A stretch of 64,000 nucleotides of DNA from Chitinophagaceae bacterium (GTDB lineage: Bacteria > Bacteroidota > Bacteroidia > Chitinophagales > Chitinophagaceae). Within the stretch, counting starts at the first letter, position 1; each line of letters begins with the position of its first letter. The stretch covers positions 124,001-188,000 of the forward strand of contig JALHNJ010000002.1 in the NCBI GenBank assembly GCA_022843585.1, given 5' to 3'. The notes beneath the pieces are model-generated. The model did no database searches and was not told the DNA's origin. It saw nothing but the letters and a program-made list of their open reading frames with translations. This document shows positions 1 to 64,000 of this stretch, one piece after another. The translations under genes and the position numbers were made by a program.

Positions 1-2369
1 ATATAGGGATCGACCCAGAGTCTAAATCCTTTCTCCCTGGTACCATCGGCAAAATAATTATAGCCATAATTTTGTTTCCTGGCTCCAGGGCCGATTCCTC
101 CTTTCCTGGGATAGGGTAAGGCAAAAGCCTGCCATTGGTGATTGCCATCAATACTTTTTACAGCATCCAGCAGAATTGTAAAGTTTGGTTCATTGGAACG
201 AAAGTAAGTGGACCCATAATAGGGAGAGTTGTATTCTCCGACATAATTTTTTATTAATTGGTTCAACGCCGCCGGATCAAGTAGTGCTAATTTAGCAAGC
301 GTAACAGAGTTTCGTAAAGGACCAAATTTCTCCGTATTTAAAAATCCATTCTCCACTTTCAAATCTTTTAATACAACCGAAGAAACGTCTGTAAAGGTTA
401 AAAGTCGTTTGGTAGTTCCATCCTCCCTGAACACTTCATTCAATTTACCCAGCGTAGCATTCTCGGGATTTACTAAAACATTTAAGAATTCAGCCGTTGC
501 TTCATCTGTGACAAATGCAGTAAGACTAAAAAAAGCTTTTTCCATTTCGGGTTTTGCTTCGGCCGTAATCAGCTCACTGATTTTTTTTGTTGGAGCAACC
601 ACCCATTGCAGCCATTCGGGTAAGCGCTCAATTAGTTTATCGTACTTTTCTTTTAGTTTAGCCAACTCTTCAATAAGGAAGCATCCGCCTTCCATGAATT
701 GAATAGGAACACCCGTAAATACTAATCCATAACAACTGAGCCATTTAGTATATTCATCGAGGGGGTTGCCTGTTCCACTCACCATTTTTACTCCAGCTCT
801 TTCGCTTGCCAGAATATATTCCTCGGTTGCTTTATCAATTCCCTTCACCCAATTCCCCATCAACAAGGTCAGGCTGTTATACTTATCGTAAAGCTTTTTA
901 ATCTCGTCAACAATGGGATCGATCTTATCTACTTCTTCCTGTGCTTTCGCCACTACTTCAATCGCTTTTTCTACTCCCTCCCTTGCTTTATTCACAGCAG
1001 TTTGCTGTAGTTGCAAATTCGCAGAGGCTGCATCTATTGCCAATTCAAAGGTTCGATCAGCAAGTCCATTAACAGCTGCGTTATAATCTTTTTGTAAGCG
1101 CTTCAGCTTTTCATTTATCTCCTTTTTTAAATTCTCCGCCGTTTCAGCTGCTTGTTTTGCAGCATTGATACTTGCATTTAATACTCTGATATCTGCCTCT
1201 AATCCCCCGATATCTCCAAGCAGTCCACGAACAACCTTATTACAAGGTCCTCTCAGCGGACGAGGCAAGCGGCCGCAACCCTTATCACTTATTTTTTTCC
1301 GGAGTTTTCCAATCTTACTATACAAACTTCCTATCCGATCAAGTGCATTGGCAGATATCCGAACACTGGCGCTGGCCAGCTCCGTGGCAATTCTTGTTTG
1401 TGTTATAAGGGCATTTTGCTGAACGTCAATTAATGCCGGATACTTAGCCCTGATCTCTTTTGCATTTTCCCATACCTTTTTTGCCTCGTCCAATACTTTT
1501 TGTTTTACTTCCAATAAGTCAGCTGCAATCCGCAATCCTTCCCTTGCAGTAACCAAATTTAATTGAGCAGTACCCAAGGACCCGTAATAATCATTTTGTA
1601 ATTTATAATAAGTTGCCGCCCATTTTGAATACTCTTCCACCAACGCCTGTGATCCCTTTTGTATTCCTGCAACTGACTTCTGCGCCACATACATCGCACC
1701 GAGATGAAATCCGGTTTTTGCTTTTAGATTTTCTTTAAATACATCATCATTTAAGATGAGTGTTTTTTTTATAAAATCTGCCGGCGCTGATAAGCGACTG
1801 GTCCAGCTAACCGGGTTACCCGCATTATCAAGCGGAACGGGTGTCAGCCCTTCTATATATTTTTCCAATACAAAATGCCGCAATTCTACTTCTCTTTCGG
1901 GATCCGTCAATTCAAAGATGTCTCCTGCATATGCATTCACGTATGTATGGGCAAAGATGTCGGAACTGGCATGGACGGAAAATCCGTAGCTGAAGGCAAT
2001 TGCTTCGGGAGTTTGTGCATTGGACAAAAGGTGTCGTAACCAATTATCTGTTTGCCAGCCGCCTTGTACTCCGGGGTGTGTTGTGGTTTGTCCAACCAAG
2101 GGATCAGGAAATACATCGGGGCCCAGACAGCCCATTCTGAATTTATCAGGATGGAGTTTTAATGCATTATAAATTGCATAGGGAACCAGATAGGTCTTCC
2201 CATCAATATTCACATGTGCATCATCTGCTACATCATTTAAAATTTGTTGAGCAATCCAAAGATGAGTTTTTAAAGACCAGGCAAAAGATTTTTGCTGAAT
2301 ACTCAATAGGAGCAATAAACTAATCAGGTACTTAAGGGCTATTCCCAGACAAGCTGCATTTTTATACAT
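1..2369 (-). CDS. Zinc-dependent phospholipase C-like secreted protein (partial)
   Basis: The frame opens at ATG 2369 and is still open at base 1, so 789 codons are visible and the C-terminus is missing. A signal peptide covers about residues 1-30 and is followed by W31 and H36. Further on are GCLGPDVFPD and a HxxxDxxxH cluster (HASSDIFAH). These spaced Trp/His/Asp residues are the metal ligands of the zinc-dependent phospholipase C / S1-P1 fold (PF00882-like). Residues about 250-490 are rich in Ala, Lys and Glu and look like a long coiled coil, which the short bacterial PLC enzymes lack. The rest is an unassigned domain. It is probably exported and acts on phospholipid or nucleic acid outside the cytoplasm (inference). 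The start follows a run of CCACCACCAC with no clear Shine-Dalgarno, and palindrome A lies 54 bp upstream. Confidence 0.72.
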   Translation of the reverse strand, partial: MYKNAACLGIALKYLISLLLLLSIQQKSFAWSLKTHLWIAQQILNDVADDAHVNIDGKTYLVPYAIYNALKLHPDKFRMGCLGPDVFPDPLVGQTTTHPGVQGGWQTDNWLRHLLSNAQTPEAIAFSYGFSVHASSDIFAHTYVNAYAGDIFELTDPEREVELRHFVLEKYIEGLTPVPLDNAGNPVSWTSRLSAPADFIKKTLILNDDVFKENLKAKTGFHLGAMYVAQKSVAGIQKGSQALVEEYSKWAATYYKLQNDYYGSLGTAQLNLVTAREGLRIAADLLEVKQKVLDEAKKVWENAKEIRAKYPALIDVQQNALITQTRIATELASASVRISANALDRIGSLYSKIGKLRKKISDKGCGRLPRPLRGPCNKVVRGLLGDIGGLEADIRVLNASINAAKQAAETAENLKKEINEKLKRLQKDYNAAVNGLADRTFELAIDAASANLQLQQTAVNKAREGVEKAIEVVAKAQEEVDKIDPIVDEIKKLYDKYNSLTLLMGNWVKGIDKATEEYILASERAGVKMVSGTGNPLDEYTKWLSCYGLVFTGVPIQFMEGGCFLIEELAKLKEKYDKLIERLPEWLQWVVAPTKKISELITAEAKPEMEKAFFSLTAFVTDEATAEFLNVLVNPENATLGKLNEVFREDGTTKRLLTFTDVSSVVLKDLKVENGFLNTEKFGPLRNSVTLAKLALLDPAALNQLIKNYVGEYNSPYYGSTYFRSNEPNFTILLDAVKSIDGNHQWQAFALPYPRKGGIGPGARKQNYGYNYFADGTREKGFRLWVDPY

Positions 2370-2422
2370 GGTGGTGGTGGTTAGTTGGTTCAACAACGTT
2401 AGACTGTTTAACCGAATTTAAC

Positions 2423-2442
2423 AATACCGCTAAAGTGGTATT
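2423..2442. promoter_or_regulatory. Palindrome A (AATACC-type inverted repeat)
   Basis: AATACCGC-TAAA-GTGGTATT has 8-bp arms with one G/T mismatch. It lies 54 bp upstream of the phospholipase-like gene and 30 bp past the stop of the AraC gene. The same motif recurs at 32749 and 36679, each time upstream of a leftward gene. A shared operator is inferred. A weak terminator for the AraC gene is the alternative. Confidence 0.4.
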
Positions 2443-2471
2443 TATTTTACTGTTTAATCCGGAGTCTAAAG

Positions 2472-3500
2472 TTATATACTCCTTTGGGCGTATTTTTCGC
2501 TGGCGAGGTTTTCGGACTTGTTAGTTGAATATCTTTGTTTACCCAATCTTTTTTGGACATGACCTGGTGAATAGCCAAAATGATTTTTGAAAGCGGTGGA
2601 GAAATTACCGGGATCACTGTAGCCGACCATCAATGCAATTGATAATAAAATCTCGTTGGTTCCCATCAGGAGTTCGTGCGCTTTCTTCATTCGCTGATCT
2701 TTGGAAAATTTTCCCACTGTCACTCCATAGCAATATTTAAAGATCATTTGTAATTTTTGTTCGCTTAATCCCAGTTTTCGGGCAAGTATCTCGACACTAT
2801 AATTGACCGAGAAATCGGCTACAATTATTCTCTTCACTTCTTCTGCTTTTTTTATATCCGCCAAATCAAAGGCTGGCATACTATCCAAGGTATTCAAATG
2901 ATGAACCATGTGAACCAATAAATCATTTACCTTTCTTTTAAAGAAATCTGCTGCGAGTTCCTCCAGCATTGAATAGGTTAGTATCTCATAAATGGCCTGT
3001 TCCATCCCGGGTGTCAGGAATACTACCCGGTCTAACAAATTTGCCGGGTCACCCTTATCTGCATTTTCAAAGTATGTGGCAAGCCGTGGGCAATGTGCAG
3101 CATAAGATTTCAATAAATCATTGCTCAAGGCAATTAAAAGTATCTCATAATTGCCGGCAGTATAAAGTTGGGTTGGTGATGTAGTGTTCCCCTCAAAAAT
3201 AATCTGATACTGGCGCTGTCTCCATTTATAGTGGTTTACCCCCTGCCAAAAAGTAATGAATTTATTTTCAAACTTTATCGGCCATTCACTTTCATCCAGC
3301 TTCACCGGTCTCTGTATACGAAATGAATTATACCCGATTGTAAAGTTATCTCCCTGAAAATGCTGTAAAATTATTTTACCGAAACTTCCTGTTGCAGTTG
3401 AAGAATGCGCACCCATGAGTTGGTGTAATCCGTCATCTACCACTTCTGTCTTGCTGAAGTTCAGTTCATTTTTATCGGTTTTACTTGTTAATTCATTCAT
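2472..3500 (-). CDS. AraC-family transcriptional regulator
   Basis: 342 residues. The last ~100 residues carry the two helix-turn-helix motifs of AraC/XylS proteins: a first helix pair around LARKLGLSEQKLQMIFK and the conserved second segment IALMVGYSDPGNFSTAFKNHFGYSP. The first ~240 residues are the variable sensor part and match no ligand domain I can name. It has the same overall plan as the regulator at 35564-36589 (long N-terminal region plus C-terminal AraC domain). It is divergent from the acyltransferase at 3574, with 73 bp between start codons, so the pair may share a control region. Ligand and targets are unknown. Confidence 0.9.
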   Translation of the reverse strand: MNELTSKTDKNELNFSKTEVVDDGLHQLMGAHSSTATGSFGKIILQHFQGDNFTIGYNSFRIQRPVKLDESEWPIKFENKFITFWQGVNHYKWRQRQYQIIFEGNTTSPTQLYTAGNYEILLIALSNDLLKSYAAHCPRLATYFENADKGDPANLLDRVVFLTPGMEQAIYEILTYSMLEELAADFFKRKVNDLLVHMVHHLNTLDSMPAFDLADIKKAEEVKRIIVADFSVNYSVEILARKLGLSEQKLQMIFKYCYGVTVGKFSKDQRMKKAHELLMGTNEILLSIALMVGYSDPGNFSTAFKNHFGYSPGHVQKRLGKQRYSTNKSENLASEKYAQRSI

Positions 3501-3573
3501 AGGTGTATAGGTTCACAATTCATTTTACCTGATTCAAAACCTTTCAACTCAATCCAGCTTATAGCTTGCAGCC

Positions 3574-4164
3574 ATGTTATTCTGTAAACCCCCAGCGAGA
3601 TCCGGGATACTGATCGAAGTGCCATTTGGACAATCCAATTGTATCCACTTCCGTTCCCTTGATCTGAAAAAAGATATGGCGATCCTGCAGTATTGGGCGA
3701 ATACCAATCCTGTCCCACTACATTTCCAACCGGATGTCACAAACGATAATTTGAAAGCGCATTATTCCTCTTTACAAAAGAATGCGGATGCACATTCCTT
3801 TATCGGCTTATTGGATGAACAACTGATCTGCCGGATCGATTGTTACCGCCTACAGACCGCTGCATTAGGTCAACATATGTCCTTCCGTTCTCATGACGCA
3901 GGTATTCATTTATTCATGGCTCCTCAGAAAGACCCTATTCAAGGATTAAGCTCTGCATTGCTGCAAACATTTATGTTGTACTATTTCAAGTTTCCCGAAG
4001 CACAATGTTTATATGCAGAACCCGATATCTATAACCATAAAGCCTGCCAGCTACTCCGCAAATGCGGTTTTGCATTTGTCCAGAATATTATTCTTTCCCA
4101 TCATGCAGCAAGTCTTTATCTAATGACCAAGCATCAATTTCATCTATTGTATCAAAAAGGGTAA
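3574..4164 (+). CDS. GNAT-type acyltransferase, IucB/AlcB-like
   Basis: 196 residues. The pattern fits the siderophore N-acyltransferase branch of the GNAT superfamily (IucB, AlcB, RhbD). An early FRSLDLKKD...YWANTNPV segment corresponds to the family's W-x-N-x-x-x-V motif. Later come DAGIHLFM and the C-terminal AEPDIYNHKACQLLRKCGF, equivalent to the EPD..N....L...GF acyl-CoA-binding end. Such enzymes acylate hydroxylamines or amines in siderophore assembly. No other siderophore gene is visible here, so the substrate is unknown. It is divergent from an AraC regulator, which may control it. The ATG at 3574 overlaps no neighbour and gives the full domain. Confidence 0.68.
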   Translation: MLFCKPPARSGILIEVPFGQSNCIHFRSLDLKKDMAILQYWANTNPVPLHFQPDVTNDNLKAHYSSLQKNADAHSFIGLLDEQLICRIDCYRLQTAALGQHMSFRSHDAGIHLFMAPQKDPIQGLSSALLQTFMLYYFKFPEAQCLYAEPDIYNHKACQLLRKCGFAFVQNIILSHHAASLYLMTKHQFHLLYQKG

Positions 4165-4580
4165 CTATACTTTCGCTTTCTATTTGTTCCAGTAATACAA
4201 ATTTCGATTCTGACAGTTTAAATCACTATATGAAATGAAGTGTAGTTTATATGAAAAAAATAAAAAAGGATGCCCTATTGAAATAGAAAGTGTTGTGGTA
4301 ATGTTGAGAGAATTACAAGAAGGTTAAAGAAGAAGATGGCAGTTAACGTAAGATTAAAAGAGCTGAACAACAAATCGGGTCAAGACAATATAAAATAAGA
4401 CAGCCAAATACTCGACCGGTTTCGTTCAACATCTATTTATTGCATGCCCGTTAATTGCAACGAAATCCTAGTTATTTGTGTGTTGTGTTTATTCTACTAT
4501 TGTATTAATTAAATTTGTTTCCTTATATATTTCATTTTTTCCAATATTAATTTGTGACAATAACCTTACATCAAATCCAC
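4165..4580. other. Intergenic region, no gene seen
   Basis: About 415 bp of AT-rich sequence between convergent genes. Reading frames are very short and I see no convincing hairpin-plus-T terminator, tRNA or repeat. Confidence 0.5.
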
Positions 4581-5081
4581 TTATTCTTTGTACAATATGC
4601 CATTAATAAAAACTTCACCACCGAGTTCTTTTACATCATAATTTAGCCACCCACTGGATGTTTTTTTCCATGTTTCAATGTGCTTTTGAGTAGTAATAAT
4701 TGTATCTTTTGTTTTACCGTCCTGGCGAAACATTACTCTTTCCCATCTTTGAGAGGTATGGGCAATTGCACTGTCACCGTATGCCTGAATACTATCCACA
4801 ATAAACTTGTTATTTAAAGTGGTGTCAATGATAGCCCAATCTCTAAGTGTGTATTCTTTCTGCTTTTCACGGGTTATAATTTCACCACTCTGATCTTTAA
4901 TCACAAAATCAGGAGGTATTAAGTCCATGTATAAATTAATATTCTTTGTATTTACAGCCTCCACACATTTATCTAATTGACTTTGTATAGCCGTTTTAAT
5001 TTCTAAATTCGACTGAGTCTTTTTCGCTCTGCATCCGAAAATGCAAATTACAGCAAGGCAAAATAGGGGAAATAATTTCAT
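4581..5081 (-). CDS. NTF2/SnoaL-like lipoprotein
   Basis: 166 residues. A short signal ends in FGC17, a plausible lipobox for export to the periplasm or outer membrane. The mature part (QSQLDKCVEAVNTKNINLYMDL, DFVIKDQSG, ending WKKTSSGWLNYDV) has the rhythm of DUF4440/SnoaL-like domains: a helical start followed by curved beta strands. That fold often binds small molecules or serves as a non-catalytic partner. It is the last gene of the four-gene leftward operon 9062-4581, starting 10 bp after the M3 peptidase stop. Specific function unknown. Confidence 0.65.
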   Translation of the reverse strand: MKLFPLFCLAVICIFGCRAKKTQSNLEIKTAIQSQLDKCVEAVNTKNINLYMDLIPPDFVIKDQSGEIITREKQKEYTLRDWAIIDTTLNNKFIVDSIQAYGDSAIAHTSQRWERVMFRQDGKTKDTIITTQKHIETWKKTSSGWLNYDVKELGGEVFINGILYKE

Positions 5082-5091
5082 ACTAAGAATT

Positions 5092-6930
5092 TTATTTGTT
5101 GAGCTTTAACAATTCAGATTTAATAAATTCAATAACATCAGGGCAAAAGTTTACATCATTTATATTTATTTCCATAAAGTCTCTTAGTAAATTTGAAGGA
5201 CTATCAGTATACCCGTTCTTTAGAAAGCGATTATACTTTGCTGAAAATGATTTTTTATCATTTAGAAATTGCTGAAAATATCGAATCGCTAAAAGGGAGG
5301 CTACCATGTCATTAATATTATGCATTGGAGCTTTGAAATTTGTTTCAAGCCTCATCCAAAACACTTTTTGTTCAGGTGTTTTCGTGTAGTCACGGTATTT
5401 GCTTCCAATTAAAAACGTAATACTATCAAGATCAGAAGGTTTAGTTATATTTTCTTTAATGATCCCTTGTAGAAGATTGTACTCAATAGCAGCCTCTTCA
5501 GCACTTCCGAATAAAACAAAAAGCCTTTCTATATATTTTGACAAATAAAAATTTTGCTCAATGCTATCTTTTGCATTTTCATATAAGTAGTATGAAACCA
5601 ATAGTTCATTAAATTTTCCAAAAGACTCGGTAAAATACCCTGGTCCGGACCCATTCAATAAGGAAACCTTGTTTTCATTCATTAAGGAAGCTTGAACAGC
5701 ATGACCGGCTTCATGAGAAATTAACATCAAATCAATAAAATATCCCTCATAACTATTTGCATAAAAAATACTGACATCTATAGGATATACGCTTGCTACA
5801 CCCTGCATTCCCATTCTGTTTTTTCCTCCAACAATGTCAAGCCTTCCATTACGAGGATTAAGCAACTGACGAGCCTGGGAATAGTAATCATTACCTAGTT
5901 CCTGAAAACTATTTAAAAGTATTTCTGTTGTTTCCGTTATTGAATACCGCTTCAAATCATTTTTATGTTGTCGTGAATGTTTTTTTGCGAAAGATGAGTT
6001 GGCTTCTATTCCTCTAAAGATTGTTTGCAAAGTAGTATCATACAAGGAGAGTTTATCGCAATTCTCCTGTATAAGATTCTTGTATTTTTTTGCAACGGAA
6101 AATGCATTCAAACCTTTTATCATTTGAATATACTGATAACCCAGCGGGCTTGCTACTGTTGAATATGCTTTATACAATTTTTGTTCGCCTTCTGCTCTTA
6201 CACTTTCATCTGGATGATTTTGCCAGGCTTTCATGTCATTAAATAAATCGAAAGTGTCAGTAGCACTATATATTATATCAGTTGCTATTGAGTTAATTAA
6301 ATTATCATAATACCGGTTGTTTTTAAGATAATTAAAGGATTTTAACAGGTCTGTTTCTGATGGAGATAGTTCATGAATTCTATTATTAATGATGCCGTTT
6401 ACATAATATGCATATGGTTTCATTGTTGGCAATGCCAACACACTATTCAGCGTTTTGTGCGGCACCGCTCTAATATAATTTCGATACATACTCCGCTGTG
6501 TCAGCATTACATCATAAATGGAATCTTCTAAAACTAAAGCACTTTGATTAGTAGTGTTTGTAGCGTACTGCAAAAAAAGATACAAATCCATTTTTCGAAA
6601 ATCATATTCTAGCTGACTAAGTTCTTGGATTAATTCCTCCAAATTTTGTACTGTCGCCTGTTTATTTAGGTTTCGTTTATAACTTACAATCCTATTGTTA
6701 AAATTATTCAGGTATTTTCTAAACTCCGCCTCTGATTTAAAAAAATTCTTTTCAAGATCGTATTTATAAAGGGTTGCCAAACTATCTGGTACTGGTTTGA
6801 ATATTTGCTGGCTGTAAATTTTAGAAATACAGATTACAAAAAAAGAAAAATGGATCAGTAGGATTTTACTCCTTTGTCTCATTTTTGAAAGTGATGCTAT
6901 AAATTTTGTTGGTGAAATTCTATTTTCCAT
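5092..6930 (-). CDS. M3-family metallopeptidase (oligoendopeptidase F-like), exported
   Basis: The zinc site HEAGH lies near residue 404, followed ~35 residues later by FTESFGKFNELL, where the third ligand and helix of M3 peptidases are expected. Length (about 612 residues) fits oligoendopeptidase F. The N-terminus holds a signal segment (ILLIHFSFFVICIS, then a Ser-Gln end), so this version is exported, unlike most cytoplasmic PepF enzymes. I chose ATG 6930 because it follows the upstream stop at 6956; ATG 6882 is an equally good start just before the signal. Starts further upstream would run into the previous gene. Third gene of a four-gene operon. Confidence 0.85.
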   Translation of the reverse strand: MENRISPTKFIASLSKMRQRSKILLIHFSFFVICISKIYSQQIFKPVPDSLATLYKYDLEKNFFKSEAEFRKYLNNFNNRIVSYKRNLNKQATVQNLEELIQELSQLEYDFRKMDLYLFLQYATNTTNQSALVLEDSIYDVMLTQRSMYRNYIRAVPHKTLNSVLALPTMKPYAYYVNGIINNRIHELSPSETDLLKSFNYLKNNRYYDNLINSIATDIIYSATDTFDLFNDMKAWQNHPDESVRAEGEQKLYKAYSTVASPLGYQYIQMIKGLNAFSVAKKYKNLIQENCDKLSLYDTTLQTIFRGIEANSSFAKKHSRQHKNDLKRYSITETTEILLNSFQELGNDYYSQARQLLNPRNGRLDIVGGKNRMGMQGVASVYPIDVSIFYANSYEGYFIDLMLISHEAGHAVQASLMNENKVSLLNGSGPGYFTESFGKFNELLVSYYLYENAKDSIEQNFYLSKYIERLFVLFGSAEEAAIEYNLLQGIIKENITKPSDLDSITFLIGSKYRDYTKTPEQKVFWMRLETNFKAPMHNINDMVASLLAIRYFQQFLNDKKSFSAKYNRFLKNGYTDSPSNLLRDFMEININDVNFCPDVIEFIKSELLKLNK

Positions 6931-6955
6931 TGCTCTGTTTTTAATGGTTAGCCAT

Positions 6956-7837
6956 TTACCTTGGTACATACTTGTTGGTTGAGAAACGCTCAGCCTCAAA
7001 TTCATAGAAGTTTTTAAAATAATTGGGCGGAGGTTGAATCCCATCTGCAACATAGACAAGCCAAAAGCTTGGAACTTCAGGATAAAAATATTTGAATATG
7101 CCTTTTTTGGATTTTTGAGTTGAAGCCCTTTTATTTTGTTTAGGTAACCAAGTACTAAAGATCATGTTCTCTCTATATTGAAATTGATGAACCAGTTCGT
7201 GAGAAAATAACTGAAATGGCTCACTAACATCTTTTGCAAATACTAAACAACCACCTAAACTATATGCTTCTGTAAAATCACCGAGTAATCTATTTTGAAG
7301 AAGTGTATTTGTTGGATGTGTAAAAATAGTTTCACCTGTTCTGATGGTTTTATCAAAGTCAAACCTGCGACCCTCTTTAAAACCAAAAAGAATAGTAATC
7401 AAACTGACAGGAAGAATTCTTACCTGAATTTTTGACTTTTTTTCTAAATTGAAGTCAAGCCTTGTTAAGCCCAAATTTATATGGTAATTGGCAAAAGCAG
7501 GTTTTGCAAGTGCAGCATTCTCAGTAACAGACAAGCCTACTGAATGTATAAGTTTAGCGGGCCAGCCATACAAATAGGTCTTTTCCTTATTAATTAAATA
7601 GGTAGTTTTTTTACCTGCATAAATGAAGAGACCTCCTACGCTGCCTTTCCAAAGTCCCTGAATAAAAGCTGTATGCAGTTTGGTGCTTTTTGATTTATTA
7701 ATCATTGAGCCTATACCTGCTGTTAAACCATTGAATCCAACATTATAAACAAACAGGTGTAAATCCTGATTCGGTTGAGGTTTTACATCTTTTGAAAAGA
7801 ACAATATAGCAATTAATAAAAGCAGCTTTCTATGCAT
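6956..7837 (-). CDS. Exported protein with HELVHQF motif
   Basis: 293 residues from ATG 7837, a start chosen because it directly precedes a signal peptide (KLLLLIAILFFS) and follows the upstream stop by 19 bp. The body has several hydrophobic or beta-rich stretches. Near the C-terminus, SHELVHQFQYREN contains HExxH, the zinc-binding motif of gluzincin peptidases, with FYEFEAERF ~60 residues later as a possible third Glu ligand. I do not recognise a named family. A membrane-associated metalloprotease-like protein is inferred from the motif alone. It sits between a dioxygenase fusion and an M3 peptidase in one operon. Confidence 0.55.
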   Translation of the reverse strand: MHRKLLLLIAILFFSKDVKPQPNQDLHLFVYNVGFNGLTAGIGSMINKSKSTKLHTAFIQGLWKGSVGGLFIYAGKKTTYLINKEKTYLYGWPAKLIHSVGLSVTENAALAKPAFANYHINLGLTRLDFNLEKKSKIQVRILPVSLITILFGFKEGRRFDFDKTIRTGETIFTHPTNTLLQNRLLGDFTEAYSLGGCLVFAKDVSEPFQLFSHELVHQFQYRENMIFSTWLPKQNKRASTQKSKKGIFKYFYPEVPSFWLVYVADGIQPPPNYFKNFYEFEAERFSTNKYVPR

Positions 7838-7856
7838 GGTCTGATTTAAAAAACGT

Positions 7857-9062
7857 TTACAATTTGAAGTATTCATTGATAGTTTCATCAAGCCTTTGTA
7901 AAAGCATATTAAAATTTTGTTGAGTAGGTTTTAAATTGACGTATTTGCCAATGATATTGCTCCTTTTATAAAGAAGGAATGTGTTATTGGTATTTGCATC
8001 AATTTTAGTGAGGTACACATCTGATTCAACATCAGAAAAAGAAGGCACATAAGTTAAAGCCGTCCTTACAATATTAAGTTCCTTCCCAAGATTTTCCAAT
8101 TCAGCTTGCCTTGTTTGTTTATTGTAACCATTATTGCTGCCATAAATAAAATAAACTTTCAGAAACTTGTCTCTTTTTATACCTTCTACTTCCAGAAATT
8201 TTAACCACTCCTTAATTTCAGCCCAGTTAGGGTTATTGCCAACAAAATAGAGAATGCCATGGTATCTTCCATACTTGCATACAGGACAAGCTCTTGATCC
8301 TTTATCAGGACCCCAGGCATGGTATGGTGCAAATGAAATAATATCTTCTCCAGGCTTCTTCCCATTATCAACTACAGAACCGCTTTCTCTGGGGTAATTG
8401 GGGATATTAAGACCCAAGAAAATATTTCTCTCGCCAATGGAAAGTTGATCCTTTTCAATTAGTCTTACTACGCCTGTGCCAGCCCTGTTTTCCATTTTAA
8501 TTCTTTTTTTGGTGGTCATCAGCAGATCATCATCAAAAACAATATCATCAATGTAATACTCTGGAATATTATTGGGTTCCTTCACTGTAAGGTGAATATG
8601 GGCTAATTCTGTGCCATCGGGATATGGGCCTGGCCTCACCGTGTAGATTGAATATTTACCATTACTATCAGTTTTTACCCAACCCCTGATATAACCATGT
8701 GTTTGCCCTAGATTATTGGGAACCATACTGCGTTTTTCTTCAGGCTTATGGATATATCTGCCCTCCGTATTGGTTTGATAATAATAAACCAGAACATCGG
8801 TGGCAGGAGTAATGCCATCAGGAAGATATACTATACCTGTTAATAGGAGCTTTTGGCCTGTCAGCGTCCAGCCTGAGCTAGTATCTATACTATTTATTAG
8901 TTTTTCTATTCCACTATATACAAACTCCCGGTTTTCTAATGACCGACCAACAGTGTTTTCGCCAGCCGACCTAAAATTCTTTGAATCTTTATTTTGTGAG
9001 GTGCATCTGGTAGTGTTAATAAAAACTAAAAGCAGAGCCGCTGCTAAATACTTCCGATTCAT
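7857..9062 (-). CDS. Lipoprotein: intradiol dioxygenase-like domain fused to a thioredoxin-like domain
   Basis: 401 residues with a lipoprotein-type signal ending at C20. Residues ~45-200 match the intradiol ring-cleavage dioxygenase beta-sandwich: LTGIVYLPDGITPATDVLVYYY, then YIRGWVKTDSNGKYSIYTVRPGPYP and ELAHIHLTV, where the HxH supplies iron ligands. Residues ~240-400 hold HAWGPDKGSRACPVCKYG, with CPVC near 258-261, and then alternating strands and helices like a redoxin or thioredoxin fold. The cytosolic catechol dioxygenases have no such tail and no lipid anchor. It is the first gene of the 9062-4581 operon. Whether it still cleaves aromatic rings is unknown. Confidence 0.72.
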   Translation of the reverse strand: MNRKYLAAALLLVFINTTRCTSQNKDSKNFRSAGENTVGRSLENREFVYSGIEKLINSIDTSSGWTLTGQKLLLTGIVYLPDGITPATDVLVYYYQTNTEGRYIHKPEEKRSMVPNNLGQTHGYIRGWVKTDSNGKYSIYTVRPGPYPDGTELAHIHLTVKEPNNIPEYYIDDIVFDDDLLMTTKKRIKMENRAGTGVVRLIEKDQLSIGERNIFLGLNIPNYPRESGSVVDNGKKPGEDIISFAPYHAWGPDKGSRACPVCKYGRYHGILYFVGNNPNWAEIKEWLKFLEVEGIKRDKFLKVYFIYGSNNGYNKQTRQAELENLGKELNIVRTALTYVPSFSDVESDVYLTKIDANTNNTFLLYKRSNIIGKYVNLKPTQQNFNMLLQRLDETINEYFKL

Positions 9063-9281
9063 TGAATTACTGTTTTATTCCAACTTACTTATCTTGTCTA
9101 AACTAAGTTGATACAAAAAAGTGAATAGATAATTATATTTTGATAAAGTGCTGGTATTTCTACTTGAAACAACCTTTTAAAGAGATGGAAAGAAAGGCCC
9201 AATAGTAAAGATATCAAACAGAAATTTGTGAAATGAAATGACAATAGTGTTAAATCGGCAAAATGACAAACAGTAAAATTA
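9063..9281. other. Intergenic region upstream of the envelope operon
   Basis: 219 bp between the LytTR regulator gene and the four-gene operon that runs in the same direction. It probably contains that operon's promoter. I see no clear TAnnTTTG element or terminator. Confidence 0.3.
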
Positions 9282-10001
9282 TTAATTACGTTTAAATAGC
9301 TTTTTATTAATTTTTGTAATAAGTTCATCCTTGTAGTTCCTGCTAACAGGCAGAATAACATCTGCTACCTTGATGTCGTATTCATCAATACTATTTATTT
9401 TATCAATTGGCACCAGGTATGATTTATGAATTCTGATATAGAAGTCTTTTGGAAGGTACTCTTCTATACCTTTCAATGTGATATAAGTAATAAATTTTTT
9501 TGCAGTGGTATGGATCGTAACATAGTTCCCCATAGCTTCAAAATAATTCACGTCTGCAAAATTTATTTTCTCAATTCTCTGGTTGCATTTAACAAAGAAA
9601 TATTCTGACTTTAGATAAATTTCCTGCTTGCCATTTTTTTTCAATTCGTAAAATTCTCTTGCCTTTACTACTGCCTTAGTAAATCTTTCAAATGTGACTG
9701 GCTTTAATAAATAATCCAGCACCTCAAGTTCAAAACTTTTAAGAGCATACTCCGCATAGGCAGAACAAATTATAACTATTGGCGCTTTTTTTAGAGTTTC
9801 CAAGAATGTAATCCCGGACATTTTGGGCATTTCTATATCGAGAAATACAATGTCAATATTCTGAGTGGTAAGTATTTCAAGAGCTTCTATAGGGTCCTCG
9901 GCTTTGCCAGCCAGTTCCAAAAACCAAGTCTCATTAATATGGTCTTCCAAACCCTTTTGGGCCAGCGGTTCGTCATCAATTATCACTGCTCGTAACTTCA
10001 T
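9282..10001 (-). CDS. LytTR-family response regulator
   Basis: 239 residues. The receiver domain (1-120) has the acidic pair D9-D10, phospho-acceptor D55 in FLDIEMP, and the YLLKPV lysine switch. A LytTR DNA-binding domain follows (about 136-236: NYFEAMGNYVTIHT, FIRIHKSYLVPIDKI). It overlaps the kinase gene by 4 bp (ATGA), so the two are translationally coupled. The next genes downstream, 219 bp away on the same strand, are the likely but unproven target. Confidence 0.95.
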   Translation of the reverse strand: MKLRAVIIDDEPLAQKGLEDHINETWFLELAGKAEDPIEALEILTTQNIDIVFLDIEMPKMSGITFLETLKKAPIVIICSAYAEYALKSFELEVLDYLLKPVTFERFTKAVVKAREFYELKKNGKQEIYLKSEYFFVKCNQRIEKINFADVNYFEAMGNYVTIHTTAKKFITYITLKGIEEYLPKDFYIRIHKSYLVPIDKINSIDEYDIKVADVILPVSRNYKDELITKINKKLFKRN

Positions 10002-11074
10002 TCCATTTCCAATTGAAGATTAATAATAAAATGATCACTACCAGGTTCAATTGTAAGCTCATGCTTTCCCTTGAATTGTAATTCCAGCCTTCGTTTGATA
10101 TTGCGTAACCCAATTCCACCTGTTACCGATTGATTGGTGATATTGCCATTGCTCAAAATAGTGTTCTCAACTCTAAATGAAAGTTTTTTTTCTTGAATTT
10201 TCATATCAATTAACACAAAGTTGTCTCTATGCTTATCATTACTTATAAACTTAAATGCATTTTCAACAAAACCTATAAATAACAAGGGTGGTAGATATAT
10301 ATCTTCAGTATGGGAAGGATAGTTAAAAGCAACCCGATGCCTTTCACTTTTACGTAGTCGCTGTATATCCACATAGTTCTGTATGTAGTCAATTTCTTTA
10401 GCAAGACTTACGGCAGGAACATTGCATTCATATAACTGATAGCGAAGCATCTCAGAAAATTTTGTAATTGTTTCTCGTGCATTTTTATTCTGGCGATCTA
10501 TTTGAACATATATGGTGTTGATTGCATTGAATAAAAAATGAGGGTTTATCTGTGCGATAAGGTATTTTACTTCGGTTTGAAGTTTTGTGATTTCGATTTT
10601 ATTTAATTCTATCTGCTGATAAAAATGCTGTTTGGTAAATTTTAATGCAGTTGTACTTCCTAAGTACCAAAAATTGCTGACAAACTGTGTAATAAAATAA
10701 TAGATCTTATCGCTGCTGCTTCTTATTTCATCACCAGGTTTGATTACAGATTGCATAAATGCATCGTCAGCAAAATAAAGAAGTACTGCAAATAATAAAT
10801 TATTGAGCAAAAAGACCAGTATATATAGAAACACCTTCTTTTTTTTGTAAATAAATAAAGGTATCAAACCATACAGGTTGATATAAACCATTGCCACCAC
10901 AAGTAAAAATTTGATAAATAACATGAAGATAAAAATCTTCCACCCATATTTTTCAGGGAGAGCAGGCTGTACCAATATATAACCGCCGATTACACAAAAC
11001 CAAAAAAGCAAGTGTAAGCGAATTCTTGACCTGGTTAAAAAAAAAATTAGTTTTTCGAATTTTTCGATTTGCAT
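9998..11074 (-). CDS. LytS/YehU-type sensor histidine kinase
   Basis: 358 residues. The N-terminal half has about four membrane segments (LLFWFCVIGGYILV, IFMLFIKFLLVVAMVYI, VFLYILVFLLNNLLFAVLLY and one more). It is followed by a short coiled coil and the His-kinase box QINPHFLFNAINTIY, with the phospho-His near residue 178. The ATPase part carries FVENAFKF (N box) and GGIGLRNIKRRL (G box). This is the 5TM/HisKA_7 class that pairs with LytTR regulators. It is the first gene of the pair. No sensor domain beyond the membrane segments is visible. Confidence 0.93.
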   Translation of the reverse strand: MQIEKFEKLIFFLTRSRIRLHLLFWFCVIGGYILVQPALPEKYGWKIFIFMLFIKFLLVVAMVYINLYGLIPLFIYKKKKVFLYILVFLLNNLLFAVLLYFADDAFMQSVIKPGDEIRSSSDKIYYFITQFVSNFWYLGSTTALKFTKQHFYQQIELNKIEITKLQTEVKYLIAQINPHFLFNAINTIYVQIDRQNKNARETITKFSEMLRYQLYECNVPAVSLAKEIDYIQNYVDIQRLRKSERHRVAFNYPSHTEDIYLPPLLFIGFVENAFKFISNDKHRDNFVLIDMKIQEKKLSFRVENTILSNGNITNQSVTGGIGLRNIKRRLELQFKGKHELTIEPGSDHFIINLQLEME

Positions 11075-11323
11075 AATTTATGAATAAAGTTAATTTATTA
11101 TGCTATTGAATGCTTTTAATTTGATAAGATGCTGACTCTACCTGATAAGGTGTTATTGCTGATAATGCAATATCATTATCTGGTTTCTTTAATTATAGTA
11201 GAGGCAATCGAAAAATAACTAAATTTTCTACTTCTATTCCCCTTCATGGCATCCGCAAAAAATAAAACCAAAAGAGACAATCCAAACGCCGCTGAAAGAT
11301 TGATTAAATAACAAGACAACGAG

Positions 11324-11362
11324 TATAATAAAAATAAGCCCCTGTATGGAATGCAAGGGCTT
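11324..11362 (-). terminator. Rho-independent terminator of the small AraC gene
   Basis: On the minus strand a AAGCCC / GGGCTT stem (arms 11357-11362 and 11336-11341) is followed by ATTTTTATTA. It lies 59 bp past the stop of the AraC gene at 11421. The region 11075-11420 holds no other convincing feature. Confidence 0.5.
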
Positions 11363-11420
11363 AGAATATGTTCACAGTTGTCTTTATATATTCTCAATCT
11401 TTCAGCAATCACCTCACTTT

Positions 11421-11819
11421 TTAGGAATCCTGGGCATTCACCATTCCTAATTCAACATTAACTCCCCACTCATCATTCACCCCTCGCCTCCTAAACTCCC
11501 CTGGGTTCACCCCCACCACGGTCTTGAAAGCCGCCTGGAAATTCACCCCTTCCGTATACCCCACGAGATCCGCGATAGTAGCGATCGTATAATTAGTAGA
11601 CAACAACAATTCCTTCGCCTTTTCCATCCGCACCCTTCGCGAGAATTGAAACACCGATTCACCATATGACGCACGGAAAACATTTTTGAGTGTGTGGGAA
11701 TTGGTGCCGATCTTTTTCGCCAGCGCAGGGATCGAATCATAACAGCGCAGGTCAGCTAAAATTAAATTACGGGCTTGCTCAGCAATTTCCTTAGATGTAG
11801 GAACAGAAAAGTTAACCAT
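11421..11819 (-). CDS. Small AraC-family regulator (DNA-binding domain only)
   Basis: 132 residues from ATG 11819, or 146 from ATG 11861. Nearly the whole protein is an AraC DNA-binding domain: IPALAKKIGTNSHTLKNVFR for the first HTH and TIATIADLVGYTEGVNFQAAFK with VGVNPGEFRRR for the second. No ligand domain is present, so it may act constitutively or sense through a partner. ATG 11819 is preferred because AGGGGAG lies 15 nt upstream on the coding strand. A terminator-like hairpin follows the gene. Confidence 0.85.
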   Translation of the reverse strand: MVNFSVPTSKEIAEQARNLILADLRCYDSIPALAKKIGTNSHTLKNVFRASYGESVFQFSRRVRMEKAKELLLSTNYTIATIADLVGYTEGVNFQAAFKTVVGVNPGEFRRRGVNDEWGVNVELGMVNAQDS

Positions 11820-11990
11820 AGATTTAAAAAAGCTCCCCTCCGCATGTGCCTTACGGGGCAATGGGAAGAGAGCAGGTCACCAACCAAAACTTAAGATGTA
11901 AATCAGTTGACCAGGGACGGAATAGATTATTTTTTTAAATTGAATAAAATAAATGTACGGTCACAAATCCCGCATACGCATTAAACTATT

Positions 11991-12560
11991 TTAAGAAATT
12001 CGCTGACCCTTTACTTTACTCAGCATCACTTCACTCATACCGATCCACGACGCTAAGTATTTAGCAGGAATACGCAATAAAAATTCAGGATAATGCTCTT
12101 GCAGCCATGCATATTTTTCGGTGGCCTGTTGCATGCGTAATCCAAATAATTGTTTCGCGGTAAGCCGGTAATAATTTTGTAACAACTCTCTGCCGGTCCA
12201 GTTGAATTCAGGATAGGTACGATAGATATAATAAAGATCTTCATAGCTGATGCACCAGAGACGGGAATCTTCCAGTGCCTGTATAAATTCATGACTTGCC
12301 GTACGGGTATGAAAACTTTCCAGCGAAACAATGAGATCTTGTTCTTTCATGAAGGCGGAACATACCTCTGTATTTCTTTTCAAATAAAAGCTTCGAAGTA
12401 ATCCCTGTTCGATAAAATATACATGACGGCAGACATGACCTGCCTTCAGTAAAAATTCTTTTTTGTTCAATTCACGCAGTGTCATTACGGAGAACAGGTG
12501 ATCCTGGAGTGCGGGCGACAGTGGGTGGAACTGTTGTAAAAAATGCAGGACTTGCTCCAT
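11991..12560 (-). CDS. Crp/Fnr-family transcriptional regulator
   Basis: 189 residues. A cyclic-nucleotide-binding beta-roll spans about 10-120 (LLKAGHVCRHVYFIEQGLLRSFY), followed by a long helix and a truncated C-terminal HTH (IPAKYLASWIGMSEVMLSKVK). This short form is common in Bacteroidota and usually senses an unknown ligand. The canonical cAMP-contacting residues are not evident. It is a single gene, separated from the small secreted-protein gene by a 240-bp divergent region. Confidence 0.9.
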   Translation of the reverse strand: MEQVLHFLQQFHPLSPALQDHLFSVMTLRELNKKEFLLKAGHVCRHVYFIEQGLLRSFYLKRNTEVCSAFMKEQDLIVSLESFHTRTASHEFIQALEDSRLWCISYEDLYYIYRTYPEFNWTGRELLQNYYRLTAKQLFGLRMQQATEKYAWLQEHYPEFLLRIPAKYLASWIGMSEVMLSKVKGQRIS

Positions 12561-12800
12561 GCTTCAAAGTAAATTTCTGGCCATGCCACGCTATCATTCA
12601 AGTGGTAATTCCAATTTATCAATCGGGATTTTTAGGAGAATTACGACCGAATGAACAACTGGTTATCCCGTTTGGTAAATCCGGGCCGGATTGGCCGCTC
12701 TACTTTACTTAAAATTCATTCAACGCTTTATTGCAATAATCAGGAGCAGCCGAACACCTGTAAGATAGTAGGCAAATTTTAATCAACTAAATTATCAATC

Positions 12801-13151
12801 ATGAAAAAGTATTTATTAGGATTGTTCGCAGTAGTACTGGCCATTGGCTTCAGTGCTTTCATTGCTCCCGCTAAGAAAGCCGCCATGTCCCTGGATAATT
12901 ATTATTGGTTTTCGATCAGCAGTGGTGAAGGCGATGAATCTGCATTCACCAATGAAAATGCGACCTTTGTTTATTACGGACCAGAAGCTCCCTCATCCGG
13001 CTGTTCGGGTACTGGTTATAATTGCATGGTTAGATTTAGCCCGGGTGATGTATTGATCCTGGAAGAAGAGCAAGATGCGGTTTTGGATGATAATGATGGT
13101 GCCAATCCAAAAACTCCAACAGTAATTGGAAGAGAAAGAGGTACGCCTTAA
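12801..13151 (+). CDS. DUF6520-like small exported protein
   Basis: 116 residues. A signal peptide (KKYLLGLFAVVLAIGFSAFIAPA) is followed by a short acidic mature part with NYYWF and a Cys pair (SSGCSGTGYNCMV). The start and the YWF motif resemble the DUF6520 family, small secreted Bacteroidota proteins of unknown role. It is monocistronic and ends at a strong bidirectional terminator. Confidence 0.65.
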   Translation: MKKYLLGLFAVVLAIGFSAFIAPAKKAAMSLDNYYWFSISSGEGDESAFTNENATFVYYGPEAPSSGCSGTGYNCMVRFSPGDVLILEEEQDAVLDDNDGANPKTPTVIGRERGTP

Positions 13152-13158
13152 AATGCAA

Positions 13159-13197
13159 GATAAACTAAGAGAGTAGTACCCGCTCTCTTAGTTTATT
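13159..13197. terminator. Bidirectional terminator
   Basis: ATAAACTAAGAGAG and CTCTCTTAGTTTAT form a stem of 14 perfect pairs (plus one G/T) around the loop TAGTACCCG. It ends the 12801 gene on the plus strand with TTTTC. It also contains the stop codon of the leftward 13193 gene, so it should terminate both convergent transcripts. Confidence 0.88.
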
Positions 13198-14563
13198 TTC
13201 TATCACTTATTACAAGTAATGAAACTTCCCTGAATTCTTCAACCAGTTCTAAACCCTGTGCTCTCAAAGCAGTTTGTAAAGAAGGCAATGAAATTTCTTT
13301 TTTATCTTCATTCCAGGCTATCTGCATATTCACTATTCCTTCATTATCCGTTTCATTCAACACTAGCTTGAATTTATCCATGGCATAAATGACACCACTA
13401 ACTGTCGAATACAGCAAGGGCAGTCCAACATTTTGTAAGACATAATATAATTTACCTTCCTTCATGATCTTGACGCGCTGCCTCGCCCCTCCCACCATTT
13501 CGGTGCTTTTAAAATCTGCCAACTTTTTAAATACAAAACATTTAACGGAACGCTTTTCAATCCTGGTATGCAAATTAAAAAACCGGTCCAGGTCTGTTTG
13601 CATAATTTCTAAAGCATTCTCTTTACATCCGGGAGGCAATTGCAAGCCAAAACAATAAGTGTGGTTTTTCGCCCATGCTGGATATTCTTGTTGCACACCG
13701 GTAAAATAAAATTCTTCCTTCCTTGAAGATTCAATAAGTATTCTGTCATAGGGAATGAAGCCCCGGAATCCAGCAGCACCTTTATAGGCATACCGGTATA
13801 GCTCTAATATAGGGCTGTTTAAAATTTTCACTTCTTTGGCTAATTTTGAGATGCTATCTTTTACTTCTCTTAGAAAACGGGCGCCGCCCATTCCAAATTC
13901 AATATGTGGTGTAAACATCGAATAACTCAAGGGAATGACGGGTGCCGGGTTTTCGCCCGTGGATTGTATCCAGCTTAACGGGTTATCAGGATCTATATTT
14001 ATGATCGCCATTTCATCCAACCGGATCGCTTCGTCTTTCAACAATGCTTTTATATTTTTACTATTGGTCGAACTCGCATAAGCAAGTGCTATGAAGCGTT
14101 GCTCTTTGTCGATCCACGCATGAGAAGGCAAACTGGGAGGTTTAAAATACTGTTGGATCAAGGTATCGTTATAAACAAAAGTCATTTGTTTGCCGGCGTT
14201 GACCCATTCCCTCGCTTGCTCATTATCTTTAAATTTTTTCCATAGATATTGTACTTCCTGCTGGCTATTAGTGGTGACAACTAAAATTTTCAACTCATCT
14301 TTGAATTTATTTTGCAAAGCGTACAACTTTGGTAAGGAAGCGATACAATCCAGGCAATGAACAGCCCAGAAATCCAGCAATAGAATTTTTCCGGCAAAAT
14401 TTTTTAGATTCCCTTTGTACATTGAATCTCCTTTTTGCAGGTTCAGTGATAATGCAGGTAATGTATCCCCTTTTTGCAGTTCAATAGTTGACTGTGCACG
14501 TCCGGTGGTAAAATGCAATAGCATGCCCCAGACAAAAATTGTCCTACCTATTTTTTTCATCAT
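13193..14563 (-). CDS. TlpA-like thioredoxin-domain protein
   Basis: 456 residues. A signal peptide (about 1-23) precedes an AhpC-TSA/TlpA domain with KILLLDFWAVHCLDC; C70 and C73 form the CxxC redox site. After ~160 residues comes a ~290-residue extension typical of the long TlpA-like proteins found at the ends of SusCD loci. It is the last gene of the nutrient-uptake operon, 11 bp after SusD. It is probably a periplasmic or envelope disulfide reductase acting on co-expressed proteins. Its stop lies inside the terminator stem. Confidence 0.82.
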   Translation of the reverse strand: MMKKIGRTIFVWGMLLHFTTGRAQSTIELQKGDTLPALSLNLQKGDSMYKGNLKNFAGKILLLDFWAVHCLDCIASLPKLYALQNKFKDELKILVVTTNSQQEVQYLWKKFKDNEQAREWVNAGKQMTFVYNDTLIQQYFKPPSLPSHAWIDKEQRFIALAYASSTNSKNIKALLKDEAIRLDEMAIINIDPDNPLSWIQSTGENPAPVIPLSYSMFTPHIEFGMGGARFLREVKDSISKLAKEVKILNSPILELYRYAYKGAAGFRGFIPYDRILIESSRKEEFYFTGVQQEYPAWAKNHTYCFGLQLPPGCKENALEIMQTDLDRFFNLHTRIEKRSVKCFVFKKLADFKSTEMVGGARQRVKIMKEGKLYYVLQNVGLPLLYSTVSGVIYAMDKFKLVLNETDNEGIVNMQIAWNEDKKEISLPSLQTALRAQGLELVEEFREVSLLVISDRK

Positions 14564-14574
14564 TTGAATTCAAA

Positions 14575-15975
14575 TTAATATCCTGCATTTTGAACCAGGA
14601 ACGGGTTCCGCTGCAATTCGGAAAACGGGATCGGGAATAAAGAATCATGCGGTTGCCAATTGGGAGCTTTGGTAATTCCCAATACTGCATTTGCTTTTTT
14701 TGCCCGGTGGAGATCAAACCAACGCTGTCCCCATTCTGCAAATAATTCTATCCTCCTTTCATGAAAGATCTGATCCAGCAATTGTTGCTTATCAGTCGTA
14801 GATAAAATGGGTAGTCCTGCACGTTGGCGCACAAGGTTTATATCACCTAAACCATTACTAATTTTATTTTGCTGTACTCTCGCTTCAGCCCTGATGAGCA
14901 ACAGGTCAGGAAGGCGAAAGACCATATAGTATTCTGCCGGGTTGTTATTATTATTATCTGACCTTAACTTATACTTATACGGATAATAAAAGGACTGACC
15001 ACTCACTACTTTAAGTTTCATCCAGGTGTCATTCACTCTTCTTTTATCATTTGCTTCAAATGCATTTAATAAGGAGTTGGTAAGTGCATACTTTGGACGG
15101 ATAGATGCAGCAGCTGATGGATTAAAAAGCTGGCCTTCTGCCGTATTATAGCCTGGCTGAATTGGGCGTAGCTGCCAGATCGCTTCTTTACTGTTCGCAA
15201 GAAATACATTTAAGAGATTGCTTTCTAATATATACTGCGGGGATTCAATCACCATCGATGAATGAAGTTCCGCTTGCGGCCATTGTTCCCTATACAAATA
15301 AATCTTCGCCAGTAAAGCAGCAACTACCATCTTGTTAGCTCTGACTCTTTGAGCACTAACATAATTCTCAGCGAGCAGTTCTTTCGCATCAAGCAGGTCC
15401 CCGATAAGTATACCAAACAAAGTATCCTTATCTATTCTTGCGAGCTTCGCATTATTGTTATAATCAATGTTGGTCGCATAAGGAACATCGCCGAATAAAT
15501 TGGCAAGATTGAAATAGAGAAACGAACGTAGAAATTTACATTCTCCCACAAGTTGATTGCGCAAAGAACTACTTAACCCCGTTGAATTGGTTAAACCATC
15601 CAGGCAGGCATTCGCCTGGTAAATGATCCGGTAGGATTGTAACCAAAAATTATAATTGTTTCCATTATCCGGCGATATAGCATTTAAATAAAATTCATTG
15701 TCGGAGGCATTCACCCCGGTAGGAAATAATTCATCCCCTGTCAGCCCCGTGTAGATAGTTATTAACCCATTTCCTACACTGGGAATAGTTGATAATCCCA
15801 TCAGTTCTGAATAGATACCGGATATGGCACTCACGGCGTTTGAACTGTCCGCAAAAACAGCATTTGTTACCAATTGGTTATTGGGTAGGTCCACCTCCAA
15901 TATTTTTTTACAGGAGACCGAAGACAAGAGTGTTACAACCAAAGCTGTTGTGAAAATTAGTTTATAGTTTTTCAT
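14575..15975 (-). CDS. SusD/RagB-family nutrient-binding lipoprotein
   Basis: 466 residues. A lipoprotein signal ends in SVSC22. Family marks are the N-terminal LPNNQLVTNAVFADSSNA, the TPR-like helices (FLRSFLYFNLANLFGDVPY) and the C-terminal RIELFAEWGQRWFDLHR. SusD proteins sit as a lid on the SusC channel and capture substrate at the cell surface. It follows SusC by 8 bp. No glycoside hydrolase or peptidase is linked, so the substrate cannot be inferred. Confidence 0.95.
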   Translation of the reverse strand: MKNYKLIFTTALVVTLLSSVSCKKILEVDLPNNQLVTNAVFADSSNAVSAISGIYSELMGLSTIPSVGNGLITIYTGLTGDELFPTGVNASDNEFYLNAISPDNGNNYNFWLQSYRIIYQANACLDGLTNSTGLSSSLRNQLVGECKFLRSFLYFNLANLFGDVPYATNIDYNNNAKLARIDKDTLFGILIGDLLDAKELLAENYVSAQRVRANKMVVAALLAKIYLYREQWPQAELHSSMVIESPQYILESNLLNVFLANSKEAIWQLRPIQPGYNTAEGQLFNPSAAASIRPKYALTNSLLNAFEANDKRRVNDTWMKLKVVSGQSFYYPYKYKLRSDNNNNNPAEYYMVFRLPDLLLIRAEARVQQNKISNGLGDINLVRQRAGLPILSTTDKQQLLDQIFHERRIELFAEWGQRWFDLHRAKKANAVLGITKAPNWQPHDSLFPIPFSELQRNPFLVQNAGY

Positions 15976-15983
15976 TTCTTTAA

Positions 15984-18900
15984 TTAAAAGGTTAATTGAA
16001 TACCGCCAACAATAGTTTGCAGCGGTGGAAGAGAATAAAAACTCATGGTCTCCGGATCGTTGCCTTTATAAGAGGTGAGGGTAAATAGATTTTGTGCATG
16101 TATATAAAAGCGACAGCCTTCCACCTTGAACTTTTTTAAAAATGGAGCGGGTGGGTTATAGGAAATAGAAAGATTCTTCACACGGAGAAAGGAAGCATCA
16201 CTGAATGCAATATCTGCATTGCGAATTTTTTTTGCAGCTTCCGCTATTGCGCCGCTGTTGGAATGGGTGAGTTTTTGAAAAAAAGATACATCTCCGTGTT
16301 GTTGCCACCGGGATAATAAAACAGCGGGCTGATTCCCAAAAGTTCCCGGAATAGATTGATAAACTTGTCCAAGGTAGTTACGTCCTTTTTGTTTGGTGAA
16401 TTGCAAAAAGAGATCGAACTGAAAACCTTTCCAGCTTATTGAATTCGATAGTCCTCCGGAAAATTCAGGATTCGTATTACCTGACATTATATAATCCCGG
16501 AATGCAGTCGGGTTGGATGTGGCGCCATTAACTGAATTAAATTCAAATAAACCGGTAGCAGGATTCACTCCAAGAAAATGAAAAGTATTCAGCACGGATA
16601 AAGGTTCGCCAACATTATATTCTCTTGCATAAGAAGAGCTTTCGATACCCGGAAAAGAAACCAGCTTGTTTCTGCCAAAGGAGATATTGAAATTGCTTGA
16701 CCAGGAGAAATTCTCCCTCCTTATATTGTTTGTTGTTACAGTGATTTCAACTCCGCTATTTTGTACCGTGGCAGGAAAGTTCGCAATAACGCTACTGAAT
16801 CCTGTTTGAGCAGGTAGATTATAATTGACTAATTGGTTACCGCTCCTGTTACGATACCAGGCAATGGTAGAGAGTACCCTATCCTGCAAGAAACCGAGTT
16901 CAACCGCTGCTTCGAATTTATGGGTCGTTGACCAGCTAAAATCAGGGTTGTATAAATTTTGTGGAACATAACCCGTTACTGATTGGTAAGGTGCAAGGCT
17001 GATTCCCCATCTGGAATAATATTGATAATTACCAATTGCATCACTGCCGGTCAATCCATAACTCGACCTTAATTTACCATAACTAAGGAATGGGAATAAT
17101 TTTTGGAAAGAAGGTTCTTCAGAAAAGATCCAACCAATACCTGCGGAGGCAAAATTCCCAAATTGCCTGCCGGGTCCGAATCGACTTGAGCCATCCCGCC
17201 GGGCACTAAGGTTAAAAATATATTTCTTCTGATGGATATAATTTATGCGGGTAAATACACCTGCATATTTATACTCGCTGTTAGCATTACTTGCGGTTTT
17301 ATTTGCAGCTGCCGAAATACTACCCATTAATGCATCGTTGGAATAATTAGTTCCTGTCATGCTGCTGCTTAAATTAATATTAGATTGATAAGTGGCACCG
17401 AGTAGTACATGTAGCCTTCCTTTGCCAATGCTAACTTTATAGTCGGCCTGTGGCTCCGCTATGATCGTAAAGAAATCATTCGAGCCGAAACTGGCACTGG
17501 AAACTTGCGTAGAATTTGGATTAAAACTGGAACGGGGTAGCCTGGAAATTTCTCGTCCATTTAAATTATTGTAACCCAAACTTATTTTAAAGACCAGGCC
17601 TTTGTAAATTTCATAGCTCAGTAACAGTTTGCTGATGAGGTTATAATTTTTACTCAAATAACTTTGCTTTAAATAGCCAAGGGGATTTTGATCCAGCGTT
17701 ATGCCCTTATAAGTCCAGTTAATTTCGCCATTGTCATCTAACAAGGAGGGATAATTTGGCGGTAATGTAAATGCAGTTAGAATATTAACAGACCCGGGCG
17801 TATTATTCTGACTATAGGAAAAATTGGCAGACATCTCTACCTGGAATAACTGGTTAACAGAACGGTGTCTTACATTTAAATTGAATGATCCCCGTTGACT
17901 TCCAAATTCACCGGGGAATATATTGGACTCATTACTATAACCAGCTCCCAATAAAAATTGTGTACTGCTGCTGCCACCCGATAAGGATAAATTGATATTC
18001 GATGAATTGGCGGAACCTCCAAGAAAATATCTTCGCCAATCGGTGTAACGGTCATTATCAAATATGGTCAGGTCAGGAGCATAACCGGCGGTTCCGGGAG
18101 TACCATTTGGAATGACATTATTATTTGCAAATGCTTCCTTCCGCATGGATAAATATTCTTCCGTGGACATCATGCGCATGGAACGGGTGATATGACTGAC
18201 ACCAGTTTGGGCAGACACCATAAATTTTGTTTTACCAGCCTTCCCTTTTTTGGTTGTAATTAGAATAACACCATTGGCAGCACGGGAACCATAAATAGCC
18301 GTTGCATCCGCATCACGGAGAACTTCGATACTTTCTATATCTGCAGGGTTGATACTCTGAAATGGGCTCATCCCTGCAGAAGCATTATTATACAATTCAC
18401 CCTGGCCAGGCGACGCAGCAGAACTATATTGGTTGATATTTTCATTTTGTGGAGCAAAGGGTACTCCATCAATAATGAATAGAGGTTGATCGAATGGATT
18501 GATAAAAATGCTTTCGGGGTTTGGGTTGATCGAATTTTGTCCCCTGATCTGTACCATAAAAGATGAACCTGGTATGCCACTCGTTGCTGTCACCAATAGG
18601 CCGGGAACCCTTCCTTGTAAAGAGGCAAGCGGATTTTCAGCAGGCATACGACTGATTTCATCCGCAGTTATTTTTGAAACACTACCGGTGTTAAATCTGC
18701 GGGTGGTTGTACCATATCCAACGACGAGTGATTCATCCAGCAAACCTATTTTTTGGGTCGTCTTAATGACCATATAGGTTTGGGAATTTACCGGAACTTC
18801 GGAAACATTGATTTCAGCGCCACTGATAATTAAAGTTGCGGAGGCGGAAATATTAGAAAAACTAAATTCTCCCTTTTCATTAGTGGTAGCAATTTGCCTG

Positions 18901-19361
18901 CTTCCTTTTACCTGTATCGTAATACCCGGCAGACCTTCATTATTTTCGTTCACCACTTTTCCTTTCAACTCCAATGTAGGGTTGGATGCAATGGCGACAG
19001 TAGCGACAGGTTTGACCACCACAAAATTTTCAGTGGTCGTATAGGTCAGTGGTTGTGCTGCAAAACATAATTCCAATACTTGTGTAATGTTTGCATTTTT
19101 CAATTCAATACTCACCGGCCTGGCCAGCGAAATTGCTTCTTTGCTATACACAAACCGAAACTTAGTTTGCTGTTCAACCAGTGCAAAGACGTTTTCCAAC
19201 TTTGTATCTTTTACCGAGAGGTTAATGCCCTGTGAGAAACCACGGGCAGTTAATTGCATAGAAGCAACAGTTAGCAGGAGGGCCAGCAACTTCATCGCTA
19301 ATAAGGTTTTTAGTTTTGGTGAAAGGCATGCCTTTCCTTTGCAATACACGGGGTGTTGCAT
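15984..19361 (-). CDS. SusC/RagA-family TonB-linked outer-membrane transporter with STN domain
   Basis: 1125 residues. In order: signal peptide (about 20-43), STN/secretin-like domain (about 45-120) that relays signals to FecR, a carboxypeptidase-regulatory-like domain (about 130-205), a TonB plug (GRVPGLLVTATSGIPG, VEVLRDADATAIYGSRAANG), and a large beta barrel ending in TF. The STN domain and the upstream FecR/sigma pair show trans-envelope autoregulation: substrate binding at SusC should release the ECF sigma factor through FecR. It forms the transporter with SusD just downstream. Length is normal for the family. Confidence 0.96.
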   Translation of the reverse strand: MQHPVYCKGKACLSPKLKTLLAMKLLALLLTVASMQLTARGFSQGINLSVKDTKLENVFALVEQQTKFRFVYSKEAISLARPVSIELKNANITQVLELCFAAQPLTYTTTENFVVVKPVATVAIASNPTLELKGKVVNENNEGLPGITIQVKGSRQIATTNEKGEFSFSNISASATLIISGAEINVSEVPVNSQTYMVIKTTQKIGLLDESLVVGYGTTTRRFNTGSVSKITADEISRMPAENPLASLQGRVPGLLVTATSGIPGSSFMVQIRGQNSINPNPESIFINPFDQPLFIIDGVPFAPQNENINQYSSAASPGQGELYNNASAGMSPFQSINPADIESIEVLRDADATAIYGSRAANGVILITTKKGKAGKTKFMVSAQTGVSHITRSMRMMSTEEYLSMRKEAFANNNVIPNGTPGTAGYAPDLTIFDNDRYTDWRRYFLGGSANSSNINLSLSGGSSSTQFLLGAGYSNESNIFPGEFGSQRGSFNLNVRHRSVNQLFQVEMSANFSYSQNNTPGSVNILTAFTLPPNYPSLLDDNGEINWTYKGITLDQNPLGYLKQSYLSKNYNLISKLLLSYEIYKGLVFKISLGYNNLNGREISRLPRSSFNPNSTQVSSASFGSNDFFTIIAEPQADYKVSIGKGRLHVLLGATYQSNINLSSSMTGTNYSNDALMGSISAAANKTASNANSEYKYAGVFTRINYIHQKKYIFNLSARRDGSSRFGPGRQFGNFASAGIGWIFSEEPSFQKLFPFLSYGKLRSSYGLTGSDAIGNYQYYSRWGISLAPYQSVTGYVPQNLYNPDFSWSTTHKFEAAVELGFLQDRVLSTIAWYRNRSGNQLVNYNLPAQTGFSSVIANFPATVQNSGVEITVTTNNIRRENFSWSSNFNISFGRNKLVSFPGIESSSYAREYNVGEPLSVLNTFHFLGVNPATGLFEFNSVNGATSNPTAFRDYIMSGNTNPEFSGGLSNSISWKGFQFDLFLQFTKQKGRNYLGQVYQSIPGTFGNQPAVLLSRWQQHGDVSFFQKLTHSNSGAIAEAAKKIRNADIAFSDASFLRVKNLSISYNPPAPFLKKFKVEGCRFYIHAQNLFTLTSYKGNDPETMSFYSLPPLQTIVGGIQLTF

Positions 19362-19485
19362 ACATTTGTTTTGTTTGGGTTATACAATGATTCAGTCTCG
19401 CCGACTTTTAATTTGGGATAACCTGGACAAAATTGAGCGGGTTTCGGTTCCAACGAAACCCGTTTTTCATCCAGGCGATCACCAA

Positions 19486-20655
19486 CTATTTTCTAACCTT
19501 GATGGTGTTTCCTTCAACTTCGAAATGTACATGCCCGGTTTGTTCCAGCAGGTACAATAACTTTGATACAGGTACATTCCGGTCGATCCTTGCATTTAAG
19601 TGTGCAACTATTTTGTCTTCATAAACGATCTCTGCATCATACCATCTTGCCACCTGCCGCAGGATCATATCGAGTGGGGTATCAGAGAATTTGAATTCAT
19701 TATTTTTCCAGGCAGCTACCGCTGCTGCATCAGCATTGGTAACCTTAAAGATTCCATCTTTAACCTGTGCCTGTTGACCAGGACGTAAAATATTTTCAGT
19801 ACTTCCTTTCGTTACTAATACAGAACCTTCTGCTAAAGTGGTGGTGACAAATGGTTCATCTTCGTACGCATTAATATTAAATTGCGTACCCAATGCTTCA
19901 ACGGTCATATCCCCTACCTCAACTTTGAATGGTTTACCCGCATCTTTCGCTACTTCAAAATAGGTTTCTCCGGTTACCTTTACTTTTCGTTCGTTACCGT
20001 TAAATGCCACCGGGTATTGAATAGAGGATTCCGCATTCAGCCACACCTTGGTTCCATCGGGTAATTGTAATTGATAATGTCCTTTGCGGGGTATACGGAG
20101 TGTATGATAAACTAATTCGCTTCCTCCTGATTTTCCATCATAAATAATGGTCCCTTCATTTTGCAAAATTCTGGCCTGCCCCGTAATACTGGTATCATTC
20201 GCTAACTGATCCAATTGAATAACAGTACCGTTATCGAGTGTGAGTGTGGCTTTATCAGTACCGGGATTGATATCGGTAACTTCTGCAATAATTTCAGGTT
20301 TGTCTTTTTGGAATTGCGTCATATATATATATATACTGAGAGCAATGATGACGGAAGCGGCAACTGCATATTGCCAGAAGCGGGTTTTCGTTTTGAAGTG
20401 GATTTGGCGTTTGGTCTTTTGAAGATCTTCTTCTACCTGCATATTTTTATACGCCGCAAGTGAAGTTTCTATATTTTTTTCATCAGTCAGTTCCCCGAAT
20501 AAACGCATATTCGCATCACTGGCATTGATCCAGTTATCCAGTTCTTCCCGTTCCTCTTCGTTCAGTGTGGCGTTGATATGACCCGCTACCAGGTAGGCAG
20601 TCCGGTAGGCTTCTTTCAAGGCAGCAGCAGGCATATGTCCGTTCGCTTTTTCCAT
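19486..20655 (-). CDS. FecR-family anti-sigma regulator
   Basis: 389 residues. The cytoplasmic N-terminal ~90 residues bind the sigma factor. One membrane helix follows (about 95-113, YAVAASVIIALSIYIYM). The periplasmic FecR domain begins around LDNGTVIQL and includes YHTLRIPRKGHYQLQLPDG and VWLNAESSIQYP. The C-terminal DUF4974-like part contains FSDTPLDMILRQVARWYDAEIVY. It sits between the ECF sigma gene and SusC, the classical order. A 15-nt AT dinucleotide run encodes part of the membrane helix. Confidence 0.95.
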   Translation of the reverse strand: MEKANGHMPAAALKEAYRTAYLVAGHINATLNEEEREELDNWINASDANMRLFGELTDEKNIETSLAAYKNMQVEEDLQKTKRQIHFKTKTRFWQYAVAASVIIALSIYIYMTQFQKDKPEIIAEVTDINPGTDKATLTLDNGTVIQLDQLANDTSITGQARILQNEGTIIYDGKSGGSELVYHTLRIPRKGHYQLQLPDGTKVWLNAESSIQYPVAFNGNERKVKVTGETYFEVAKDAGKPFKVEVGDMTVEALGTQFNINAYEDEPFVTTTLAEGSVLVTKGSTENILRPGQQAQVKDGIFKVTNADAAAVAAWKNNEFKFSDTPLDMILRQVARWYDAEIVYEDKIVAHLNARIDRNVPVSKLLYLLEQTGHVHFEVEGNTIKVRK

Positions 20656-20729
20656 ACCATTAAGGTAACAATTGTTCGGAAACAGAGACGTAAGTTCGTA
20701 CCCACTGACCAGTTTCCGAATTAAAATAA

Positions 20730-21302
20730 TTAAAGAAATGGAAGAAAAATAAGGGAGAGTACATTAAATTTCTTCCGGAGGAAGATCAATGCCCTGTCCT
20801 TATGGTTCCGGGCCGTACGGGGTGTAATATTTAATTCAGCAGCGATCTCTTCCAACTTTTTGTGTTGCAGGTAATATCCTTTAAATACCTGTTGCATTCG
20901 GTTGGGGAGTTGATCGATGGCCTCATTAACTTTTCGTAGTGTTTCAACATGAATGACTTCATCAATTTCTGATGCTTCCCATAGTTCGGGTATTTCGAAA
21001 ATGCCAACCTTACGGGCCGCAGCCGTTTTTTGACGACGTAAATGATCAATGCATTGATTACGGACACTAGTATAGAGAAAGGATTTAATAGCGCCAGGGT
21101 TTTTTATGGTGTTATGTTTTTCCCAGAGTTTGATAAAACATTCTTGTACCAGGTCATGGGCTAACTCAGTGTCATTTACATATCGCTGGGCAAAAAAACA
21201 AAGTGCAGGATAGTACTTGCGGAAGAAAAAGTCAAAAGCTTTCTCCTCACCTTCTTGAAAGGCTTGTATAATAGTTGCAGGATGTAAAGGACCATTGGGC
21301 AC
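20730..21302 (-). CDS. ECF RNA polymerase sigma-70 factor
   Basis: 190 residues. Region 2 is DFFFRKYYPALCFFAQRYV ... ELAHDLVQECFIKLWE. Region 4 is INQLP-type text followed by KLEEIAAELNITPRTARNHKDRA, the HTH that reads the -35 element. It belongs to the Bacteroidetes-expanded ECF families paired with FecR. It probably drives its own operon and the SusCD genes downstream. The 75-bp gap to fecR is compatible with one operon. Confidence 0.95.
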   Translation of the reverse strand: MPNGPLHPATIIQAFQEGEEKAFDFFFRKYYPALCFFAQRYVNDTELAHDLVQECFIKLWEKHNTIKNPGAIKSFLYTSVRNQCIDHLRRQKTAAARKVGIFEIPELWEASEIDEVIHVETLRKVNEAIDQLPNRMQQVFKGYYLQHKKLEEIAAELNITPRTARNHKDRALIFLRKKFNVLSLIFLPFL

Positions 21303-21384
21303 TATAGCAAATCTTTAATTCCATTTGTAATGAGTCTATTTAGAAGGGATGGTGCATAAAAAAGCGCAGGTCTCCACTTACCGG

Positions 21385-21490
21385 CTTGGAGGCCCTCACG
21401 AGGCCCTTTGACACAATAAGGGAGCCCACGCCTAAACGTGAGCTCTTGCTTATCATCTTGTGTCAAATAGAAATTCGTGAGGTTTCCAAG
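21385..21490. repeat. 106-nt imperfect inverted repeat / structured element
   Basis: Paired blocks from outside in: CTTGGA with TCCAAG; CCTCACGA with TCGTGAGG; TTTGACACAA (21407-21416) with TTGTGTCAAA (21458-21467); TAAG with CTTA; GAGC with GCTC; CACG with CGTG around the loop CCTAAA. That is about 36 base pairs with small internal loops. It lies in the 353-bp gap between the divergent sigma and XRE genes and is richer in GC than its flanks. No T tract follows either arm, so a simple terminator is unlikely. A structured RNA or a MITE-like insertion is inferred. Confidence 0.6.
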
Positions 21491-21655
21491 ACAAGACTCA
21501 AAGCGAAAGCTTCAAATTACTTTATGAAGTATTCGCAATATCTATCTTTCTACTTAATAGATATTTTATTTTCTAATCCAAATGTAGTAAAATTTAAAGA
21601 TTAATGGTACATGTACCTTTGATAAGTTTTGTAAAAATTTATCACTTGCTTCTCT

Positions 21656-21889
21656 ATGGGAGAAGCTACCAAAATAGAAAAATATATAATCGCTAAAGTA
21701 AAGGAGAAGCGGGAACAATTTGGCTATACTCAAATTCTCCTTTCTCAAAAGCTAAATATGAGCGACAGTTTTGTAGGTCATGTTGAAACTCCCAAACGAA
21801 GAGCAAAATATAACATAAACCATCTCAATGCCCTGGCAAAACTTTTCAAATGTTCTCCTAAAGATTTTATGCCGGAAAAGCCCATATAA
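21656..21889 (+). CDS. Small XRE-type helix-turn-helix regulator
   Basis: 77 residues, essentially one Cro/C1-type HTH domain: YTQILLSQKLNMSDSFVGHVE for helices 2-3 and HLNALAKLFKCSPKDFMP for helices 4-5. Such small regulators commonly accompany mobile or toxin loci. Nothing co-directional follows it, and the next gene is the leftward immunity-like gene ending at 22242. Confidence 0.85.
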   Translation: MGEATKIEKYIIAKVKEKREQFGYTQILLSQKLNMSDSFVGHVETPKRRAKYNINHLNALAKLFKCSPKDFMPEKPI

Positions 21890-22241
21890 GGTATGAGCTC
21901 CTTTAAGAAATACAAGCTTTTAATGCAATAGGCATTGGCAAAAAATTGACATCCTTACTCTCTTTCCAAAATTTTCGCAGGACTACTATCTTCATTTTAA
22001 ATTGCGAGGAGGTTAACATATTAAGGCGGAATATATATCGTGTTTTTTTGATCGTGCAGGTAGACTTTCTAATCTCGAATATCTTTCGTTACTTTTTGCA
22101 TGGAGAAAATCTTTGAAGATTCAGCAAAGCAATCTATTTTATCCTATTTGATGATATGCCTTCCAAAAAACGTACTTGGTTGAAAAATGAAATAACATTA
22201 TAAAACAGAACGCCAAGCTAAATTTCGTTATGTTTTTTTTA
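21890..22241. other. Intergenic region, no gene seen
   Basis: 352 bp between the convergent XRE and immunity-like genes. It is AT-rich with only short reading frames, and no hairpin-plus-T terminator stands out. Confidence 0.4.
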
Positions 22242-22586
22242 TTATTTCAAATTCAAATTAGGCTCTTTAAAAAACATTGTAATGTATCTATTATCTACAG
22301 TATTAATAAGCATTTCTAATCTATCGTCTTCATTGTATTTCATATATAAGATCAAGCTAAAAATTCCAATGCATTTATCTAAGTTATATAGTTTTGTTTC
22401 TTCCCCAATTTTACATTTCGCTTCTTTCCAGTTTTCAATTGTCCAAATACAGCCACTTTCAGTATACTTGTCATTTAGTAAATCAAAATAGCCATTGAAA
22501 TGTATTTCTATCTTTTTAAGTTCTAAATCATAGCAAAATTTGCTTACAGGCTCATCATCAAACGAATATTCTAATTTTTTTTGCAT
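22242..22586 (-). CDS. Putative immunity protein for the RHS toxin
   Basis: 114 residues, acidic, cytoplasmic (no signal or membrane segment), with no family I recognise. It starts 12 bp after the RHS gene stops, in the position where polymorphic-toxin systems place the gene that neutralises the toxin C-terminus. Its Trp- and Glu-rich sequence (ESGCIWTIENWKEAKCKIGEE, then LINTVDNRYI) is compatible with an alpha/beta immunity fold. The role rests on position alone. Confidence 0.6.
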   Translation of the reverse strand: MQKKLEYSFDDEPVSKFCYDLELKKIEIHFNGYFDLLNDKYTESGCIWTIENWKEAKCKIGEETKLYNLDKCIGIFSLILYMKYNEDDRLEMLINTVDNRYITMFFKEPNLNLK

Positions 22587-22598
22587 AATATTATTGGT

Positions 22599-25500
22599 TT
22601 ATTTGATAGCAATGTGAGCTGCAGGACTTTTATAATGAACAGGATTCAATAAGATATTATAACTATTACCCCCATACTCTAAATGCATATGATTAAATGG
22701 TGTTCCTGGTTGAGGTGGGTCTAGTCTGATTCTCATTCCGCCTCTTTCATAGACACTTACAGGCGAACTTGAAGGGCTCATTCTTTTAAATCCGACAGAT
22801 TCAATATTTCTAATTAATTCTTCTCTTTCTAAATTTCCTACATTTTGAAGCCATTTTTTTACTCCAGTACGTCCTGCCCCAAGCGATGCTCCCGTCTTAG
22901 CTTTTTTCAACTTTTGATAAAGTTTATACTCTCTATAACCCCATTTAATCAACTTTCCCCCCCATTGTAAAAATTTTCCACCCAAAAACCAAGATATAGC
23001 CTCTATTGCAATTTCTTCTTCTGCTTCCCAAGCTGCATCTTTTATTTTATTATACCTTTCTCTATATCCTATTCCAGCCCACGCCTTATTAAATAAAATA
23101 AGTCCATTATCATTAACTCCCTGATCTTTTAAATAATTAGTAACAAAAACTATGTCGTAGTGCTTATTGGCATCTGCAAACCCCCTCCACTTATTAGATT
23201 TCCAATTGTTTTTTGGAGTGGCTTTTACTACAACTTCCTGCAATTCTTTTTCTTCAGCTAATTTTCCTGTGGGACAATCTGGACATTCTGGTTCCAATCC
23301 GGTCGGGTCATTTAAAGAAATTGGATTATTTAATGCAAATGTGTAAGGTGACCAATCCTCATAATCATCAGCCATTGCATCTATTTGCCAAAACCTTCCT
23401 ATCTGCGGGTCATATCCTCTGTATGGAGTTTCGTAAAGTTCAAGTCCACTTCCGTCGCTAAATTCTTTACTGCTAAACTCTGTTCCGTCGTTGAACTTTT
23501 GCTTATTTTCTGCTGTCCTGTTTAAAGCTTTGGAACTTATTCCACTCATTGTAAGTCCGAAGGGATAATAATGGGTTTCTTCCAATATCGCCCCTCTATC
23601 ATGGATCACCTGCAGGTTATCAAAGAACACATTGTACTGGCTTTCATTGCTGCAATACACATAAATGTACCCATTTTTAGGAATTGAAATAGCAGGGATT
23701 GTACTTAGATTATGTTCTTTATATGCTCCGCTTCCATCTTTATCTTCTTCCACCATATCAAATCCCCCACTCACATATTTAAACTGTTCATCTAAAATGA
23801 TCCAGTTGATGGACGCCTTAAGTTGATCTGTACTTTGAGCAGGATGGTTACCGATTAATCCTGCCATACTGCTGGGAAATCCAGACTGCCCTGATATCTG
23901 GGAACCAGTAATACCATGACCACCCACAATGGAGCTCCCAGCAAATGCATTGATAATATCGGTAACGAGGAGATTATTTGTACTGTTGGTATAATCCCCT
24001 CCTTGTTTTTTATGGTAAGATTTTCCGTAGATACTGATATTGTCCCCCGCCATTACTTTTAATGCAATACCCAGCCCTATTTTGTTTTGGGTGGTATTGA
24101 CAGAAGCGTTTAATTGATAAACCTTGTTACTGTTAGCAGTGACATTACTGTAAGTATTATTGTTATAAGGTGGGTTGCCATTATTATTTTGATAAGTGGG
24201 GATATTATTTTGCACTACCACATTCCCTGCATTGATCGTATAAAAATCATCTTCGATTGAAATAGCTGTTCCGCCATTATGGGTTGCATCTTCTAAGGTG
24301 GCGGCCGGATAAACATCTTGCTGTTGTTCTTCTGTCAAAACCATTCGTACATTACCCAAATGATCTTTCAGCATATAATCATACTGTAAACTCGCAGCTA
24401 TAGTACCTGCAGCAGGCTTAAAACGTATACGGCCTTCTTCATGAGGCATGAATTGTAAACGGGCAACATGATTATTTACACTGGCCGGGCCGGCATTATC
24501 GACCGTTTCGTACACAAAGCCATTTATATACATGGTAGTGGTATTTAGCCACACACCCAGACCCATCATTTCGACCACCGTCTTGTGCAGTTTGTTTCCG
24601 GCTGCATCATAACCGTAATAGATTGTTCTTGATCCATTAGGTCCATGTTGAGCAGTTGGAGCAACTGATATTGTTTGGGGAAGGTTGAGATGATTATATT
24701 CAATAGACAGGATTTGTTTGTTCTCATCAACAACCAAATTCCCATTGACATCATAACTATAATCATCACCTGTATTGACTCCATCTTTAAAATCTCCCAG
24801 CTTCGCGGTATTACTGCTATTGTCAGTTACTTTCTTCAACTTATTGGATAGGGTATGGTAGGAATATTCAAGCTGATCAATGGGTGTGGAAACGCTACCT
24901 ACCAATTTCCAGCCATACTGTTTCATGCGTATGATATTACCATTGGCATCATATCCATCAAAGGGATCGGTGCCATTTCCCATTGATATACTATAGTTCA
25001 TGACATCGGCTCCCCAACTGCCGCCACTATTATGCTGCTCAAAATCCGCCTTTAGCAAACGGTTCGCAGCATCATAACGAAAATCATATTTGCGCCGCAC
25101 CTGGTCACCTTTACTCTTCCATACCATTCCATTGATATTGCCATTATATTCAACATAGGTAAAATTTCTTCCGGATGCATTGAATACTTTGTTATATCCC
25201 AGTTCAAAACCAAAATAGTGCTGGGCAACAGGATTGGTATTATCGGTCAGGTAATCCCGGTTCATACCCAACATCCAGCCCCGGATATTGTATTCATACT
25301 TCAACGTTTCAAGTCCGTTACTTCCATTGACAGAATAGGCTGGTGCAAGTTTTTTATTCTTTAATTGTCCTAGTTTGTCATATTCGTTTTGGGCAATTGT
25401 TTTGTATGCTGGCATGGAACCGCTGTTCACTAAACTATTGCTGACTTTTTTTTCTGTCTTGACCAGCCGGCCAAGATCATCATAGCTTAATTGCGTCACT

Positions 25501-27095
25501 ACTACTGATGTTTGTGCTCCTGAACCCGTAATTTGTTGTTGATGTACGGTAACCAGCGGCTGTCCTGCCCAGGTATATTGTGTAGTGATGATATCCGTTC
25601 CACCGGCATTGTTCGTGGATTTTACCTGTATCACCCTTCCTTTTTCATCGTAGATACTTATGGTATATAAGTAAGTGGAAGTAGTACCAAGAACCTTTAC
25701 CCGGTTTCCGGTAGTCATACCTATCACATTACTGGTTGCCGAATTTGTCTGAGGGTATGGCCATGCTGTACCAGTTTGGAAATGTGAATCAAAACTATTG
25801 TTATAGCCGGCAGCAACCGGGTTGCCATATAGAGATAACCAGGTATAATTGTCATAAAAGCTTTTGGTAAGCTCTTCAATACTATAAGCTCCTGTATTGG
25901 GATAAGCAATACTGTACTCTGCTTGTGTAATGTGGTAACCATGGTTATTATAATTTCCGGGATCGGTTAACAACCCCGTTGATACGGGCCGGTTGAAATT
26001 ATCATAGGTCGTGTACATCCATTTTTGCTGGCTTCTTAACTTAGCATCTTGTGTCATAACAAGTCTGTCCCTGTCATCATAGACCATCCACACCTCACCT
26101 GCTCCAGGTACTTTCTTCATGATCAACCGGCCTCTTTTATCATATGCATAGCGGAAACATTGTTCCGAAAGATAACTGCTAAGGTTCCAGTTACTTCCCA
26201 AACTCATTAGCCTTACTGCCTCTGGTTGAATCACACATCGCAGGTTGTTTTCATCATCATATATGTAATAAGTACAAAGCCAGCCATCATGATTGCTGCC
26301 ATACACTCCTTCCATAGCAGCGGTAAGTTGCACCTTTTTTAAAATGACCTTGCCCTCTTTATCTTTAAATTCAATTACAAGCTTATTGTTTTCGTCCTTG
26401 GTCTTAAGCTTAATGAGTTGGTCTGCACTATAAACGCCGCTGCTGGAATAGTTTCCAAACCCACCTCCGGTATTGTCAACAGCCCACACCCTAACTGCAT
26501 CCGTTGTCGTATTGAAATGATAGTTAATTTCTATTCCATTACTGATACTCGCCCAGCCATATCCGGGGGCAATTGTTTTTTTAACCCTGTTAAGTGGAGA
26601 AGGTTCAAACTCTGTGGTATTATACGCCCAGTTCAATTGTCCTGTTCCGATATTGGTTTCAAAAGGTTGACCCGCCAGTTGAGCATTATAAAAATTGACT
26701 TGCTGCTGAAAGGGACTGGACAACTTTATATTGCCATCATTGGTAGTGGCTGCAAATGGAAGATTTATAATAGCCTCTCTTCCGTAATTATCATAGCGAT
26801 TCAGGCTCACCATATCAGTAGGTGCAGCACCTGTCTCCATCGAACCATGCTTTACGACGGTCTGTAAGGGCCTTCCTAATCCGTCAACATATTGCGTAAC
26901 CTGCTTCACATCTTTAACCGGACGGGTCATTAAATTATTAGGGTCAGTCTCTGGTGCAACTGCATCCCAGGTGCGTACATAATTTCTTGTACTACCATCC
27001 CAGTTGCTTGGAATACTTTGCTGTGCACTTATATCCTTGTTGACTAAAGCGCCAAGTGCAAACAGGCTATATTGTAAAAATATTTTTTTCATCAT
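22599..27095 (-). CDS. RHS-repeat polymorphic toxin with DUF6443-like N-terminus
   Basis: 1498 residues. A signal peptide (about 1-24) is followed by a DUF6443-type start (VTQYVDGLGRPLQTVVK), then many YD/RHS repeats (for example YAYDKRGRLIMKK, YDDRDRLVMTQD, YEYNIRGWMLGMNRDY). The RHS core ends with RGYDPQIGRFWQIDAMADD, SPYTFALNNP and DPTGLEPE near residue 1270. The last ~228 residues are the variable toxin part, with a hydrophobic segment (AISWFLGGKFLQWGG) and a terminal domain containing GMRIRLDPPQPGTPFNHMH and a second pair of His. The RHS shell should enclose the toxin until delivery. Toxin activity is unknown; a His-based nuclease is inferred. Confidence 0.9.
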   Translation of the reverse strand: MMKKIFLQYSLFALGALVNKDISAQQSIPSNWDGSTRNYVRTWDAVAPETDPNNLMTRPVKDVKQVTQYVDGLGRPLQTVVKHGSMETGAAPTDMVSLNRYDNYGREAIINLPFAATTNDGNIKLSSPFQQQVNFYNAQLAGQPFETNIGTGQLNWAYNTTEFEPSPLNRVKKTIAPGYGWASISNGIEINYHFNTTTDAVRVWAVDNTGGGFGNYSSSGVYSADQLIKLKTKDENNKLVIEFKDKEGKVILKKVQLTAAMEGVYGSNHDGWLCTYYIYDDENNLRCVIQPEAVRLMSLGSNWNLSSYLSEQCFRYAYDKRGRLIMKKVPGAGEVWMVYDDRDRLVMTQDAKLRSQQKWMYTTYDNFNRPVSTGLLTDPGNYNNHGYHITQAEYSIAYPNTGAYSIEELTKSFYDNYTWLSLYGNPVAAGYNNSFDSHFQTGTAWPYPQTNSATSNVIGMTTGNRVKVLGTTSTYLYTISIYDEKGRVIQVKSTNNAGGTDIITTQYTWAGQPLVTVHQQQITGSGAQTSVVVTQLSYDDLGRLVKTEKKVSNSLVNSGSMPAYKTIAQNEYDKLGQLKNKKLAPAYSVNGSNGLETLKYEYNIRGWMLGMNRDYLTDNTNPVAQHYFGFELGYNKVFNASGRNFTYVEYNGNINGMVWKSKGDQVRRKYDFRYDAANRLLKADFEQHNSGGSWGADVMNYSISMGNGTDPFDGYDANGNIIRMKQYGWKLVGSVSTPIDQLEYSYHTLSNKLKKVTDNSSNTAKLGDFKDGVNTGDDYSYDVNGNLVVDENKQILSIEYNHLNLPQTISVAPTAQHGPNGSRTIYYGYDAAGNKLHKTVVEMMGLGVWLNTTTMYINGFVYETVDNAGPASVNNHVARLQFMPHEEGRIRFKPAAGTIAASLQYDYMLKDHLGNVRMVLTEEQQQDVYPAATLEDATHNGGTAISIEDDFYTINAGNVVVQNNIPTYQNNNGNPPYNNNTYSNVTANSNKVYQLNASVNTTQNKIGLGIALKVMAGDNISIYGKSYHKKQGGDYTNSTNNLLVTDIINAFAGSSIVGGHGITGSQISGQSGFPSSMAGLIGNHPAQSTDQLKASINWIILDEQFKYVSGGFDMVEEDKDGSGAYKEHNLSTIPAISIPKNGYIYVYCSNESQYNVFFDNLQVIHDRGAILEETHYYPFGLTMSGISSKALNRTAENKQKFNDGTEFSSKEFSDGSGLELYETPYRGYDPQIGRFWQIDAMADDYEDWSPYTFALNNPISLNDPTGLEPECPDCPTGKLAEEKELQEVVVKATPKNNWKSNKWRGFADANKHYDIVFVTNYLKDQGVNDNGLILFNKAWAGIGYRERYNKIKDAAWEAEEEIAIEAISWFLGGKFLQWGGKLIKWGYREYKLYQKLKKAKTGASLGAGRTGVKKWLQNVGNLEREELIRNIESVGFKRMSPSSSPVSVYERGGMRIRLDPPQPGTPFNHMHLEYGGNSYNILLNPVHYKSPAAHIAIK

Positions 27096-27107
27096 AAACA
27101 GTTATCT

Positions 27108-27620
27108 TTAATTGCCGGTAATAGTATTGATAATGGAACTATGTGTAGGGCCTACTGTGGGGCCAAATACACCAAGGATATACCCGTCTTTATCAATGAT
27201 CACTTTTTGAAAATCCGCAACAATAGGTATGCTGGTATCACCATTCTCAGTAGCATTAAAAAGCCAGTTATAGACAGGCTGTAATCCGGCACCGCTAACG
27301 GGGTTCTTGGCAGCGATCAAAAAACTTGCCCCATAACTGCTCTGGCAAAATTGTTTTATTTCCGCATTCGTTCGGGTCTCATTGCCAAAACTATTGGACG
27401 GAAAAGCGATGATGACGAGGCTATCGGAATAAGTTTGTTGTATTTGCTGTAGTTCTGCTAACTGGCTCACCCGTTCACTTCCGGTGGCAATATTTACCAG
27501 CATTATTTTTTTCCCCTGGTATTGTGATAATGAAACCGAAGTTCCTTCACTGGTAGTAAAACTCAGTGAATGAAAACTGGTTTGCAGTAAAATGGACAGA
27601 CCTAATAATATCGTATACAT
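27108..27620 (-). CDS. Catalytically degenerate glutathione peroxidase-like protein
   Basis: 170 residues with a signal-like start. The GPx fold is recognisable: FTTSEGTSVSLSQYQGKKIMLVNIA, FPSNSFGNETRTNAEIKQFC and VIIDKDGYILGVFGP. The active site is gone: the peroxidatic Cys/Sec of NVASxC is S48 (NIATGS), the tetrad Gln of FPCNQFG is S77 (FPSNSFG), and the WNF motif is A135-D136-F137. It lies between a YD protein (17 bp) and an RHS toxin (12 bp) in one operon. A structural or binding role in RHS biogenesis is inferred. It is not expected to reduce peroxides. Confidence 0.78.
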   Translation of the reverse strand: MYTILLGLSILLQTSFHSLSFTTSEGTSVSLSQYQGKKIMLVNIATGSERVSQLAELQQIQQTYSDSLVIIAFPSNSFGNETRTNAEIKQFCQSSYGASFLIAAKNPVSGAGLQPVYNWLFNATENGDTSIPIVADFQKVIIDKDGYILGVFGPTVGPTHSSIINTITGN

Positions 27621-27637
27621 GATCTAATTTTTAATTG

Positions 27638-30600
27638 TTATTGACAAATTTCTACGGTACAAAAGCCAAGGGTCGGATACTCATTAGCCCCACTGGTAGT
27701 TCCATCACTAAAGCAATAAGCCGACGTACAGTAATATTGCCACCACACCGGAATATTTCCATTCTCATCGGGATCACCAAACATTCGCACCCTTCTTGTA
27801 CTAATGATTTTTAACACCCCAGTTTCACAAACACCATTCACACATTTTTTATCAACGCCGGTGCAATTGCCGCTGTTACAATTGGAGGGTGGCGGACAGG
27901 CCGTTGGATTATAAACAGAAATCGTTCTGGGATTGCCATAGGTGGAACTACAGGGGTTCATATCCACTTGTGGTTGTGATTGATACCCAGTATTATTGCC
28001 ATTTTCAAGTATACAGGTAGCTGTTCCGGTATTCTGCCAATCTGCAGTTGTGGGTTGTCCGGTGCAGGGATCAACAGAAGTGCAATTTTCCGTTTGTCCA
28101 TGATAGTTATAACAGATCTTCTTTAGTATTTTATTATCATGATCTCTTACCAGTATCAAACGGTTGAGCCCGTCATATTCATAAAATGTTTTTCGGCCCC
28201 GTGGATCTGTTGCTGATGAAACACCAATTTGAGGCTTGTAAGTATAGGTTGTTACAAATGCATTCGCAAGGCTTCTCAGCTTATTTAACTCCGTTTGTAA
28301 GGCAATTTCGCTGCCCGGGTTATCGAGTACTGTTTGTAATATGCCGCTTCCGAGTGCTTGTGCATGAGTCTTACCCACCACCTTCGCTACCGGGTATCTT
28401 TTATTATAGCCCCAGAAATAGCTGGTGACAATATCGTTGGTTTTTGATTCTTCCTGCAGGTTAAAGTCGCTGGTATAACTCATAGTTGCAGCCAGCCGAT
28501 AATTGCTGTTCATAGTAAAATTAGAACCACAAATTGAAGAGGCAGTTACGGAGGTAACTAATGGCTGCGCTTGCAGGAAATAAATATTAACCGGGTTGCC
28601 CAGCCGGTAGTTGGTCAGTTGCCCATTTATATAACGACGATTATTACCATTATTATCCTCCCGGTATTGAAGCTTTTCTACCGGTAAACTCTTCATATTG
28701 ACAAAAAACATTTCCAGGATATTGGAGCTAATGGTCCCTGGTGAAGGAAAACCTCCGCATCCATTGGTGTAGTCCGCCACATATTTAACAGAAGAAAATA
28801 TTTTATCCCCGGTTGAATTGGTTTCTTCAATAAGTGTTGGATAGGAATGCAACGGGTTATTATAAGTAAATTCCTTGGTAGTGGTTAAATAGTTATTGGA
28901 TATTTCATCATACTGTTTTACCGTTTGCTCCATCAGCAAGCTTTGCTGTTCGTTGATAAAGTGATCATCATTGAAATATTGAGTATGAATAGCTGCGGGA
29001 GTACCCGGCAGACAACCTGCCTGGGAGCTACCGCAGGTTACAGGATCAAAATAAGCATGCCCGGTGGTAGTATTGCAAACAGCCTTCCGGCTATCTTGTT
29101 CTTGTCTGGGCTTTAGCTTTCGGTGCAATATATAATTTCCGAGTACTGGTTGATAAGAATTAACAGTTTCCTGCAAAAGCTTATTGGCAGGTCCATAGAT
29201 CTTTTGCGATTTCAAATTGCCATTACCGAGATCATCATCCACTTCCTGGAAAGAAATAATTTCATATTCATAAACTGTTTTTCCAAGCGGGGTGCCACTA
29301 ACCAGGTCTTTTTGATACTCCGTCACCTGTTCATATCCTACATGACTACCCTGTACTGATCCCAGGCCGAAAACAGAATTGGCACTGATGGTCATGGTAT
29401 ACCTGGTATCTACAAGCGTATTACAACCACTATAATTTATAAAAGTGGAGTAAGTCTCATAAGTGGGATTTGCCTTAAATAGTCCGCTAGGATTACCATT
29501 CTTCAAATACTCAAAACTTCTTACAGTAGCTTTCTGGTTGGTAGAAAAATAATCAGTTATTTCCTGGATACGCAAACCACCGGTAGTAGTATACCCTCCG
29601 CTTGTGTTCCATATTTTTCCCTCATGCTCTTCAAAGGTGAATGTTGTGAAACCACCCGTTGGATACACAATTTTTTCGATCATGGTCATGGAAGCCGCTG
29701 CTTCATTTGGCTCCCTGTTAGCTCCCTCACCCCTTGGATTTTGAAAAACTTGTAATGAATAATGCGTTTGTGATGCGTCGACCGGGACATTGGGTATCAA
29801 CGAGGGCGAGCCGGCAAATATGTTTGTCTGGTTATTAAAATAGCCCCAATGATCCAGCGATGAAGTATAACGGGGAGGCATGGTTGCATTTTCATCCTTG
29901 TAAGAAATATCATAAGGCGGTTTATTGGGGGCGGTGCTGTTGAGGGAAATTTCCTGGACCGTTTTTAATTTTAATCGCTTATGACCTTGCGTAGCTGATT
30001 GATTGGCTCCAAAATAGCCATAGCCCAATTCCATATGCTTTACCAGCACCGGGCTGCCACTACCGTTTTCGTAAAGTTTTATCCTTTTCAGTAATCGTTC
30101 TCCGTTGAAATTTTGTGTACCCAGGTCCTGGCGCTGGTTCACTTCTGATTCAAACACGACAGAACCTACAAGCACACCGTTTCTTTTTAACTTGGCTTCC
30201 TTTAAGTATTTTCTTTTAATCTGGATATTGGGTGGTTGAATATAAGTGGGATCAGAGTCTTGCGTCGAAGTTTCCCAATAAAGTGACCCATCATTGGTTA
30301 CAAAATAAGCAACAGATTTGTTAGAAAGTGGATTACTGTTGGTGACATGATAATGTTCACTGGTGTAGTATTCAAAGAGAAGTTCTTCTGTACCGTCTGC
30401 TGTAACCGCCCGGGTAAGATACCATGCAGAGGTAAAGTCTTGCATACCTTGCATAGTGGGTCCATCTTGATCATCAGTGGGTATAATTTTTGTCTTTTCC
30501 AACTCCATGAATTCATACCGCATCCCATCATCATCTACTATTGTAATAATAAAGTCATTGTTAAGTGTACCCGAGGTGATAATTTCTATCAAGTTTTTTT

Positions 30601-31165
30601 CTTTCTTGAAAATGTTGCCATTGGGTTGAATCAGGAACTTGCCGCTCTTGCCCATGAAATTATAATAATACATGTCCGGCTCAGTTTCCTTCAGCTTATC
30701 TCTTATTTCGCCAAAATAGGTTTGCTTGTCAACTTCATTACTTGGAAGAGGCGTTAATAAAGGTGAAGGACCACTCGTGAAATAGGATCCGGAAATATCT
30801 GCATTGCCCTGTGCACTGCGGGTAACAACTCCCCCCGCATTTAATGACCAGCCAAGTCCCGTCCAGGTAGCTAGATCCTCAGGCTTGAATCCACTTGAAT
30901 TATAACTTAATGTAACCGGTAATGAAAGACGGTTTCCCTTGAGTTCTACCAGGGGTACGCTGATGTTTGGTGTGCCTGTAAACAAACTTACCGGTACATT
31001 TCCATACTGACCTAATGCCGCAGCTTCCGGCGAAGGCGGGATCACCTGCTTTGCATGAAACTGCATTCGGGCAATTTCAACATTCATGGTTGAATTACCG
31101 GGCTGTGCGTTTGAAACATTTACCAAAAAGAAAGCTAAGAATCCCAGGAATAATCTTTGTCTCAT
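27638..31165 (-). CDS. YD/RHS-like secreted surface protein
   Basis: 1175 residues. A signal peptide (about 1-20) precedes a conserved Bacteroidota N-terminus (AAALGQYGNVPVSLFTGTP, LSLPVTLSYNSSGFKP, ATWTGLGWSLNAGG), a beta-rich body and at least one clear YD repeat (DPRGRKTFYEYDGLNRLI, about residue 985). The last ~170 residues are rich in Cys (CTGQPTTADW, NCNSGNCTGVDKKCVNGVC) and probably disulfide-bonded. Proteins of this type commonly precede an RHS gene in this phylum and may form the N-terminal half of a split RHS cage or an adhesin. It has no toxin-like C-terminus. Confidence 0.82.
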   Translation of the reverse strand: MRQRLFLGFLAFFLVNVSNAQPGNSTMNVEIARMQFHAKQVIPPSPEAAALGQYGNVPVSLFTGTPNISVPLVELKGNRLSLPVTLSYNSSGFKPEDLATWTGLGWSLNAGGVVTRSAQGNADISGSYFTSGPSPLLTPLPSNEVDKQTYFGEIRDKLKETEPDMYYYNFMGKSGKFLIQPNGNIFKKEKNLIEIITSGTLNNDFIITIVDDDGMRYEFMELEKTKIIPTDDQDGPTMQGMQDFTSAWYLTRAVTADGTEELLFEYYTSEHYHVTNSNPLSNKSVAYFVTNDGSLYWETSTQDSDPTYIQPPNIQIKRKYLKEAKLKRNGVLVGSVVFESEVNQRQDLGTQNFNGERLLKRIKLYENGSGSPVLVKHMELGYGYFGANQSATQGHKRLKLKTVQEISLNSTAPNKPPYDISYKDENATMPPRYTSSLDHWGYFNNQTNIFAGSPSLIPNVPVDASQTHYSLQVFQNPRGEGANREPNEAAASMTMIEKIVYPTGGFTTFTFEEHEGKIWNTSGGYTTTGGLRIQEITDYFSTNQKATVRSFEYLKNGNPSGLFKANPTYETYSTFINYSGCNTLVDTRYTMTISANSVFGLGSVQGSHVGYEQVTEYQKDLVSGTPLGKTVYEYEIISFQEVDDDLGNGNLKSQKIYGPANKLLQETVNSYQPVLGNYILHRKLKPRQEQDSRKAVCNTTTGHAYFDPVTCGSSQAGCLPGTPAAIHTQYFNDDHFINEQQSLLMEQTVKQYDEISNNYLTTTKEFTYNNPLHSYPTLIEETNSTGDKIFSSVKYVADYTNGCGGFPSPGTISSNILEMFFVNMKSLPVEKLQYREDNNGNNRRYINGQLTNYRLGNPVNIYFLQAQPLVTSVTASSICGSNFTMNSNYRLAATMSYTSDFNLQEESKTNDIVTSYFWGYNKRYPVAKVVGKTHAQALGSGILQTVLDNPGSEIALQTELNKLRSLANAFVTTYTYKPQIGVSSATDPRGRKTFYEYDGLNRLILVRDHDNKILKKICYNYHGQTENCTSVDPCTGQPTTADWQNTGTATCILENGNNTGYQSQPQVDMNPCSSTYGNPRTISVYNPTACPPPSNCNSGNCTGVDKKCVNGVCETGVLKIISTRRVRMFGDPDENGNIPVWWQYYCTSAYCFSDGTTSGANEYPTLGFCTVEICQ

Positions 31166-31200
31166 CAGATATTTATTTATAAGAAAAACCTTTTTTTAGT

Positions 31201-32646
31201 TTAAAAGCTATAACCAACTCTGAAAACAATCGGCTGTGTCACCGGCACCTGCCGGTAACTCATAAAATCCCAGAGTAATTTGATATTCGTTTTCTTGAAC
31301 AATTTCGTTTTCATTGAAATAACTTTACTTACACCGATCAATCCACTTTGCTGCCAGGCAGTAAAATCCTGTAATTGTTCAACCCGGTTAAAAGCACTCC
31401 GGTAATTCATTTCATATCCGCCACTGATCCAGAAACTGCCTTTCAATTTATAATCAACAAAACTTCTCAGCCCCACACCTTCCGAAGTAACTTTGATTCG
31501 CTGCCAGCCCTGCCCCAATCCCATTTTGATACTGCTGCCTACCCCGATGATACTTTTATCATTTAATTTATAACCAACGGATAAAGCAATATCACTGGTT
31601 ACCGGGAAAAAATTACTGGCCTTTTGTGTCTGGATATTTGTTCCGTATTCTAATCGTTCCAAAAATGATTTGGTTTTCTGATTATTCGGTTTGAAATCCG
31701 GCAACTCATCATTACTGCTGCTGCCGCCAGCTTTCATAATTTTATCTTTTAGCATACTTAGCTGAGCTTGTGCTTCATTTACATTTTGGCGAAACTGTTC
31801 CATCCCATTAGGTCCTGCACTTTGTAGTTGTTGTTGGATTAAATTATTGACCTGGGTTCTTGTTTGCAATCCGGCAAGACTTGCCATATTGAGAGGTTCA
31901 TCTGGATTACCCGGCATGCGGAACAGACTTGCGAGCATACTATTCCTCGCAAAGAAATTTTTCCAAACCTTCGTTTTACTTAACAGTTCTAACGCTTTCT
32001 TTTCAATTTTCTTCGGGTCCTTTAATATTTCCTTATACTCTTTAACTTGCGCTGAATAATAATATACTTCCTTATTAATTTTCTTGAGTTGTTTCACCAT
32101 CCCTAACTTTTCCAGTTGCACCTTCAACTGTTCTTTTCTTTCTTTTATGAATTTTTTGATCTCTTCTGCCTGCTGGAATTTATCCTTCAACGATTCGGTC
32201 TTTGCCAGTGCACCAGTAACCTTACCACCAATACCACTTTGCTGTAAAAATTTTAGTGAAGTAGATAGCGAATCTAAGTTGGGGATATATTGTTTGGCCT
32301 GGCTGATGATCGCCGGATTTGTCAATTTCGATTTTAACCCGGAATATTTATCTTTAATTTCATCCAGCTTCATCTTCGCCATCAGGGAATCCTTACCACC
32401 CAGTAATTTTTTATAAATTTTCTCTTCCTTCCTTTGTAAACTATTCAGCGTTTGCATACTCTTCTCCACCAATTGCTTTTCGAGTTTATCCGCCTTCGCA
32501 GAAATTGTTGCCGCTAATTTTTGCGGATCGATCTTATGCAGGATGGTATCTATATTGGTTTGAGAAAATAATATAGGAGAGAAAAACAGCAGTATACAGA
32601 TCAATACAAGAGGTCGCAATAAAAACGTTCGTTTTGGTTGGGGCAT
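31201..32646 (-). CDS. Outer-membrane protein with coiled-coil periplasmic region
   Basis: 481 residues. A signal peptide (about 8-29) is followed by ~300 residues rich in Lys, Glu and Leu (long helices such as LEKQLVEKSMQTLNSLQRKEEK). The last ~170 residues alternate like a small beta barrel (DIALSVGYKLNDKSIIGVG, FWISGGYEMNYRSAF) and end in the aromatic RVGYSF typical of outer-membrane proteins. It is the first gene of the RHS operon, 35 bp before the YD protein. An export or anchoring role for the RHS proteins is inferred. No family name is assigned. Confidence 0.68.
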   Translation of the reverse strand: MPQPKRTFLLRPLVLICILLFFSPILFSQTNIDTILHKIDPQKLAATISAKADKLEKQLVEKSMQTLNSLQRKEEKIYKKLLGGKDSLMAKMKLDEIKDKYSGLKSKLTNPAIISQAKQYIPNLDSLSTSLKFLQQSGIGGKVTGALAKTESLKDKFQQAEEIKKFIKERKEQLKVQLEKLGMVKQLKKINKEVYYYSAQVKEYKEILKDPKKIEKKALELLSKTKVWKNFFARNSMLASLFRMPGNPDEPLNMASLAGLQTRTQVNNLIQQQLQSAGPNGMEQFRQNVNEAQAQLSMLKDKIMKAGGSSSNDELPDFKPNNQKTKSFLERLEYGTNIQTQKASNFFPVTSDIALSVGYKLNDKSIIGVGSSIKMGLGQGWQRIKVTSEGVGLRSFVDYKLKGSFWISGGYEMNYRSAFNRVEQLQDFTAWQQSGLIGVSKVISMKTKLFKKTNIKLLWDFMSYRQVPVTQPIVFRVGYSF

Positions 32647-33061
32647 AGAATGCTTAATGACTTATAAAACAACACAGCAGCAATTTTCGCTGCATGTAAA
32701 AAATTATTCCTTTAAAAATTAAACATAAACCCAACCCGTAAATAAAACAATACCACTTTGTGGTATAACAAAAAATTCATATTAGGGGTATCTGCTTATT
32801 TTAGAATATTCCTTACTGTTACAAGGGGGACAATTTATTTTTTTCAAATCGGGTAAGGCTGCAATTTTGAAAATTTCAAATGCAGTCTGTACTAATTCAC
32901 ATCAAGGTGGAAAAGAAAAAATGAAAGGGGTCACAGTTGTTCCGTATTTCTACGGTCATGGAATGCAATAAATAAAGTGTAGAATGAAAACACACTCAAA
33001 CAAAAGTTGAGCTGATCTAGGTTGGATTTATTCGAAGATCCAAAAACACTAAGCCATTATA
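32647..33061. other. Intergenic region upstream of the RHS operon
   Basis: 415 bp holding palindrome B at 32749-32767 and presumably the RHS operon promoter. No other gene or strong terminator is seen. Confidence 0.4.
32749..32767. promoter_or_regulatory. Palindrome B (AATACCAC-type inverted repeat)
   Basis: AATACCAC-TTT-GTGGTATA has seven perfect pairs plus an unmatched outer base. It lies 103 bp upstream of the first gene of the RHS operon. It matches palindromes A and C in sequence and in position relative to a leftward gene. Confidence 0.45.
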
Positions 33062-35362
33062 TTACCGTATAAGCAATACGGTTCCTTTGCGCATCTTCGA
33101 TTGAGGATCATTTAATTCCTTATACCTGACCAGGTAGATATATACACCGGTGGGCATGTCGCTGCCATTTAACTTCCCGTTCCAGCCTGTATTTTTATTT
33201 TGAGTTGCAAACACAAGCTGACCTGCCCTGTCAAAAACCCTCATGTCAAATTCAGTGATCAGTTCCCCGCCTCCAATTTGAAAAAGATCGTTTCTCCCAT
33301 TATTGTTTGGCGTAAATCCGGTGGGAATATAAAGTTTGCATGTTCCATTGAATACAGTGATACTATCACTTGCACTTCCGCAATTATTCATTATTTCAAC
33401 ATGATAGATACCCGTTTTATTTGTCGTATAGGTAGGGCTAGTTGAGCCATCTTGCCAGGTATAATTAGTCCCTTGATAATTCGGGTTTAGTTGCAAGGGA
33501 ACTCCTGGGCAGAGGTATTGATCAGGCCCTAAGGTAAATTGGGGTTTATATCCATTGGTTATAACAATGGTATCTGCTTTCTTGCATCCGTTCAGGTCTA
33601 CTTGAACCCAATATTTGCCTCCGCCGTTCACCGTAAAATATTGCTGTGTACTATTATCCTGCCAGCGAAACTCGGAGCCCGCATTTTTTGCATCCAGTTG
33701 TAAACTTTGCCCAATACATAAAACAGAATCCCTGCCGAGGTCAACAAAAGGCACTGGTTTTGCAATTAAAAGTATAGAATCTCTTTTTATACAACTATTA
33801 CTGTTGCTGCTTACCTGTACCCAGTGAATTCCCGGAACGGCAGTACTAAGCGTTGGCATCGTACTGCCATCATCCCATAAAAATGAATTAGCATTTCCGG
33901 ATTGCGGATTTAAAAGCACAGTACTATTCTCACAAAAATTTTGGTCTTGTCCAAGGTCAACTGTTAGACCTCCGATATTAATATTTTTGGTAGCAGTATC
34001 ATTCCCACAAATGCCATAAGTTATCAGTTTAACAGTATACAAACCTGCGCTGGCATAAGTATGGGTGGCATTCGCCTGGGTGGAACTATTCAGTGAGCCA
34101 GATGCCGGATCACCAAAATCCCATAATACAGCATTAATATCGCCGGTCATAACATAGTCGAAATTTATGGGCGAATTAGTACAGAGACCCGTTGAATTAA
34201 ATGCTAAAGAATCCCTGGTACTAAAATCATTAATGGCATTATTAAGTCCAAACATGCCTTTCCTTGGCAAGCTAAAGCCCACACTCACAAAATTACAGCC
34301 GGTACCAGCAATTTCAGGAGAATGGATAACCGATAAATAGGCCTTCTCGTATTGGCTCATGTAAATTTTCTTATCCGGTCCTCTTTGCATGATGCCCAGT
34401 TCTGTATGTGTATCATAGCGGTGAAGTTGTATCTTAGAATTGATGATATCCGTCATCGTAGGTAAAGAAAGGTCGTATTGAAAAACACCGGACAAACGCT
34501 GCATAGCTGCATCATCCCAATAACTGCTAATTCCCAGGTAAAGTTTGGAAGAATTGGCAGAGAACTCTGCTGAGTAATGCGCTGCGTTGGCATTTCCAAA
34601 TATTTCAACCCCGTTCGAGAGTTGCCCTGTTTGATTATTAAAATCAAATAATTCTGACCCGGTAGAAAGTTGCTGGGCTATCACTTTTTTCCCATCGGGA
34701 GAACTCTTCAAAACGCCGGCCATTACGTAATTGCCATAAGGTATAACACTACCGACATTGCTAATAACGGGAGTCATGTTCACACCGGTATCCGAAGCAA
34801 GAAAACTATAAAAAGCATTGGAGCCGATCTTATGCGTAACAATCCAATAGTCCTTTTTATTACAATGACGTATGGCTGTTATCTTTTCCGAAGTGGTGCC
34901 TACCAGTTGTATGTTCTTTTTTGTAACGGCTCCATACCCGTTGTTTAATGACATATCAACGATGGAATAACTCAGACCATTCGGCCCGGATTCTTCATCT
35001 GCGGTAAAAATATAATACTCTTTTTCATTAGCCGTTTTTGGAACAATAAGGCAGGATTGTGTAGAACTGGCATAACCACCGTATAAGGCAACACCATTCG
35101 GCATAATGTCGTGCTTCCGGTCCCAGACCAGGTAACCATCTGAATAAAAAAGTAATTGCCCATTTTTATCAGAAACAGTACTGCCTCCCTCCATTCGCTG
35201 ATGTTTCCCGCCCGGTATATTAACAGGGCTTCCGGATGAAAAGCTAATACCATTACCACTGGCAAAAAACCAATGGTTATTTTGCGGTTGAGCAGCAACA
35301 ACCGTGAAAAACAAAACTAGGAAAATTGTATGGGTGGCTTTTTTTTGTATTGCAGTTTTCAT
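33062..35362 (-). CDS. PKD-domain protein with T9SS type-B (gliding-motility) sorting domain
   Basis: 766 residues. After a signal peptide (about 1-24) comes a ~370-residue WD/beta-propeller-like region (NGQLLFYSDGYLVWDR, ADEESGPNGLSYSIVDM). A PKD domain follows (VLWDFGDPASGSLNSS...HTYASAGLYTVKLI), then three repeated Ig-like modules around VDLGQDQNFC, VDLGRDSVLC and FTLGPDQYLC. The end is a type-B sorting signal (IPTGFTPNNNGRNDLFQIGG ... GWNGKLNGSDMPTGVYIYLVRY). It should be secreted by the type IX system, whose machinery lies outside this window. Function beyond surface display is unknown. Confidence 0.93.
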   Translation of the reverse strand: MKTAIQKKATHTIFLVLFFTVVAAQPQNNHWFFASGNGISFSSGSPVNIPGGKHQRMEGGSTVSDKNGQLLFYSDGYLVWDRKHDIMPNGVALYGGYASSTQSCLIVPKTANEKEYYIFTADEESGPNGLSYSIVDMSLNNGYGAVTKKNIQLVGTTSEKITAIRHCNKKDYWIVTHKIGSNAFYSFLASDTGVNMTPVISNVGSVIPYGNYVMAGVLKSSPDGKKVIAQQLSTGSELFDFNNQTGQLSNGVEIFGNANAAHYSAEFSANSSKLYLGISSYWDDAAMQRLSGVFQYDLSLPTMTDIINSKIQLHRYDTHTELGIMQRGPDKKIYMSQYEKAYLSVIHSPEIAGTGCNFVSVGFSLPRKGMFGLNNAINDFSTRDSLAFNSTGLCTNSPINFDYVMTGDINAVLWDFGDPASGSLNSSTQANATHTYASAGLYTVKLITYGICGNDTATKNINIGGLTVDLGQDQNFCENSTVLLNPQSGNANSFLWDDGSTMPTLSTAVPGIHWVQVSSNSNSCIKRDSILLIAKPVPFVDLGRDSVLCIGQSLQLDAKNAGSEFRWQDNSTQQYFTVNGGGKYWVQVDLNGCKKADTIVITNGYKPQFTLGPDQYLCPGVPLQLNPNYQGTNYTWQDGSTSPTYTTNKTGIYHVEIMNNCGSASDSITVFNGTCKLYIPTGFTPNNNGRNDLFQIGGGELITEFDMRVFDRAGQLVFATQNKNTGWNGKLNGSDMPTGVYIYLVRYKELNDPQSKMRKGTVLLIR

Positions 35363-35563
35363 TTGACGAATTAAAATTCACACTTATTTGCGGCCGGTCA
35401 GTTGCCCTGACTTTTTACAAACCCGGTGCAAATATAATCCGTAAAAGTAATCTTACTTCCTTCTGAACACTAATCCCTTGCACTACTAAAAAGTCTTGTG
35501 ACTTTACTACTTTACCCACTTCTACAGTATTATACTAATCATGCTATTGTCAATAGAACGCAT

Positions 35564-36589
35564 TCATTCATCTTCCGAAATTTCACTTTCCCTGTTATAG
35601 CCCGTCTTTTCTTCCCGCCAGTCGAGCGGTGTCATTCCATAGCGTTTACGGAAAGCCGTAATAAACCCAGCCACTGTTTCATAGCCAGTCTCTAAGGCAA
35701 TTTCTTTAATTGGTTTCACCGTTGACTCTAACAATAACTTCGCATGTTCCATTCGTTTACTCAGCAACCGGCCGAAGATTCCCAATTTAAAGATCTCCCG
35801 GAAACCTTTTTTTAATTTAAAAGAATTGGTTCCTACTCTTGACGATATCTCTTCGATCGAGTAATGTTCGGACAAGTCTTCCGAGAGTAAGGCATCGGCA
35901 CGATACACGGTAGCGATATCCTCATCACTCAATGTGGTTGGTAATGCGACCCGGGCCGCGGTAAGGTGAATAAAGAATAAATCCCGCAACAAGGTTTGAT
36001 AATAGAGCGGATGCAATTTCGCATCATAAGGATTATGCAATGCGTCATGTATAACCTTGCTCATTTGTTCCGGCATGGGTAAGGGACCCGGCGTAAATTT
36101 GAAGTTATCCATGCCAAATTCTCTGATGAGTTCATTAGGATAATAGGAAACAAAATAATGACAGTCCCTCCCCTTCTTGCCATGAATAAGAAATTGTTCC
36201 TCCCTCGTTAATTGATAATGCCCGGCACGCAGCTTCGTTCTTTCACCCGCCATATTCTCTGTGACCAGTTCACCATTGAGTACAGCTTCCAGGCGCAGGC
36301 ATTGCTCTCTTTCTCTAACACCCGGGCTTTGTCGTCTGAAAAAATTAAAGATGCGAAAAGCAGCATGATACAAAGGTCGCTGCCATTCCTGCAATGTAAT
36401 GTTGAGGGCATTGCTCGTTGCCACCAGCATGGGCGTTCCCGCCAGGCGGTTTCCCCGGTACTTGCGGGTGCTGACCGACTGGAAGTTGTAGGGAACCCTA
36501 TCTTCATTGACCCAATCTGGTGGCATAAGTGGTGGCTGCGGTTTAACTCCCGGTAAATGTAAAAAAATGTACGAATTTTCATTTATCAA
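35564..36589 (-). CDS. AraC-family transcriptional regulator
   Basis: 341 residues. The C-terminal AraC domain shows YSIEEISSRVGTNSFKLKKGFREIF for the first HTH and IKEIALETGYETVAGFITAFRKRYGMTPLDWR for the second. The N-terminal ~230 residues resemble an effector-binding region with no named family. Palindrome C lies 90 bp upstream of its start, so it may regulate itself (inference). It is divergent from the S8 protease operon, with 289 bp between start codons, and could also control that operon. Confidence 0.9.
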   Translation of the reverse strand: MINENSYIFLHLPGVKPQPPLMPPDWVNEDRVPYNFQSVSTRKYRGNRLAGTPMLVATSNALNITLQEWQRPLYHAAFRIFNFFRRQSPGVREREQCLRLEAVLNGELVTENMAGERTKLRAGHYQLTREEQFLIHGKKGRDCHYFVSYYPNELIREFGMDNFKFTPGPLPMPEQMSKVIHDALHNPYDAKLHPLYYQTLLRDLFFIHLTAARVALPTTLSDEDIATVYRADALLSEDLSEHYSIEEISSRVGTNSFKLKKGFREIFKLGIFGRLLSKRMEHAKLLLESTVKPIKEIALETGYETVAGFITAFRKRYGMTPLDWREEKTGYNRESEISEDE

Positions 36590-36678
36590 ACGGGATTAAA
36601 AATTTGGGTGGTTGATTGGATTGTAAATAGTGTACTTGTTTTTCCTCCCTGAATTCCTTTCCCGTCAGGATTGACCAA

Positions 36679-36698
36679 AATACCACCAAAGTGGTATT
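36679..36698. promoter_or_regulatory. Palindrome C (AATACCAC-type inverted repeat)
   Basis: AATACCAC-CAAA-GTGGTATT has perfect 8-bp arms and is the best copy of the motif. On the plus strand it is followed by TTTTTT and could form a hairpin terminator, but no rightward gene ends before it. It sits 90 bp upstream of the AraC gene and 180 bp upstream of the S8 protease gene. Confidence 0.5.
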
Positions 36699-36833
36699 TT
36701 TTTCTATTATTTCTAGCCTTACTTTTAGATACCTTATTTAGGAAGGTAGCATAAAACTAGTTTTTGATTTTCACTTTCTTTCCCGATCCCTCCCTCAAAA
36801 ACAAAATACTATATACGGGCAAAATGTTTTTGA

Positions 36834-36856
36834 ATGCATAATAAAATATTATGCAT
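36834..36856. promoter_or_regulatory. Palindromic operator before the S8 protease operon
   Basis: ATGCATAATA-AAA-TATTATGCAT has perfect 10-bp arms around a 3-nt spacer and ends 22 bp before the protease start codon. The position suits a repressor operator overlapping the promoter or the 5' leader. No copy was noticed elsewhere in the window. Confidence 0.6.
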
Positions 36857-36878
36857 CTATCTTGAATAAAATAATCAA

Positions 36879-38684
36879 ATGGACGAGAAAATAATTGAAA
36901 TACTCATTTTCGGAAAATATGACAGAAGCCCCCGGTATACGCAGGACTCTCCAATATATCCCGACGTATGGATGGAATATTTCAAACATATTTCCATGAT
37001 TGATACCTACCGGGTTGACCTTATTCTGACACCCCATAAAAAATCATCAGCCTCGGAATTGATATCCGAGTTGGCATCTCCCCTGGATGATGCAGGCATT
37101 TTAGAACGGTTTGAAATAGCAAGCAATGGCGATACCGTGGTGGCGAAAATGACTTTTGCAGAACTGATTCATTTTGCTTTGCCGCTCACAAACTGGTGGA
37201 AAAACTATCTTACTATTGATGGCGAATTTACAGATGATTATCGCTGGTTAGCAAGACTGGTTGGTGCATTTCAACTTACCAGTAAAGATTTCAATCCGAC
37301 CGAATCTGGGCTTCCTGAAATTTTGGATGTATTGGAAAAGGAAGGCACCAAATTTATTAGACAAAATTTATCCCTCTTTTGGCCTAAAGAAGATAGTCCA
37401 AAACTTTGGGCGGTCAGCAAGAACCGCCCCGCAACCCTCTCTATAGAATTATCTGTTCCGGCAACAAAGGCAGATGCAGGTCGCCGTCTTTTTGATATAG
37501 ATGGGTCCGGGATCACCTGGGCTGTTTTGGATACCGGTATAGATATTACCCATAAAGCATTCCGGGCCATTGACCCTACAACTAAATTACCCTATACAGA
37601 ACCGTTAGGCCCCTCCGATAGCCGGGTTTCCAATTTCACCCGGATCATTGCGACCTATGAATTTACCCGGTTCAGAAGTTTGATTGCGGGGATTCTTTCG
37701 AACCCTGAACAAATGAAGGTTTGGAATAATTTCTCCATGCAACCAACCAGTACGGATAGAGACGCACCCTTAACAACTACGCAGATCAATGATTCGATTA
37801 ACAATGTGTACCGGGACCTGGAGAAAGGAAGAATGTTGGACTGGTCGGTTATAGCACCACTGTTACGAATTCCCCACAACATTTCAGATTACAGTTGGCC
37901 TGCACATAAACATGGGACTCATGTTGCTGGTATTCTTGCAGCCAACCAGGATCCAAAGGAACCGGGAAGAAAATTAATTGGAATGTGTCCAGGTATTCAA
38001 TTGTATGACATCCGCGTATTGGATGCAAATGGTTTCGGTGATGAATTTAATATTCTGGCGGCTATTCAATTTATCAGGTGGATGAATGCACAGCGGGATG
38101 GCATCGTGATCCATGGTATCAACCTGAGTCTGTCCATGAAACATGAAGTAGATAGTTATGCCTGTGGACAGACTCCGGTATGTGACGCCTGTGAGCGGTT
38201 AGTTTCAGAAGGAACAGTTGTAGTAACCTGCTCCGGCAATCAGGGACAGTCCATTTTCAAGTCAAAGGAACTGGGAGAGATCGACGGATTCAGGACAGTA
38301 AATATTACTGACCCTGGAAATGCGGAAAATGTTATTACAGTCGGATCAACTCACCGTAACCGTCCGCACAGCTATGGCGTTTCTTATTTTTCAAGTAAAG
38401 GCCCCACGGGTGATGGAAGAGTGAAGCCAGACCTGGTTGCTCCGGGAGAAAAGATCATGTCAACAGGTTTTAAGAATAAATCTGAACGGATGGATGGTAC
38501 ATCCATGGCAGCCCCGCATGTTTCCGGTGCCGCTGCACTTTTAATGGCTAAGCACAGGGAACTGATCGGCAAACCAAAGAAGATCAAAGAGATCTTGTGC
38601 AAGACCGCAACGGACCTCGGAAGAGAAAAATATTTTCAAGGTTGCGGAATGCTGGATGTACTCAGGGCGATACAATCTGTATAG
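36879..38684 (+). CDS. Cytoplasmic S8 (subtilisin-like) serine protease
   Basis: 601 residues. The catalytic triad is complete: D218 in WAVLDTGID, H345 in HKHGTHVAG and S542 in DGTSMAAPHVSG, with the oxyanion Asn at N454 (CSGNQG). There is no signal peptide, so it acts in the cytoplasm. The first ~205 residues form a non-protease domain (starting EKIIEILIFGKYDR) that could be a sensor or inhibitory pro-domain; I do not recognise it. A ~115-residue insert separates the Asp and His regions. An MBL hydrolase follows 19 bp downstream and a TPR protein after that. A conflict or regulated-proteolysis role is inferred from this partnership. Confidence 0.93.
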   Translation: MDEKIIEILIFGKYDRSPRYTQDSPIYPDVWMEYFKHISMIDTYRVDLILTPHKKSSASELISELASPLDDAGILERFEIASNGDTVVAKMTFAELIHFALPLTNWWKNYLTIDGEFTDDYRWLARLVGAFQLTSKDFNPTESGLPEILDVLEKEGTKFIRQNLSLFWPKEDSPKLWAVSKNRPATLSIELSVPATKADAGRRLFDIDGSGITWAVLDTGIDITHKAFRAIDPTTKLPYTEPLGPSDSRVSNFTRIIATYEFTRFRSLIAGILSNPEQMKVWNNFSMQPTSTDRDAPLTTTQINDSINNVYRDLEKGRMLDWSVIAPLLRIPHNISDYSWPAHKHGTHVAGILAANQDPKEPGRKLIGMCPGIQLYDIRVLDANGFGDEFNILAAIQFIRWMNAQRDGIVIHGINLSLSMKHEVDSYACGQTPVCDACERLVSEGTVVVTCSGNQGQSIFKSKELGEIDGFRTVNITDPGNAENVITVGSTHRNRPHSYGVSYFSSKGPTGDGRVKPDLVAPGEKIMSTGFKNKSERMDGTSMAAPHVSGAAALLMAKHRELIGKPKKIKEILCKTATDLGREKYFQGCGMLDVLRAIQSV

Positions 38685-38703
38685 GTTAATTTAAAATAAA
38701 ATT

Positions 38704-39882
38704 ATGTACTTCAGTCTTGAGATCCTGCAAGCCCATCATGGTGATTGCTTATTGCTGCATTATGGAACCAATGCAAATCCACAGTTGATCGTGATCGATG
38801 GTGGACCCAATACTATTTATGATGATTATCTCCGTCCACGATTAAGTCAGATCAGGGAGAACAGGGGATCTAATCCATTACCTATTGCCATGGTAATGGT
38901 GAGTCATCTCGATGATGATCATATTAATGGGATAGTCAGTTTGTTTGCAGAACTAAGAGAGGCTGATGAAAATGGAGACCAGCAAGAGTTTACAATAGCC
39001 AATCTATGGCTGAACACTTTTGATGATATCCTGGGAAATGTCCAACTCCCTAAGATCTCCGCATTGCCCGCCTCTGCCAGTAGTATTGATGTGGATGCAT
39101 TAAACCTCGAGGGAATGGAAAACGCAGACAGTGATACAAAAGCAGTAATTGCGGCTACAGGTCAGGGTATTGAAGTCAGGAATGCTGCCCGGCGACTTCG
39201 TATTGAACAAAACTTCCCCTTTAAAGCAAAGCAGGGCATGGCAAAGATAGTGCGAGGAGATATTGAAGAGTCCGTAGTTGACATAGATAATAATCTTACC
39301 ATTACCGTTTTGTGTCCAAGCGAAAAACGCCTGCAATCTCTTCAAAAGAAATGGGATGCTGATCTCACAATATTAAAGCAGAACGGGAAATACAATGCGA
39401 TACCTTCTTCCGTTGTTGCATGGGATACAGCCGCCTTTAATGTATCGAGCATCGTATGTGTCGTAGCACTCGGTGAGCAACGCATGCTGCTGACGGGTGA
39501 TGGAAGAACCGATGATACATTAAAAGGTCTGGAAGAAAAAGGACTATTGACGGCAGATGGTACGATTGAATTTGATATTGTAAAGTTGCCTCATCATGGA
39601 AGTGCGAGGAATATCAGGGAAAATTTCTTTGAACGTGTCACTGCCAAACATTGGGTGATCTCGGCAGATGGATCGAACGACAATCCAGATACAGCTGTAT
39701 TGAAATTTATTTCCGACCATGTTACCGAAGGTCATATCTGGATAACGAACCGGGAAGGAGAACACGGATTGAAAACCAAGCTCACAAAATTCCTGAACAA
39801 TTGTAGTAATGATGTGACGGTACACTTTCCGGAAAATGAAAGTTCCCTGCTAATCAATTTGGATAAAGTGGTTGATTTTTAA
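38704..39882 (+). CDS. ComEC-like MBL-fold metallo-hydrolase
   Basis: 392 residues, no signal peptide or membrane segment. The MBL signature has the ComEC/Rec2 form H68-x-D70-x-D72-H73 (SHLDDDHINGI). A later KLPHHGSARN near residue 294 gives the family's HHGS motif, and WVISADGSND supplies another expected strand. The early GDCLLLHYG ... LIVIDGG also fits. ComEC-like soluble MBL proteins are predicted phosphodiesterases or nucleases. It is coupled to the S8 protease and probably works with it. AVAST type 1 defence systems are known to combine an MBL protein with a protease and a STAND ATPase; here no STAND protein is present. Confidence 0.88.
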   Translation: MYFSLEILQAHHGDCLLLHYGTNANPQLIVIDGGPNTIYDDYLRPRLSQIRENRGSNPLPIAMVMVSHLDDDHINGIVSLFAELREADENGDQQEFTIANLWLNTFDDILGNVQLPKISALPASASSIDVDALNLEGMENADSDTKAVIAATGQGIEVRNAARRLRIEQNFPFKAKQGMAKIVRGDIEESVVDIDNNLTITVLCPSEKRLQSLQKKWDADLTILKQNGKYNAIPSSVVAWDTAAFNVSSIVCVVALGEQRMLLTGDGRTDDTLKGLEEKGLLTADGTIEFDIVKLPHHGSARNIRENFFERVTAKHWVISADGSNDNPDTAVLKFISDHVTEGHIWITNREGEHGLKTKLTKFLNNCSNDVTVHFPENESSLLINLDKVVDF

Positions 39883-39997
39883 ATGTAAAGAGAGAATTTA
39901 TATTCGGATCCTTAAAGGCAAACCACTGCTTTATAACCATCGGTTCTGTGAACTAGCTTCATATCTAGCGTATACCAAGCCATTGGGCTTAGCCTAA

Positions 39998-40019
39998 AAT
40001 AATATGGCAGGATATTATT
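39998..40019. promoter_or_regulatory. Inverted repeat before the TPR gene
   Basis: AATAATAT-GGCAGG-ATATTATT has perfect 8-bp arms in the 224-bp gap between the MBL and TPR genes, 88 bp before the TPR start. It could be an operator or a weak hairpin. It suggests that the TPR gene has some control of its own. Confidence 0.35.
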
Positions 40020-40106
40020 GAAAAATCGAATACTTTGTAGTTCCGTGCTTGAAAGCCCTTTTACCAAAATTATCCATCCAACATTTATAACCGCAATCTT
40101 TTAAAT

Positions 40107-42500
40107 ATGGCAAAGTGGAAAATCAGGCAATTCTCACAAAAATTGAAAAGGACAATCAAAACCTTTTTCCAAAAAATCATCAGGTTAATTTCATACCTGC
40201 GCAGAGGGGCTGCAACACATTTGCGGAATACCAATTCAAAAATAAAAAACGGTATCAAAAATTATGGTCTTGTTCTCCTTACAATCCTCTTTCTTGTTGG
40301 CGCAGGTAACTATATTTTTTTAAGATGGTTCAATACAACTATTTATATTCTTCCATTTGAAATTCCACAGGAATTGGAGAGGAGTGGCATTACCGGCCTG
40401 GATGCTTCAGAAAGTCTTAATTACCATATACAGGACATCCTTACAACAAGTGAAGCAGAATCCAAAACATTTGAAACATCCTTCACTAGTTCAAAATATC
40501 TAAGAAATGTTACTTCGGCCAATTTTACAGATATCTCCGCTAAGGATGTGAAAGTCGAAGTAGGAAATATTTCATTCAATGTTTTGGGAATCAAAGAATC
40601 GGTAATCAGGAAGAAAATAAAAGGGAGAATTTTTGTCGACAAAGACAGTACGCTCTATTGTAAGGTTTCTTTTAAAGGGCAAAATTATACAGCCTCTTTA
40701 AAAAAAGAACTTCAATTGAATTACCAACTTTCAATCCAATCACTCACTTTCCAAATTGCAAAAAGTATTATAGCCGGTTATCAGCCGGTAAATTATCTTC
40801 GGTTTCTTTCAGGATCAGGAGATCACAAAGGCTTCCTGGAATCTGCAACATACTTTATCGATTTTTATGAAGATCCCTCTTTGAAGTTTAGTTTTTATTC
40901 CCTTCTTGCGGATTACTATATCAATATCAATAATCCTGACAGCGTAATACGATATGCAGATAAAGCCCTTGAATTCAAGAAAAAAGATTTTGCAATATGC
41001 CATATAAAAGGGGTCGCCTTATTAAATAAAAACAATAAAGGGGAAGCAAAGGAATGGCTTTTGCAGAGTGTTGGAGCGAAAAGATCCTTTCCAAATGTTT
41101 ACATTGATTTGGGTAATGTTCATTTTCAAAATAAGGAATATGATTCTGCTGCCTTTTGTTACCGAAAAGCGAATGACATTTGGAAACAAACAAATAAAAG
41201 CAAAACTGATTTTTACCCAAGTCTTATGAATCAGGGTACACTGCATGCTCTTAAAAATAATACCGATTCTGCGAGTTATTATTTCAACCGGATAAATGCT
41301 CAATTCCCTGATAGGGATATTTACCTGGGATATTGGCAATGGACGCTGGGAGTTGATTCAACTATGAAAACATGGGAGGATGCCCGGAACAGGGCATGGT
41401 TTCTTGTAAAAAAGGATCCGAACTATAAATATGGATTTTTTTACCTGGGAATATACTATGCTAATGTGGCATTGATTAAAAACCTGGACTCTGCAGAATA
41501 TTACGCAGCAAAGGCTTTAAAGATCGATTCAAATTTTATTGATGGTAAGTTTCTAAAGGCGGAAATTGCAAGCTTAAAAGGAAATTTTATACAAGCCAAT
41601 TGGCTGTATCAATCTGCATTGAATAACAGGTACAATAAAGATATACTGAATGGATGGATAGAATCATTGATTCAAGAGGGGAATTTTGAACTGGCATTAA
41701 ATAAGATCTATTTTGGACTACAGAAAAATATATATGACCCAATTTTATTCACGCAGCGCGCAGAGTGCTATTCATATCAAAACAAAGTTCCTGAAGCAAA
41801 TGCCTATTATGATATTGCTCTTTTACTGAACTCTTCAAATCGAAGAATTCTTTCAAGTTATAGCAGGCATCTGAATCGAAACTCCCGGTTTGCAGAAGCC
41901 ACAAAGTATGAAACCCTCCTGTTAGAACTTGACCCATATGATTTGGATGCCTTTGAACTAATGACGGAGACTTATCTTCAAAGTAATGATAAATATAAAC
42001 TGGAAAGTCATCTCAAAAATGCTGGGGAACGATTCAGCAGTTCATCAATTGTTAATCATTCATTAGCCGATCTGTATAATAAGGCAGGGAATTATGACAG
42101 TGCAATGAAGTATATAAAGAAGCACCTCATAGAAAATCCCACGGATTGGCAAGCACTTTTTTTTAAATCCAGGTTAAATTTTGGAAATGCCAGATTTGAA
42201 CTATCGCTGATTGACTTAGATAAAATTATTAAAAACAATGTATTGAACCCGGAAGTTTTTGTACTGAAAGGCCATTGCCATCAAAATCTAAGAAGGTATA
42301 AATTAGCGATTGTCAACTATGAAAAAGCATTTAAGCTCAATAACCAGAATTGCCATTTATTGGACGCATGGATTCTTGCACTGAATGCAGTATTGCAAGA
42401 CTATAGCTTTCGTCAACAGCACAATTATTACCAGGAACAATTAGGAAGGGTAACTTTCCTAAAAAGAAACAATCATTGTGATGACAATGAAAATAAGTGA
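40107..42500 (+). CDS. Membrane-anchored TPR-repeat protein
   Basis: 797 residues. The N-terminal 52 residues are strongly basic, followed by one membrane helix (about 54-75, GLVLLTILFLVGAGNYIF). By the positive-inside rule the remainder should face the periplasm. Residues ~80-240 form a domain beginning YILPFEIPQELERSGITGLDASE. TPR-like helical repeats fill ~245-780, with recurring patterns such as KEYDSAAFCYRKAN, AGNYDSAMKYIKKHL and RRYKLAIVNYEKAFKLN. Such arrays bind proteins. It is the third gene of the S8-MBL locus and could be its envelope sensor or anchor (inference). Confidence 0.85.
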   Translation: MAKWKIRQFSQKLKRTIKTFFQKIIRLISYLRRGAATHLRNTNSKIKNGIKNYGLVLLTILFLVGAGNYIFLRWFNTTIYILPFEIPQELERSGITGLDASESLNYHIQDILTTSEAESKTFETSFTSSKYLRNVTSANFTDISAKDVKVEVGNISFNVLGIKESVIRKKIKGRIFVDKDSTLYCKVSFKGQNYTASLKKELQLNYQLSIQSLTFQIAKSIIAGYQPVNYLRFLSGSGDHKGFLESATYFIDFYEDPSLKFSFYSLLADYYININNPDSVIRYADKALEFKKKDFAICHIKGVALLNKNNKGEAKEWLLQSVGAKRSFPNVYIDLGNVHFQNKEYDSAAFCYRKANDIWKQTNKSKTDFYPSLMNQGTLHALKNNTDSASYYFNRINAQFPDRDIYLGYWQWTLGVDSTMKTWEDARNRAWFLVKKDPNYKYGFFYLGIYYANVALIKNLDSAEYYAAKALKIDSNFIDGKFLKAEIASLKGNFIQANWLYQSALNNRYNKDILNGWIESLIQEGNFELALNKIYFGLQKNIYDPILFTQRAECYSYQNKVPEANAYYDIALLLNSSNRRILSSYSRHLNRNSRFAEATKYETLLLELDPYDLDAFELMTETYLQSNDKYKLESHLKNAGERFSSSSIVNHSLADLYNKAGNYDSAMKYIKKHLIENPTDWQALFFKSRLNFGNARFELSLIDLDKIIKNNVLNPEVFVLKGHCHQNLRRYKLAIVNYEKAFKLNNQNCHLLDAWILALNAVLQDYSFRQQHNYYQEQLGRVTFLKRNNHCDDNENK

Positions 42501-42647
42501 TTACCCAAATAGTTATTCTGGGCGTGATGTAAGGTTTTGAGCTTTTTATTTATGCTTCTTTAACTATGAAACGGCCGCACCACGAATTTCGATTTGTATT
42601 TTGTTTCAGCCATCTTTAAAATTACAAATTGTACTACCTTTTACCAT

Positions 42648-42887
42648 ATGACACGGATAGAATTTAATAGTCTCGATGAAATGGAGCAGATTGAAGCGGT
42701 TTGGAATGGGGGTGTCCGCCTGGCCGAGCGCAAAACCGATACACAGTTGTTTGAATTGTACCAGGTTGATTCCTTTTATGTGGAATTGGGCGGACCGCTT
42801 GATTCAACCGGGTACAATCATCTACGGGTGGAAGAAACAACAGAAATCTTAACACCTTATTTGGATCAAATTCAATTGCCCGAATAA
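42648..42887 (+). CDS. Conserved hypothetical protein, 79 residues
   Basis: The ATG at 42648 (MTRIEFNSLDEMEQIEAVW) is preferred over an in-frame ATG 54 bp upstream, whose extra residues look non-coding. The protein is small, acidic and cytoplasmic (GVRLAERKTDTQLFELYQV, DSFYVELGGPLDS). It reads like a compact alpha/beta protein, but I recognise no family. The next gene starts 18 bp later, so the two may be an operon. Confidence 0.6.
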   Translation: MTRIEFNSLDEMEQIEAVWNGGVRLAERKTDTQLFELYQVDSFYVELGGPLDSTGYNHLRVEETTEILTPYLDQIQLPE

Positions 42888-42905
42888 TGCCTTTTCAGAC
42901 AGAAT

Positions 42906-43292
42906 ATGATCTATCTTCTTTACATACTTTCCGTTTTTAACCAGGAACAAACAGAAATAAAACTGGTCAATGAATTGTTCCGTTTCAGGAATGAACACAA
43001 AGCCGATTCCGCTGAGCTTTATTTTGCGGATACGGTGCAGGTGTATATGAAGTACATGCGAAATGTACCGAAGGGAAAGATTACCGCCAGTGATAAACAA
43101 TTCTGGAAAACTCATCCGAAGAATAAATTTGAAATGACAGCAACTCCTACGCTTACGATAAAAGAGGGCATTTCAATTGTGACTGTTATTGGTAAAGAAT
43201 ATTTAGATGGTATTAGTTTTAAAATGGAAAGGATCGAAATAAAATTTAGGCAACAAAAAATTATTTCCTTTCGTGCATTTAATTTAAAATAA
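42906..43292 (+). CDS. NTF2-like hypothetical protein
   Basis: 128 residues. It starts with a short hydrophobic stretch (MIYLLYILSVF), which may be a weak signal or the first helix. Then come RFRNEHKADSAELYFADTVQVYM and KMERIEIKFRQQKIISFRAF, the helix followed by paired beta strands of NTF2/SnoaL-like folds. It is probably co-transcribed with the preceding small gene. Function unknown. Confidence 0.5.
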   Translation: MIYLLYILSVFNQEQTEIKLVNELFRFRNEHKADSAELYFADTVQVYMKYMRNVPKGKITASDKQFWKTHPKNKFEMTATPTLTIKEGISIVTVIGKEYLDGISFKMERIEIKFRQQKIISFRAFNLK

Positions 43293-43670
43293 TTCTTCCT
43301 GCTTTGTTGCCCCAGGTAATTCTCAAAGCTTATCCCAATATCGGAAATGACCGAATCAGGATATGGCACTATGGCAGCCATGTTGAAAAAGCTACAACAA
43401 AAGCGCAATGACTTATGCATGGTGCCCCAGAAGCAATAGACAACTCAACTATAGAGGAACTCATCGGGAACCTAAAATTAGAACACGAGAGTTGGATTGC
43501 GCTCTATAATAAACGAGCGACCCAAAAATAGACGAGTATACAAGTAAAATGGAGCTGAGGTTCCAAATAAGCATTTGTGATACCGTAATAATTAGTGTTG
43601 ACAAGTCTGTAATAAGTTTTTGATCTTGACACATACCTTTACGCTGTACTTATTGCTAGCCCATAGCGAT
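43293..43670. other. Intergenic region with possible gene remnants
   Basis: About 380 bp with two short coding-like stretches in different frames. The clearest is 43415-43531, 38 codons ending EELIGNLKLEHESWIALYNKRATQK. It has no start context and may be the tail of a decayed gene. I cannot assign a family. A strong terminator follows at 43671. Confidence 0.35.
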
Positions 43671-43709
43671 AAAAAAGAGAGCTCCTGCAGTTGGGGGCTC
43701 TTTTTTTAT
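43671..43709 (+). terminator. Rho-independent terminator / possible leader attenuator
   Basis: AAAAAAGAGAGCTCC-TGCAGTT-GGGGGCTCTTTTTTT forms a 7-bp GC-rich stem (GAGCTCC with GGGGCTC, one G-T pair), extended by A/T pairing. It is the canonical form and ends only 13 bp before the ATG at 43723. It could end an upstream small transcript or act as an attenuator for the island's first gene. Confidence 0.75.
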
Positions 43710-43722
43710 TCAATTATTATCA

Positions 43723-44349
43723 ATGGAGACCAATTCAATTACAATGACCCGGAAAGAGCTTTATGATCTGGTATGGTCAAATTCACTTGTTGCACTTTGT
43801 AAAAAGTATGCGATCTCTGATAACGGGTTACGCAAAATTTGCCAACGAATGCAAATTCCATTGCCCACTAACGGGCTTTGGATGAAGTTGCAGTTTGGGA
43901 AGAAGGTGAAGGTTTTTGCTTTCACCGAAAATTATACAGGTGATATTACTGTTAGCTTATCGTTGCGGACTGGCGGGGATGTTGTTAGTGATAATGCATC
44001 TTCTCTTTTATTAAATGAAATAAAAAATGATACCCGGTTGGTGCTAACAGTACCTGAGCAACTCAGGTATCCGGACGCATTAATTGTCGCTGCTAAAGAA
44101 CTGCTGGCAAAAAAAGATTCTTCCATTCACCAGGGAATGGTATCGAGCTCCCGGGACGGCGGACTTGATATAAAGGTCACTCCTAAAAATGTAAAGCGTG
44201 CCCTTCTATTCATGGATACGCTGATCAAAGGGATCAAAGGACGTGGCGGCAACATTACTTTAAGAAACCGGTTCACTTATGATTGGGGGATATTCTGGTC
44301 AACTAAATTGTGTCAAAAATTGTTTTATCCAAAAGCAAATCGTTTATGA
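43723..44349 (+). CDS. HTH-like protein, truncated paralogue of the 47107 gene
   Basis: 208 residues. The first ~185 residues align with the protein at 47107-48156: RKELYDLVWSNSLVALCKKYAISDNGLRKICQRM is followed by IPLPTNGLWMKLQFGKKVKVF. About 35 bases around GGATGAAGTTGCAGTTTGGG are identical in the two genes. The N-terminus looks like a helix-turn-helix. After residue ~185 the similarity stops and an unrelated 20-residue tail ends the frame, so the C-terminal ~170 residues of the family are missing. It overlaps the next gene by 4 bp (ATGA). It may be a degraded copy or a short functional regulator. Confidence 0.72.
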   Translation: METNSITMTRKELYDLVWSNSLVALCKKYAISDNGLRKICQRMQIPLPTNGLWMKLQFGKKVKVFAFTENYTGDITVSLSLRTGGDVVSDNASSLLLNEIKNDTRLVLTVPEQLRYPDALIVAAKELLAKKDSSIHQGMVSSSRDGGLDIKVTPKNVKRALLFMDTLIKGIKGRGGNITLRNRFTYDWGIFWSTKLCQKLFYPKANRL

Positions 44350-45083
44350 TGACAGAAAATGATTACCACGCAGCACAGGAATTTTTAGGTAAAAAATCTC
44401 ACGGCCTGATGGACCATGAAGATAAACCAATCGCCAAAACAGGTTTTCCGGTTCAGAACTATACAATATATCCAATTCAGGGAAGGATATTTTATGTAGC
44501 AGCTCCCAATGTATTCACACATATTATGATGAAGAATGTATTACTGGAGGCCGTAAAAAAATATCCTGAAAGATTCGGCACTGGTGATGCCTACGATGTG
44601 GTAGAAGCTATTCGGTTAATAGAACCAAGTTTTGATACTACACAGCGGCATGCACAGTTCCTGCAAAACGAGCAGTTTGGTTTCATAATGGAAAATAATG
44701 GTGGTACCATTCAGGATAAAGTTTTACGCATCGATCTTTTCCGTGAGATTAAAGCCAATGCAGGTGGCAAACATGATTTTGTAGGAGGCGTTCTTCATGC
44801 CCTCAAACATTTCTCTTATAAAGGAAGCAATATGGCAACCGGGAAAGATATAAATGATATAGCAGACCCTGAGCAAATAATTGGGTTAGCCATCAAAGCC
44901 TTCTTTATCCCGGAAGAAACAGAACAAACGGCAAAAGGATTTATCGGGCGTATCTCGTTAGACGAAAACTATTGGTTGAAATTCTCCTTTTATCTTGAAC
45001 CGGTAAACGCTGTGCATTTTATTAATACCGTTCACAAAGAGAAAAAAAAGAAAGTGGTAGCTGTTCAGGCTGTGTCGGATTGA
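44346..45083 (+). CDS. Hypothetical protein coupled to the truncated HTH-like gene
   Basis: 245 residues from ATG 44346, chosen because ATGA overlaps the stop of the previous gene. An in-frame ATG at 44310 would overlap by 40 bp. The sequence is soluble with repeated aromatic and charged blocks (QNYTIYPIQGRIFYVAAPN, QDKVLRIDLFREIKANAGGKHDF, LDENYWLKFSFYLEP). I recognise no family. Where the intact paralogue at 47107 has an HNH nuclease as its partner, this protein holds the equivalent slot. It may be an alternative effector, but that is inference. Confidence 0.65.
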   Translation: MMTENDYHAAQEFLGKKSHGLMDHEDKPIAKTGFPVQNYTIYPIQGRIFYVAAPNVFTHIMMKNVLLEAVKKYPERFGTGDAYDVVEAIRLIEPSFDTTQRHAQFLQNEQFGFIMENNGGTIQDKVLRIDLFREIKANAGGKHDFVGGVLHALKHFSYKGSNMATGKDINDIADPEQIIGLAIKAFFIPEETEQTAKGFIGRISLDENYWLKFSFYLEPVNAVHFINTVHKEKKKKVVAVQAVSD

Positions 45084-45399
45084 TTAAAAATAAATCTTGT
45101 AATTTTGAAGTATGATAAATATTACTAAATCCGAAAAACAAAATGCCAAATTAGGTGATTGGCTTTTTGTACTGACTGCACTCCGATGTGCAGGCGACAT
45201 TTATTAATCCTTATCATTTGTGCGATAGTGCATGAGACATACATGCACTTACCCAAGATTATACTATGTGTTTTTATATATGTCGGGATACACATAGTGA
45301 TTGAAACCTTTTTTAGTAACCCAAATAAGAGGCAACGGAAATCGAAATAAAGATTCCCGGGTTTCACCTAAACCTGAGCCGACGCAACAAATGATATTT
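45084..45399. other. Intergenic region, no gene seen
   Basis: About 315 bp with short overlapping frames on both strands and none with a domain. It ends at a strong terminator. Confidence 0.4.
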
Positions 45400-45428
45400 A
45401 TCCATCGCTTCGGCGGTGGATTTTTTTT
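45400..45428 (+). terminator. Rho-independent terminator with TTCG tetraloop
   Basis: ATCCATCGC-TTCG-GCGGTGGAT is a 9-bp stem (one T-G pair) capped by a stable UUCG loop and followed by eight T residues. It lies just before the end of the leftward gene 45436 and 317 bp after the rightward gene 44346. Confidence 0.85.
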
Positions 45429-45435
45429 GCTGCTG

Positions 45436-46782
45436 TTAATCTATCAATTGTTGTAAAGCCTGTACTCCGTCCAATAAAATTTTGGCAACTGATTTATAAT
45501 CCTCTTCCTTCTTATCTATTTGTTGTAATTCGCTATAAGGAATAAGCATCTTTACTTCAAAGCCGAGTGCAATGGTCAGGTATGTCCGTTCACTATCAAG
45601 AAATTTCTCCTGCCAACCCGCAGCAATTCGCCAGTTAAATTCTTTCGGAAAATGTTCATCCATCCATTCTTCTACTTCGTTCCATTTATCACGGGTGTAT
45701 TCACCTGATTCCTCAAAATTTGCAGCCGTGTGTAAAGGTGTAGTTAAGTCGGAAGGATCTTCATAAACAACCTGACTGACAAAACCATTAAAGTGACAAA
45801 ACTTAACCTCATAATTTATTTCTAACGGATATTCATTATTCCCGCTCTGAATGCTTTCTTTCTTTGTCCAATTCAGCGCATCAGGTTTATAATAGACCGC
45901 ATTGCCCTGTCGTTTGGTATTGGCAGGCCAGATATAAAGTGCCAGGTATTTCTTATCTGATTCCGTAATAAAATAAGGCTGGACTTCGTTTGCCCATATA
46001 AAATTTACGGCAAACACAGTCCTTCCTTTAAAATCTTTCAATGGATAGGTTGAAATAGATGCTGCATATTCCATCGCCTGGTAAAGTCTTCGCTGGAGCC
46101 TTTTGCCTTCCACTGATTGGATATCCTGCTGGAAGGATAGATTGGCGAAAGGTGCTGGTGGAAACCAATGCGAATAATGAGTATCCAATAACTGAATAAA
46201 ATCATTCACGGGGTAACAATGATAATTATTCGCACGGTGAATTTTCTTAACTCTTAGTAGTATTCTTAACACCTGCTCCCAGCTGAAGGAAACCGGACGG
46301 ATATTTTCCTTATGGGAGAAACAATCCACTTGGTTAAACAATTGCTGACGACAATCCTCTGCAGACCTTTTTACTTCAATGATGAAAAGAGCATCATTCA
46401 AATGAATAACTATATCAGTGATATTTCTTGCATCTTTTGTTTTAGTTGGCTGCAATGTATTAAAGACACTCGTATCCAATTCTCTTGTCGTCATTGCTAT
46501 CGCATAAACAATTGCCGGTTCTTTGTCAGCTTCAGTAAGTTGCTTTGTATCGACCTGAAGTTGAATAGCAAAAGATGATTCTTCATTGCTTAAATTGAAA
46601 AGATCATCGAAATCCGTAGTGGCTTGTTTGGAACCTGAACAATCAATAACATTCCGGATAAATTCAGCAAGAAAAAGGGCATCGCTTTTCAGGCATATCG
46701 CCAATGCACGACTAAGGTTATTCTCTACCGGATCACCATATTCGTTTTGTGAATAGAGATGAAAAAGATTCAAATGGTTCAT
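45436..46782 (-). CDS. PD-(D/E)XK nuclease-like protein
   Basis: 448 residues. The N-terminal ~155 residues carry the nuclease fingerprint: E20 in GDPVENNLSRAL, D123 in ITDIVIHLND, E136-V-K138 in ALFIIEVKRS and a following Gln helix (DCRQQLFNQVD). That order (E...D...ExK...Q) is the metal site of restriction-type PD-(D/E)XK enzymes. The remaining ~290 residues have no family I recognise and could recognise DNA or a partner (AVNFIWANEVQPYF, WRIAAGWQEKFL). It follows a 92-residue gene by 22 bp. A defence or mobile-element nuclease is inferred. Confidence 0.72.
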   Translation of the reverse strand: MNHLNLFHLYSQNEYGDPVENNLSRALAICLKSDALFLAEFIRNVIDCSGSKQATTDFDDLFNLSNEESSFAIQLQVDTKQLTEADKEPAIVYAIAMTTRELDTSVFNTLQPTKTKDARNITDIVIHLNDALFIIEVKRSAEDCRQQLFNQVDCFSHKENIRPVSFSWEQVLRILLRVKKIHRANNYHCYPVNDFIQLLDTHYSHWFPPAPFANLSFQQDIQSVEGKRLQRRLYQAMEYAASISTYPLKDFKGRTVFAVNFIWANEVQPYFITESDKKYLALYIWPANTKRQGNAVYYKPDALNWTKKESIQSGNNEYPLEINYEVKFCHFNGFVSQVVYEDPSDLTTPLHTAANFEESGEYTRDKWNEVEEWMDEHFPKEFNWRIAAGWQEKFLDSERTYLTIALGFEVKMLIPYSELQQIDKKEEDYKSVAKILLDGVQALQQLID

Positions 46783-46804
46783 AGCGAAGAAAATGAGTTT
46801 CTGT

Positions 46805-47083
46805 TCACTTTTTAAAATACCAGTTTCTGTTTATGTCTTTACGAATTACTTTGATATGCTTTAGTAAATTCATTTTATTTTCTTTATCCAACTCCCGTAG
46901 TAATTTCCTAATCGGAAGTCCATTATTATAATCGCTCAGAAAAATACCTTTTTGAATGAACAATACCATTAGATCTTTAGCCATTACTTCTTTAACAGAA
47001 ACATTTTTTTCAAAATAATCTCTCACCACCTGATCAATGCGGCCAATTCTATGAATCTTTTTTTCGGAAAACGTAGTGGGCAT
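46805..47083 (-). CDS. Small hypothetical protein upstream of the PD-(D/E)XK gene
   Basis: 92 residues, basic, mostly helical by eye (KIHRIGRIDQVVRDYFEKN, LPIRKLLRELDKENKMNLL). It has no signal or membrane segment and no family I recognise. It is the first gene of a two-gene operon with the nuclease-like gene. Its start codon is 23 bp from the divergent gene at 47107, so promoters for the two directions must overlap coding sequence. It could be a regulator or antitoxin-like partner (inference). Confidence 0.6.
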   Translation of the reverse strand: MPTTFSEKKIHRIGRIDQVVRDYFEKNVSVKEVMAKDLMVLFIQKGIFLSDYNNGLPIRKLLRELDKENKMNLLKHIKVIRKDINRNWYFKK

Positions 47084-47106
47084 AGATTTACATTCAGCTT
47101 TATTTC

Positions 47107-48156
47107 ATGAATAAATTTAATCAAATGGACAAAGAAATATTTACACGTAAGGAATTATACAACATGGTCTGGTCATCATCGTTTGTTTCTTTATCAAAGA
47201 AATACAATATCTCTGACAATGGGTTGCGGAAAATTTGTGTACGAATGAATATTCCTGTACCAAAAGCAGGGCATTGGATGAAGTTGCAGTTTGGGAAGAA
47301 GGTGAAGGTCTTTTTGCTATCGGAAGACGAAACTGTGGATCAAACAGTAACATTGCAATTACGAGTACAAGGTAACGATGACAGCACTAACGATCCCATA
47401 CAAAGGCTAGCGAAAGAAATCCAAGTTGTCATTCCTGAGAGTTTAGTTTCGCCGGATGAATTGGTTGTAGCAGCACAAAAGGTTCTCACTACAAAAGATA
47501 AATATATTTATAACGGCACTCTCCGTACTTATCGTGATGTCTTAGACATTAATGTATCACCTGCCGGTGTATCCAGGGCACTACTGCTCTTCGACGTTCT
47601 TATTAAAACCCTGCGAAGACGGGGACATGGCATCCTCTTTAAAAATGGAGAAACTTTTGCGGAAGTCAAAGGACAAAACCAGCAAATAAAATTGCGGGAA
47701 CAAACGAAAAGAGTAAAAGGTGAAGATCGTTATGCAGAATATGTGCCGACCGGAATATTTTATTTTAAAATTGACCGTTACCCGGATAAAGAATTCAAAG
47801 ATGGCAGCCGGAAGTTAGAAGCAAAGATGGCAGACATTATTGCCTGGATGGAAGTACAAGCAGATAAAGATAATGACCGTGATGAACAATGGAGAATCAA
47901 ACGGGAGCAAGAAAAGTTGGAAGAAGAACGATTGCTTGCGATTGCGCTTGAACGAGACCGTGAGATGCAGCGATACCGTGATCTGGTTGCTGCTGCTGAA
48001 AGGTGGAAGCAGGCGGGGTTGATCCGGGAGTATGTCTCTGCTGTGGGTAGTGCGGATGCTGAATGGGTGGGATGGGCGAGGAAAAAGGCGGATTGGGTGG
48101 ATCCGGTTGTGGCTGCTGAGGATGGGGTGTTGGGGAGGTATGGAGAAAAGTGCTGA
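47107..48156 (+). CDS. HTH-like protein with C-terminal coiled coil (full-length paralogue)
   Basis: 349 residues from ATG 47107; ATG 47125 is also possible. The N-terminal segment RKELYNMVWSSSFVSLSKKYNISDNGLRKIC...IPVPKAGHWMKLQFGKKV looks like a DNA-binding HTH and belongs to a family widespread in bacteria with no assigned role. The middle (residues ~95-250) is an alpha/beta region. Residues ~245-300 form a charged coiled coil (DEQWRIKREQEKLEEERLL). An HNH nuclease gene follows 38 bp later. A truncated copy lies 3.4 kb upstream with a different partner. Confidence 0.78.
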   Translation: MNKFNQMDKEIFTRKELYNMVWSSSFVSLSKKYNISDNGLRKICVRMNIPVPKAGHWMKLQFGKKVKVFLLSEDETVDQTVTLQLRVQGNDDSTNDPIQRLAKEIQVVIPESLVSPDELVVAAQKVLTTKDKYIYNGTLRTYRDVLDINVSPAGVSRALLLFDVLIKTLRRRGHGILFKNGETFAEVKGQNQQIKLREQTKRVKGEDRYAEYVPTGIFYFKIDRYPDKEFKDGSRKLEAKMADIIAWMEVQADKDNDRDEQWRIKREQEKLEEERLLAIALERDREMQRYRDLVAAAERWKQAGLIREYVSAVGSADAEWVGWARKKADWVDPVVAAEDGVLGRYGEKC

Positions 48157-48194
48157 TACCAAATCGTAAAGATCATTTTGTAGATTGCAGTTAC

Positions 48195-49301
48195 ATGTTT
48201 AATAAAAACAACATAGGATGGTTTGCACACCCGCAATTTATGGATCGGGCAAAGGTATTTGAGAAAAAATACCAGATGATCAACTGCATCATGGGAGATG
48301 AGCCTGCTTTCAGAAAGCAAAAAGTGAATGGACGTTATGGAGATCATTGTCTTTTTTGCGGTAAAAATTTTCCTGAAGTAAGTTTTAACAATGGGCCTCA
48401 TCTTCTTTCACGTATGGTTGGCTCAAAACTCTATTCCAATTTTGAATGCGATGATTGTAACACCCGATTCAGTAAGCTAGAAACAGATCTTTCTTCCTAT
48501 TTAGGACTTGGCCGGTCAATGACTGGATTGCACGGTGAGAGGAAAGTACCAGGGTTTCCAGGAATAGGTATAGAGGCAAAATCTTTTACTTTTAAAGGAA
48601 AGAAAATGTCTGTCATTCATAAAGAAGATGCAGAACGAAATATCGAAACCGGAGAGACCAAGTTAAAATATGGCAAACCAAGTTACACCCCGGCCAATGT
48701 GTATAGGCTGCTCGTAAAATGGGGACTGGCCATTCTTCCTAATGATGAAGTAAGATTAAATTATAAGAAAACGCTGTTCTTTTTAAGAAATGACAAAGTA
48801 CTAAAGGGCTCCCATATTAGTGTGTACCGCTATCCTTTGACTGTCACCATGCCTCTTCACGCCTATATCTTTAAAAAGAAAAAGACAAGTGACAAAGTTC
48901 CCACTCATGCGGTTTCCTTCAATTTTGATAATTTCATTATTACACTCCCCTTGCTATTGCATAATGATGATATGGATTTTTATGACGGGACTATCGACAT
49001 GCCCCTTGCCCCACCCTATTTCATTGGGGGTAATGATATGGGTCCGTTGATGGCTACTACTACAATCGAAGATTTAAGTTCTCCTGTTAAATTGAGGAAT
49101 GAACCCGAAGAAATGACGATGCAATTCAATAAATCCGATCTTGAAAAGGGTTCTATGTATAACCCTCTTACAGGTGAGGAATCATCGGGTTATAATCCGG
49201 TAGGTTCAAAGTATATGATTGCAACCGAACATGGAGTTTCTTTCACCAAAGAAGAACTGAAAGAACTGGTTACGGTTATTGAGGAGAAATTTGCTGAATA
49301 A
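48195..49301 (+). CDS. HNH-family endonuclease
   Basis: 368 residues from ATG 48195. A GTG at 48150 would add 15 residues and overlap the previous gene, so it is less likely but possible. Residues 50-100 hold the HNH zinc module: C52-x-x-C55 in HCLFCGKN, H69 in NNGPHLLSR, and C85-x-x-C88 in FECDDCNTRF, with a following Glu helix (KLETDLSSYLG). The remaining ~270 residues are unassigned and may recognise a target. It is the partner of the HTH-like gene just upstream. A DNA-cleaving defence effector is inferred. Confidence 0.78.
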   Translation: MFNKNNIGWFAHPQFMDRAKVFEKKYQMINCIMGDEPAFRKQKVNGRYGDHCLFCGKNFPEVSFNNGPHLLSRMVGSKLYSNFECDDCNTRFSKLETDLSSYLGLGRSMTGLHGERKVPGFPGIGIEAKSFTFKGKKMSVIHKEDAERNIETGETKLKYGKPSYTPANVYRLLVKWGLAILPNDEVRLNYKKTLFFLRNDKVLKGSHISVYRYPLTVTMPLHAYIFKKKKTSDKVPTHAVSFNFDNFIITLPLLLHNDDMDFYDGTIDMPLAPPYFIGGNDMGPLMATTTIEDLSSPVKLRNEPEEMTMQFNKSDLEKGSMYNPLTGEESSGYNPVGSKYMIATEHGVSFTKEELKELVTVIEEKFAE

Positions 49302-49423
49302 TTAGTCTGGTTTCTTCGTTTTTCTATTTGTAGAAACACCTATTGGCAAAACGCAATTTTCCTCTTATATTTCTATACTCATAATTTCGCCATTTAAAAT
49401 AACCATAAATCGAGTAAGCCACC

Positions 49424-51298
49424 ATGTATCTAAGAAGATTACAACTATGGAATTTCAGAAAGTATGGATCAGATACAGCTCTTAACAGGGATGCAGATCT
49501 TACTATGCTATTGCAAGGAGGGTTGAATTTACTCGTGGGGGAAAATGATTCCGGAAAAACCAGTATCCTTGATGCAATAAAGATTATCACATTAACTAGA
49601 AGTAACGAATATATAAGACTACAACCGGAAGATTTTTATCATGCTCCTGGAACTGGGCAACCTGTCAACCGACTAAAAATCGAATGCATATTTACGGGCT
49701 TAAATGATGATGAGGCTAAAAATTTCATTGAATGGCTCTCGGTTCGAGAAGTAAATGGCAAGGCTGAATTTTATCTGCGAATTTTTATCGAAGCTGACCT
49801 GAAAGGAGGAGTTGTTATGCCTTATGACCTAAGGGCTGGTAATGATGACGAGGGTATTGTTCTTACTGCTGGCGCGAAGGATTTAATTCGAGCTACATAT
49901 TTGAAACCATTAAGAGATGCCGAAACAGAGCTTTCTCCGAAAAGAAACTCCCGCTTGTCACAAATTCTCGATAGCCATGATGCATTTAAGAACAAGGTTG
50001 ATCACCCTCTCATAGCGGTTGTCGCTACCGCCAATACCGCAATAAAAAATTATTTCAGGGGCATCAATGAGGCAGGCGAGGTTGAGGCAGGTCATGCAGG
50101 AAAAAATATTACGGATAGCATCAATACTTTTTTAAATGACTTTTTTGGCAGACAAAAGGACTCGGGATTTGAAATTTCTACCCAATCGCTGAAAAACATA
50201 CTAGAAAAACTAGAGCTGATTCTTGAACGGGGAAACAATGGTTTGGGATCTCATAACTTATTATTTATTGCCGCTGAACTTCTACTATTAACTAGGCGAG
50301 AATTTACAGGGCTTCGCTTAGCATTAATTGAAGAGATCGAAGCACATCTTCACCCCCAGGCACAATTGCGGCTGATTGAATACCTTGCTACTGATGCTAA
50401 AAACAATAATATACAACTAATCATTACTTCACATAGTCCCACACTCGCTTCAAAGGTATCAGTAGCCAACATCGTACTTTGTAAAGACAACTGGGCTTAT
50501 TCTTTAGCACCTGAATTTACAGAGTTAAAAATAGGCGACTATGCATTCTTAGAAAGGTTCTTAGATGCAACAAAGGCTAATCTTTTTTTTGCCCAAGGAG
50601 TAATTTTAGTAGAAGGCGATGCAGAGAATATTCTTATTCCCTCAATTGCTCGCATCATCGGGAGGGATTTTACAAAATATGGAGTATCCGTCGTAAATAT
50701 TGGGAATACTGCCTTTAATAGATATTCCAGAATATTTAAAAGAACTGACGGTAAGGCATTAAACATTTCAGTAGCATGCGTTACCGACAACGATATTGAT
50801 CTCGATGCCGGTTTAACCCCTCAAGAAGTCGAGCAAAACCGCACTGCCAAAGCGGCAAAGTATGATGGTCAGAAGGTGAAGACTTTTGTTTCTCCGATCA
50901 AAACGCTAGAATATGATCTTTCGCTTGGCGTGTTACAGCAGGATTTATATCGCTCAGCGCTGTTTGCAAACAAACTAAAAAACAGCGATCAATATGGAGT
51001 GACCTTTACAAAGTATAAACAAGTCAAAACAGAGTTGTCACAACAAGTCGACGCATGGCAGCAGGCTGCTATTACAGATGAACAAAAGGCAAGGCACATT
51101 CTTGGTTATATTGCTAGCAGAGATCTGAAATCAATCACAGCACAATTCTTCGCATTACTGCTTGAACATAGAAATAGAAAAGAAGACATGAAAGCCATTT
51201 TTGTAGCTGACCCTTATTTTGAATATATCATTCAGGCAATCGAATATGTTACCGAACCATTAAATCAGCCCCAAAATGTTCAACCCAATAACGGATGA
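49424..51298 (+). CDS. gajA: Gabija defence protein GajA (OLD-family ATPase-nuclease)
   Basis: 624 residues. The N-terminal ABC-type ATPase has Walker A GENDSGKTS (39-47) and a Walker B/D-loop region IEEIEAHLHPQAQ (about 300). The C-terminal TOPRIM nuclease shows ILVEGDAENILIPSIAR (about 395) and CVTDNDIDLD (about 453), the conserved Glu and DxD metal ligands. This is the OLD nuclease plan of GajA. GajA is known to nick DNA at specific sites when nucleotides are depleted during phage infection. The downstream gene overlaps by 23 bp and encodes the matching helicase, so the pair is a Gabija system. Confidence 0.93.
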   Translation: MYLRRLQLWNFRKYGSDTALNRDADLTMLLQGGLNLLVGENDSGKTSILDAIKIITLTRSNEYIRLQPEDFYHAPGTGQPVNRLKIECIFTGLNDDEAKNFIEWLSVREVNGKAEFYLRIFIEADLKGGVVMPYDLRAGNDDEGIVLTAGAKDLIRATYLKPLRDAETELSPKRNSRLSQILDSHDAFKNKVDHPLIAVVATANTAIKNYFRGINEAGEVEAGHAGKNITDSINTFLNDFFGRQKDSGFEISTQSLKNILEKLELILERGNNGLGSHNLLFIAAELLLLTRREFTGLRLALIEEIEAHLHPQAQLRLIEYLATDAKNNNIQLIITSHSPTLASKVSVANIVLCKDNWAYSLAPEFTELKIGDYAFLERFLDATKANLFFAQGVILVEGDAENILIPSIARIIGRDFTKYGVSVVNIGNTAFNRYSRIFKRTDGKALNISVACVTDNDIDLDAGLTPQEVEQNRTAKAAKYDGQKVKTFVSPIKTLEYDLSLGVLQQDLYRSALFANKLKNSDQYGVTFTKYKQVKTELSQQVDAWQQAAITDEQKARHILGYIASRDLKSITAQFFALLLEHRNRKEDMKAIFVADPYFEYIIQAIEYVTEPLNQPQNVQPNNG

Positions 51299-53231
51299 GG
51301 ATATTGCCAAAGCGGAAGAATTTCTACTACCCGCTGGTGAACATTTCGATGAACAAAGACGGAATATCATCAAATGTCAAGATTCTGTTGATGTAAATGC
51401 TTGCCCCGGAAGTGGGAAGACAACAGTAATGCTTGCGAAGCTTCTGTTACTTTCCTCACAACTACCTATAAAAAGTAATGGCGGAATTTGCGTTCTCACA
51501 CATACCAATGTCGCCATCGATGAAATAAAGGAAAAACTTGGACTTTCTGATACAGTTTTATTTAAGTATCCTAATCACTTTGGAACCATTCAAAGCTTTG
51601 TCAATAAATTCTTAGCAATTCCTGGCTATAGTGTGATGTTCCCTCACAGACGACCTTCCATCATTGATCAAGAATGGTACAACAGCGTTATTGCAAAACG
51701 GTATCCATCATGGCATGGAGCAGGTAAAACATGGATTCAACACAAACCAGACCCGGTGCCGCTACTACAGTCCTATAGATTTAATTCCCAGTTTAACAAC
51801 TTACTAAAAAAAATGAAAGGCGATCCAGTCTTTAATAATAATGGACCCGCCTTACAAAACATTTTTGATTTTAAGATGCGCATACTTCGGGAAGGAATAT
51901 TAAGTTTTGATGACGCTTACTTACTTGCGGAATTCTATATAACAAAATATCCGAAAATCAAGGAATTGCTAACGAAAAGGTTTCCTCTTGTAATAATTGA
52001 TGAAATGCAGGACACCGATGAGAATCAATTAGCTTTGCTAAACCTAATTTTCGATCCTGCTTCGACAGTGGTGCAACGAATAGGAGATTACAACCAGGCA
52101 ATCTATAACAAGGTTACCGAGCAATCAGTTTGGAATATAGGAATCAATACACTTCCTCTTTCAGACAGCCGACGATTTTCCAATGGTATCGCCCAACAGA
52201 TCGATCGCATTTGTGTTACCCCCAGGAATATGAACGGTAATGCTGCTATCGCAGACATTCCATCAAGAATAATTCTCTTTCCACAACAACGTATCAACGA
52301 TGTTATCCCGCATTTCGGAAATTTATTGATTGAAGCCAACATTCCCTCCTTGTCAAAAAAACCTGCTAAGGTTGTCGGATGGGTAAAGGAAACAGAAGCG
52401 GCTGCTGGTCAAGTAAGAAACTGCATTCAAGCATACTGGGCTAGTTATTCTCTTGTCAACAGGGTCACAAGAAAAGACTTTCCAAACCTAGATGAATACC
52501 TAGTAAAACCTGAAGCTGCTATTATTGAAACAAAAGGAACATCCTACTATTGGGATGTAGCTCTCCAGATATTACTAAAATCATTGCGGATTTTGAATGT
52601 CCGTCATGATTCCGGCTCTTATTATTCGAAAACGAGTCTCATCTCGAAATTAAAATTACATCCAGCTTTTTTTGAATTATTTCAAGTTGGAATTATACAA
52701 TGGATTCACCAAATCCACTTAAATCAAAATCCCTTTGTGGCTATTCGTACATTTGTAATTGATCAATTCCTACCGCTATTCAATCTTGTTCCTGATGCTG
52801 AGCTCAATGCTTTTTTAAACAATCAAAATCCACCTTCAATTGTTGTAGCGGCAAACCAACAAGATGCTGGTAATATTTTTAAACACAGTTACGGTGGAAT
52901 TGATCCATGTCATGCTGACAAGCAAGTAGAAATTCCCGTATGTACTATTCATTCAGTTAAAGGAGAAACCCACTCTGCAACACTCTATCTGGAGACGTTT
53001 TATTTCGAAGAGGATATAAAGAAAATTCGACGATACCTAAAGATCGGGGCTGGTGCTGGTATACCCACAACTCAAGTACGAATGATTCAAACATTAAAAA
53101 TGGCATATGTGGCTATGTCAAGACCTATTCACCTTCTTTGCTTAGCAATCAGAAATGATGGTATTACTCAACAGGATATAGATGAATTACAGGCCGTTGG
53201 CTGGACAGTAGATGATACGTTATGTCATTAG
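51276..53231 (+). CDS. gajB: Gabija defence protein GajB (UvrD/Rep-like helicase)
   Basis: 651 residues. Superfamily-1 helicase motifs are motif I at 43-50 (CPGSGKTT), motif II in LVIIDEMQDTDENQLALL (about 238), motif III in VVQRIGDYNQAIYN, motif V/VI near IPVCTIHSVKGETHSATLYLE, and KMAYVAMSRPIHLLCLA. GajB proteins are UvrD-like and act with GajA as the sensor/amplifying partner. The gene starts inside gajA, giving translational coupling. It is somewhat longer than the first-described Bacillus GajB, with extra sequence between the motor motifs. Confidence 0.92.
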   Translation: MFNPITDEDIAKAEEFLLPAGEHFDEQRRNIIKCQDSVDVNACPGSGKTTVMLAKLLLLSSQLPIKSNGGICVLTHTNVAIDEIKEKLGLSDTVLFKYPNHFGTIQSFVNKFLAIPGYSVMFPHRRPSIIDQEWYNSVIAKRYPSWHGAGKTWIQHKPDPVPLLQSYRFNSQFNNLLKKMKGDPVFNNNGPALQNIFDFKMRILREGILSFDDAYLLAEFYITKYPKIKELLTKRFPLVIIDEMQDTDENQLALLNLIFDPASTVVQRIGDYNQAIYNKVTEQSVWNIGINTLPLSDSRRFSNGIAQQIDRICVTPRNMNGNAAIADIPSRIILFPQQRINDVIPHFGNLLIEANIPSLSKKPAKVVGWVKETEAAAGQVRNCIQAYWASYSLVNRVTRKDFPNLDEYLVKPEAAIIETKGTSYYWDVALQILLKSLRILNVRHDSGSYYSKTSLISKLKLHPAFFELFQVGIIQWIHQIHLNQNPFVAIRTFVIDQFLPLFNLVPDAELNAFLNNQNPPSIVVAANQQDAGNIFKHSYGGIDPCHADKQVEIPVCTIHSVKGETHSATLYLETFYFEEDIKKIRRYLKIGAGAGIPTTQVRMIQTLKMAYVAMSRPIHLLCLAIRNDGITQQDIDELQAVGWTVDDTLCH

Positions 53232-53342
53232 ATCTGTTCACTAGAAAAACTTGGGAATAAGATATATTCTGGAAATCAGCTGACTCCCTCCTATGCTCAA
53301 AAAAACTGAAGAGTGCGGTTAGTAGTGCTTATAATCTTAAGG

Positions 53343-54227
53343 CTATTTCTTGATATACACAGAAAGCTCATCGCTCAACTTAATCTCTGAATACACTTCG
53401 TTCAATCTCTTCAGTATTTTGGTACTAGAAACAGGGAAGAAAGTGCTGATTCTATAGGTGTCAGGTTCATTTTGAACAGGCAAAGTCCAGATTTTATAAA
53501 CGATTCCTTTGTACTTGAAATTAATATTAGTTGCATCATCATTTTTGTATACACCGCTATTATCAATTTCATGAAATATATTTTCAAAATCCTTATGAAG
53601 GCATTCATGTCTAAAAACTCCATAAAAATGATCCTTTGTGCTAGGGTAAGGCTTCATACCATGAGCAAAGTGCCGAGTCAGAATATGCATTGCTGATTCA
53701 TAGTCAAACCTGATTGAAAGACCATTAAGTTTTAGCGGGTAGTATTCACCTTTAATATCTAGTTCAAATATTTTCCTTATAAGTACATATCGGAATTTTG
53801 ACCAAGCAATTAACTCACTTATATCTTCATCTTTTTCATCGTCCCCTTTTGTCGGATTATTCGCCCACTCACTTTCAAGATCCTTAACCTGAAATTTGGT
53901 TTCTTTTTGAGAAGCTGCGCCAAGTGAACCTGGAGCCCAGTTAGCATCCAAATGACCATACCAATTATGGACAAAGAATCGAAAGTTAGCTAGATGAAGC
54001 GGTGTCAGTGGAGGTACGCCTGGCATCTCTCCAAAAAACATAAGGTACAATCGCCGGTAGTACATATCCCAGCATTCCGGGAGGTTTGGAAGGTCATCCA
54101 ATTCGCGTTGCTCACCCATCATCCACAATTCTTCTGTACCCAATGGTTTACCTTCTTTTAATTTTTTATCAATTTCTTGTCGCTTCGCCTCGTTTTCGTC
54201 AATCATTTGTTGGGTTATCTCTTTCAT
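53343..54227 (-). CDS. Hypothetical protein, possible BECR-like nuclease
   Basis: 294 residues from ATG 54227, chosen for its ATGA overlap with the glycosylase-like gene; an in-frame ATG at 54266 would overlap much more. The C-terminal ~120 residues have a strand-rich pattern around ESAMHILTRHFAHGMKP, FYGVFRHECLHKDFENIFHEI, YKGIVYKIWTLPV and YRISTFFPV. This recalls the phage BECR-type RNase families, where an h-x-x-R/K-H segment starts the fold. That assignment is tentative. The N-terminal half is acidic and unassigned. Last gene of a three-gene operon. Confidence 0.6.
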   Translation of the reverse strand: MKEITQQMIDENEAKRQEIDKKLKEGKPLGTEELWMMGEQRELDDLPNLPECWDMYYRRLYLMFFGEMPGVPPLTPLHLANFRFFVHNWYGHLDANWAPGSLGAASQKETKFQVKDLESEWANNPTKGDDEKDEDISELIAWSKFRYVLIRKIFELDIKGEYYPLKLNGLSIRFDYESAMHILTRHFAHGMKPYPSTKDHFYGVFRHECLHKDFENIFHEIDNSGVYKNDDATNINFKYKGIVYKIWTLPVQNEPDTYRISTFFPVSSTKILKRLNEVYSEIKLSDELSVYIKK

Positions 54228-54844
54228 GGTCTTTTTGGTTTTGTAGATTCTATTGCTTCTCGCCACGCAAATATCTTGCTGCGGATGCCCCCACCCCTTA
54301 CTGATGGAGATGCCAACTCAGCACAATAAAGGTCGACTTGCTCACAAGCTTTCTTTATCTTTTCCCATTGATTCCAAATGCGAGGAATACCTCTCCGTGT
54401 CTTTCTTGTTAAAAAAATACCCCGGAGTGACTTGTGATTCTGATTAATATACTCTACGATTTGTGGTGTAAAGAAATTTAAATCCAAATTTAGCCCCGTA
54501 TTGCTAGCTAATTCGAAATCTTCATCCTTGAATCCCTTTGTAAGGAAACGCTTATGATCCTTATTTTCCAATTCAACATTCCTTACTTCATAAATAAGAT
54601 CTGTTAGACCTATTTTATTTTTAAGACAAAACTCTTCTTTTTCTTGCTTACTTTTATCTATAAGACAATTTTCATTAAATGCATGAGGGAGTATACACCA
54701 AAAGAGGCTTTTATCCCTGCTATAAAAATAATCGGGATTATCCCCTTTGCTTACATTCCATATCGGATTAAAAGTCCCAATAAAAAGGAATTTCATTCCT
54801 TCCGGTGGCAATAGTATTCTGTGAAATCGATGTATACAAGGCAT
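54224..54844 (-). CDS. Uracil-DNA-glycosylase superfamily-like protein
   Basis: 206 residues. Motif 1 is FLFIGTFNPIWN (20-30) followed by DYFYSRDKSLFWCILP, closely matching the G-x-x-P...YY-x-x-x-x-N-x-FW pattern of hypoxanthine/uracil DNA glycosylases. Near the C-terminus, ELASPSVRGG corresponds to the SPS motif 2 loop that enters the DNA minor groove. The KIGLTDLIYEV segment also fits the family. Glycosylases of this fold excise modified or deaminated bases. In an operon with two unknown genes beside Gabija, it may act on modified phage DNA. That role is inferred. Confidence 0.68.
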   Translation of the reverse strand: MPCIHRFHRILLPPEGMKFLFIGTFNPIWNVSKGDNPDYFYSRDKSLFWCILPHAFNENCLIDKSKQEKEEFCLKNKIGLTDLIYEVRNVELENKDHKRFLTKGFKDEDFELASNTGLNLDLNFFTPQIVEYINQNHKSLRGIFLTRKTRRGIPRIWNQWEKIKKACEQVDLYCAELASPSVRGGGIRSKIFAWREAIESTKPKRP

Positions 54845-54854
54845 TATTCAAGGA

Positions 54855-55820
54855 TTAAGCAAATTTTTCATTGGCCTTACTTATGTATGCCAATTCCCGA
54901 CCGGGAGCATTCAATTCTGCTTGCATTAAATCAAATTGTTTTTCTTCAAACGAAAAAAGTTTTTTTCCCAAGGTGCTCCATTTTAATTTTAGTAAGTCCT
55001 CAAGAATTTCTAATGGAGAGTTTAAGAATATATGTCTTGTCGTTCGTTTGAATTTCAATTTATGCAAGCTTATGTGTCGTTCATACTCATTAAGCAGGTG
55101 ATCAATGCGTTCTTCTATTTCAGCTGGTTTATATTCTTTACTTGCGATGTCCTGCATCCAAACCCGTAAGGCTGTAAACTTTACACTACTATCCGGATCC
55201 GCTCTGTATTCAATAATTTGTTGCCAATCTACATTTGCATTTGGAATTGGAAGTTTTTTTAATACTACTTCCAACACCGGAGCAGTTTTGAAATTTGGTA
55301 AATCGGTTGTGAAATTGTCTTGCAGGATTGCAGTGGCATTGTCCTTGGCTGCAAATCGGTTAAGAAAAGCTGATGAAACCCGCGTAGCTTCATTTTCGGC
55401 TTTATTAACCGATGTGATATATTTCTCAATTATTTTGTGTGCATCTTTTTGATGTTGCTTTTTTGTGAAATTCTTTGGAAGAGGTACTGAAGGAATAGCG
55501 TAATAGGACTCATAAATCTGCATTAAGTCGAATTGGTCTATTGGGTTTCCTTTCTTTTTCATTATACCAGACTTTTTGAAAGTGAACTCGATCATTTCCG
55601 ATAGATTAAAGTCACATAATAATCCATTTGATCTTAAGAAATCAAACTCCTTTAACCTTGCTTCATTCAATTCAGGATCGAGTGCTTGTAAGTCATTAAA
55701 AACCTTTACATCATTATAGCTGCAAACATGAATCTGATCAAAAAAGAGTAAATCTCTTTTTAATAAAGCTGGTGCTTCATAGATAAATTCAAAATTTGAT
55801 GGTCTTAGTCCCAGATTCAT
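54855..55820 (-). CDS. Hypothetical protein, first gene of the glycosylase operon
   Basis: 321 residues, soluble, rich in Lys and Glu with many predicted helices (LEVVLKKLPIPNANVDWQQII, EIEERIDHLLNEYERHISLHKLK). I recognise no family. The glycosylase-like gene starts 10 bp after its stop, and the third gene overlaps that one, so all three are probably co-expressed. It could be the sensor or scaffold of the set (inference). Confidence 0.68.
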   Translation of the reverse strand: MNLGLRPSNFEFIYEAPALLKRDLLFFDQIHVCSYNDVKVFNDLQALDPELNEARLKEFDFLRSNGLLCDFNLSEMIEFTFKKSGIMKKKGNPIDQFDLMQIYESYYAIPSVPLPKNFTKKQHQKDAHKIIEKYITSVNKAENEATRVSSAFLNRFAAKDNATAILQDNFTTDLPNFKTAPVLEVVLKKLPIPNANVDWQQIIEYRADPDSSVKFTALRVWMQDIASKEYKPAEIEERIDHLLNEYERHISLHKLKFKRTTRHIFLNSPLEILEDLLKLKWSTLGKKLFSFEEKQFDLMQAELNAPGRELAYISKANEKFA

Positions 55821-55945
55821 AAATAATTATCGTATTCTGACAAAGTTACAATGTTACTCACGTCGGCTAATCTTATATGGTTAGAAATCAATTACCCATA
55901 TTTTTAGTTCATTTAAACTAATTACTTTAGTGGTTTTGTAGTGCG

Positions 55946-56142
55946 ATGTGCCTCAACTACAAGACATATTTAGCTTTAAATAGGGTACGTTTTCAGCCGA
56001 TGAACTGGTGAATGCTGCCTTAGATAACGGCATTTCAACGCTGACCCTCACCAATATTTATTCAACTTATGATGCCTGGAACTTTGTAAAGTTTTGTAAA
56101 GAAAAAGGGATTAAACCGATTGTCGGTACGGAAAACCCGTAA
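55946..56142 (+). pseudogene. dnaE: Relic of DnaE (DNA polymerase III alpha) PHP-domain N-terminus
   Basis: Conceptual translation gives LNYKTY in one frame, then FSFK, an in-frame TAG at 55981, then GTFSADELVNAALDNG, LTLTNIYSTYDAWNFVKF and CKEKGIKPIVGTEN before TAA at 56140. This matches the conserved start of bacterial dnaE-type polymerases (SYGTLS..ELV..A, LTNIN...DAW.F...CKE.GIKPI.GAE). A frameshift and two stops mark it as dead, and nothing of the >1000-residue remainder is present. It is probably debris of an insertion or of a lost dnaE2-type gene. Confidence 0.8.
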
Positions 56143-56193
56143 AGACCGCCAGCAGAGTAGGTCATGCGTGGGGCAGCAATCTTCCGTCAATAG

Positions 56194-56201
56194 TATCTTT
56201 G
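56194..56201 (+). promoter_or_regulatory. Bacteroidota -7 promoter element
   Basis: TATCTTTG fits the TAnnTTTG consensus, 59 bp upstream of the start at 56260. The -33 TTG is not clear. Confidence 0.4.
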
Positions 56202-56259
56202 CTTAATTGTCACCGAAGCATACAAGATAATTTATCATAATTGAAATAAAAAAGCACCC

Positions 56260-56877
56260 TTGAATACCTATTATCATATCAATAATAACCCTGACTGCAT
56301 TTGGAAAGCAGGGGATGAAATTTATTTTGGCAACGAATACAATAAATTTTGGCGTTTCTTTTTGGAAAAGGGAGCTTATATCAATTTGAATGGAGAAAAG
56401 CGTCCTGCCGACCAGGTTATTAAATATGCACTCAATGCATACGCATATAACGAACCTGTTCCTCCGCAAATGAAAGATTACCGTTTTAATCCTGTCTTTA
56501 CATTGAAAGAGGCAACAGATTGTTTAGGGCAATCAAGGAGTATCATCCGTGAATTACTATTCGAATCAATTAGAAAAGATTTCTATTCCCACTTGCCCAG
56601 CAGGCATAACTGTATCTGGTTAAGCCCCGACGATAATAAATCCCTTCAATTTTGGAAAAAATTAGTGCATGGCACTACTAAAAGAATATTCAGGGTAGCA
56701 ACAGAAGGAACTATTCACAGGTCAGCAAACAAATGGCTGATCACGGGCACGATACCGCTCAATGAAATAAACTCGCTGGCACATAATTATTGGAAAGGAA
56801 GTGACGCTGGTAGTTTGGAAGATGAAATCCTGTTTGTTGGTAAACTAAAAATCATTGAGGAATTAACTGATGTATGA
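56260..56877 (+). CDS. DUF2441-like protein
   Basis: 205 residues from TTG 56260. The only other in-frame Met is ~70 residues in, and a stop lies shortly upstream. The start YYHINNNPDCIWKAGDEIYFGNEYNKFW and the block RELLFESIRKDFYSHLPSRHNCIWL, then EDEILFVGKL, follow the pattern I associate with DUF2441 (an H-N start, FE-x-IR, PSR-x-x-C-x-W). The function of that family is unknown. It converges on the ART-like gene with a 3-bp gap, so the ends of the two transcripts meet. Confidence 0.55.
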   Translation: MNTYYHINNNPDCIWKAGDEIYFGNEYNKFWRFFLEKGAYINLNGEKRPADQVIKYALNAYAYNEPVPPQMKDYRFNPVFTLKEATDCLGQSRSIIRELLFESIRKDFYSHLPSRHNCIWLSPDDNKSLQFWKKLVHGTTKRIFRVATEGTIHRSANKWLITGTIPLNEINSLAHNYWKGSDAGSLEDEILFVGKLKIIEELTDV

Positions 56878-56880
56878 GGA

Positions 56881-57429
56881 TTAGTAGTCATTTTTCATCC
56901 ATTTTAAGCAGGACATGTTACCCAAGTTAATTCTCATTATATATTCGTCCTCACCAACGTAACGGTTCAACAAACTTTCAGAAAATCCCCAGCCACCGCC
57001 TTCTTTCGCTTTTTGTAGGACAGTAACAAGCGGATAAAATGTGTGCTTATACTCGCCAGGTTTATAAAACTTCTCTTCCAATTCCAGCATTTCTTTTGTA
57101 TCACAAATTATTACGGAACCTTTCCTGTCACTAAATCTTCTTGCGCATTCTAAACGTCCCGTAAAACTGGCTATCTTTTCATTCTTACTGATTCTTCCAC
57201 ATGCACGAAATAATACTGGTCTTGTTGTTGGCAGATAGTTCTTTAAAACGATATCCCATACATCAAAAAAAGCCTTCCTTTTTCCTTCCCCATCAGTAAG
57301 AATCCAATTACCAATGAACGTACTGGCTTGCTTAGTTATAACCACATCTTTTTGAAGAATGTCAATCAGGTTTTGAGCTATTTCACTCTTCTGATTTTTT
57401 GACAATCTATATTGAAACTTATCACTCAT
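56881..57429 (-). CDS. Possible ADP-ribosyltransferase-fold protein
   Basis: 182 residues. The spacing of key residues fits the R-S-E ADP-ribosyltransferase plan: R75 in PVLFRACGR, S88-F-T90 in KIASFTGRLECARRF, and E160-D-E162 in RYVGEDEYIMRINL, each at the start of a predicted strand. The 14-bp gap to the upstream six-CxxC gene suggests one operon. If correct, it would modify a protein or nucleic acid with NAD+. The evidence is motif-level only; no family was recognised. Confidence 0.55.
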   Translation of the reverse strand: MSDKFQYRLSKNQKSEIAQNLIDILQKDVVITKQASTFIGNWILTDGEGKRKAFFDVWDIVLKNYLPTTRPVLFRACGRISKNEKIASFTGRLECARRFSDRKGSVIICDTKEMLELEEKFYKPGEYKHTFYPLVTVLQKAKEGGGWGFSESLLNRYVGEDEYIMRINLGNMSCLKWMKNDY

Positions 57430-57443
57430 TTTTTTCAGATCGC

Positions 57444-58325
57444 TTAGTCAATTCCAAGGTCTTTATGCATTTGTTGCCGCTGCTTTCCAAATTCAATACT
57501 TTCTAGTGCAGCTTTTCGGCTGTCATCCGGTAAACATTGAATGCAAGTTGGATATTGAATTCCTTTATAAAACATTTTGCATTTTAGACATAATTCCATT
57601 TTTTTTATATCAAAGTTAAATGCACATTTTCCACAAGCAGTTATCGTATCTGCAAATGAAAGATATTTGATGTCATCATTTAGGTAAAGCAAAAACGCCT
57701 GTTTCTCAATCATTGCAGCGTCCTTAGTTGCGGCTCGTTCTCTTTGCAACCAATACCTAATACTTGAAAGGTTATGTTCATTCTTCCATTTCTTTGAGAA
57801 AAAGCACTTATCCCGAACTTTAAGTGCTTCTTTATTTTCAAAATACGTCGAAATGAGTTCCTCAACAGATTTATAAGCTGGCTCCTCAAATTCGTGCTTA
57901 CATTCTGAGCAACGATATTGTGGGACTTTTCTTACTCTTCTACTAGGATTGCTACTCTTACAATTTGGACACAAAGGAGTCGGTGCATAAACATAATTTT
58001 CAATTATGTGATCACTAAATTCAGATCTATCAATTTCCGGATTTGTGTTGATGTAATCGTTAGCATAAGCCCTTCTTATTTCTGTCAGGTATTCAGCATA
58101 TTTCCTTGGGTGAGAAAGATGCTGCAGTGTTAAAGTCTCTTTGCTATTGCATACCTGGCAACTGTCTTTAATAAATTTAGACCTTCGTTCTTTCCAGTCT
58201 CTTGTCTGCCACGATTTTTTTCCTTCTTTAAAATCCTTCCAATACTGTTCCAATGCGGATTCAATTCCAACTTCGCCCTTTGCCAGTTTGTCCCTTAGTT
58301 CTATGCGTTCGATATATGTCAACAT
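57444..58325 (-). CDS. Multi-zinc-ribbon protein, possible HNH-like N-terminus
   Basis: 293 residues with six CxxC pairs: C56/C59, C119/C122, C139/C142, C231/C234, C246/C249 and C261/C264. The first pair is followed by LTLQHLSH (H69, H72), which resembles the start of an HNH or zinc-knuckle module. Pairs 2 and 3 form a clear zinc ribbon (LCPNC ... YRCSECKHEF). The rest is helical. It sits between a 70-residue gene and the ART-like gene, all leftward. Nucleic-acid binding is likely; catalysis is uncertain. Confidence 0.68.
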   Translation of the reverse strand: MLTYIERIELRDKLAKGEVGIESALEQYWKDFKEGKKSWQTRDWKERRSKFIKDSCQVCNSKETLTLQHLSHPRKYAEYLTEIRRAYANDYINTNPEIDRSEFSDHIIENYVYAPTPLCPNCKSSNPSRRVRKVPQYRCSECKHEFEEPAYKSVEELISTYFENKEALKVRDKCFFSKKWKNEHNLSSIRYWLQRERAATKDAAMIEKQAFLLYLNDDIKYLSFADTITACGKCAFNFDIKKMELCLKCKMFYKGIQYPTCIQCLPDDSRKAALESIEFGKQRQQMHKDLGID

Positions 58326-58337
58326 ACAATTCTTGGC

Positions 58338-58550
58338 TTATTCGTTTTTAAATGTATTGTCTGTAAAGGATTTTAAAACAACCAACTGCACTCCCATCTT
58401 CGCATGGTCTAAGGGTGAAATATCAAACCCGAAAAAACAGGGAACGAGGCGGCACACTAATCCAGTTTTGTTTAGTACCACAAAATTTATCTCACGTTCA
58501 GCGTCTACACTTTGTACCCAAAACCCATCTACTTTAAATTCTTTGGGCAT
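58338..58550 (-). CDS. Small hypothetical protein, first gene of the zinc-ribbon operon
   Basis: 70 residues, beta-rich by eye (FKVDGFWVQSVD, EREINFVVLNKTG, MGVQLVVLKSF), no signal peptide. It ends 12 bp before the zinc-ribbon gene, in the same direction. I recognise no family. A longer frame on the opposite strand covers the same DNA but is Ser/Phe-rich and unlikely to be real. Confidence 0.5.
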   Translation of the reverse strand: MPKEFKVDGFWVQSVDAEREINFVVLNKTGLVCRLVPCFFGFDISPLDHAKMGVQLVVLKSFTDNTFKNE

Positions 58551-58877
58551 AACTGAATTTAGTGAAAAAATTCATGGGAACTAACCTTGAATCTTCAATC
58601 GAAATAAGCTCTGAGGCCCTTTTTACAACAACCAAGAAATAGCTATATATTAGTAGAAATCTTTCCATAGCTGTTCAAATCATTTTATGGTCCGGAACTT
58701 TTATGTTATATTATAATAGACGGATTACTTCAATTGACTTCTGTATAAATTTTTATTATTTCGTTGGGAAAATAACTTGGTAAGTTTATAATTCATCACA
58801 AGCAAGTCAATAATAATTTTAAAAGTTAATTCTATTTTTCCTTGGAAATAATCATTTTTTTTTGTATATTATTATAT
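58551..58877. other. AT-rich intergenic region
   Basis: About 330 bp, very AT-rich, upstream of the 58550 leftward gene. It presumably holds that operon's promoter. No gene or repeat is seen. Confidence 0.35.
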
Positions 58878-59068
58878 ACCCGAAGTTCTTCCGGGTTACT
58901 CTGAAAGAACATAAACTTCCCATAAAAACCACCACTACCGGTTGGGGAACGGTAAAATAAATATCCAAACAGTTATACCCATTACTTCAAAATACCTGTA
59001 AACATTCAGGTATTAAAAATCAATAATAACATCAATGGGTTACTAAAAAAAACGACTTCAACAGTCGT
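58878..59068. repeat. Cluster of short hairpins
   Basis: Five inverted repeats lie within 191 bp: ACCCGAAG-TT-CTTcCGGGT (58878-58896); ACCG/CGGT (58937-58953); ACCCATT/AATGGGT (58977-59040) enclosing AATACCTG-8 nt-CAGGTATT (58991-59014, perfect); and ACGACT-TCAAC-AGTCGT (59052-59068, perfect). They lie between the defence genes and the mobilization genes. A structured leader RNA or a recombination/transfer site is possible. Confidence 0.45.
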
Positions 59069-59170
59069 AACGGGATTTCTATGTCCAGGCCCGATTGGAT
59101 AAATCAAACGACAATAACTGTATCGCAAAAAACTCGTAACGGTACAGACTATATACTTCGAGAATTTACT

Positions 59171-59350
59171 ATGAAACATTCATCATTTAAAAAATCCTGT
59201 ATCGTTAAAGTGTGGATACACATCTTATCCATCATCGCAATGCTCATCTGTTTGTTCCTACATCAGCACCATGAAGGTTTAATCATTTATGATATACTAA
59301 AGGAAATAACAGATTGCGTCCCTGAGCATGATGTGGATGATGAACCTTAA
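59171..59350 (+). CDS. Small membrane protein (uncertain)
   Basis: 59 residues from ATG 59171; an in-frame ATG at 59081 would add 30 residues without a domain. Basic start (KHSSFKKSC), one hydrophobic helix (WIHILSIIAMLICLFL), then an acidic tail (EITDCVPEHDVDDEP). It ends 15 bp from the convergent coupling-protein gene. It reads like a real single-pass peptide but has no recognised family. Confidence 0.38.
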   Translation: MKHSSFKKSCIVKVWIHILSIIAMLICLFLHQHHEGLIIYDILKEITDCVPEHDVDDEP

Positions 59351-59365
59351 TCGCAAACAGGACTA

Positions 59366-61345
59366 CTATTTACCTTCCTTCTCTTTGTTCTTCTTTTTCA
59401 ATTGCCGCAGGTTTTCCATTTCCTGCTGTATGATTAGCTGCACATCTACCTTAATCTGTAAATAGTTTTCCTGTACCTGTTGCTCCGAAATTTTTCTGGT
59501 CGTTGGAATTTCCCTGTAAGACATTTCTTCTTCTTTCAACTGCTGCACATTATTCTGTATTTGTGAGTGAAAGATTTTCAAGTCAATTTTACAATCCGGA
59601 TTATCTGCCACTATACCAACAAACTCACCACTGGATAAAGATGCAATTCTTGAAGGTGGTATGGCGGCATCCAGTTGCTTTGATTTACTAATGGAAGTAT
59701 CAGTACGGTTGATGGAAACACTTTCCCTGTCCTGCATAATCTTACCAAAGCGTTCCGATAATTGCTTTGCTGTTTCACCTGTTACCTGACCGCTGATAAC
59801 ATTACCAACAATATTCATAATAACTTCAGCCTGGTCTTTACCGTAATCTTTCTTTAGCTGGCTGAAATCCTGCACCGCTAAAGTAGTCGCAACTTTATTG
59901 GAACGGGCGGTGGCAATTAAACTATCAATGCCATTAAAATATATAGTCGGAAATTCGTCAAAGATTAAGCTGCATTTTTGCTGATCCTTTTTGTTGACCA
60001 GTTTAATAAGCCGTGAAATATATAAAGATAGTACGGCTCCATAGATTTGTTGTTTCTGCGGGTTATTTCCCATGCAAACAATTTTGGGTTCATCTGGATT
60101 ATTAATGTCAAGTGTAAAATCGTTTCCCGACAACACATAATATAATTGTGGCGAAGACAATCTTGCCATCCCGATCTTGGCACTGGCCACTTGTCCTTCC
60201 AATTGTTCCATCGCATCATTCTCGTATGCGGAAATAAAGGGATTCACCAATACTTCAATTTCCGGTATTGATTTTAAAACGGGAAACAACTTTTCATAAT
60301 CTATCTGCATAAGTTCAATCACATGCGGCAGTGTACAATATTTACCATCTTCATATTTCTTCAGGAACCAGATAACGGCTGTCACAAAGTTTATCGGTGA
60401 TTCTACAAAAAAGTCGCCCTGCTTTTTTATCCACTCCCTATTAAGTCCCATCATTATAGTTCGTGAAGATTCTGTTGCATCCGTAATATCATACATTGTC
60501 GAAGGGTCAAGCGGGTTACAACGATGCGTTGTAGTAAGATCGTCGAAATTGATAGTATAATATTTTGGTATTTTTATATACCGATTTTTGTGCTGCTGCA
60601 ATTGGTTATAAGCAATTCGAGAAAGATCATCATATTTGAAATCATAAACAAACATGCAAAAACCTTTCTGAATATGTTGTTTAATGACGTGTTGTATTAC
60701 AAACCACGATTTACCCGAACCAGGTGAACCAATAACCAAAAATGAGCGGAAAGGGTTGATGATATTGATCCATGATTTTCTTACTTTGCCTTTCAGATTG
60801 TATTGGGCGGGCAGGTTTATTGAATATTCATTTTGCAACAGCCGTTCTTCTTGCGGAAATGTTTCATTGAGCTGATTGAAGATGTCGTTGCTTAATTTTA
60901 GCTTGATTAAACGTGACAAAAGATTGCCGCCGGAAAGGATTAAGACAAAGCCAAGTGTCGTTACACTACTGTAAATTATTGCGACTGTTTCAATATCGCT
61001 GTAAAGTTTTAGTAATAGTTGACTGCCAAAATATAAAAGTATTCCTATGAGGATATATGCAGCAATGGTTTGCCATCGTATGTTCTCTTTCTTCCTTCCT
61101 CTCGAACCCATCAATGAAATGATGAGCATTCCTAACGCAATGAATTTACTCCGGTTAAAGTTGTTGAATAATCCTGATCGCTGAATGTTCTTTAATAAAT
61201 TGTCGGACAAATTTGCTGTCCAGCCCCAAGCTTCGAATGCCTGGTAAAAATAAAAGTAAAAGTGCAATAGTAAAATGAAGACAGCGGACAATCTTGTAAA
61301 ATCTAAAATCTTCCTTAACCCCTGTTCATTCTCTCCTGTATGCAT
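59366..61345 (-). CDS. mobC: Conjugative coupling protein (TraG/VirD4-like, MobC)
   Basis: 659 residues. About four N-terminal membrane helices (within 19-141) precede a VirD4-type ATPase. Walker A is IGSPGSGKSWF (GSPGSGKS at 206-213), Walker B is CSLIFDEFPTIYFNG, and the TraM-recognition-type end contains ATARSNKVATTLAVQDFSQL. Coupling proteins dock the relaxase-DNA complex at the type IV channel. It starts 3 bp after the relaxase stop. No channel genes are visible, so this element is probably mobilizable rather than self-transmissible, unless they lie beyond the right edge. Confidence 0.9.
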   Translation of the reverse strand: MHTGENEQGLRKILDFTRLSAVFILLLHFYFYFYQAFEAWGWTANLSDNLLKNIQRSGLFNNFNRSKFIALGMLIISLMGSRGRKKENIRWQTIAAYILIGILLYFGSQLLLKLYSDIETVAIIYSSVTTLGFVLILSGGNLLSRLIKLKLSNDIFNQLNETFPQEERLLQNEYSINLPAQYNLKGKVRKSWINIINPFRSFLVIGSPGSGKSWFVIQHVIKQHIQKGFCMFVYDFKYDDLSRIAYNQLQQHKNRYIKIPKYYTINFDDLTTTHRCNPLDPSTMYDITDATESSRTIMMGLNREWIKKQGDFFVESPINFVTAVIWFLKKYEDGKYCTLPHVIELMQIDYEKLFPVLKSIPEIEVLVNPFISAYENDAMEQLEGQVASAKIGMARLSSPQLYYVLSGNDFTLDINNPDEPKIVCMGNNPQKQQIYGAVLSLYISRLIKLVNKKDQQKCSLIFDEFPTIYFNGIDSLIATARSNKVATTLAVQDFSQLKKDYGKDQAEVIMNIVGNVISGQVTGETAKQLSERFGKIMQDRESVSINRTDTSISKSKQLDAAIPPSRIASLSSGEFVGIVADNPDCKIDLKIFHSQIQNNVQQLKEEEMSYREIPTTRKISEQQVQENYLQIKVDVQLIIQQEMENLRQLKKKNKEKEGK

Positions 61346-61348
61346 AAC

Positions 61349-62581
61349 TTAAATTTTTCGTTGTTTGCGTCTGCGTTTCTTTTTTAATTCATAGGGTAAT
61401 TGGTTATCGAATGATGATGATCTTCTTGTTAATTCGTCGAATAAATTTTCCTTATTTGATCCGATGGTTAATTCTGCTGATTCTCCAATGCGGGGCGTCG
61501 GTGTAATTTGTCCGGGCTGCACTTCTGTTGTTTGCTTTTTATAAACTTCTCTGAGGGCGGCAGCACTATACTCTTTTCCCAATTCACTGCCGTTAAATAC
61601 TGTTTTGCTATAATGATCAATGTAAGTCACACCATAGAGGAAATTATCAACATTGTTTCGCCACACTATATCAATTTTTAATTGCTGCAAAGCATTTGTA
61701 ATTCCATTTCGGTCTTTGCTTTTCGCAAGAACACTATCCAATTTATCTTTCAGCTGCTGCCTCAATGATTGCTTTGCCTTCTCATTAACTGTGAACTTTT
61801 TTTCCAGCTCTTTCAGTGTTGGCTTATTATAAATACTGCTGGCTTTGATTGGCACTCCAACTTTGTTTCCCTTTTCATCCACCAAACTATATTGCAGTCC
61901 TCCTTTCTCAAACATGCGTGTTTGCTCCGCTCCCCTATCGGCGGTGACATTGTATAATTTTAAAATGGCATTGAGTTCTGGCAGCGATGCAAATTTGTAC
62001 TGGCTGACAACCTGGTTAACGATATTGCTGATTGCTTGTTTGGTTGCAGACTTGCCGTACTGCACTTTCGTGAGATTGACTGGTCTTAATGGCTGATTAT
62101 AATTTTGCAGCTTGTCACCTGCCTTCACCAACTTAAAGTTTACTTCAATTTCCTTTCTTGTTTTTTCTGATTGCACTCTTCCGAGATTGTGCATAGAGAT
62201 ACGTTTGCCATCTCTTTGTATGTTAGTGCTGACAATATGAATATGCTGGTGGGCGGCATCACTGTGATGATAAACTAAATAAGGTTGCTTGCCGAAGCCT
62301 ATGCCTTCCATATACGCTTCAGCGATTGCTTCTAATTTTTCATTGCTGTGGCTTTCAGATATATCGAAGTTGAGCGACACATGCAGGCAATTCGTTTCTG
62401 CCCTTGTATTGAGATCGGCTAATTGCTGTAGGCGATTGAGTTTTTCATGAAAGTTTAGATTTATTAGGTCTTTAGCATACGACTTCGCTGCGATGAGTTC
62501 TGCCTTGCCCTCGTTTACCTTCTTCTCATTATAATTAATCGCTCCTTTAATACTCTTACCGCTTCTTATCCTCACTACCAT
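61349..62581 (-). CDS. mobB: Relaxase / mobilization nuclease (MobB)
   Basis: 410 residues. The metal-binding three-His motif is H111-x-H113-x-H115 (AAHQHIHIVSTN), preceded by CLHVSLNF. The N-terminal Y17 of GAINYNEKK is a candidate nicking Tyr. This is the MOBP/Bacteroides MobB layout. It nicks oriT and pilots the transferred strand. The gene overlaps mobA by 7 bp and the coupling gene follows after 3 bp, forming one mobilization operon. The C-terminal half is basic and ends KKKRRRKQRKI, suited to DNA binding. Confidence 0.93.
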   Translation of the reverse strand: MVVRIRSGKSIKGAINYNEKKVNEGKAELIAAKSYAKDLINLNFHEKLNRLQQLADLNTRAETNCLHVSLNFDISESHSNEKLEAIAEAYMEGIGFGKQPYLVYHHSDAAHQHIHIVSTNIQRDGKRISMHNLGRVQSEKTRKEIEVNFKLVKAGDKLQNYNQPLRPVNLTKVQYGKSATKQAISNIVNQVVSQYKFASLPELNAILKLYNVTADRGAEQTRMFEKGGLQYSLVDEKGNKVGVPIKASSIYNKPTLKELEKKFTVNEKAKQSLRQQLKDKLDSVLAKSKDRNGITNALQQLKIDIVWRNNVDNFLYGVTYIDHYSKTVFNGSELGKEYSAAALREVYKKQTTEVQPGQITPTPRIGESAELTIGSNKENLFDELTRRSSSFDNQLPYELKKKRRRKQRKI

Positions 62582-62952
62582 CTCTCTGTCATTTGATTTA
62601 TGCGTTGCTGAATATGACTTGTTTGTACTATGAATTTATTTTGCATTGCTTCATTAGTGTTGAGCCATTCTCTGAATTCGGGGATTTGTCTCAACGTATG
62701 TAGTTTTTTTACCGCTTGGTTGAAGTTGTTACCAATCGCATTTAATTCCTGTTTCATTGCGATCAGTTCCTCCATGAAACTATCCAGTGATTCGTTCCGG
62801 TATTTTATCACTATGGGTTTTTCCAACAAAACATTCCTCACATAGTGACTGACCTGGTTACTGGTAGTGGTTTTAAATTTCGTTTCCAGCTTCTCGTACT
62901 CTTTTGGTGTGAAGCGTACTGTCATTTTTCTTGTTCTTCTTTCTTTCGTCAT
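62575..62952 (-). CDS. mobA: Relaxosome accessory protein (MobA, ribbon-helix-helix)
   Basis: 125 residues from ATG 62952. This start has GGGAGGT 7 nt upstream, unusually good for this genome, and avoids the oriT-like hairpin that a start at 63117 would place inside the gene. The N-terminus MTVRFTPKEYEKLETKF is the strand-helix of an RHH DNA-binding domain; a helical tail follows (ELIAMKQELNAIGNNFNQAVKKL), typical of MobC/MbeC-like proteins. It should bind oriT and recruit the relaxase. Confidence 0.85.
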   Translation of the reverse strand: MTKERRTRKMTVRFTPKEYEKLETKFKTTTSNQVSHYVRNVLLEKPIVIKYRNESLDSFMEELIAMKQELNAIGNNFNQAVKKLHTLRQIPEFREWLNTNEAMQNKFIVQTSHIQQRINQMTERW

Positions 62953-62987
62953 CTGCAATACCTCCCGCAACGAGCTCCGAGTGAAGG

Positions 62988-63047
62988 GCAAGATGCCCCG
63001 TTTGTCCGACAAACGTACATCTTGCTGACTGCGTAAAACGGGCAGTC
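62988..63047. other. Candidate origin of transfer (oriT)
   Basis: A nested hairpin is formed by GCAAGATG (62988) with CATCTTGC (63018-63025), enclosing CGTTTGTC-C-GACAAACG, so 16 of 18 positions per arm pair. It is followed by GACTGC (63027) with GCAGTC (63042-63047). It lies between the HTH gene and mobA, upstream of the relaxase operon, where oriT is normally found. The nic site is not identified. Confidence 0.65.
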
Positions 63048-63070
63048 TGGTTGACCTGTCCAACACATTG

Positions 63071-63397
63071 TCATTGTTTAGTTTGATTTTTTTGGAAGGT
63101 GATGCGGCTGTCTTCAATCAGCTTCTCTACATCCTCGTAATGAAAGAATCGGCGGGATTCGATTTTAATAGAAGGGAGTTTTCCCTGGTTCATCCACTCG
63201 TATAAGGTGGGTTTGGAAATCTTGAACATGGCACAGACTTCTGTAGCTTTTAATAAAGGCCGCTGTGCCTTTTTGTCAAGGGCATTGATGAGTGGCACGG
63301 TATTACTATGCTCAATGACTACTTGCTCTACAATTGCTTTTAACTTCTGCCAAAACTCTTTTGGTTCCATTGGGAACAACATCTGTACTTCACCCAT
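63071..63397 (-). CDS. Excisionase-like helix-turn-helix protein
   Basis: 108 residues. The core LLKATEVCAMFKISKPTLYEWMNQGKLPSIKIESRRFF is the MerR/Xis-type winged HTH (helix_turn_helix_17) used by excisionases and by regulators of Bacteroidota mobile elements. The final Arg-Phe-Phe segment and EDVEKLIED complete it. It is the first gene of the mobilization cluster and may regulate it or aid excision. No integrase is seen within the window. Confidence 0.85.
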   Translation of the reverse strand: MGEVQMLFPMEPKEFWQKLKAIVEQVVIEHSNTVPLINALDKKAQRPLLKATEVCAMFKISKPTLYEWMNQGKLPSIKIESRRFFHYEDVEKLIEDSRITFQKNQTKQ

Positions 63398-63670
63398 ACT
63401 TCACAATTTTCAGTTACACAATACAGTTACTCTGCTCAGAACTTAAAATTACTCAGGCTGCATGTCCTTTACATTATGAAAAGAGTTTGGGAAATTGTGA
63501 AAGGGGAAATTGATTTTTTGATGCTGTTAAGACGGGTTAAATGAGTGGGAGCTATGGACGATGAGGATGTGATCATTTCTAATTAACACGCTTATTAAGA
63601 AATAATTATTAGCCATAAATTTGTATGATCAACCGACAGTTTTAAGTGAATTTTTAAACCCTACTAATAA
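63398..63670. other. Divergent intergenic region
   Basis: 273 bp between the leftward HTH gene and the rightward caspase gene. It holds the -7 element at 63616 and presumably promoters for both directions. No attachment site was recognised. Confidence 0.35.
63616..63623 (+). promoter_or_regulatory. Bacteroidota -7 promoter element for the caspase gene
   Basis: TAAATTTG matches TAnnTTTG exactly, 47 bp upstream of the ATG at 63671. No clear -33 TTG is seen. Confidence 0.5.
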
Positions 63671-64000
63671 ATGTCAAATAGAGTTGCTATAATTGTCAGA
63701 GGTGTTTATAATTCCGTCCAGGAAGAATTAAATGCAGCATCCTATGGTCAGCACATCAATATGGTAACGCAAAGGGATACCTCTCGAATAATTGAATTCC
63801 TTCAAAAACCCTTGTTTGGTAATTGGCAAGCTCATGAAATTATCAATTTGCCCCTCGAATCTATATGTACACGGGAACAAATTCTGCAGTCAATTCCATT
63901 AAAAACATCGTTTGTATTCTTCTATTATAATGGTCACGGTAATGCTGATATTAACTCAAATGTTATGATGCAATTCGGTTTGACAGACGACGATCTATTT
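63671..64000 (+). CDS. Caspase-fold (C14-like) cysteine protease, partial
   Basis: The frame opens at ATG 63671 and is open at the right edge (110 codons). The first strand VAIIVRGV, the later TREQILQSIPLKTSFVFFYYNGHGN, and especially YYNGHG with catalytic H89 fit the p20 region of caspase-like proteases. The catalytic Cys lies beyond the window. Bacterial caspases often act in suicide or signalling systems and are commonly found beside other proteases and TPR or STAND proteins. Its partners, if any, are off the edge. Confidence 0.72.
   Translation, partial: MSNRVAIIVRGVYNSVQEELNAASYGQHINMVTQRDTSRIIEFLQKPLFGNWQAHEIINLPLESICTREQILQSIPLKTSFVFFYYNGHGNADINSNVMMQFGLTDDDLF

Follow-up and report, generated by a model that had tools for sequence, protein, structure and literature searches.

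The functional unit at this locus is a two-gene pair, in which an S8 (subtilisin-like) serine protease is directly followed by an MBL-fold hydrolase, and the same pair is found in distant bacteria. By analogy with published systems, we suggest with a probability of about 0.55 that the pair acts as a stand-alone subtilisin-activated gated pro-nuclease, in which the mechanism of HamM, Avs1a and CanC would be used with a further protease class. An earlier note on this DNA had proposed a three-gene system that also included the membrane TPR protein encoded downstream, and the co-occurrence check ran against it: in the samples searched, the TPR gene occurs in its own genome alone, while S8 and MBL travel together. 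In the window (the whole stretch of 64,000 nucleotides that was analysed), the relevant features are the following.

36879..38684, + strand: S8 (subtilisin-like) serine protease, 601 aa, with D218/H345/S542 and N454; core gene 1, the proposed activating protease
36879..37493, + strand: N-terminal domain of S8, residues 1-205, with no Pfam family
37503..38648, + strand: Peptidase_S8 catalytic domain (Pfam), residues 209-590
38704..39882, + strand: MBL-fold hydrolase, 392 aa, Avs1a/LmuA/RTasMBL-like; core gene 2, the proposed gated pro-nuclease
39016..39210, + strand: MBL insertion 1 relative to ComEC-type YcaI, about residues 105-169 (limits approximate), a proposed gating loop
39319..39438, + strand: MBL insertion 2 relative to ComEC-type YcaI, about residues 206-245 (limits approximate), a proposed gating loop
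40107..42500, + strand: membrane TPR protein, 797 aa, hydrophobic segment at residues 54-76 (40266-40334), probably N-in/C-out; a neighbour of the pair

The protease and the hydrolase

The protease gene is as the earlier note claimed, except that its start ATG is at 36879 and not at 36834. The Pfam match to Peptidase_S8 spans residues 209-590 (E = 1.3e-43); the complete triad already reported (D218, H345, S542) is present together with the oxyanion residue N454, and all four are invariant in the seven aligned sequences, the window one included. The N-terminal 205 residues, described before as an unknown domain, have no Pfam match, and a PDB search with a nine-row profile returned two matches, both at E = 1.1. 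V30, W31, A58, P102, W106 and W107 are invariant across nine aligned S8 N-termini (including that of the window), and a sensor, docking or inhibitory role of this domain is possible. An I9-like prodomain was considered here from the sequence pattern alone and abandoned, as no database match supported it. No fused sensor is recognisable in S8, and an N-terminal hydrophobic segment is absent from both S8 and MBL. The predicted structure of S8, made from a three-row alignment (pLDDT 32), was too poor for use.

The MBL gene begins 19 bp after S8 (38684 to 38704), exactly the spacing previously noted, and its product carries the ComEC-like active-site motifs SHLDDDH (HxDxDH), LTGD and PHHGS; in keeping with the earlier assignment, an eight-row profile finds its top PDB matches in ComEC competence proteins. 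Among the PADLOC models, LmuA scores best (6.8e-52, model PDLC03854 covering residues 2-354), followed by Avs1a (8.9e-36) and RTasMBL (3.6e-34), and the NCBIfam model of Avs1a gives 151.4 bits, short of its curated cut-off of 420 bits. By these profile matches the window MBL groups with the Avs1a/LmuA-type enzymes, and the idea that a protease plus an MBL recalls AVAST type 1 was thus a good hunch.

According to the main text of Tuck et al. (PMC12799240), such MBLs are gated pro-nucleases, opened through cleavage by a trypsin-like or caspase partner; the mechanism was demonstrated for HamM, Avs1a and CanC, and the cut residues, one per insertion, are Ile for trypsin and Gly for caspase. In the window MBL, the span between the equivalents of H73 and N246 comprises 173 residues vs 55 in E. 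coli YcaI (about 118 extra), while it comprises 191 and 200 residues in two Avs1a proteins and 147 in a caspase-associated homologue. Compared at the sequence level with YcaI as the one ComEC-type reference, the extra sequence consists of two blocks, either side of P205, as in Avs1a. The equivalent of P205 in YcaI is ambiguous (automatic alignment gives P101, with 19 and 36 residues, and by eye P128 fits better, with 46 and 9), and therefore the total H73-N246 span was used instead. W102, N104, N170, P205 and W217 are common to the aligned rows of the window MBL, Avs1a and the caspase-associated homologue, and insertion 2 has 41 residues in the window MBL vs 73 and 77 in the two Avs1a. Positions conserved in or beside the insertions are P116 (8/9), D144 (7/9), S151 (7/9), Q154-G155 (9/9) and A235 (8/9); in the aligned insertions of the S8-associated MBLs, no conserved Ile or Gly pair could be recognised that would correspond to the published cut sites. 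Insertions of this kind are not specific to protease partners: four MBL homologues whose surroundings, as far as examined, showed no recognised protease (ABC-3C, MoxR and two unassigned loci) also have 128-160 residues between these positions.

Conservation of the pair

In every one of the 11 pair loci examined, S8 is the gene immediately before MBL. Four of these loci are in Bacteroidota and seven on plasmids, and together they comprise the window, a second pair of its own genome (C14), the genomes G086 and G947, six plasmids and S. medicae. MBL likewise adjoins S8 in each of the six top plasmid matches of S8 (H1-H6). The distribution is patchy (2/294 genomes of the family and 2/396 of the order, own genome counted in both). 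The S8 and MBL distances correlate, with r = 0.765 for eight pairs and 0.823 for ten, values uncorrected for species relatedness and reached by 0 of 10,000 permutations. In the MBL tree, a branch with support of 1.000 divides eleven S8-associated MBLs from seven MBLs with other partners; since two S8-associated MBLs that are distant group next to the MBLs with other partners (support 0.87), a single clade of S8-associated MBLs is not established. In the genome of locus L006 (G1217), where the contig ends within S8, no MBL was found at E <= 1e-20. In the R. leguminosarum plasmid (L009), S8 is annotated as two ORFs.

Neighbouring genes and alternative readings

The third gene was described in the earlier note as a membrane-anchored TPR protein, and its product indeed has many TPR matches in Pfam and one hydrophobic segment, although it follows MBL only after 224 bp. 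Residues 1-53 contain 15 K/R and no D/E, and residues 77-107 contain one K/R; this positive-inside pattern suggests an extracytoplasmic position of the TPR part. The structure predicted from the single sequence (pLDDT 37) was too poor for use. The protein was found in one of 294 genomes of the family sample and its N-terminal 258 aa in one of 316 of the phylum sample, in both cases its own genome only; the plasmid collection gave no match, and neither did the three further genomes with S8 or the pair (0/3). Since it matched its own genome only, and once, the TPR gene is missing from the other ten S8-MBL loci. On co-occurrence it was rejected as a core component, and it is probably a neighbour outside the conserved unit. 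The Bacteroidota-type promoter pattern is TAnnTTTG, and an exact copy is in neither upstream gap. We regard a true three-gene system, in which the membrane TPR protein would be the sensor or anchor activating S8 and through it MBL, as CanB binds CanA in Canu, as quite unlikely: the TPR gene is on the same strand, the gap before it holds no same-strand gene of 80 aa or more and no listed terminator-like site (a weak test), in L006 a TPR-CHAT protein is encoded 188 bp before S8, and some canu loci have TPR domains according to the main text of PMC12799240, but the gap compares poorly with the 19 bp inside the pair, and a TPR part outside the cytoplasm fits badly with an S8 and an MBL that have no N-terminal hydrophobic segment.

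Other third genes vary among the pair loci and are, adjacent and on the same strand, a patatin (L013, L111), a Tle1-like phospholipase (L008) or FRG-pYEATS (L009, L010); C14, G086, L012 and L105 have no recognisable effector directly adjacent to the pair. The TIR protein of Methylorubrum (L012), 288 bp from S8, was rejected as a swappable effector because it has a cNMP-binding and a CAP12/Pycsar TIR domain and is located with its own cyclase. One can suppose from these neighbours that S8 mainly activates an exchangeable lytic effector, with MBL as a regulator or second-messenger hydrolase and not a DNase; this is unlikely, as the constant partner of S8 is MBL, four loci do without an adjacent effector, and DNase activity has been demonstrated for HamM and CanC, which are relatives of MBL (main text of PMC12799240). 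Another reading, which we consider rather unlikely, combines both outputs in a hub-protease cell-death switch: S8 would sense through its N-terminal domain and open the nuclease and, in many loci, an exchangeable pro-effector (patatin or Tle1-like phospholipase, FRG-pYEATS, perhaps CHAT), forming a proteolytic cascade with two arms, whose trigger stays the same while the outputs can be exchanged.

A degraded or split AVAST type 1 or Lamassu, with its core sensor encoded elsewhere, would account for an MBL that matches LmuA best and Avs1a next, and yet it is most unlikely. The protease is S8 and not a trypsin-like domain fused to a core protein, and Avs1a falls on the other side of the fully supported branch from the S8-associated MBLs. 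Intact S8-MBL pairs recur across phyla, their neighbours being judged by annotation and in part by PADLOC. No AVAST STAND ATPase, in line with the absence stated earlier, and no Lamassu SMC model was among the PADLOC matches listed for 26 window ORFs, neighbours on both sides included (ORFs that reach 100 aa number 58 in the window; the listings for the two Gabija ORFs covered the best 25 of 150 and the best 25 of 50 matches). Of the recognised defence systems, Gabija (49424-53231) is closest to the locus, at a distance of about 6.9 kb downstream of the TPR gene; the former view that the locus lies just upstream of a defence-rich region holds for Gabija and is otherwise weakly supported, as most other scanned downstream ORFs have no PADLOC match. 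A housekeeping or peptide-processing pair with no link to phage defence is also very unlikely. Several pair loci have no recognisable defence neighbour, a single-sequence search of viral contigs gave no confirmed S8 relative, and only parts of the protease were matched there by the S8 alignment, at 25-39 % identity (80 loci listed of 286 confirmed), while the MBL alignment gave two short matches and the phage collection two distant ones. Against such a role stand the patchy distribution with plasmid carriage, the kinship of MBL to defence effectors, and neighbours that include Gabija, the Pycsar-type cyclase with TIR and, about 2.4 kb from C14, a class II pAgo with a Cas4-like nuclease.

Proposed mechanism and relation to known systems

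Under the gated pro-nuclease reading, MBL would be a dormant DNase whose two inserted loops cover the active site, and S8 would be kept quiet in the uninfected cell, perhaps by its lineage-specific N-terminal domain. An infection cue would lead S8 to cut the loops and release DNA degradation, by which the infected cell would be killed or arrested; the stand-alone subtilisin would thereby do what a fused trypsin or a caspase does in the published systems. If this is true, a further, unrelated protease class has been recruited for opening dormant nucleases of this kind, and proteolytic unlocking would represent a general principle of bacterial immunity and not a trypsin/caspase peculiarity. Since the pair appears to stand alone, it may be a minimal arrangement that combines sensing, protease and nuclease in two proteins, and this would make the triggering of S8 directly testable. 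With the phospholipase and FRG neighbours that vary among the loci, there would also be the notion that a single protease can drive several outputs.

The claim of an undescribed conflict system stood in part. The pair fits none of AVAST type 1, Lamassu and Canu, no subtilisin-MBL defence pair or relative is described in the titles and abstract starts of the literature matches listed, and a search for "6A-MBL" gave nothing; however, protease-activated MBL pro-nucleases are already published (PMC12799240), and as a kind of conflict system S8-MBL is therefore not entirely undescribed. In its main text, that paper speaks of "other diverse families" of proteases without naming subtilisin.

Among the named systems, Canu (CanA caspase, CanB, gated nuclease CanC; main text of PMC12799240) shares a stand-alone protease gene upstream of a two-insertion MBL nuclease, but its protease is not a Peptidase_S8 subtilisin; a conserved CanB equivalent is absent here, and the cut-site glycines are not recognised in the S8-associated MBLs. 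AVAST type 1 (Avs1a MBL, protease-STAND Avs1b, Avs1c) has a homologous MBL with extra sequence at the same two places and a protease partner, whereas S8 has no STAND part, is neither fused nor trypsin-like, and stands in the reversed gene order. The Lamassu variants with an MBL partner are related through the LmuA match, while neither LmuB SMC nor LmuC was among the PADLOC matches listed for the 26 window ORFs; on these absences, with those of STAND and the sub-cut-off Avs1a score, membership of S8-MBL in AVAST or Lamassu was rejected. HamMAB, the nuclease-protease Hachiman of the same main text (PMC12799240), resembles the pair in the proteolytic opening of a gated MBL DNase, which is here proposed, and differs in protease class; PADLOC matches HamA/HamB in neither S8 nor MBL.

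One S8 relative (L007), with 33 % identity over the catalytic part, was dropped as an unrelated S8. The sister S8 clade is paired with an alpha/beta-hydrolase and not with MBL, an assignment that has Pfam support for the fused L099 and for L104 only; the S8 matches of G423 and G517 are of this type and were not counted as S8-MBL pairs. These pairs (L100, L102, L103, L104, and fused in L099) have a related S8 catalytic domain, another partner enzyme and, in the three aligned (L100, L103, L104), an N-terminal region without the VW and WW motifs, and the unfused loci keep the order of S8 and then partner, close together or overlapping.

Genes of the candidate locus

The earlier note presented three adjacent genes as a candidate undescribed conflict system, and all three open reading frames are present as described:

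36879–38684, subtilisin-like (S8) protease, 601 aa
38704–39882, metallo-hydrolase (MBL), 392 aa, starting 19 bp after the S8 gene
40107–42500, membrane TPR protein, 797 aa, starting 224 bp after the MBL gene

The S8 gene itself stands, and its start is moved from 36834 to the ATG at 36879. Its Peptidase_S8 domain spans residues 209–590 (Pfam, E = 1.3e-43), and the proposed triad D218, H345 and S542 is found together with N454; all four residues are invariant across 7 aligned S8 sequences, including that of the window. The N-terminal 205 residues have no Pfam match, in line with the unknown domain of the earlier note, and a profile built on nine rows of this region found just two PDB matches, each with E = 1.1. 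An N-terminal hydrophobic segment was found neither in S8 nor in the MBL. The ComEC-like character of the MBL agrees with a profile built from eight homologues, whose top matches in the PDB are ComEC competence proteins.

The TPR protein, described as membrane-anchored, has a hydrophobic segment at residues 54–76. The positive-inside rule predicts which side of the membrane a flanking part faces; with 15 K/R and no D/E in residues 1–53 and 1 K/R in residues 77–107, it predicts a periplasmic location for the TPR part. Co-occurrence of the three genes was not seen in other genomes of the samples searched: the full-length TPR protein was detected in 1 of 294 family genomes and its N-terminal 258 aa in 1 of 316 phylum-sample genomes (the window's own in both cases), and none was found in plasmids. 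It was not found in any of three further genomes carrying S8 or the pair (0/3), with a query that does recover the own genome. The TPR protein is probably not a core component.

Pairing of S8 with the MBL

The S8–MBL pairing we consider firm, much firmer than the pro-nuclease reading of its function. The S8 protein search (E ≤ 1e-30) matched 2/294 family genomes (own and G086), while the S8 profile (E ≤ 1e-60) matched 3/395 phylum-sample (own, G423 and G517), 2/396 order-sample (own and G947) and 1/295 class-sample genomes (own), these four samples overlapping. In G086 and G947, S8 is followed by an MBL; the G423 and G517 matches represent the catalytic domain with a different partner. On plasmids, the six best S8 rows (H1–H6, from the best 30 of 371 matching records) each adjoin an MBL match (H31–H36), the hosts being Miltoncostaea, Rhizobium (two), Paroceanicella, Methylorubrum and Sinorhizobium meliloti; the S8 of one Rhizobium plasmid (R. 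leguminosarum, L009) is annotated as two ORFs and was excluded from the S8 alignments. Among the best 40 of 70 plasmid MBL records, 8 more are annotated as MBL overlapping S8, of which one (S. medicae) was taken as a pair locus, and the other rows examined have different neighbours: Avs1 (two), ABC-3C, MoxR and caspase, plus two loci with unassigned neighbours. Every one of the 11 pair loci inspected has S8 upstream of the MBL, the two genes being −4 to 39 bp apart.

Another pair occurs in the own genome, on contig C14; it is not accompanied by a TPR gene, and 20 bp separate its S8 (745 aa) from its MBL (364 aa). This pair occupies 8764–12116, minus strand, of L120 (G000:C14:12000-30000), and its S8 is of a different lineage; a class II pAgo (14467–16860, PADLOC 2e-251) with its Cas4-like nuclease lies about 2.4 kb away.

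The S8 and MBL distance matrices are correlated (r = 0.765 for 8 pairs and 0.823 for 10, reached by 0/10,000 permutations, species kinship being ignored). In an unrooted tree of 18 chosen MBLs, a branch with support of 1.000 divides the 11 S8-partnered from the 7 other-partnered sequences. Since two distant S8-associated MBLs adjoin the other-partner group (0.87), the S8-associated MBLs are not one demonstrated clade, and several deep branches are weak (0.49–0.74).

Third genes at other pair loci are few in number and perhaps incidental. Adjacent same-strand neighbours include a patatin gene 3 bp upstream of the pair in S. meliloti, a patatin 57 bp downstream in G947 and a Tle1-like phospholipase (DUF2235) 7 bp downstream in Miltoncostaea; in Paroceanicella, a patatin lies further upstream, beyond a hypothetical gene. 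Both Rhizobium plasmids have a same-strand FRG-pYEATS gene upstream (53 and 83 bp; L009:7823-8923 and L010:7487-8590), the FRG part of which matches the PADLOC candidate PDC-S15. The upstream genes in Methylorubrum are a Pycsar-type set including its own cyclase. In G086, a YARHG/SPOR gene on the same strand is found some 500 bp upstream, together with a convergent trypsin-vWA gene. At L006 (genome G1217), the S8 is cut by the contig end and is preceded, at a distance of 188 bp, by a TPR-CHAT gene; no MBL was found in this genome at E ≤ 1e-20. Neither the own C14 nor S. medicae showed a same-strand effector next to the pair.

In the seventh plasmid S8 row (R. jostii) and at the two loci examined among rows H8–H23 (L103 and L104), S8 is followed not by the MBL but by an alpha/beta-hydrolase-like protein; among these plasmid rows, the hydrolase assignment has weak Pfam support for L104 only and otherwise relies on GHSFG-type motifs recognised by eye. 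The same order with a related S8 occurs at L100, L102, L103 and L104, on plasmids of Rhizobium and Rhodococcus and in one genome of Bacteroidota; in another Bacteroidota genome (L099) S8 and the hydrolase domain are fused as a single protein. This module is possibly a protease–lipase analogue.

A gated pro-nuclease as the probable function

According to the main text of Tuck et al. (Science 2025, PMC12799240), the Hachiman and AVAST MBLs are pro-nucleases with two insertions, both cut by a trypsin-like partner at a conserved Ile; in Canu such a nuclease is paired with a caspase, and its homologues co-occur also with proteases from "other diverse families". The words "subtilisin", "subtilase", "peptidase S8" and "patatin" are absent from that main text, and no subtilisin–MBL defence pair appeared among the matches listed for the published literature by title and abstract start, preprints being outside the scope.

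By its PADLOC matches (LmuA, 6.8e-52; Avs1a, 8.9e-36; DRT-associated RTasMBL, 3.6e-34), the window MBL groups with defence MBLs, its NCBIfam Avs1a score (151 bits) being below the cut-off of 420 bits. From the last His of HxDxDH to the Asn preceding the TGD strand, this protein has 173 residues, its eight close relatives have 149–181 and the two distant S8-associated MBLs have 158 and 201. The corresponding span measures 191 and 200 residues in a pair of Avs1a proteins and 147 in L109, a homologue associated with a caspase, compared with 55 for YcaI of E. coli. The extra sequence lies on both sides of conserved P205. Residues W102, N104, N170, P205 and W217 recur in every one of the 11 S8-associated sequences, in the two Avs1a and in the caspase-associated homologue; Q154-G155 is found in the same sequences except the two distant S8-associated ones.

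The most likely reading is that S8–MBL represents a stand-alone, subtilisin-activated gated pro-nuclease (probability about 0.55). Our confidence is lowered because spans of 128–160 residues occur also in L106, L107, L108 and L110, four homologues for which no protease partner was recognised; insertions of this length thus characterise the family at large and alone do not prove a protease partner. The published cut-site pattern (conserved Ile for trypsin, Gly for caspase; PMC12799240) was not recognised in the insertions of the S8-associated MBLs. The best candidate for the protease trigger is the lineage-specific N-terminal domain of S8, because V30, W31, A58, P102, W106 and W107 are the same in all 9 N-termini aligned, that of the window among them, and because the VW and WW motifs are absent from three aligned hydrolase-paired S8s. 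The 9 rows leave out the distant S8s of the own C14 and S. medicae pairs, so this conservation may not be general.

Surroundings and further MBL partners

In agreement with the absence of a STAND ATPase from the earlier account, PADLOC on 26 window ORFs (58 are of at least 100 aa) gave no AVAST STAND model, and no Lamassu SMC model, among the matches listed. Judged by eye from a common N-terminal region, two ORFs at 43723–45083 may together form a split relative of a 349-aa protein (47107–48156), and no PADLOC model matches any of them. A Gabija pair (GajA, GajB) is located at 49424–53231; for its two ORFs, the negative result on STAND and SMC models covers the best 25 of 150 and the best 25 of 50 PADLOC matches.

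Further MBLs of the same family lie beside ABC-three-component genes on a Providencia plasmid (L107:7998-14136) and beside a MoxR ATPase on a Rhizobium etli plasmid (L108:5844-9095), which suggests that more partners exist for this nuclease family.
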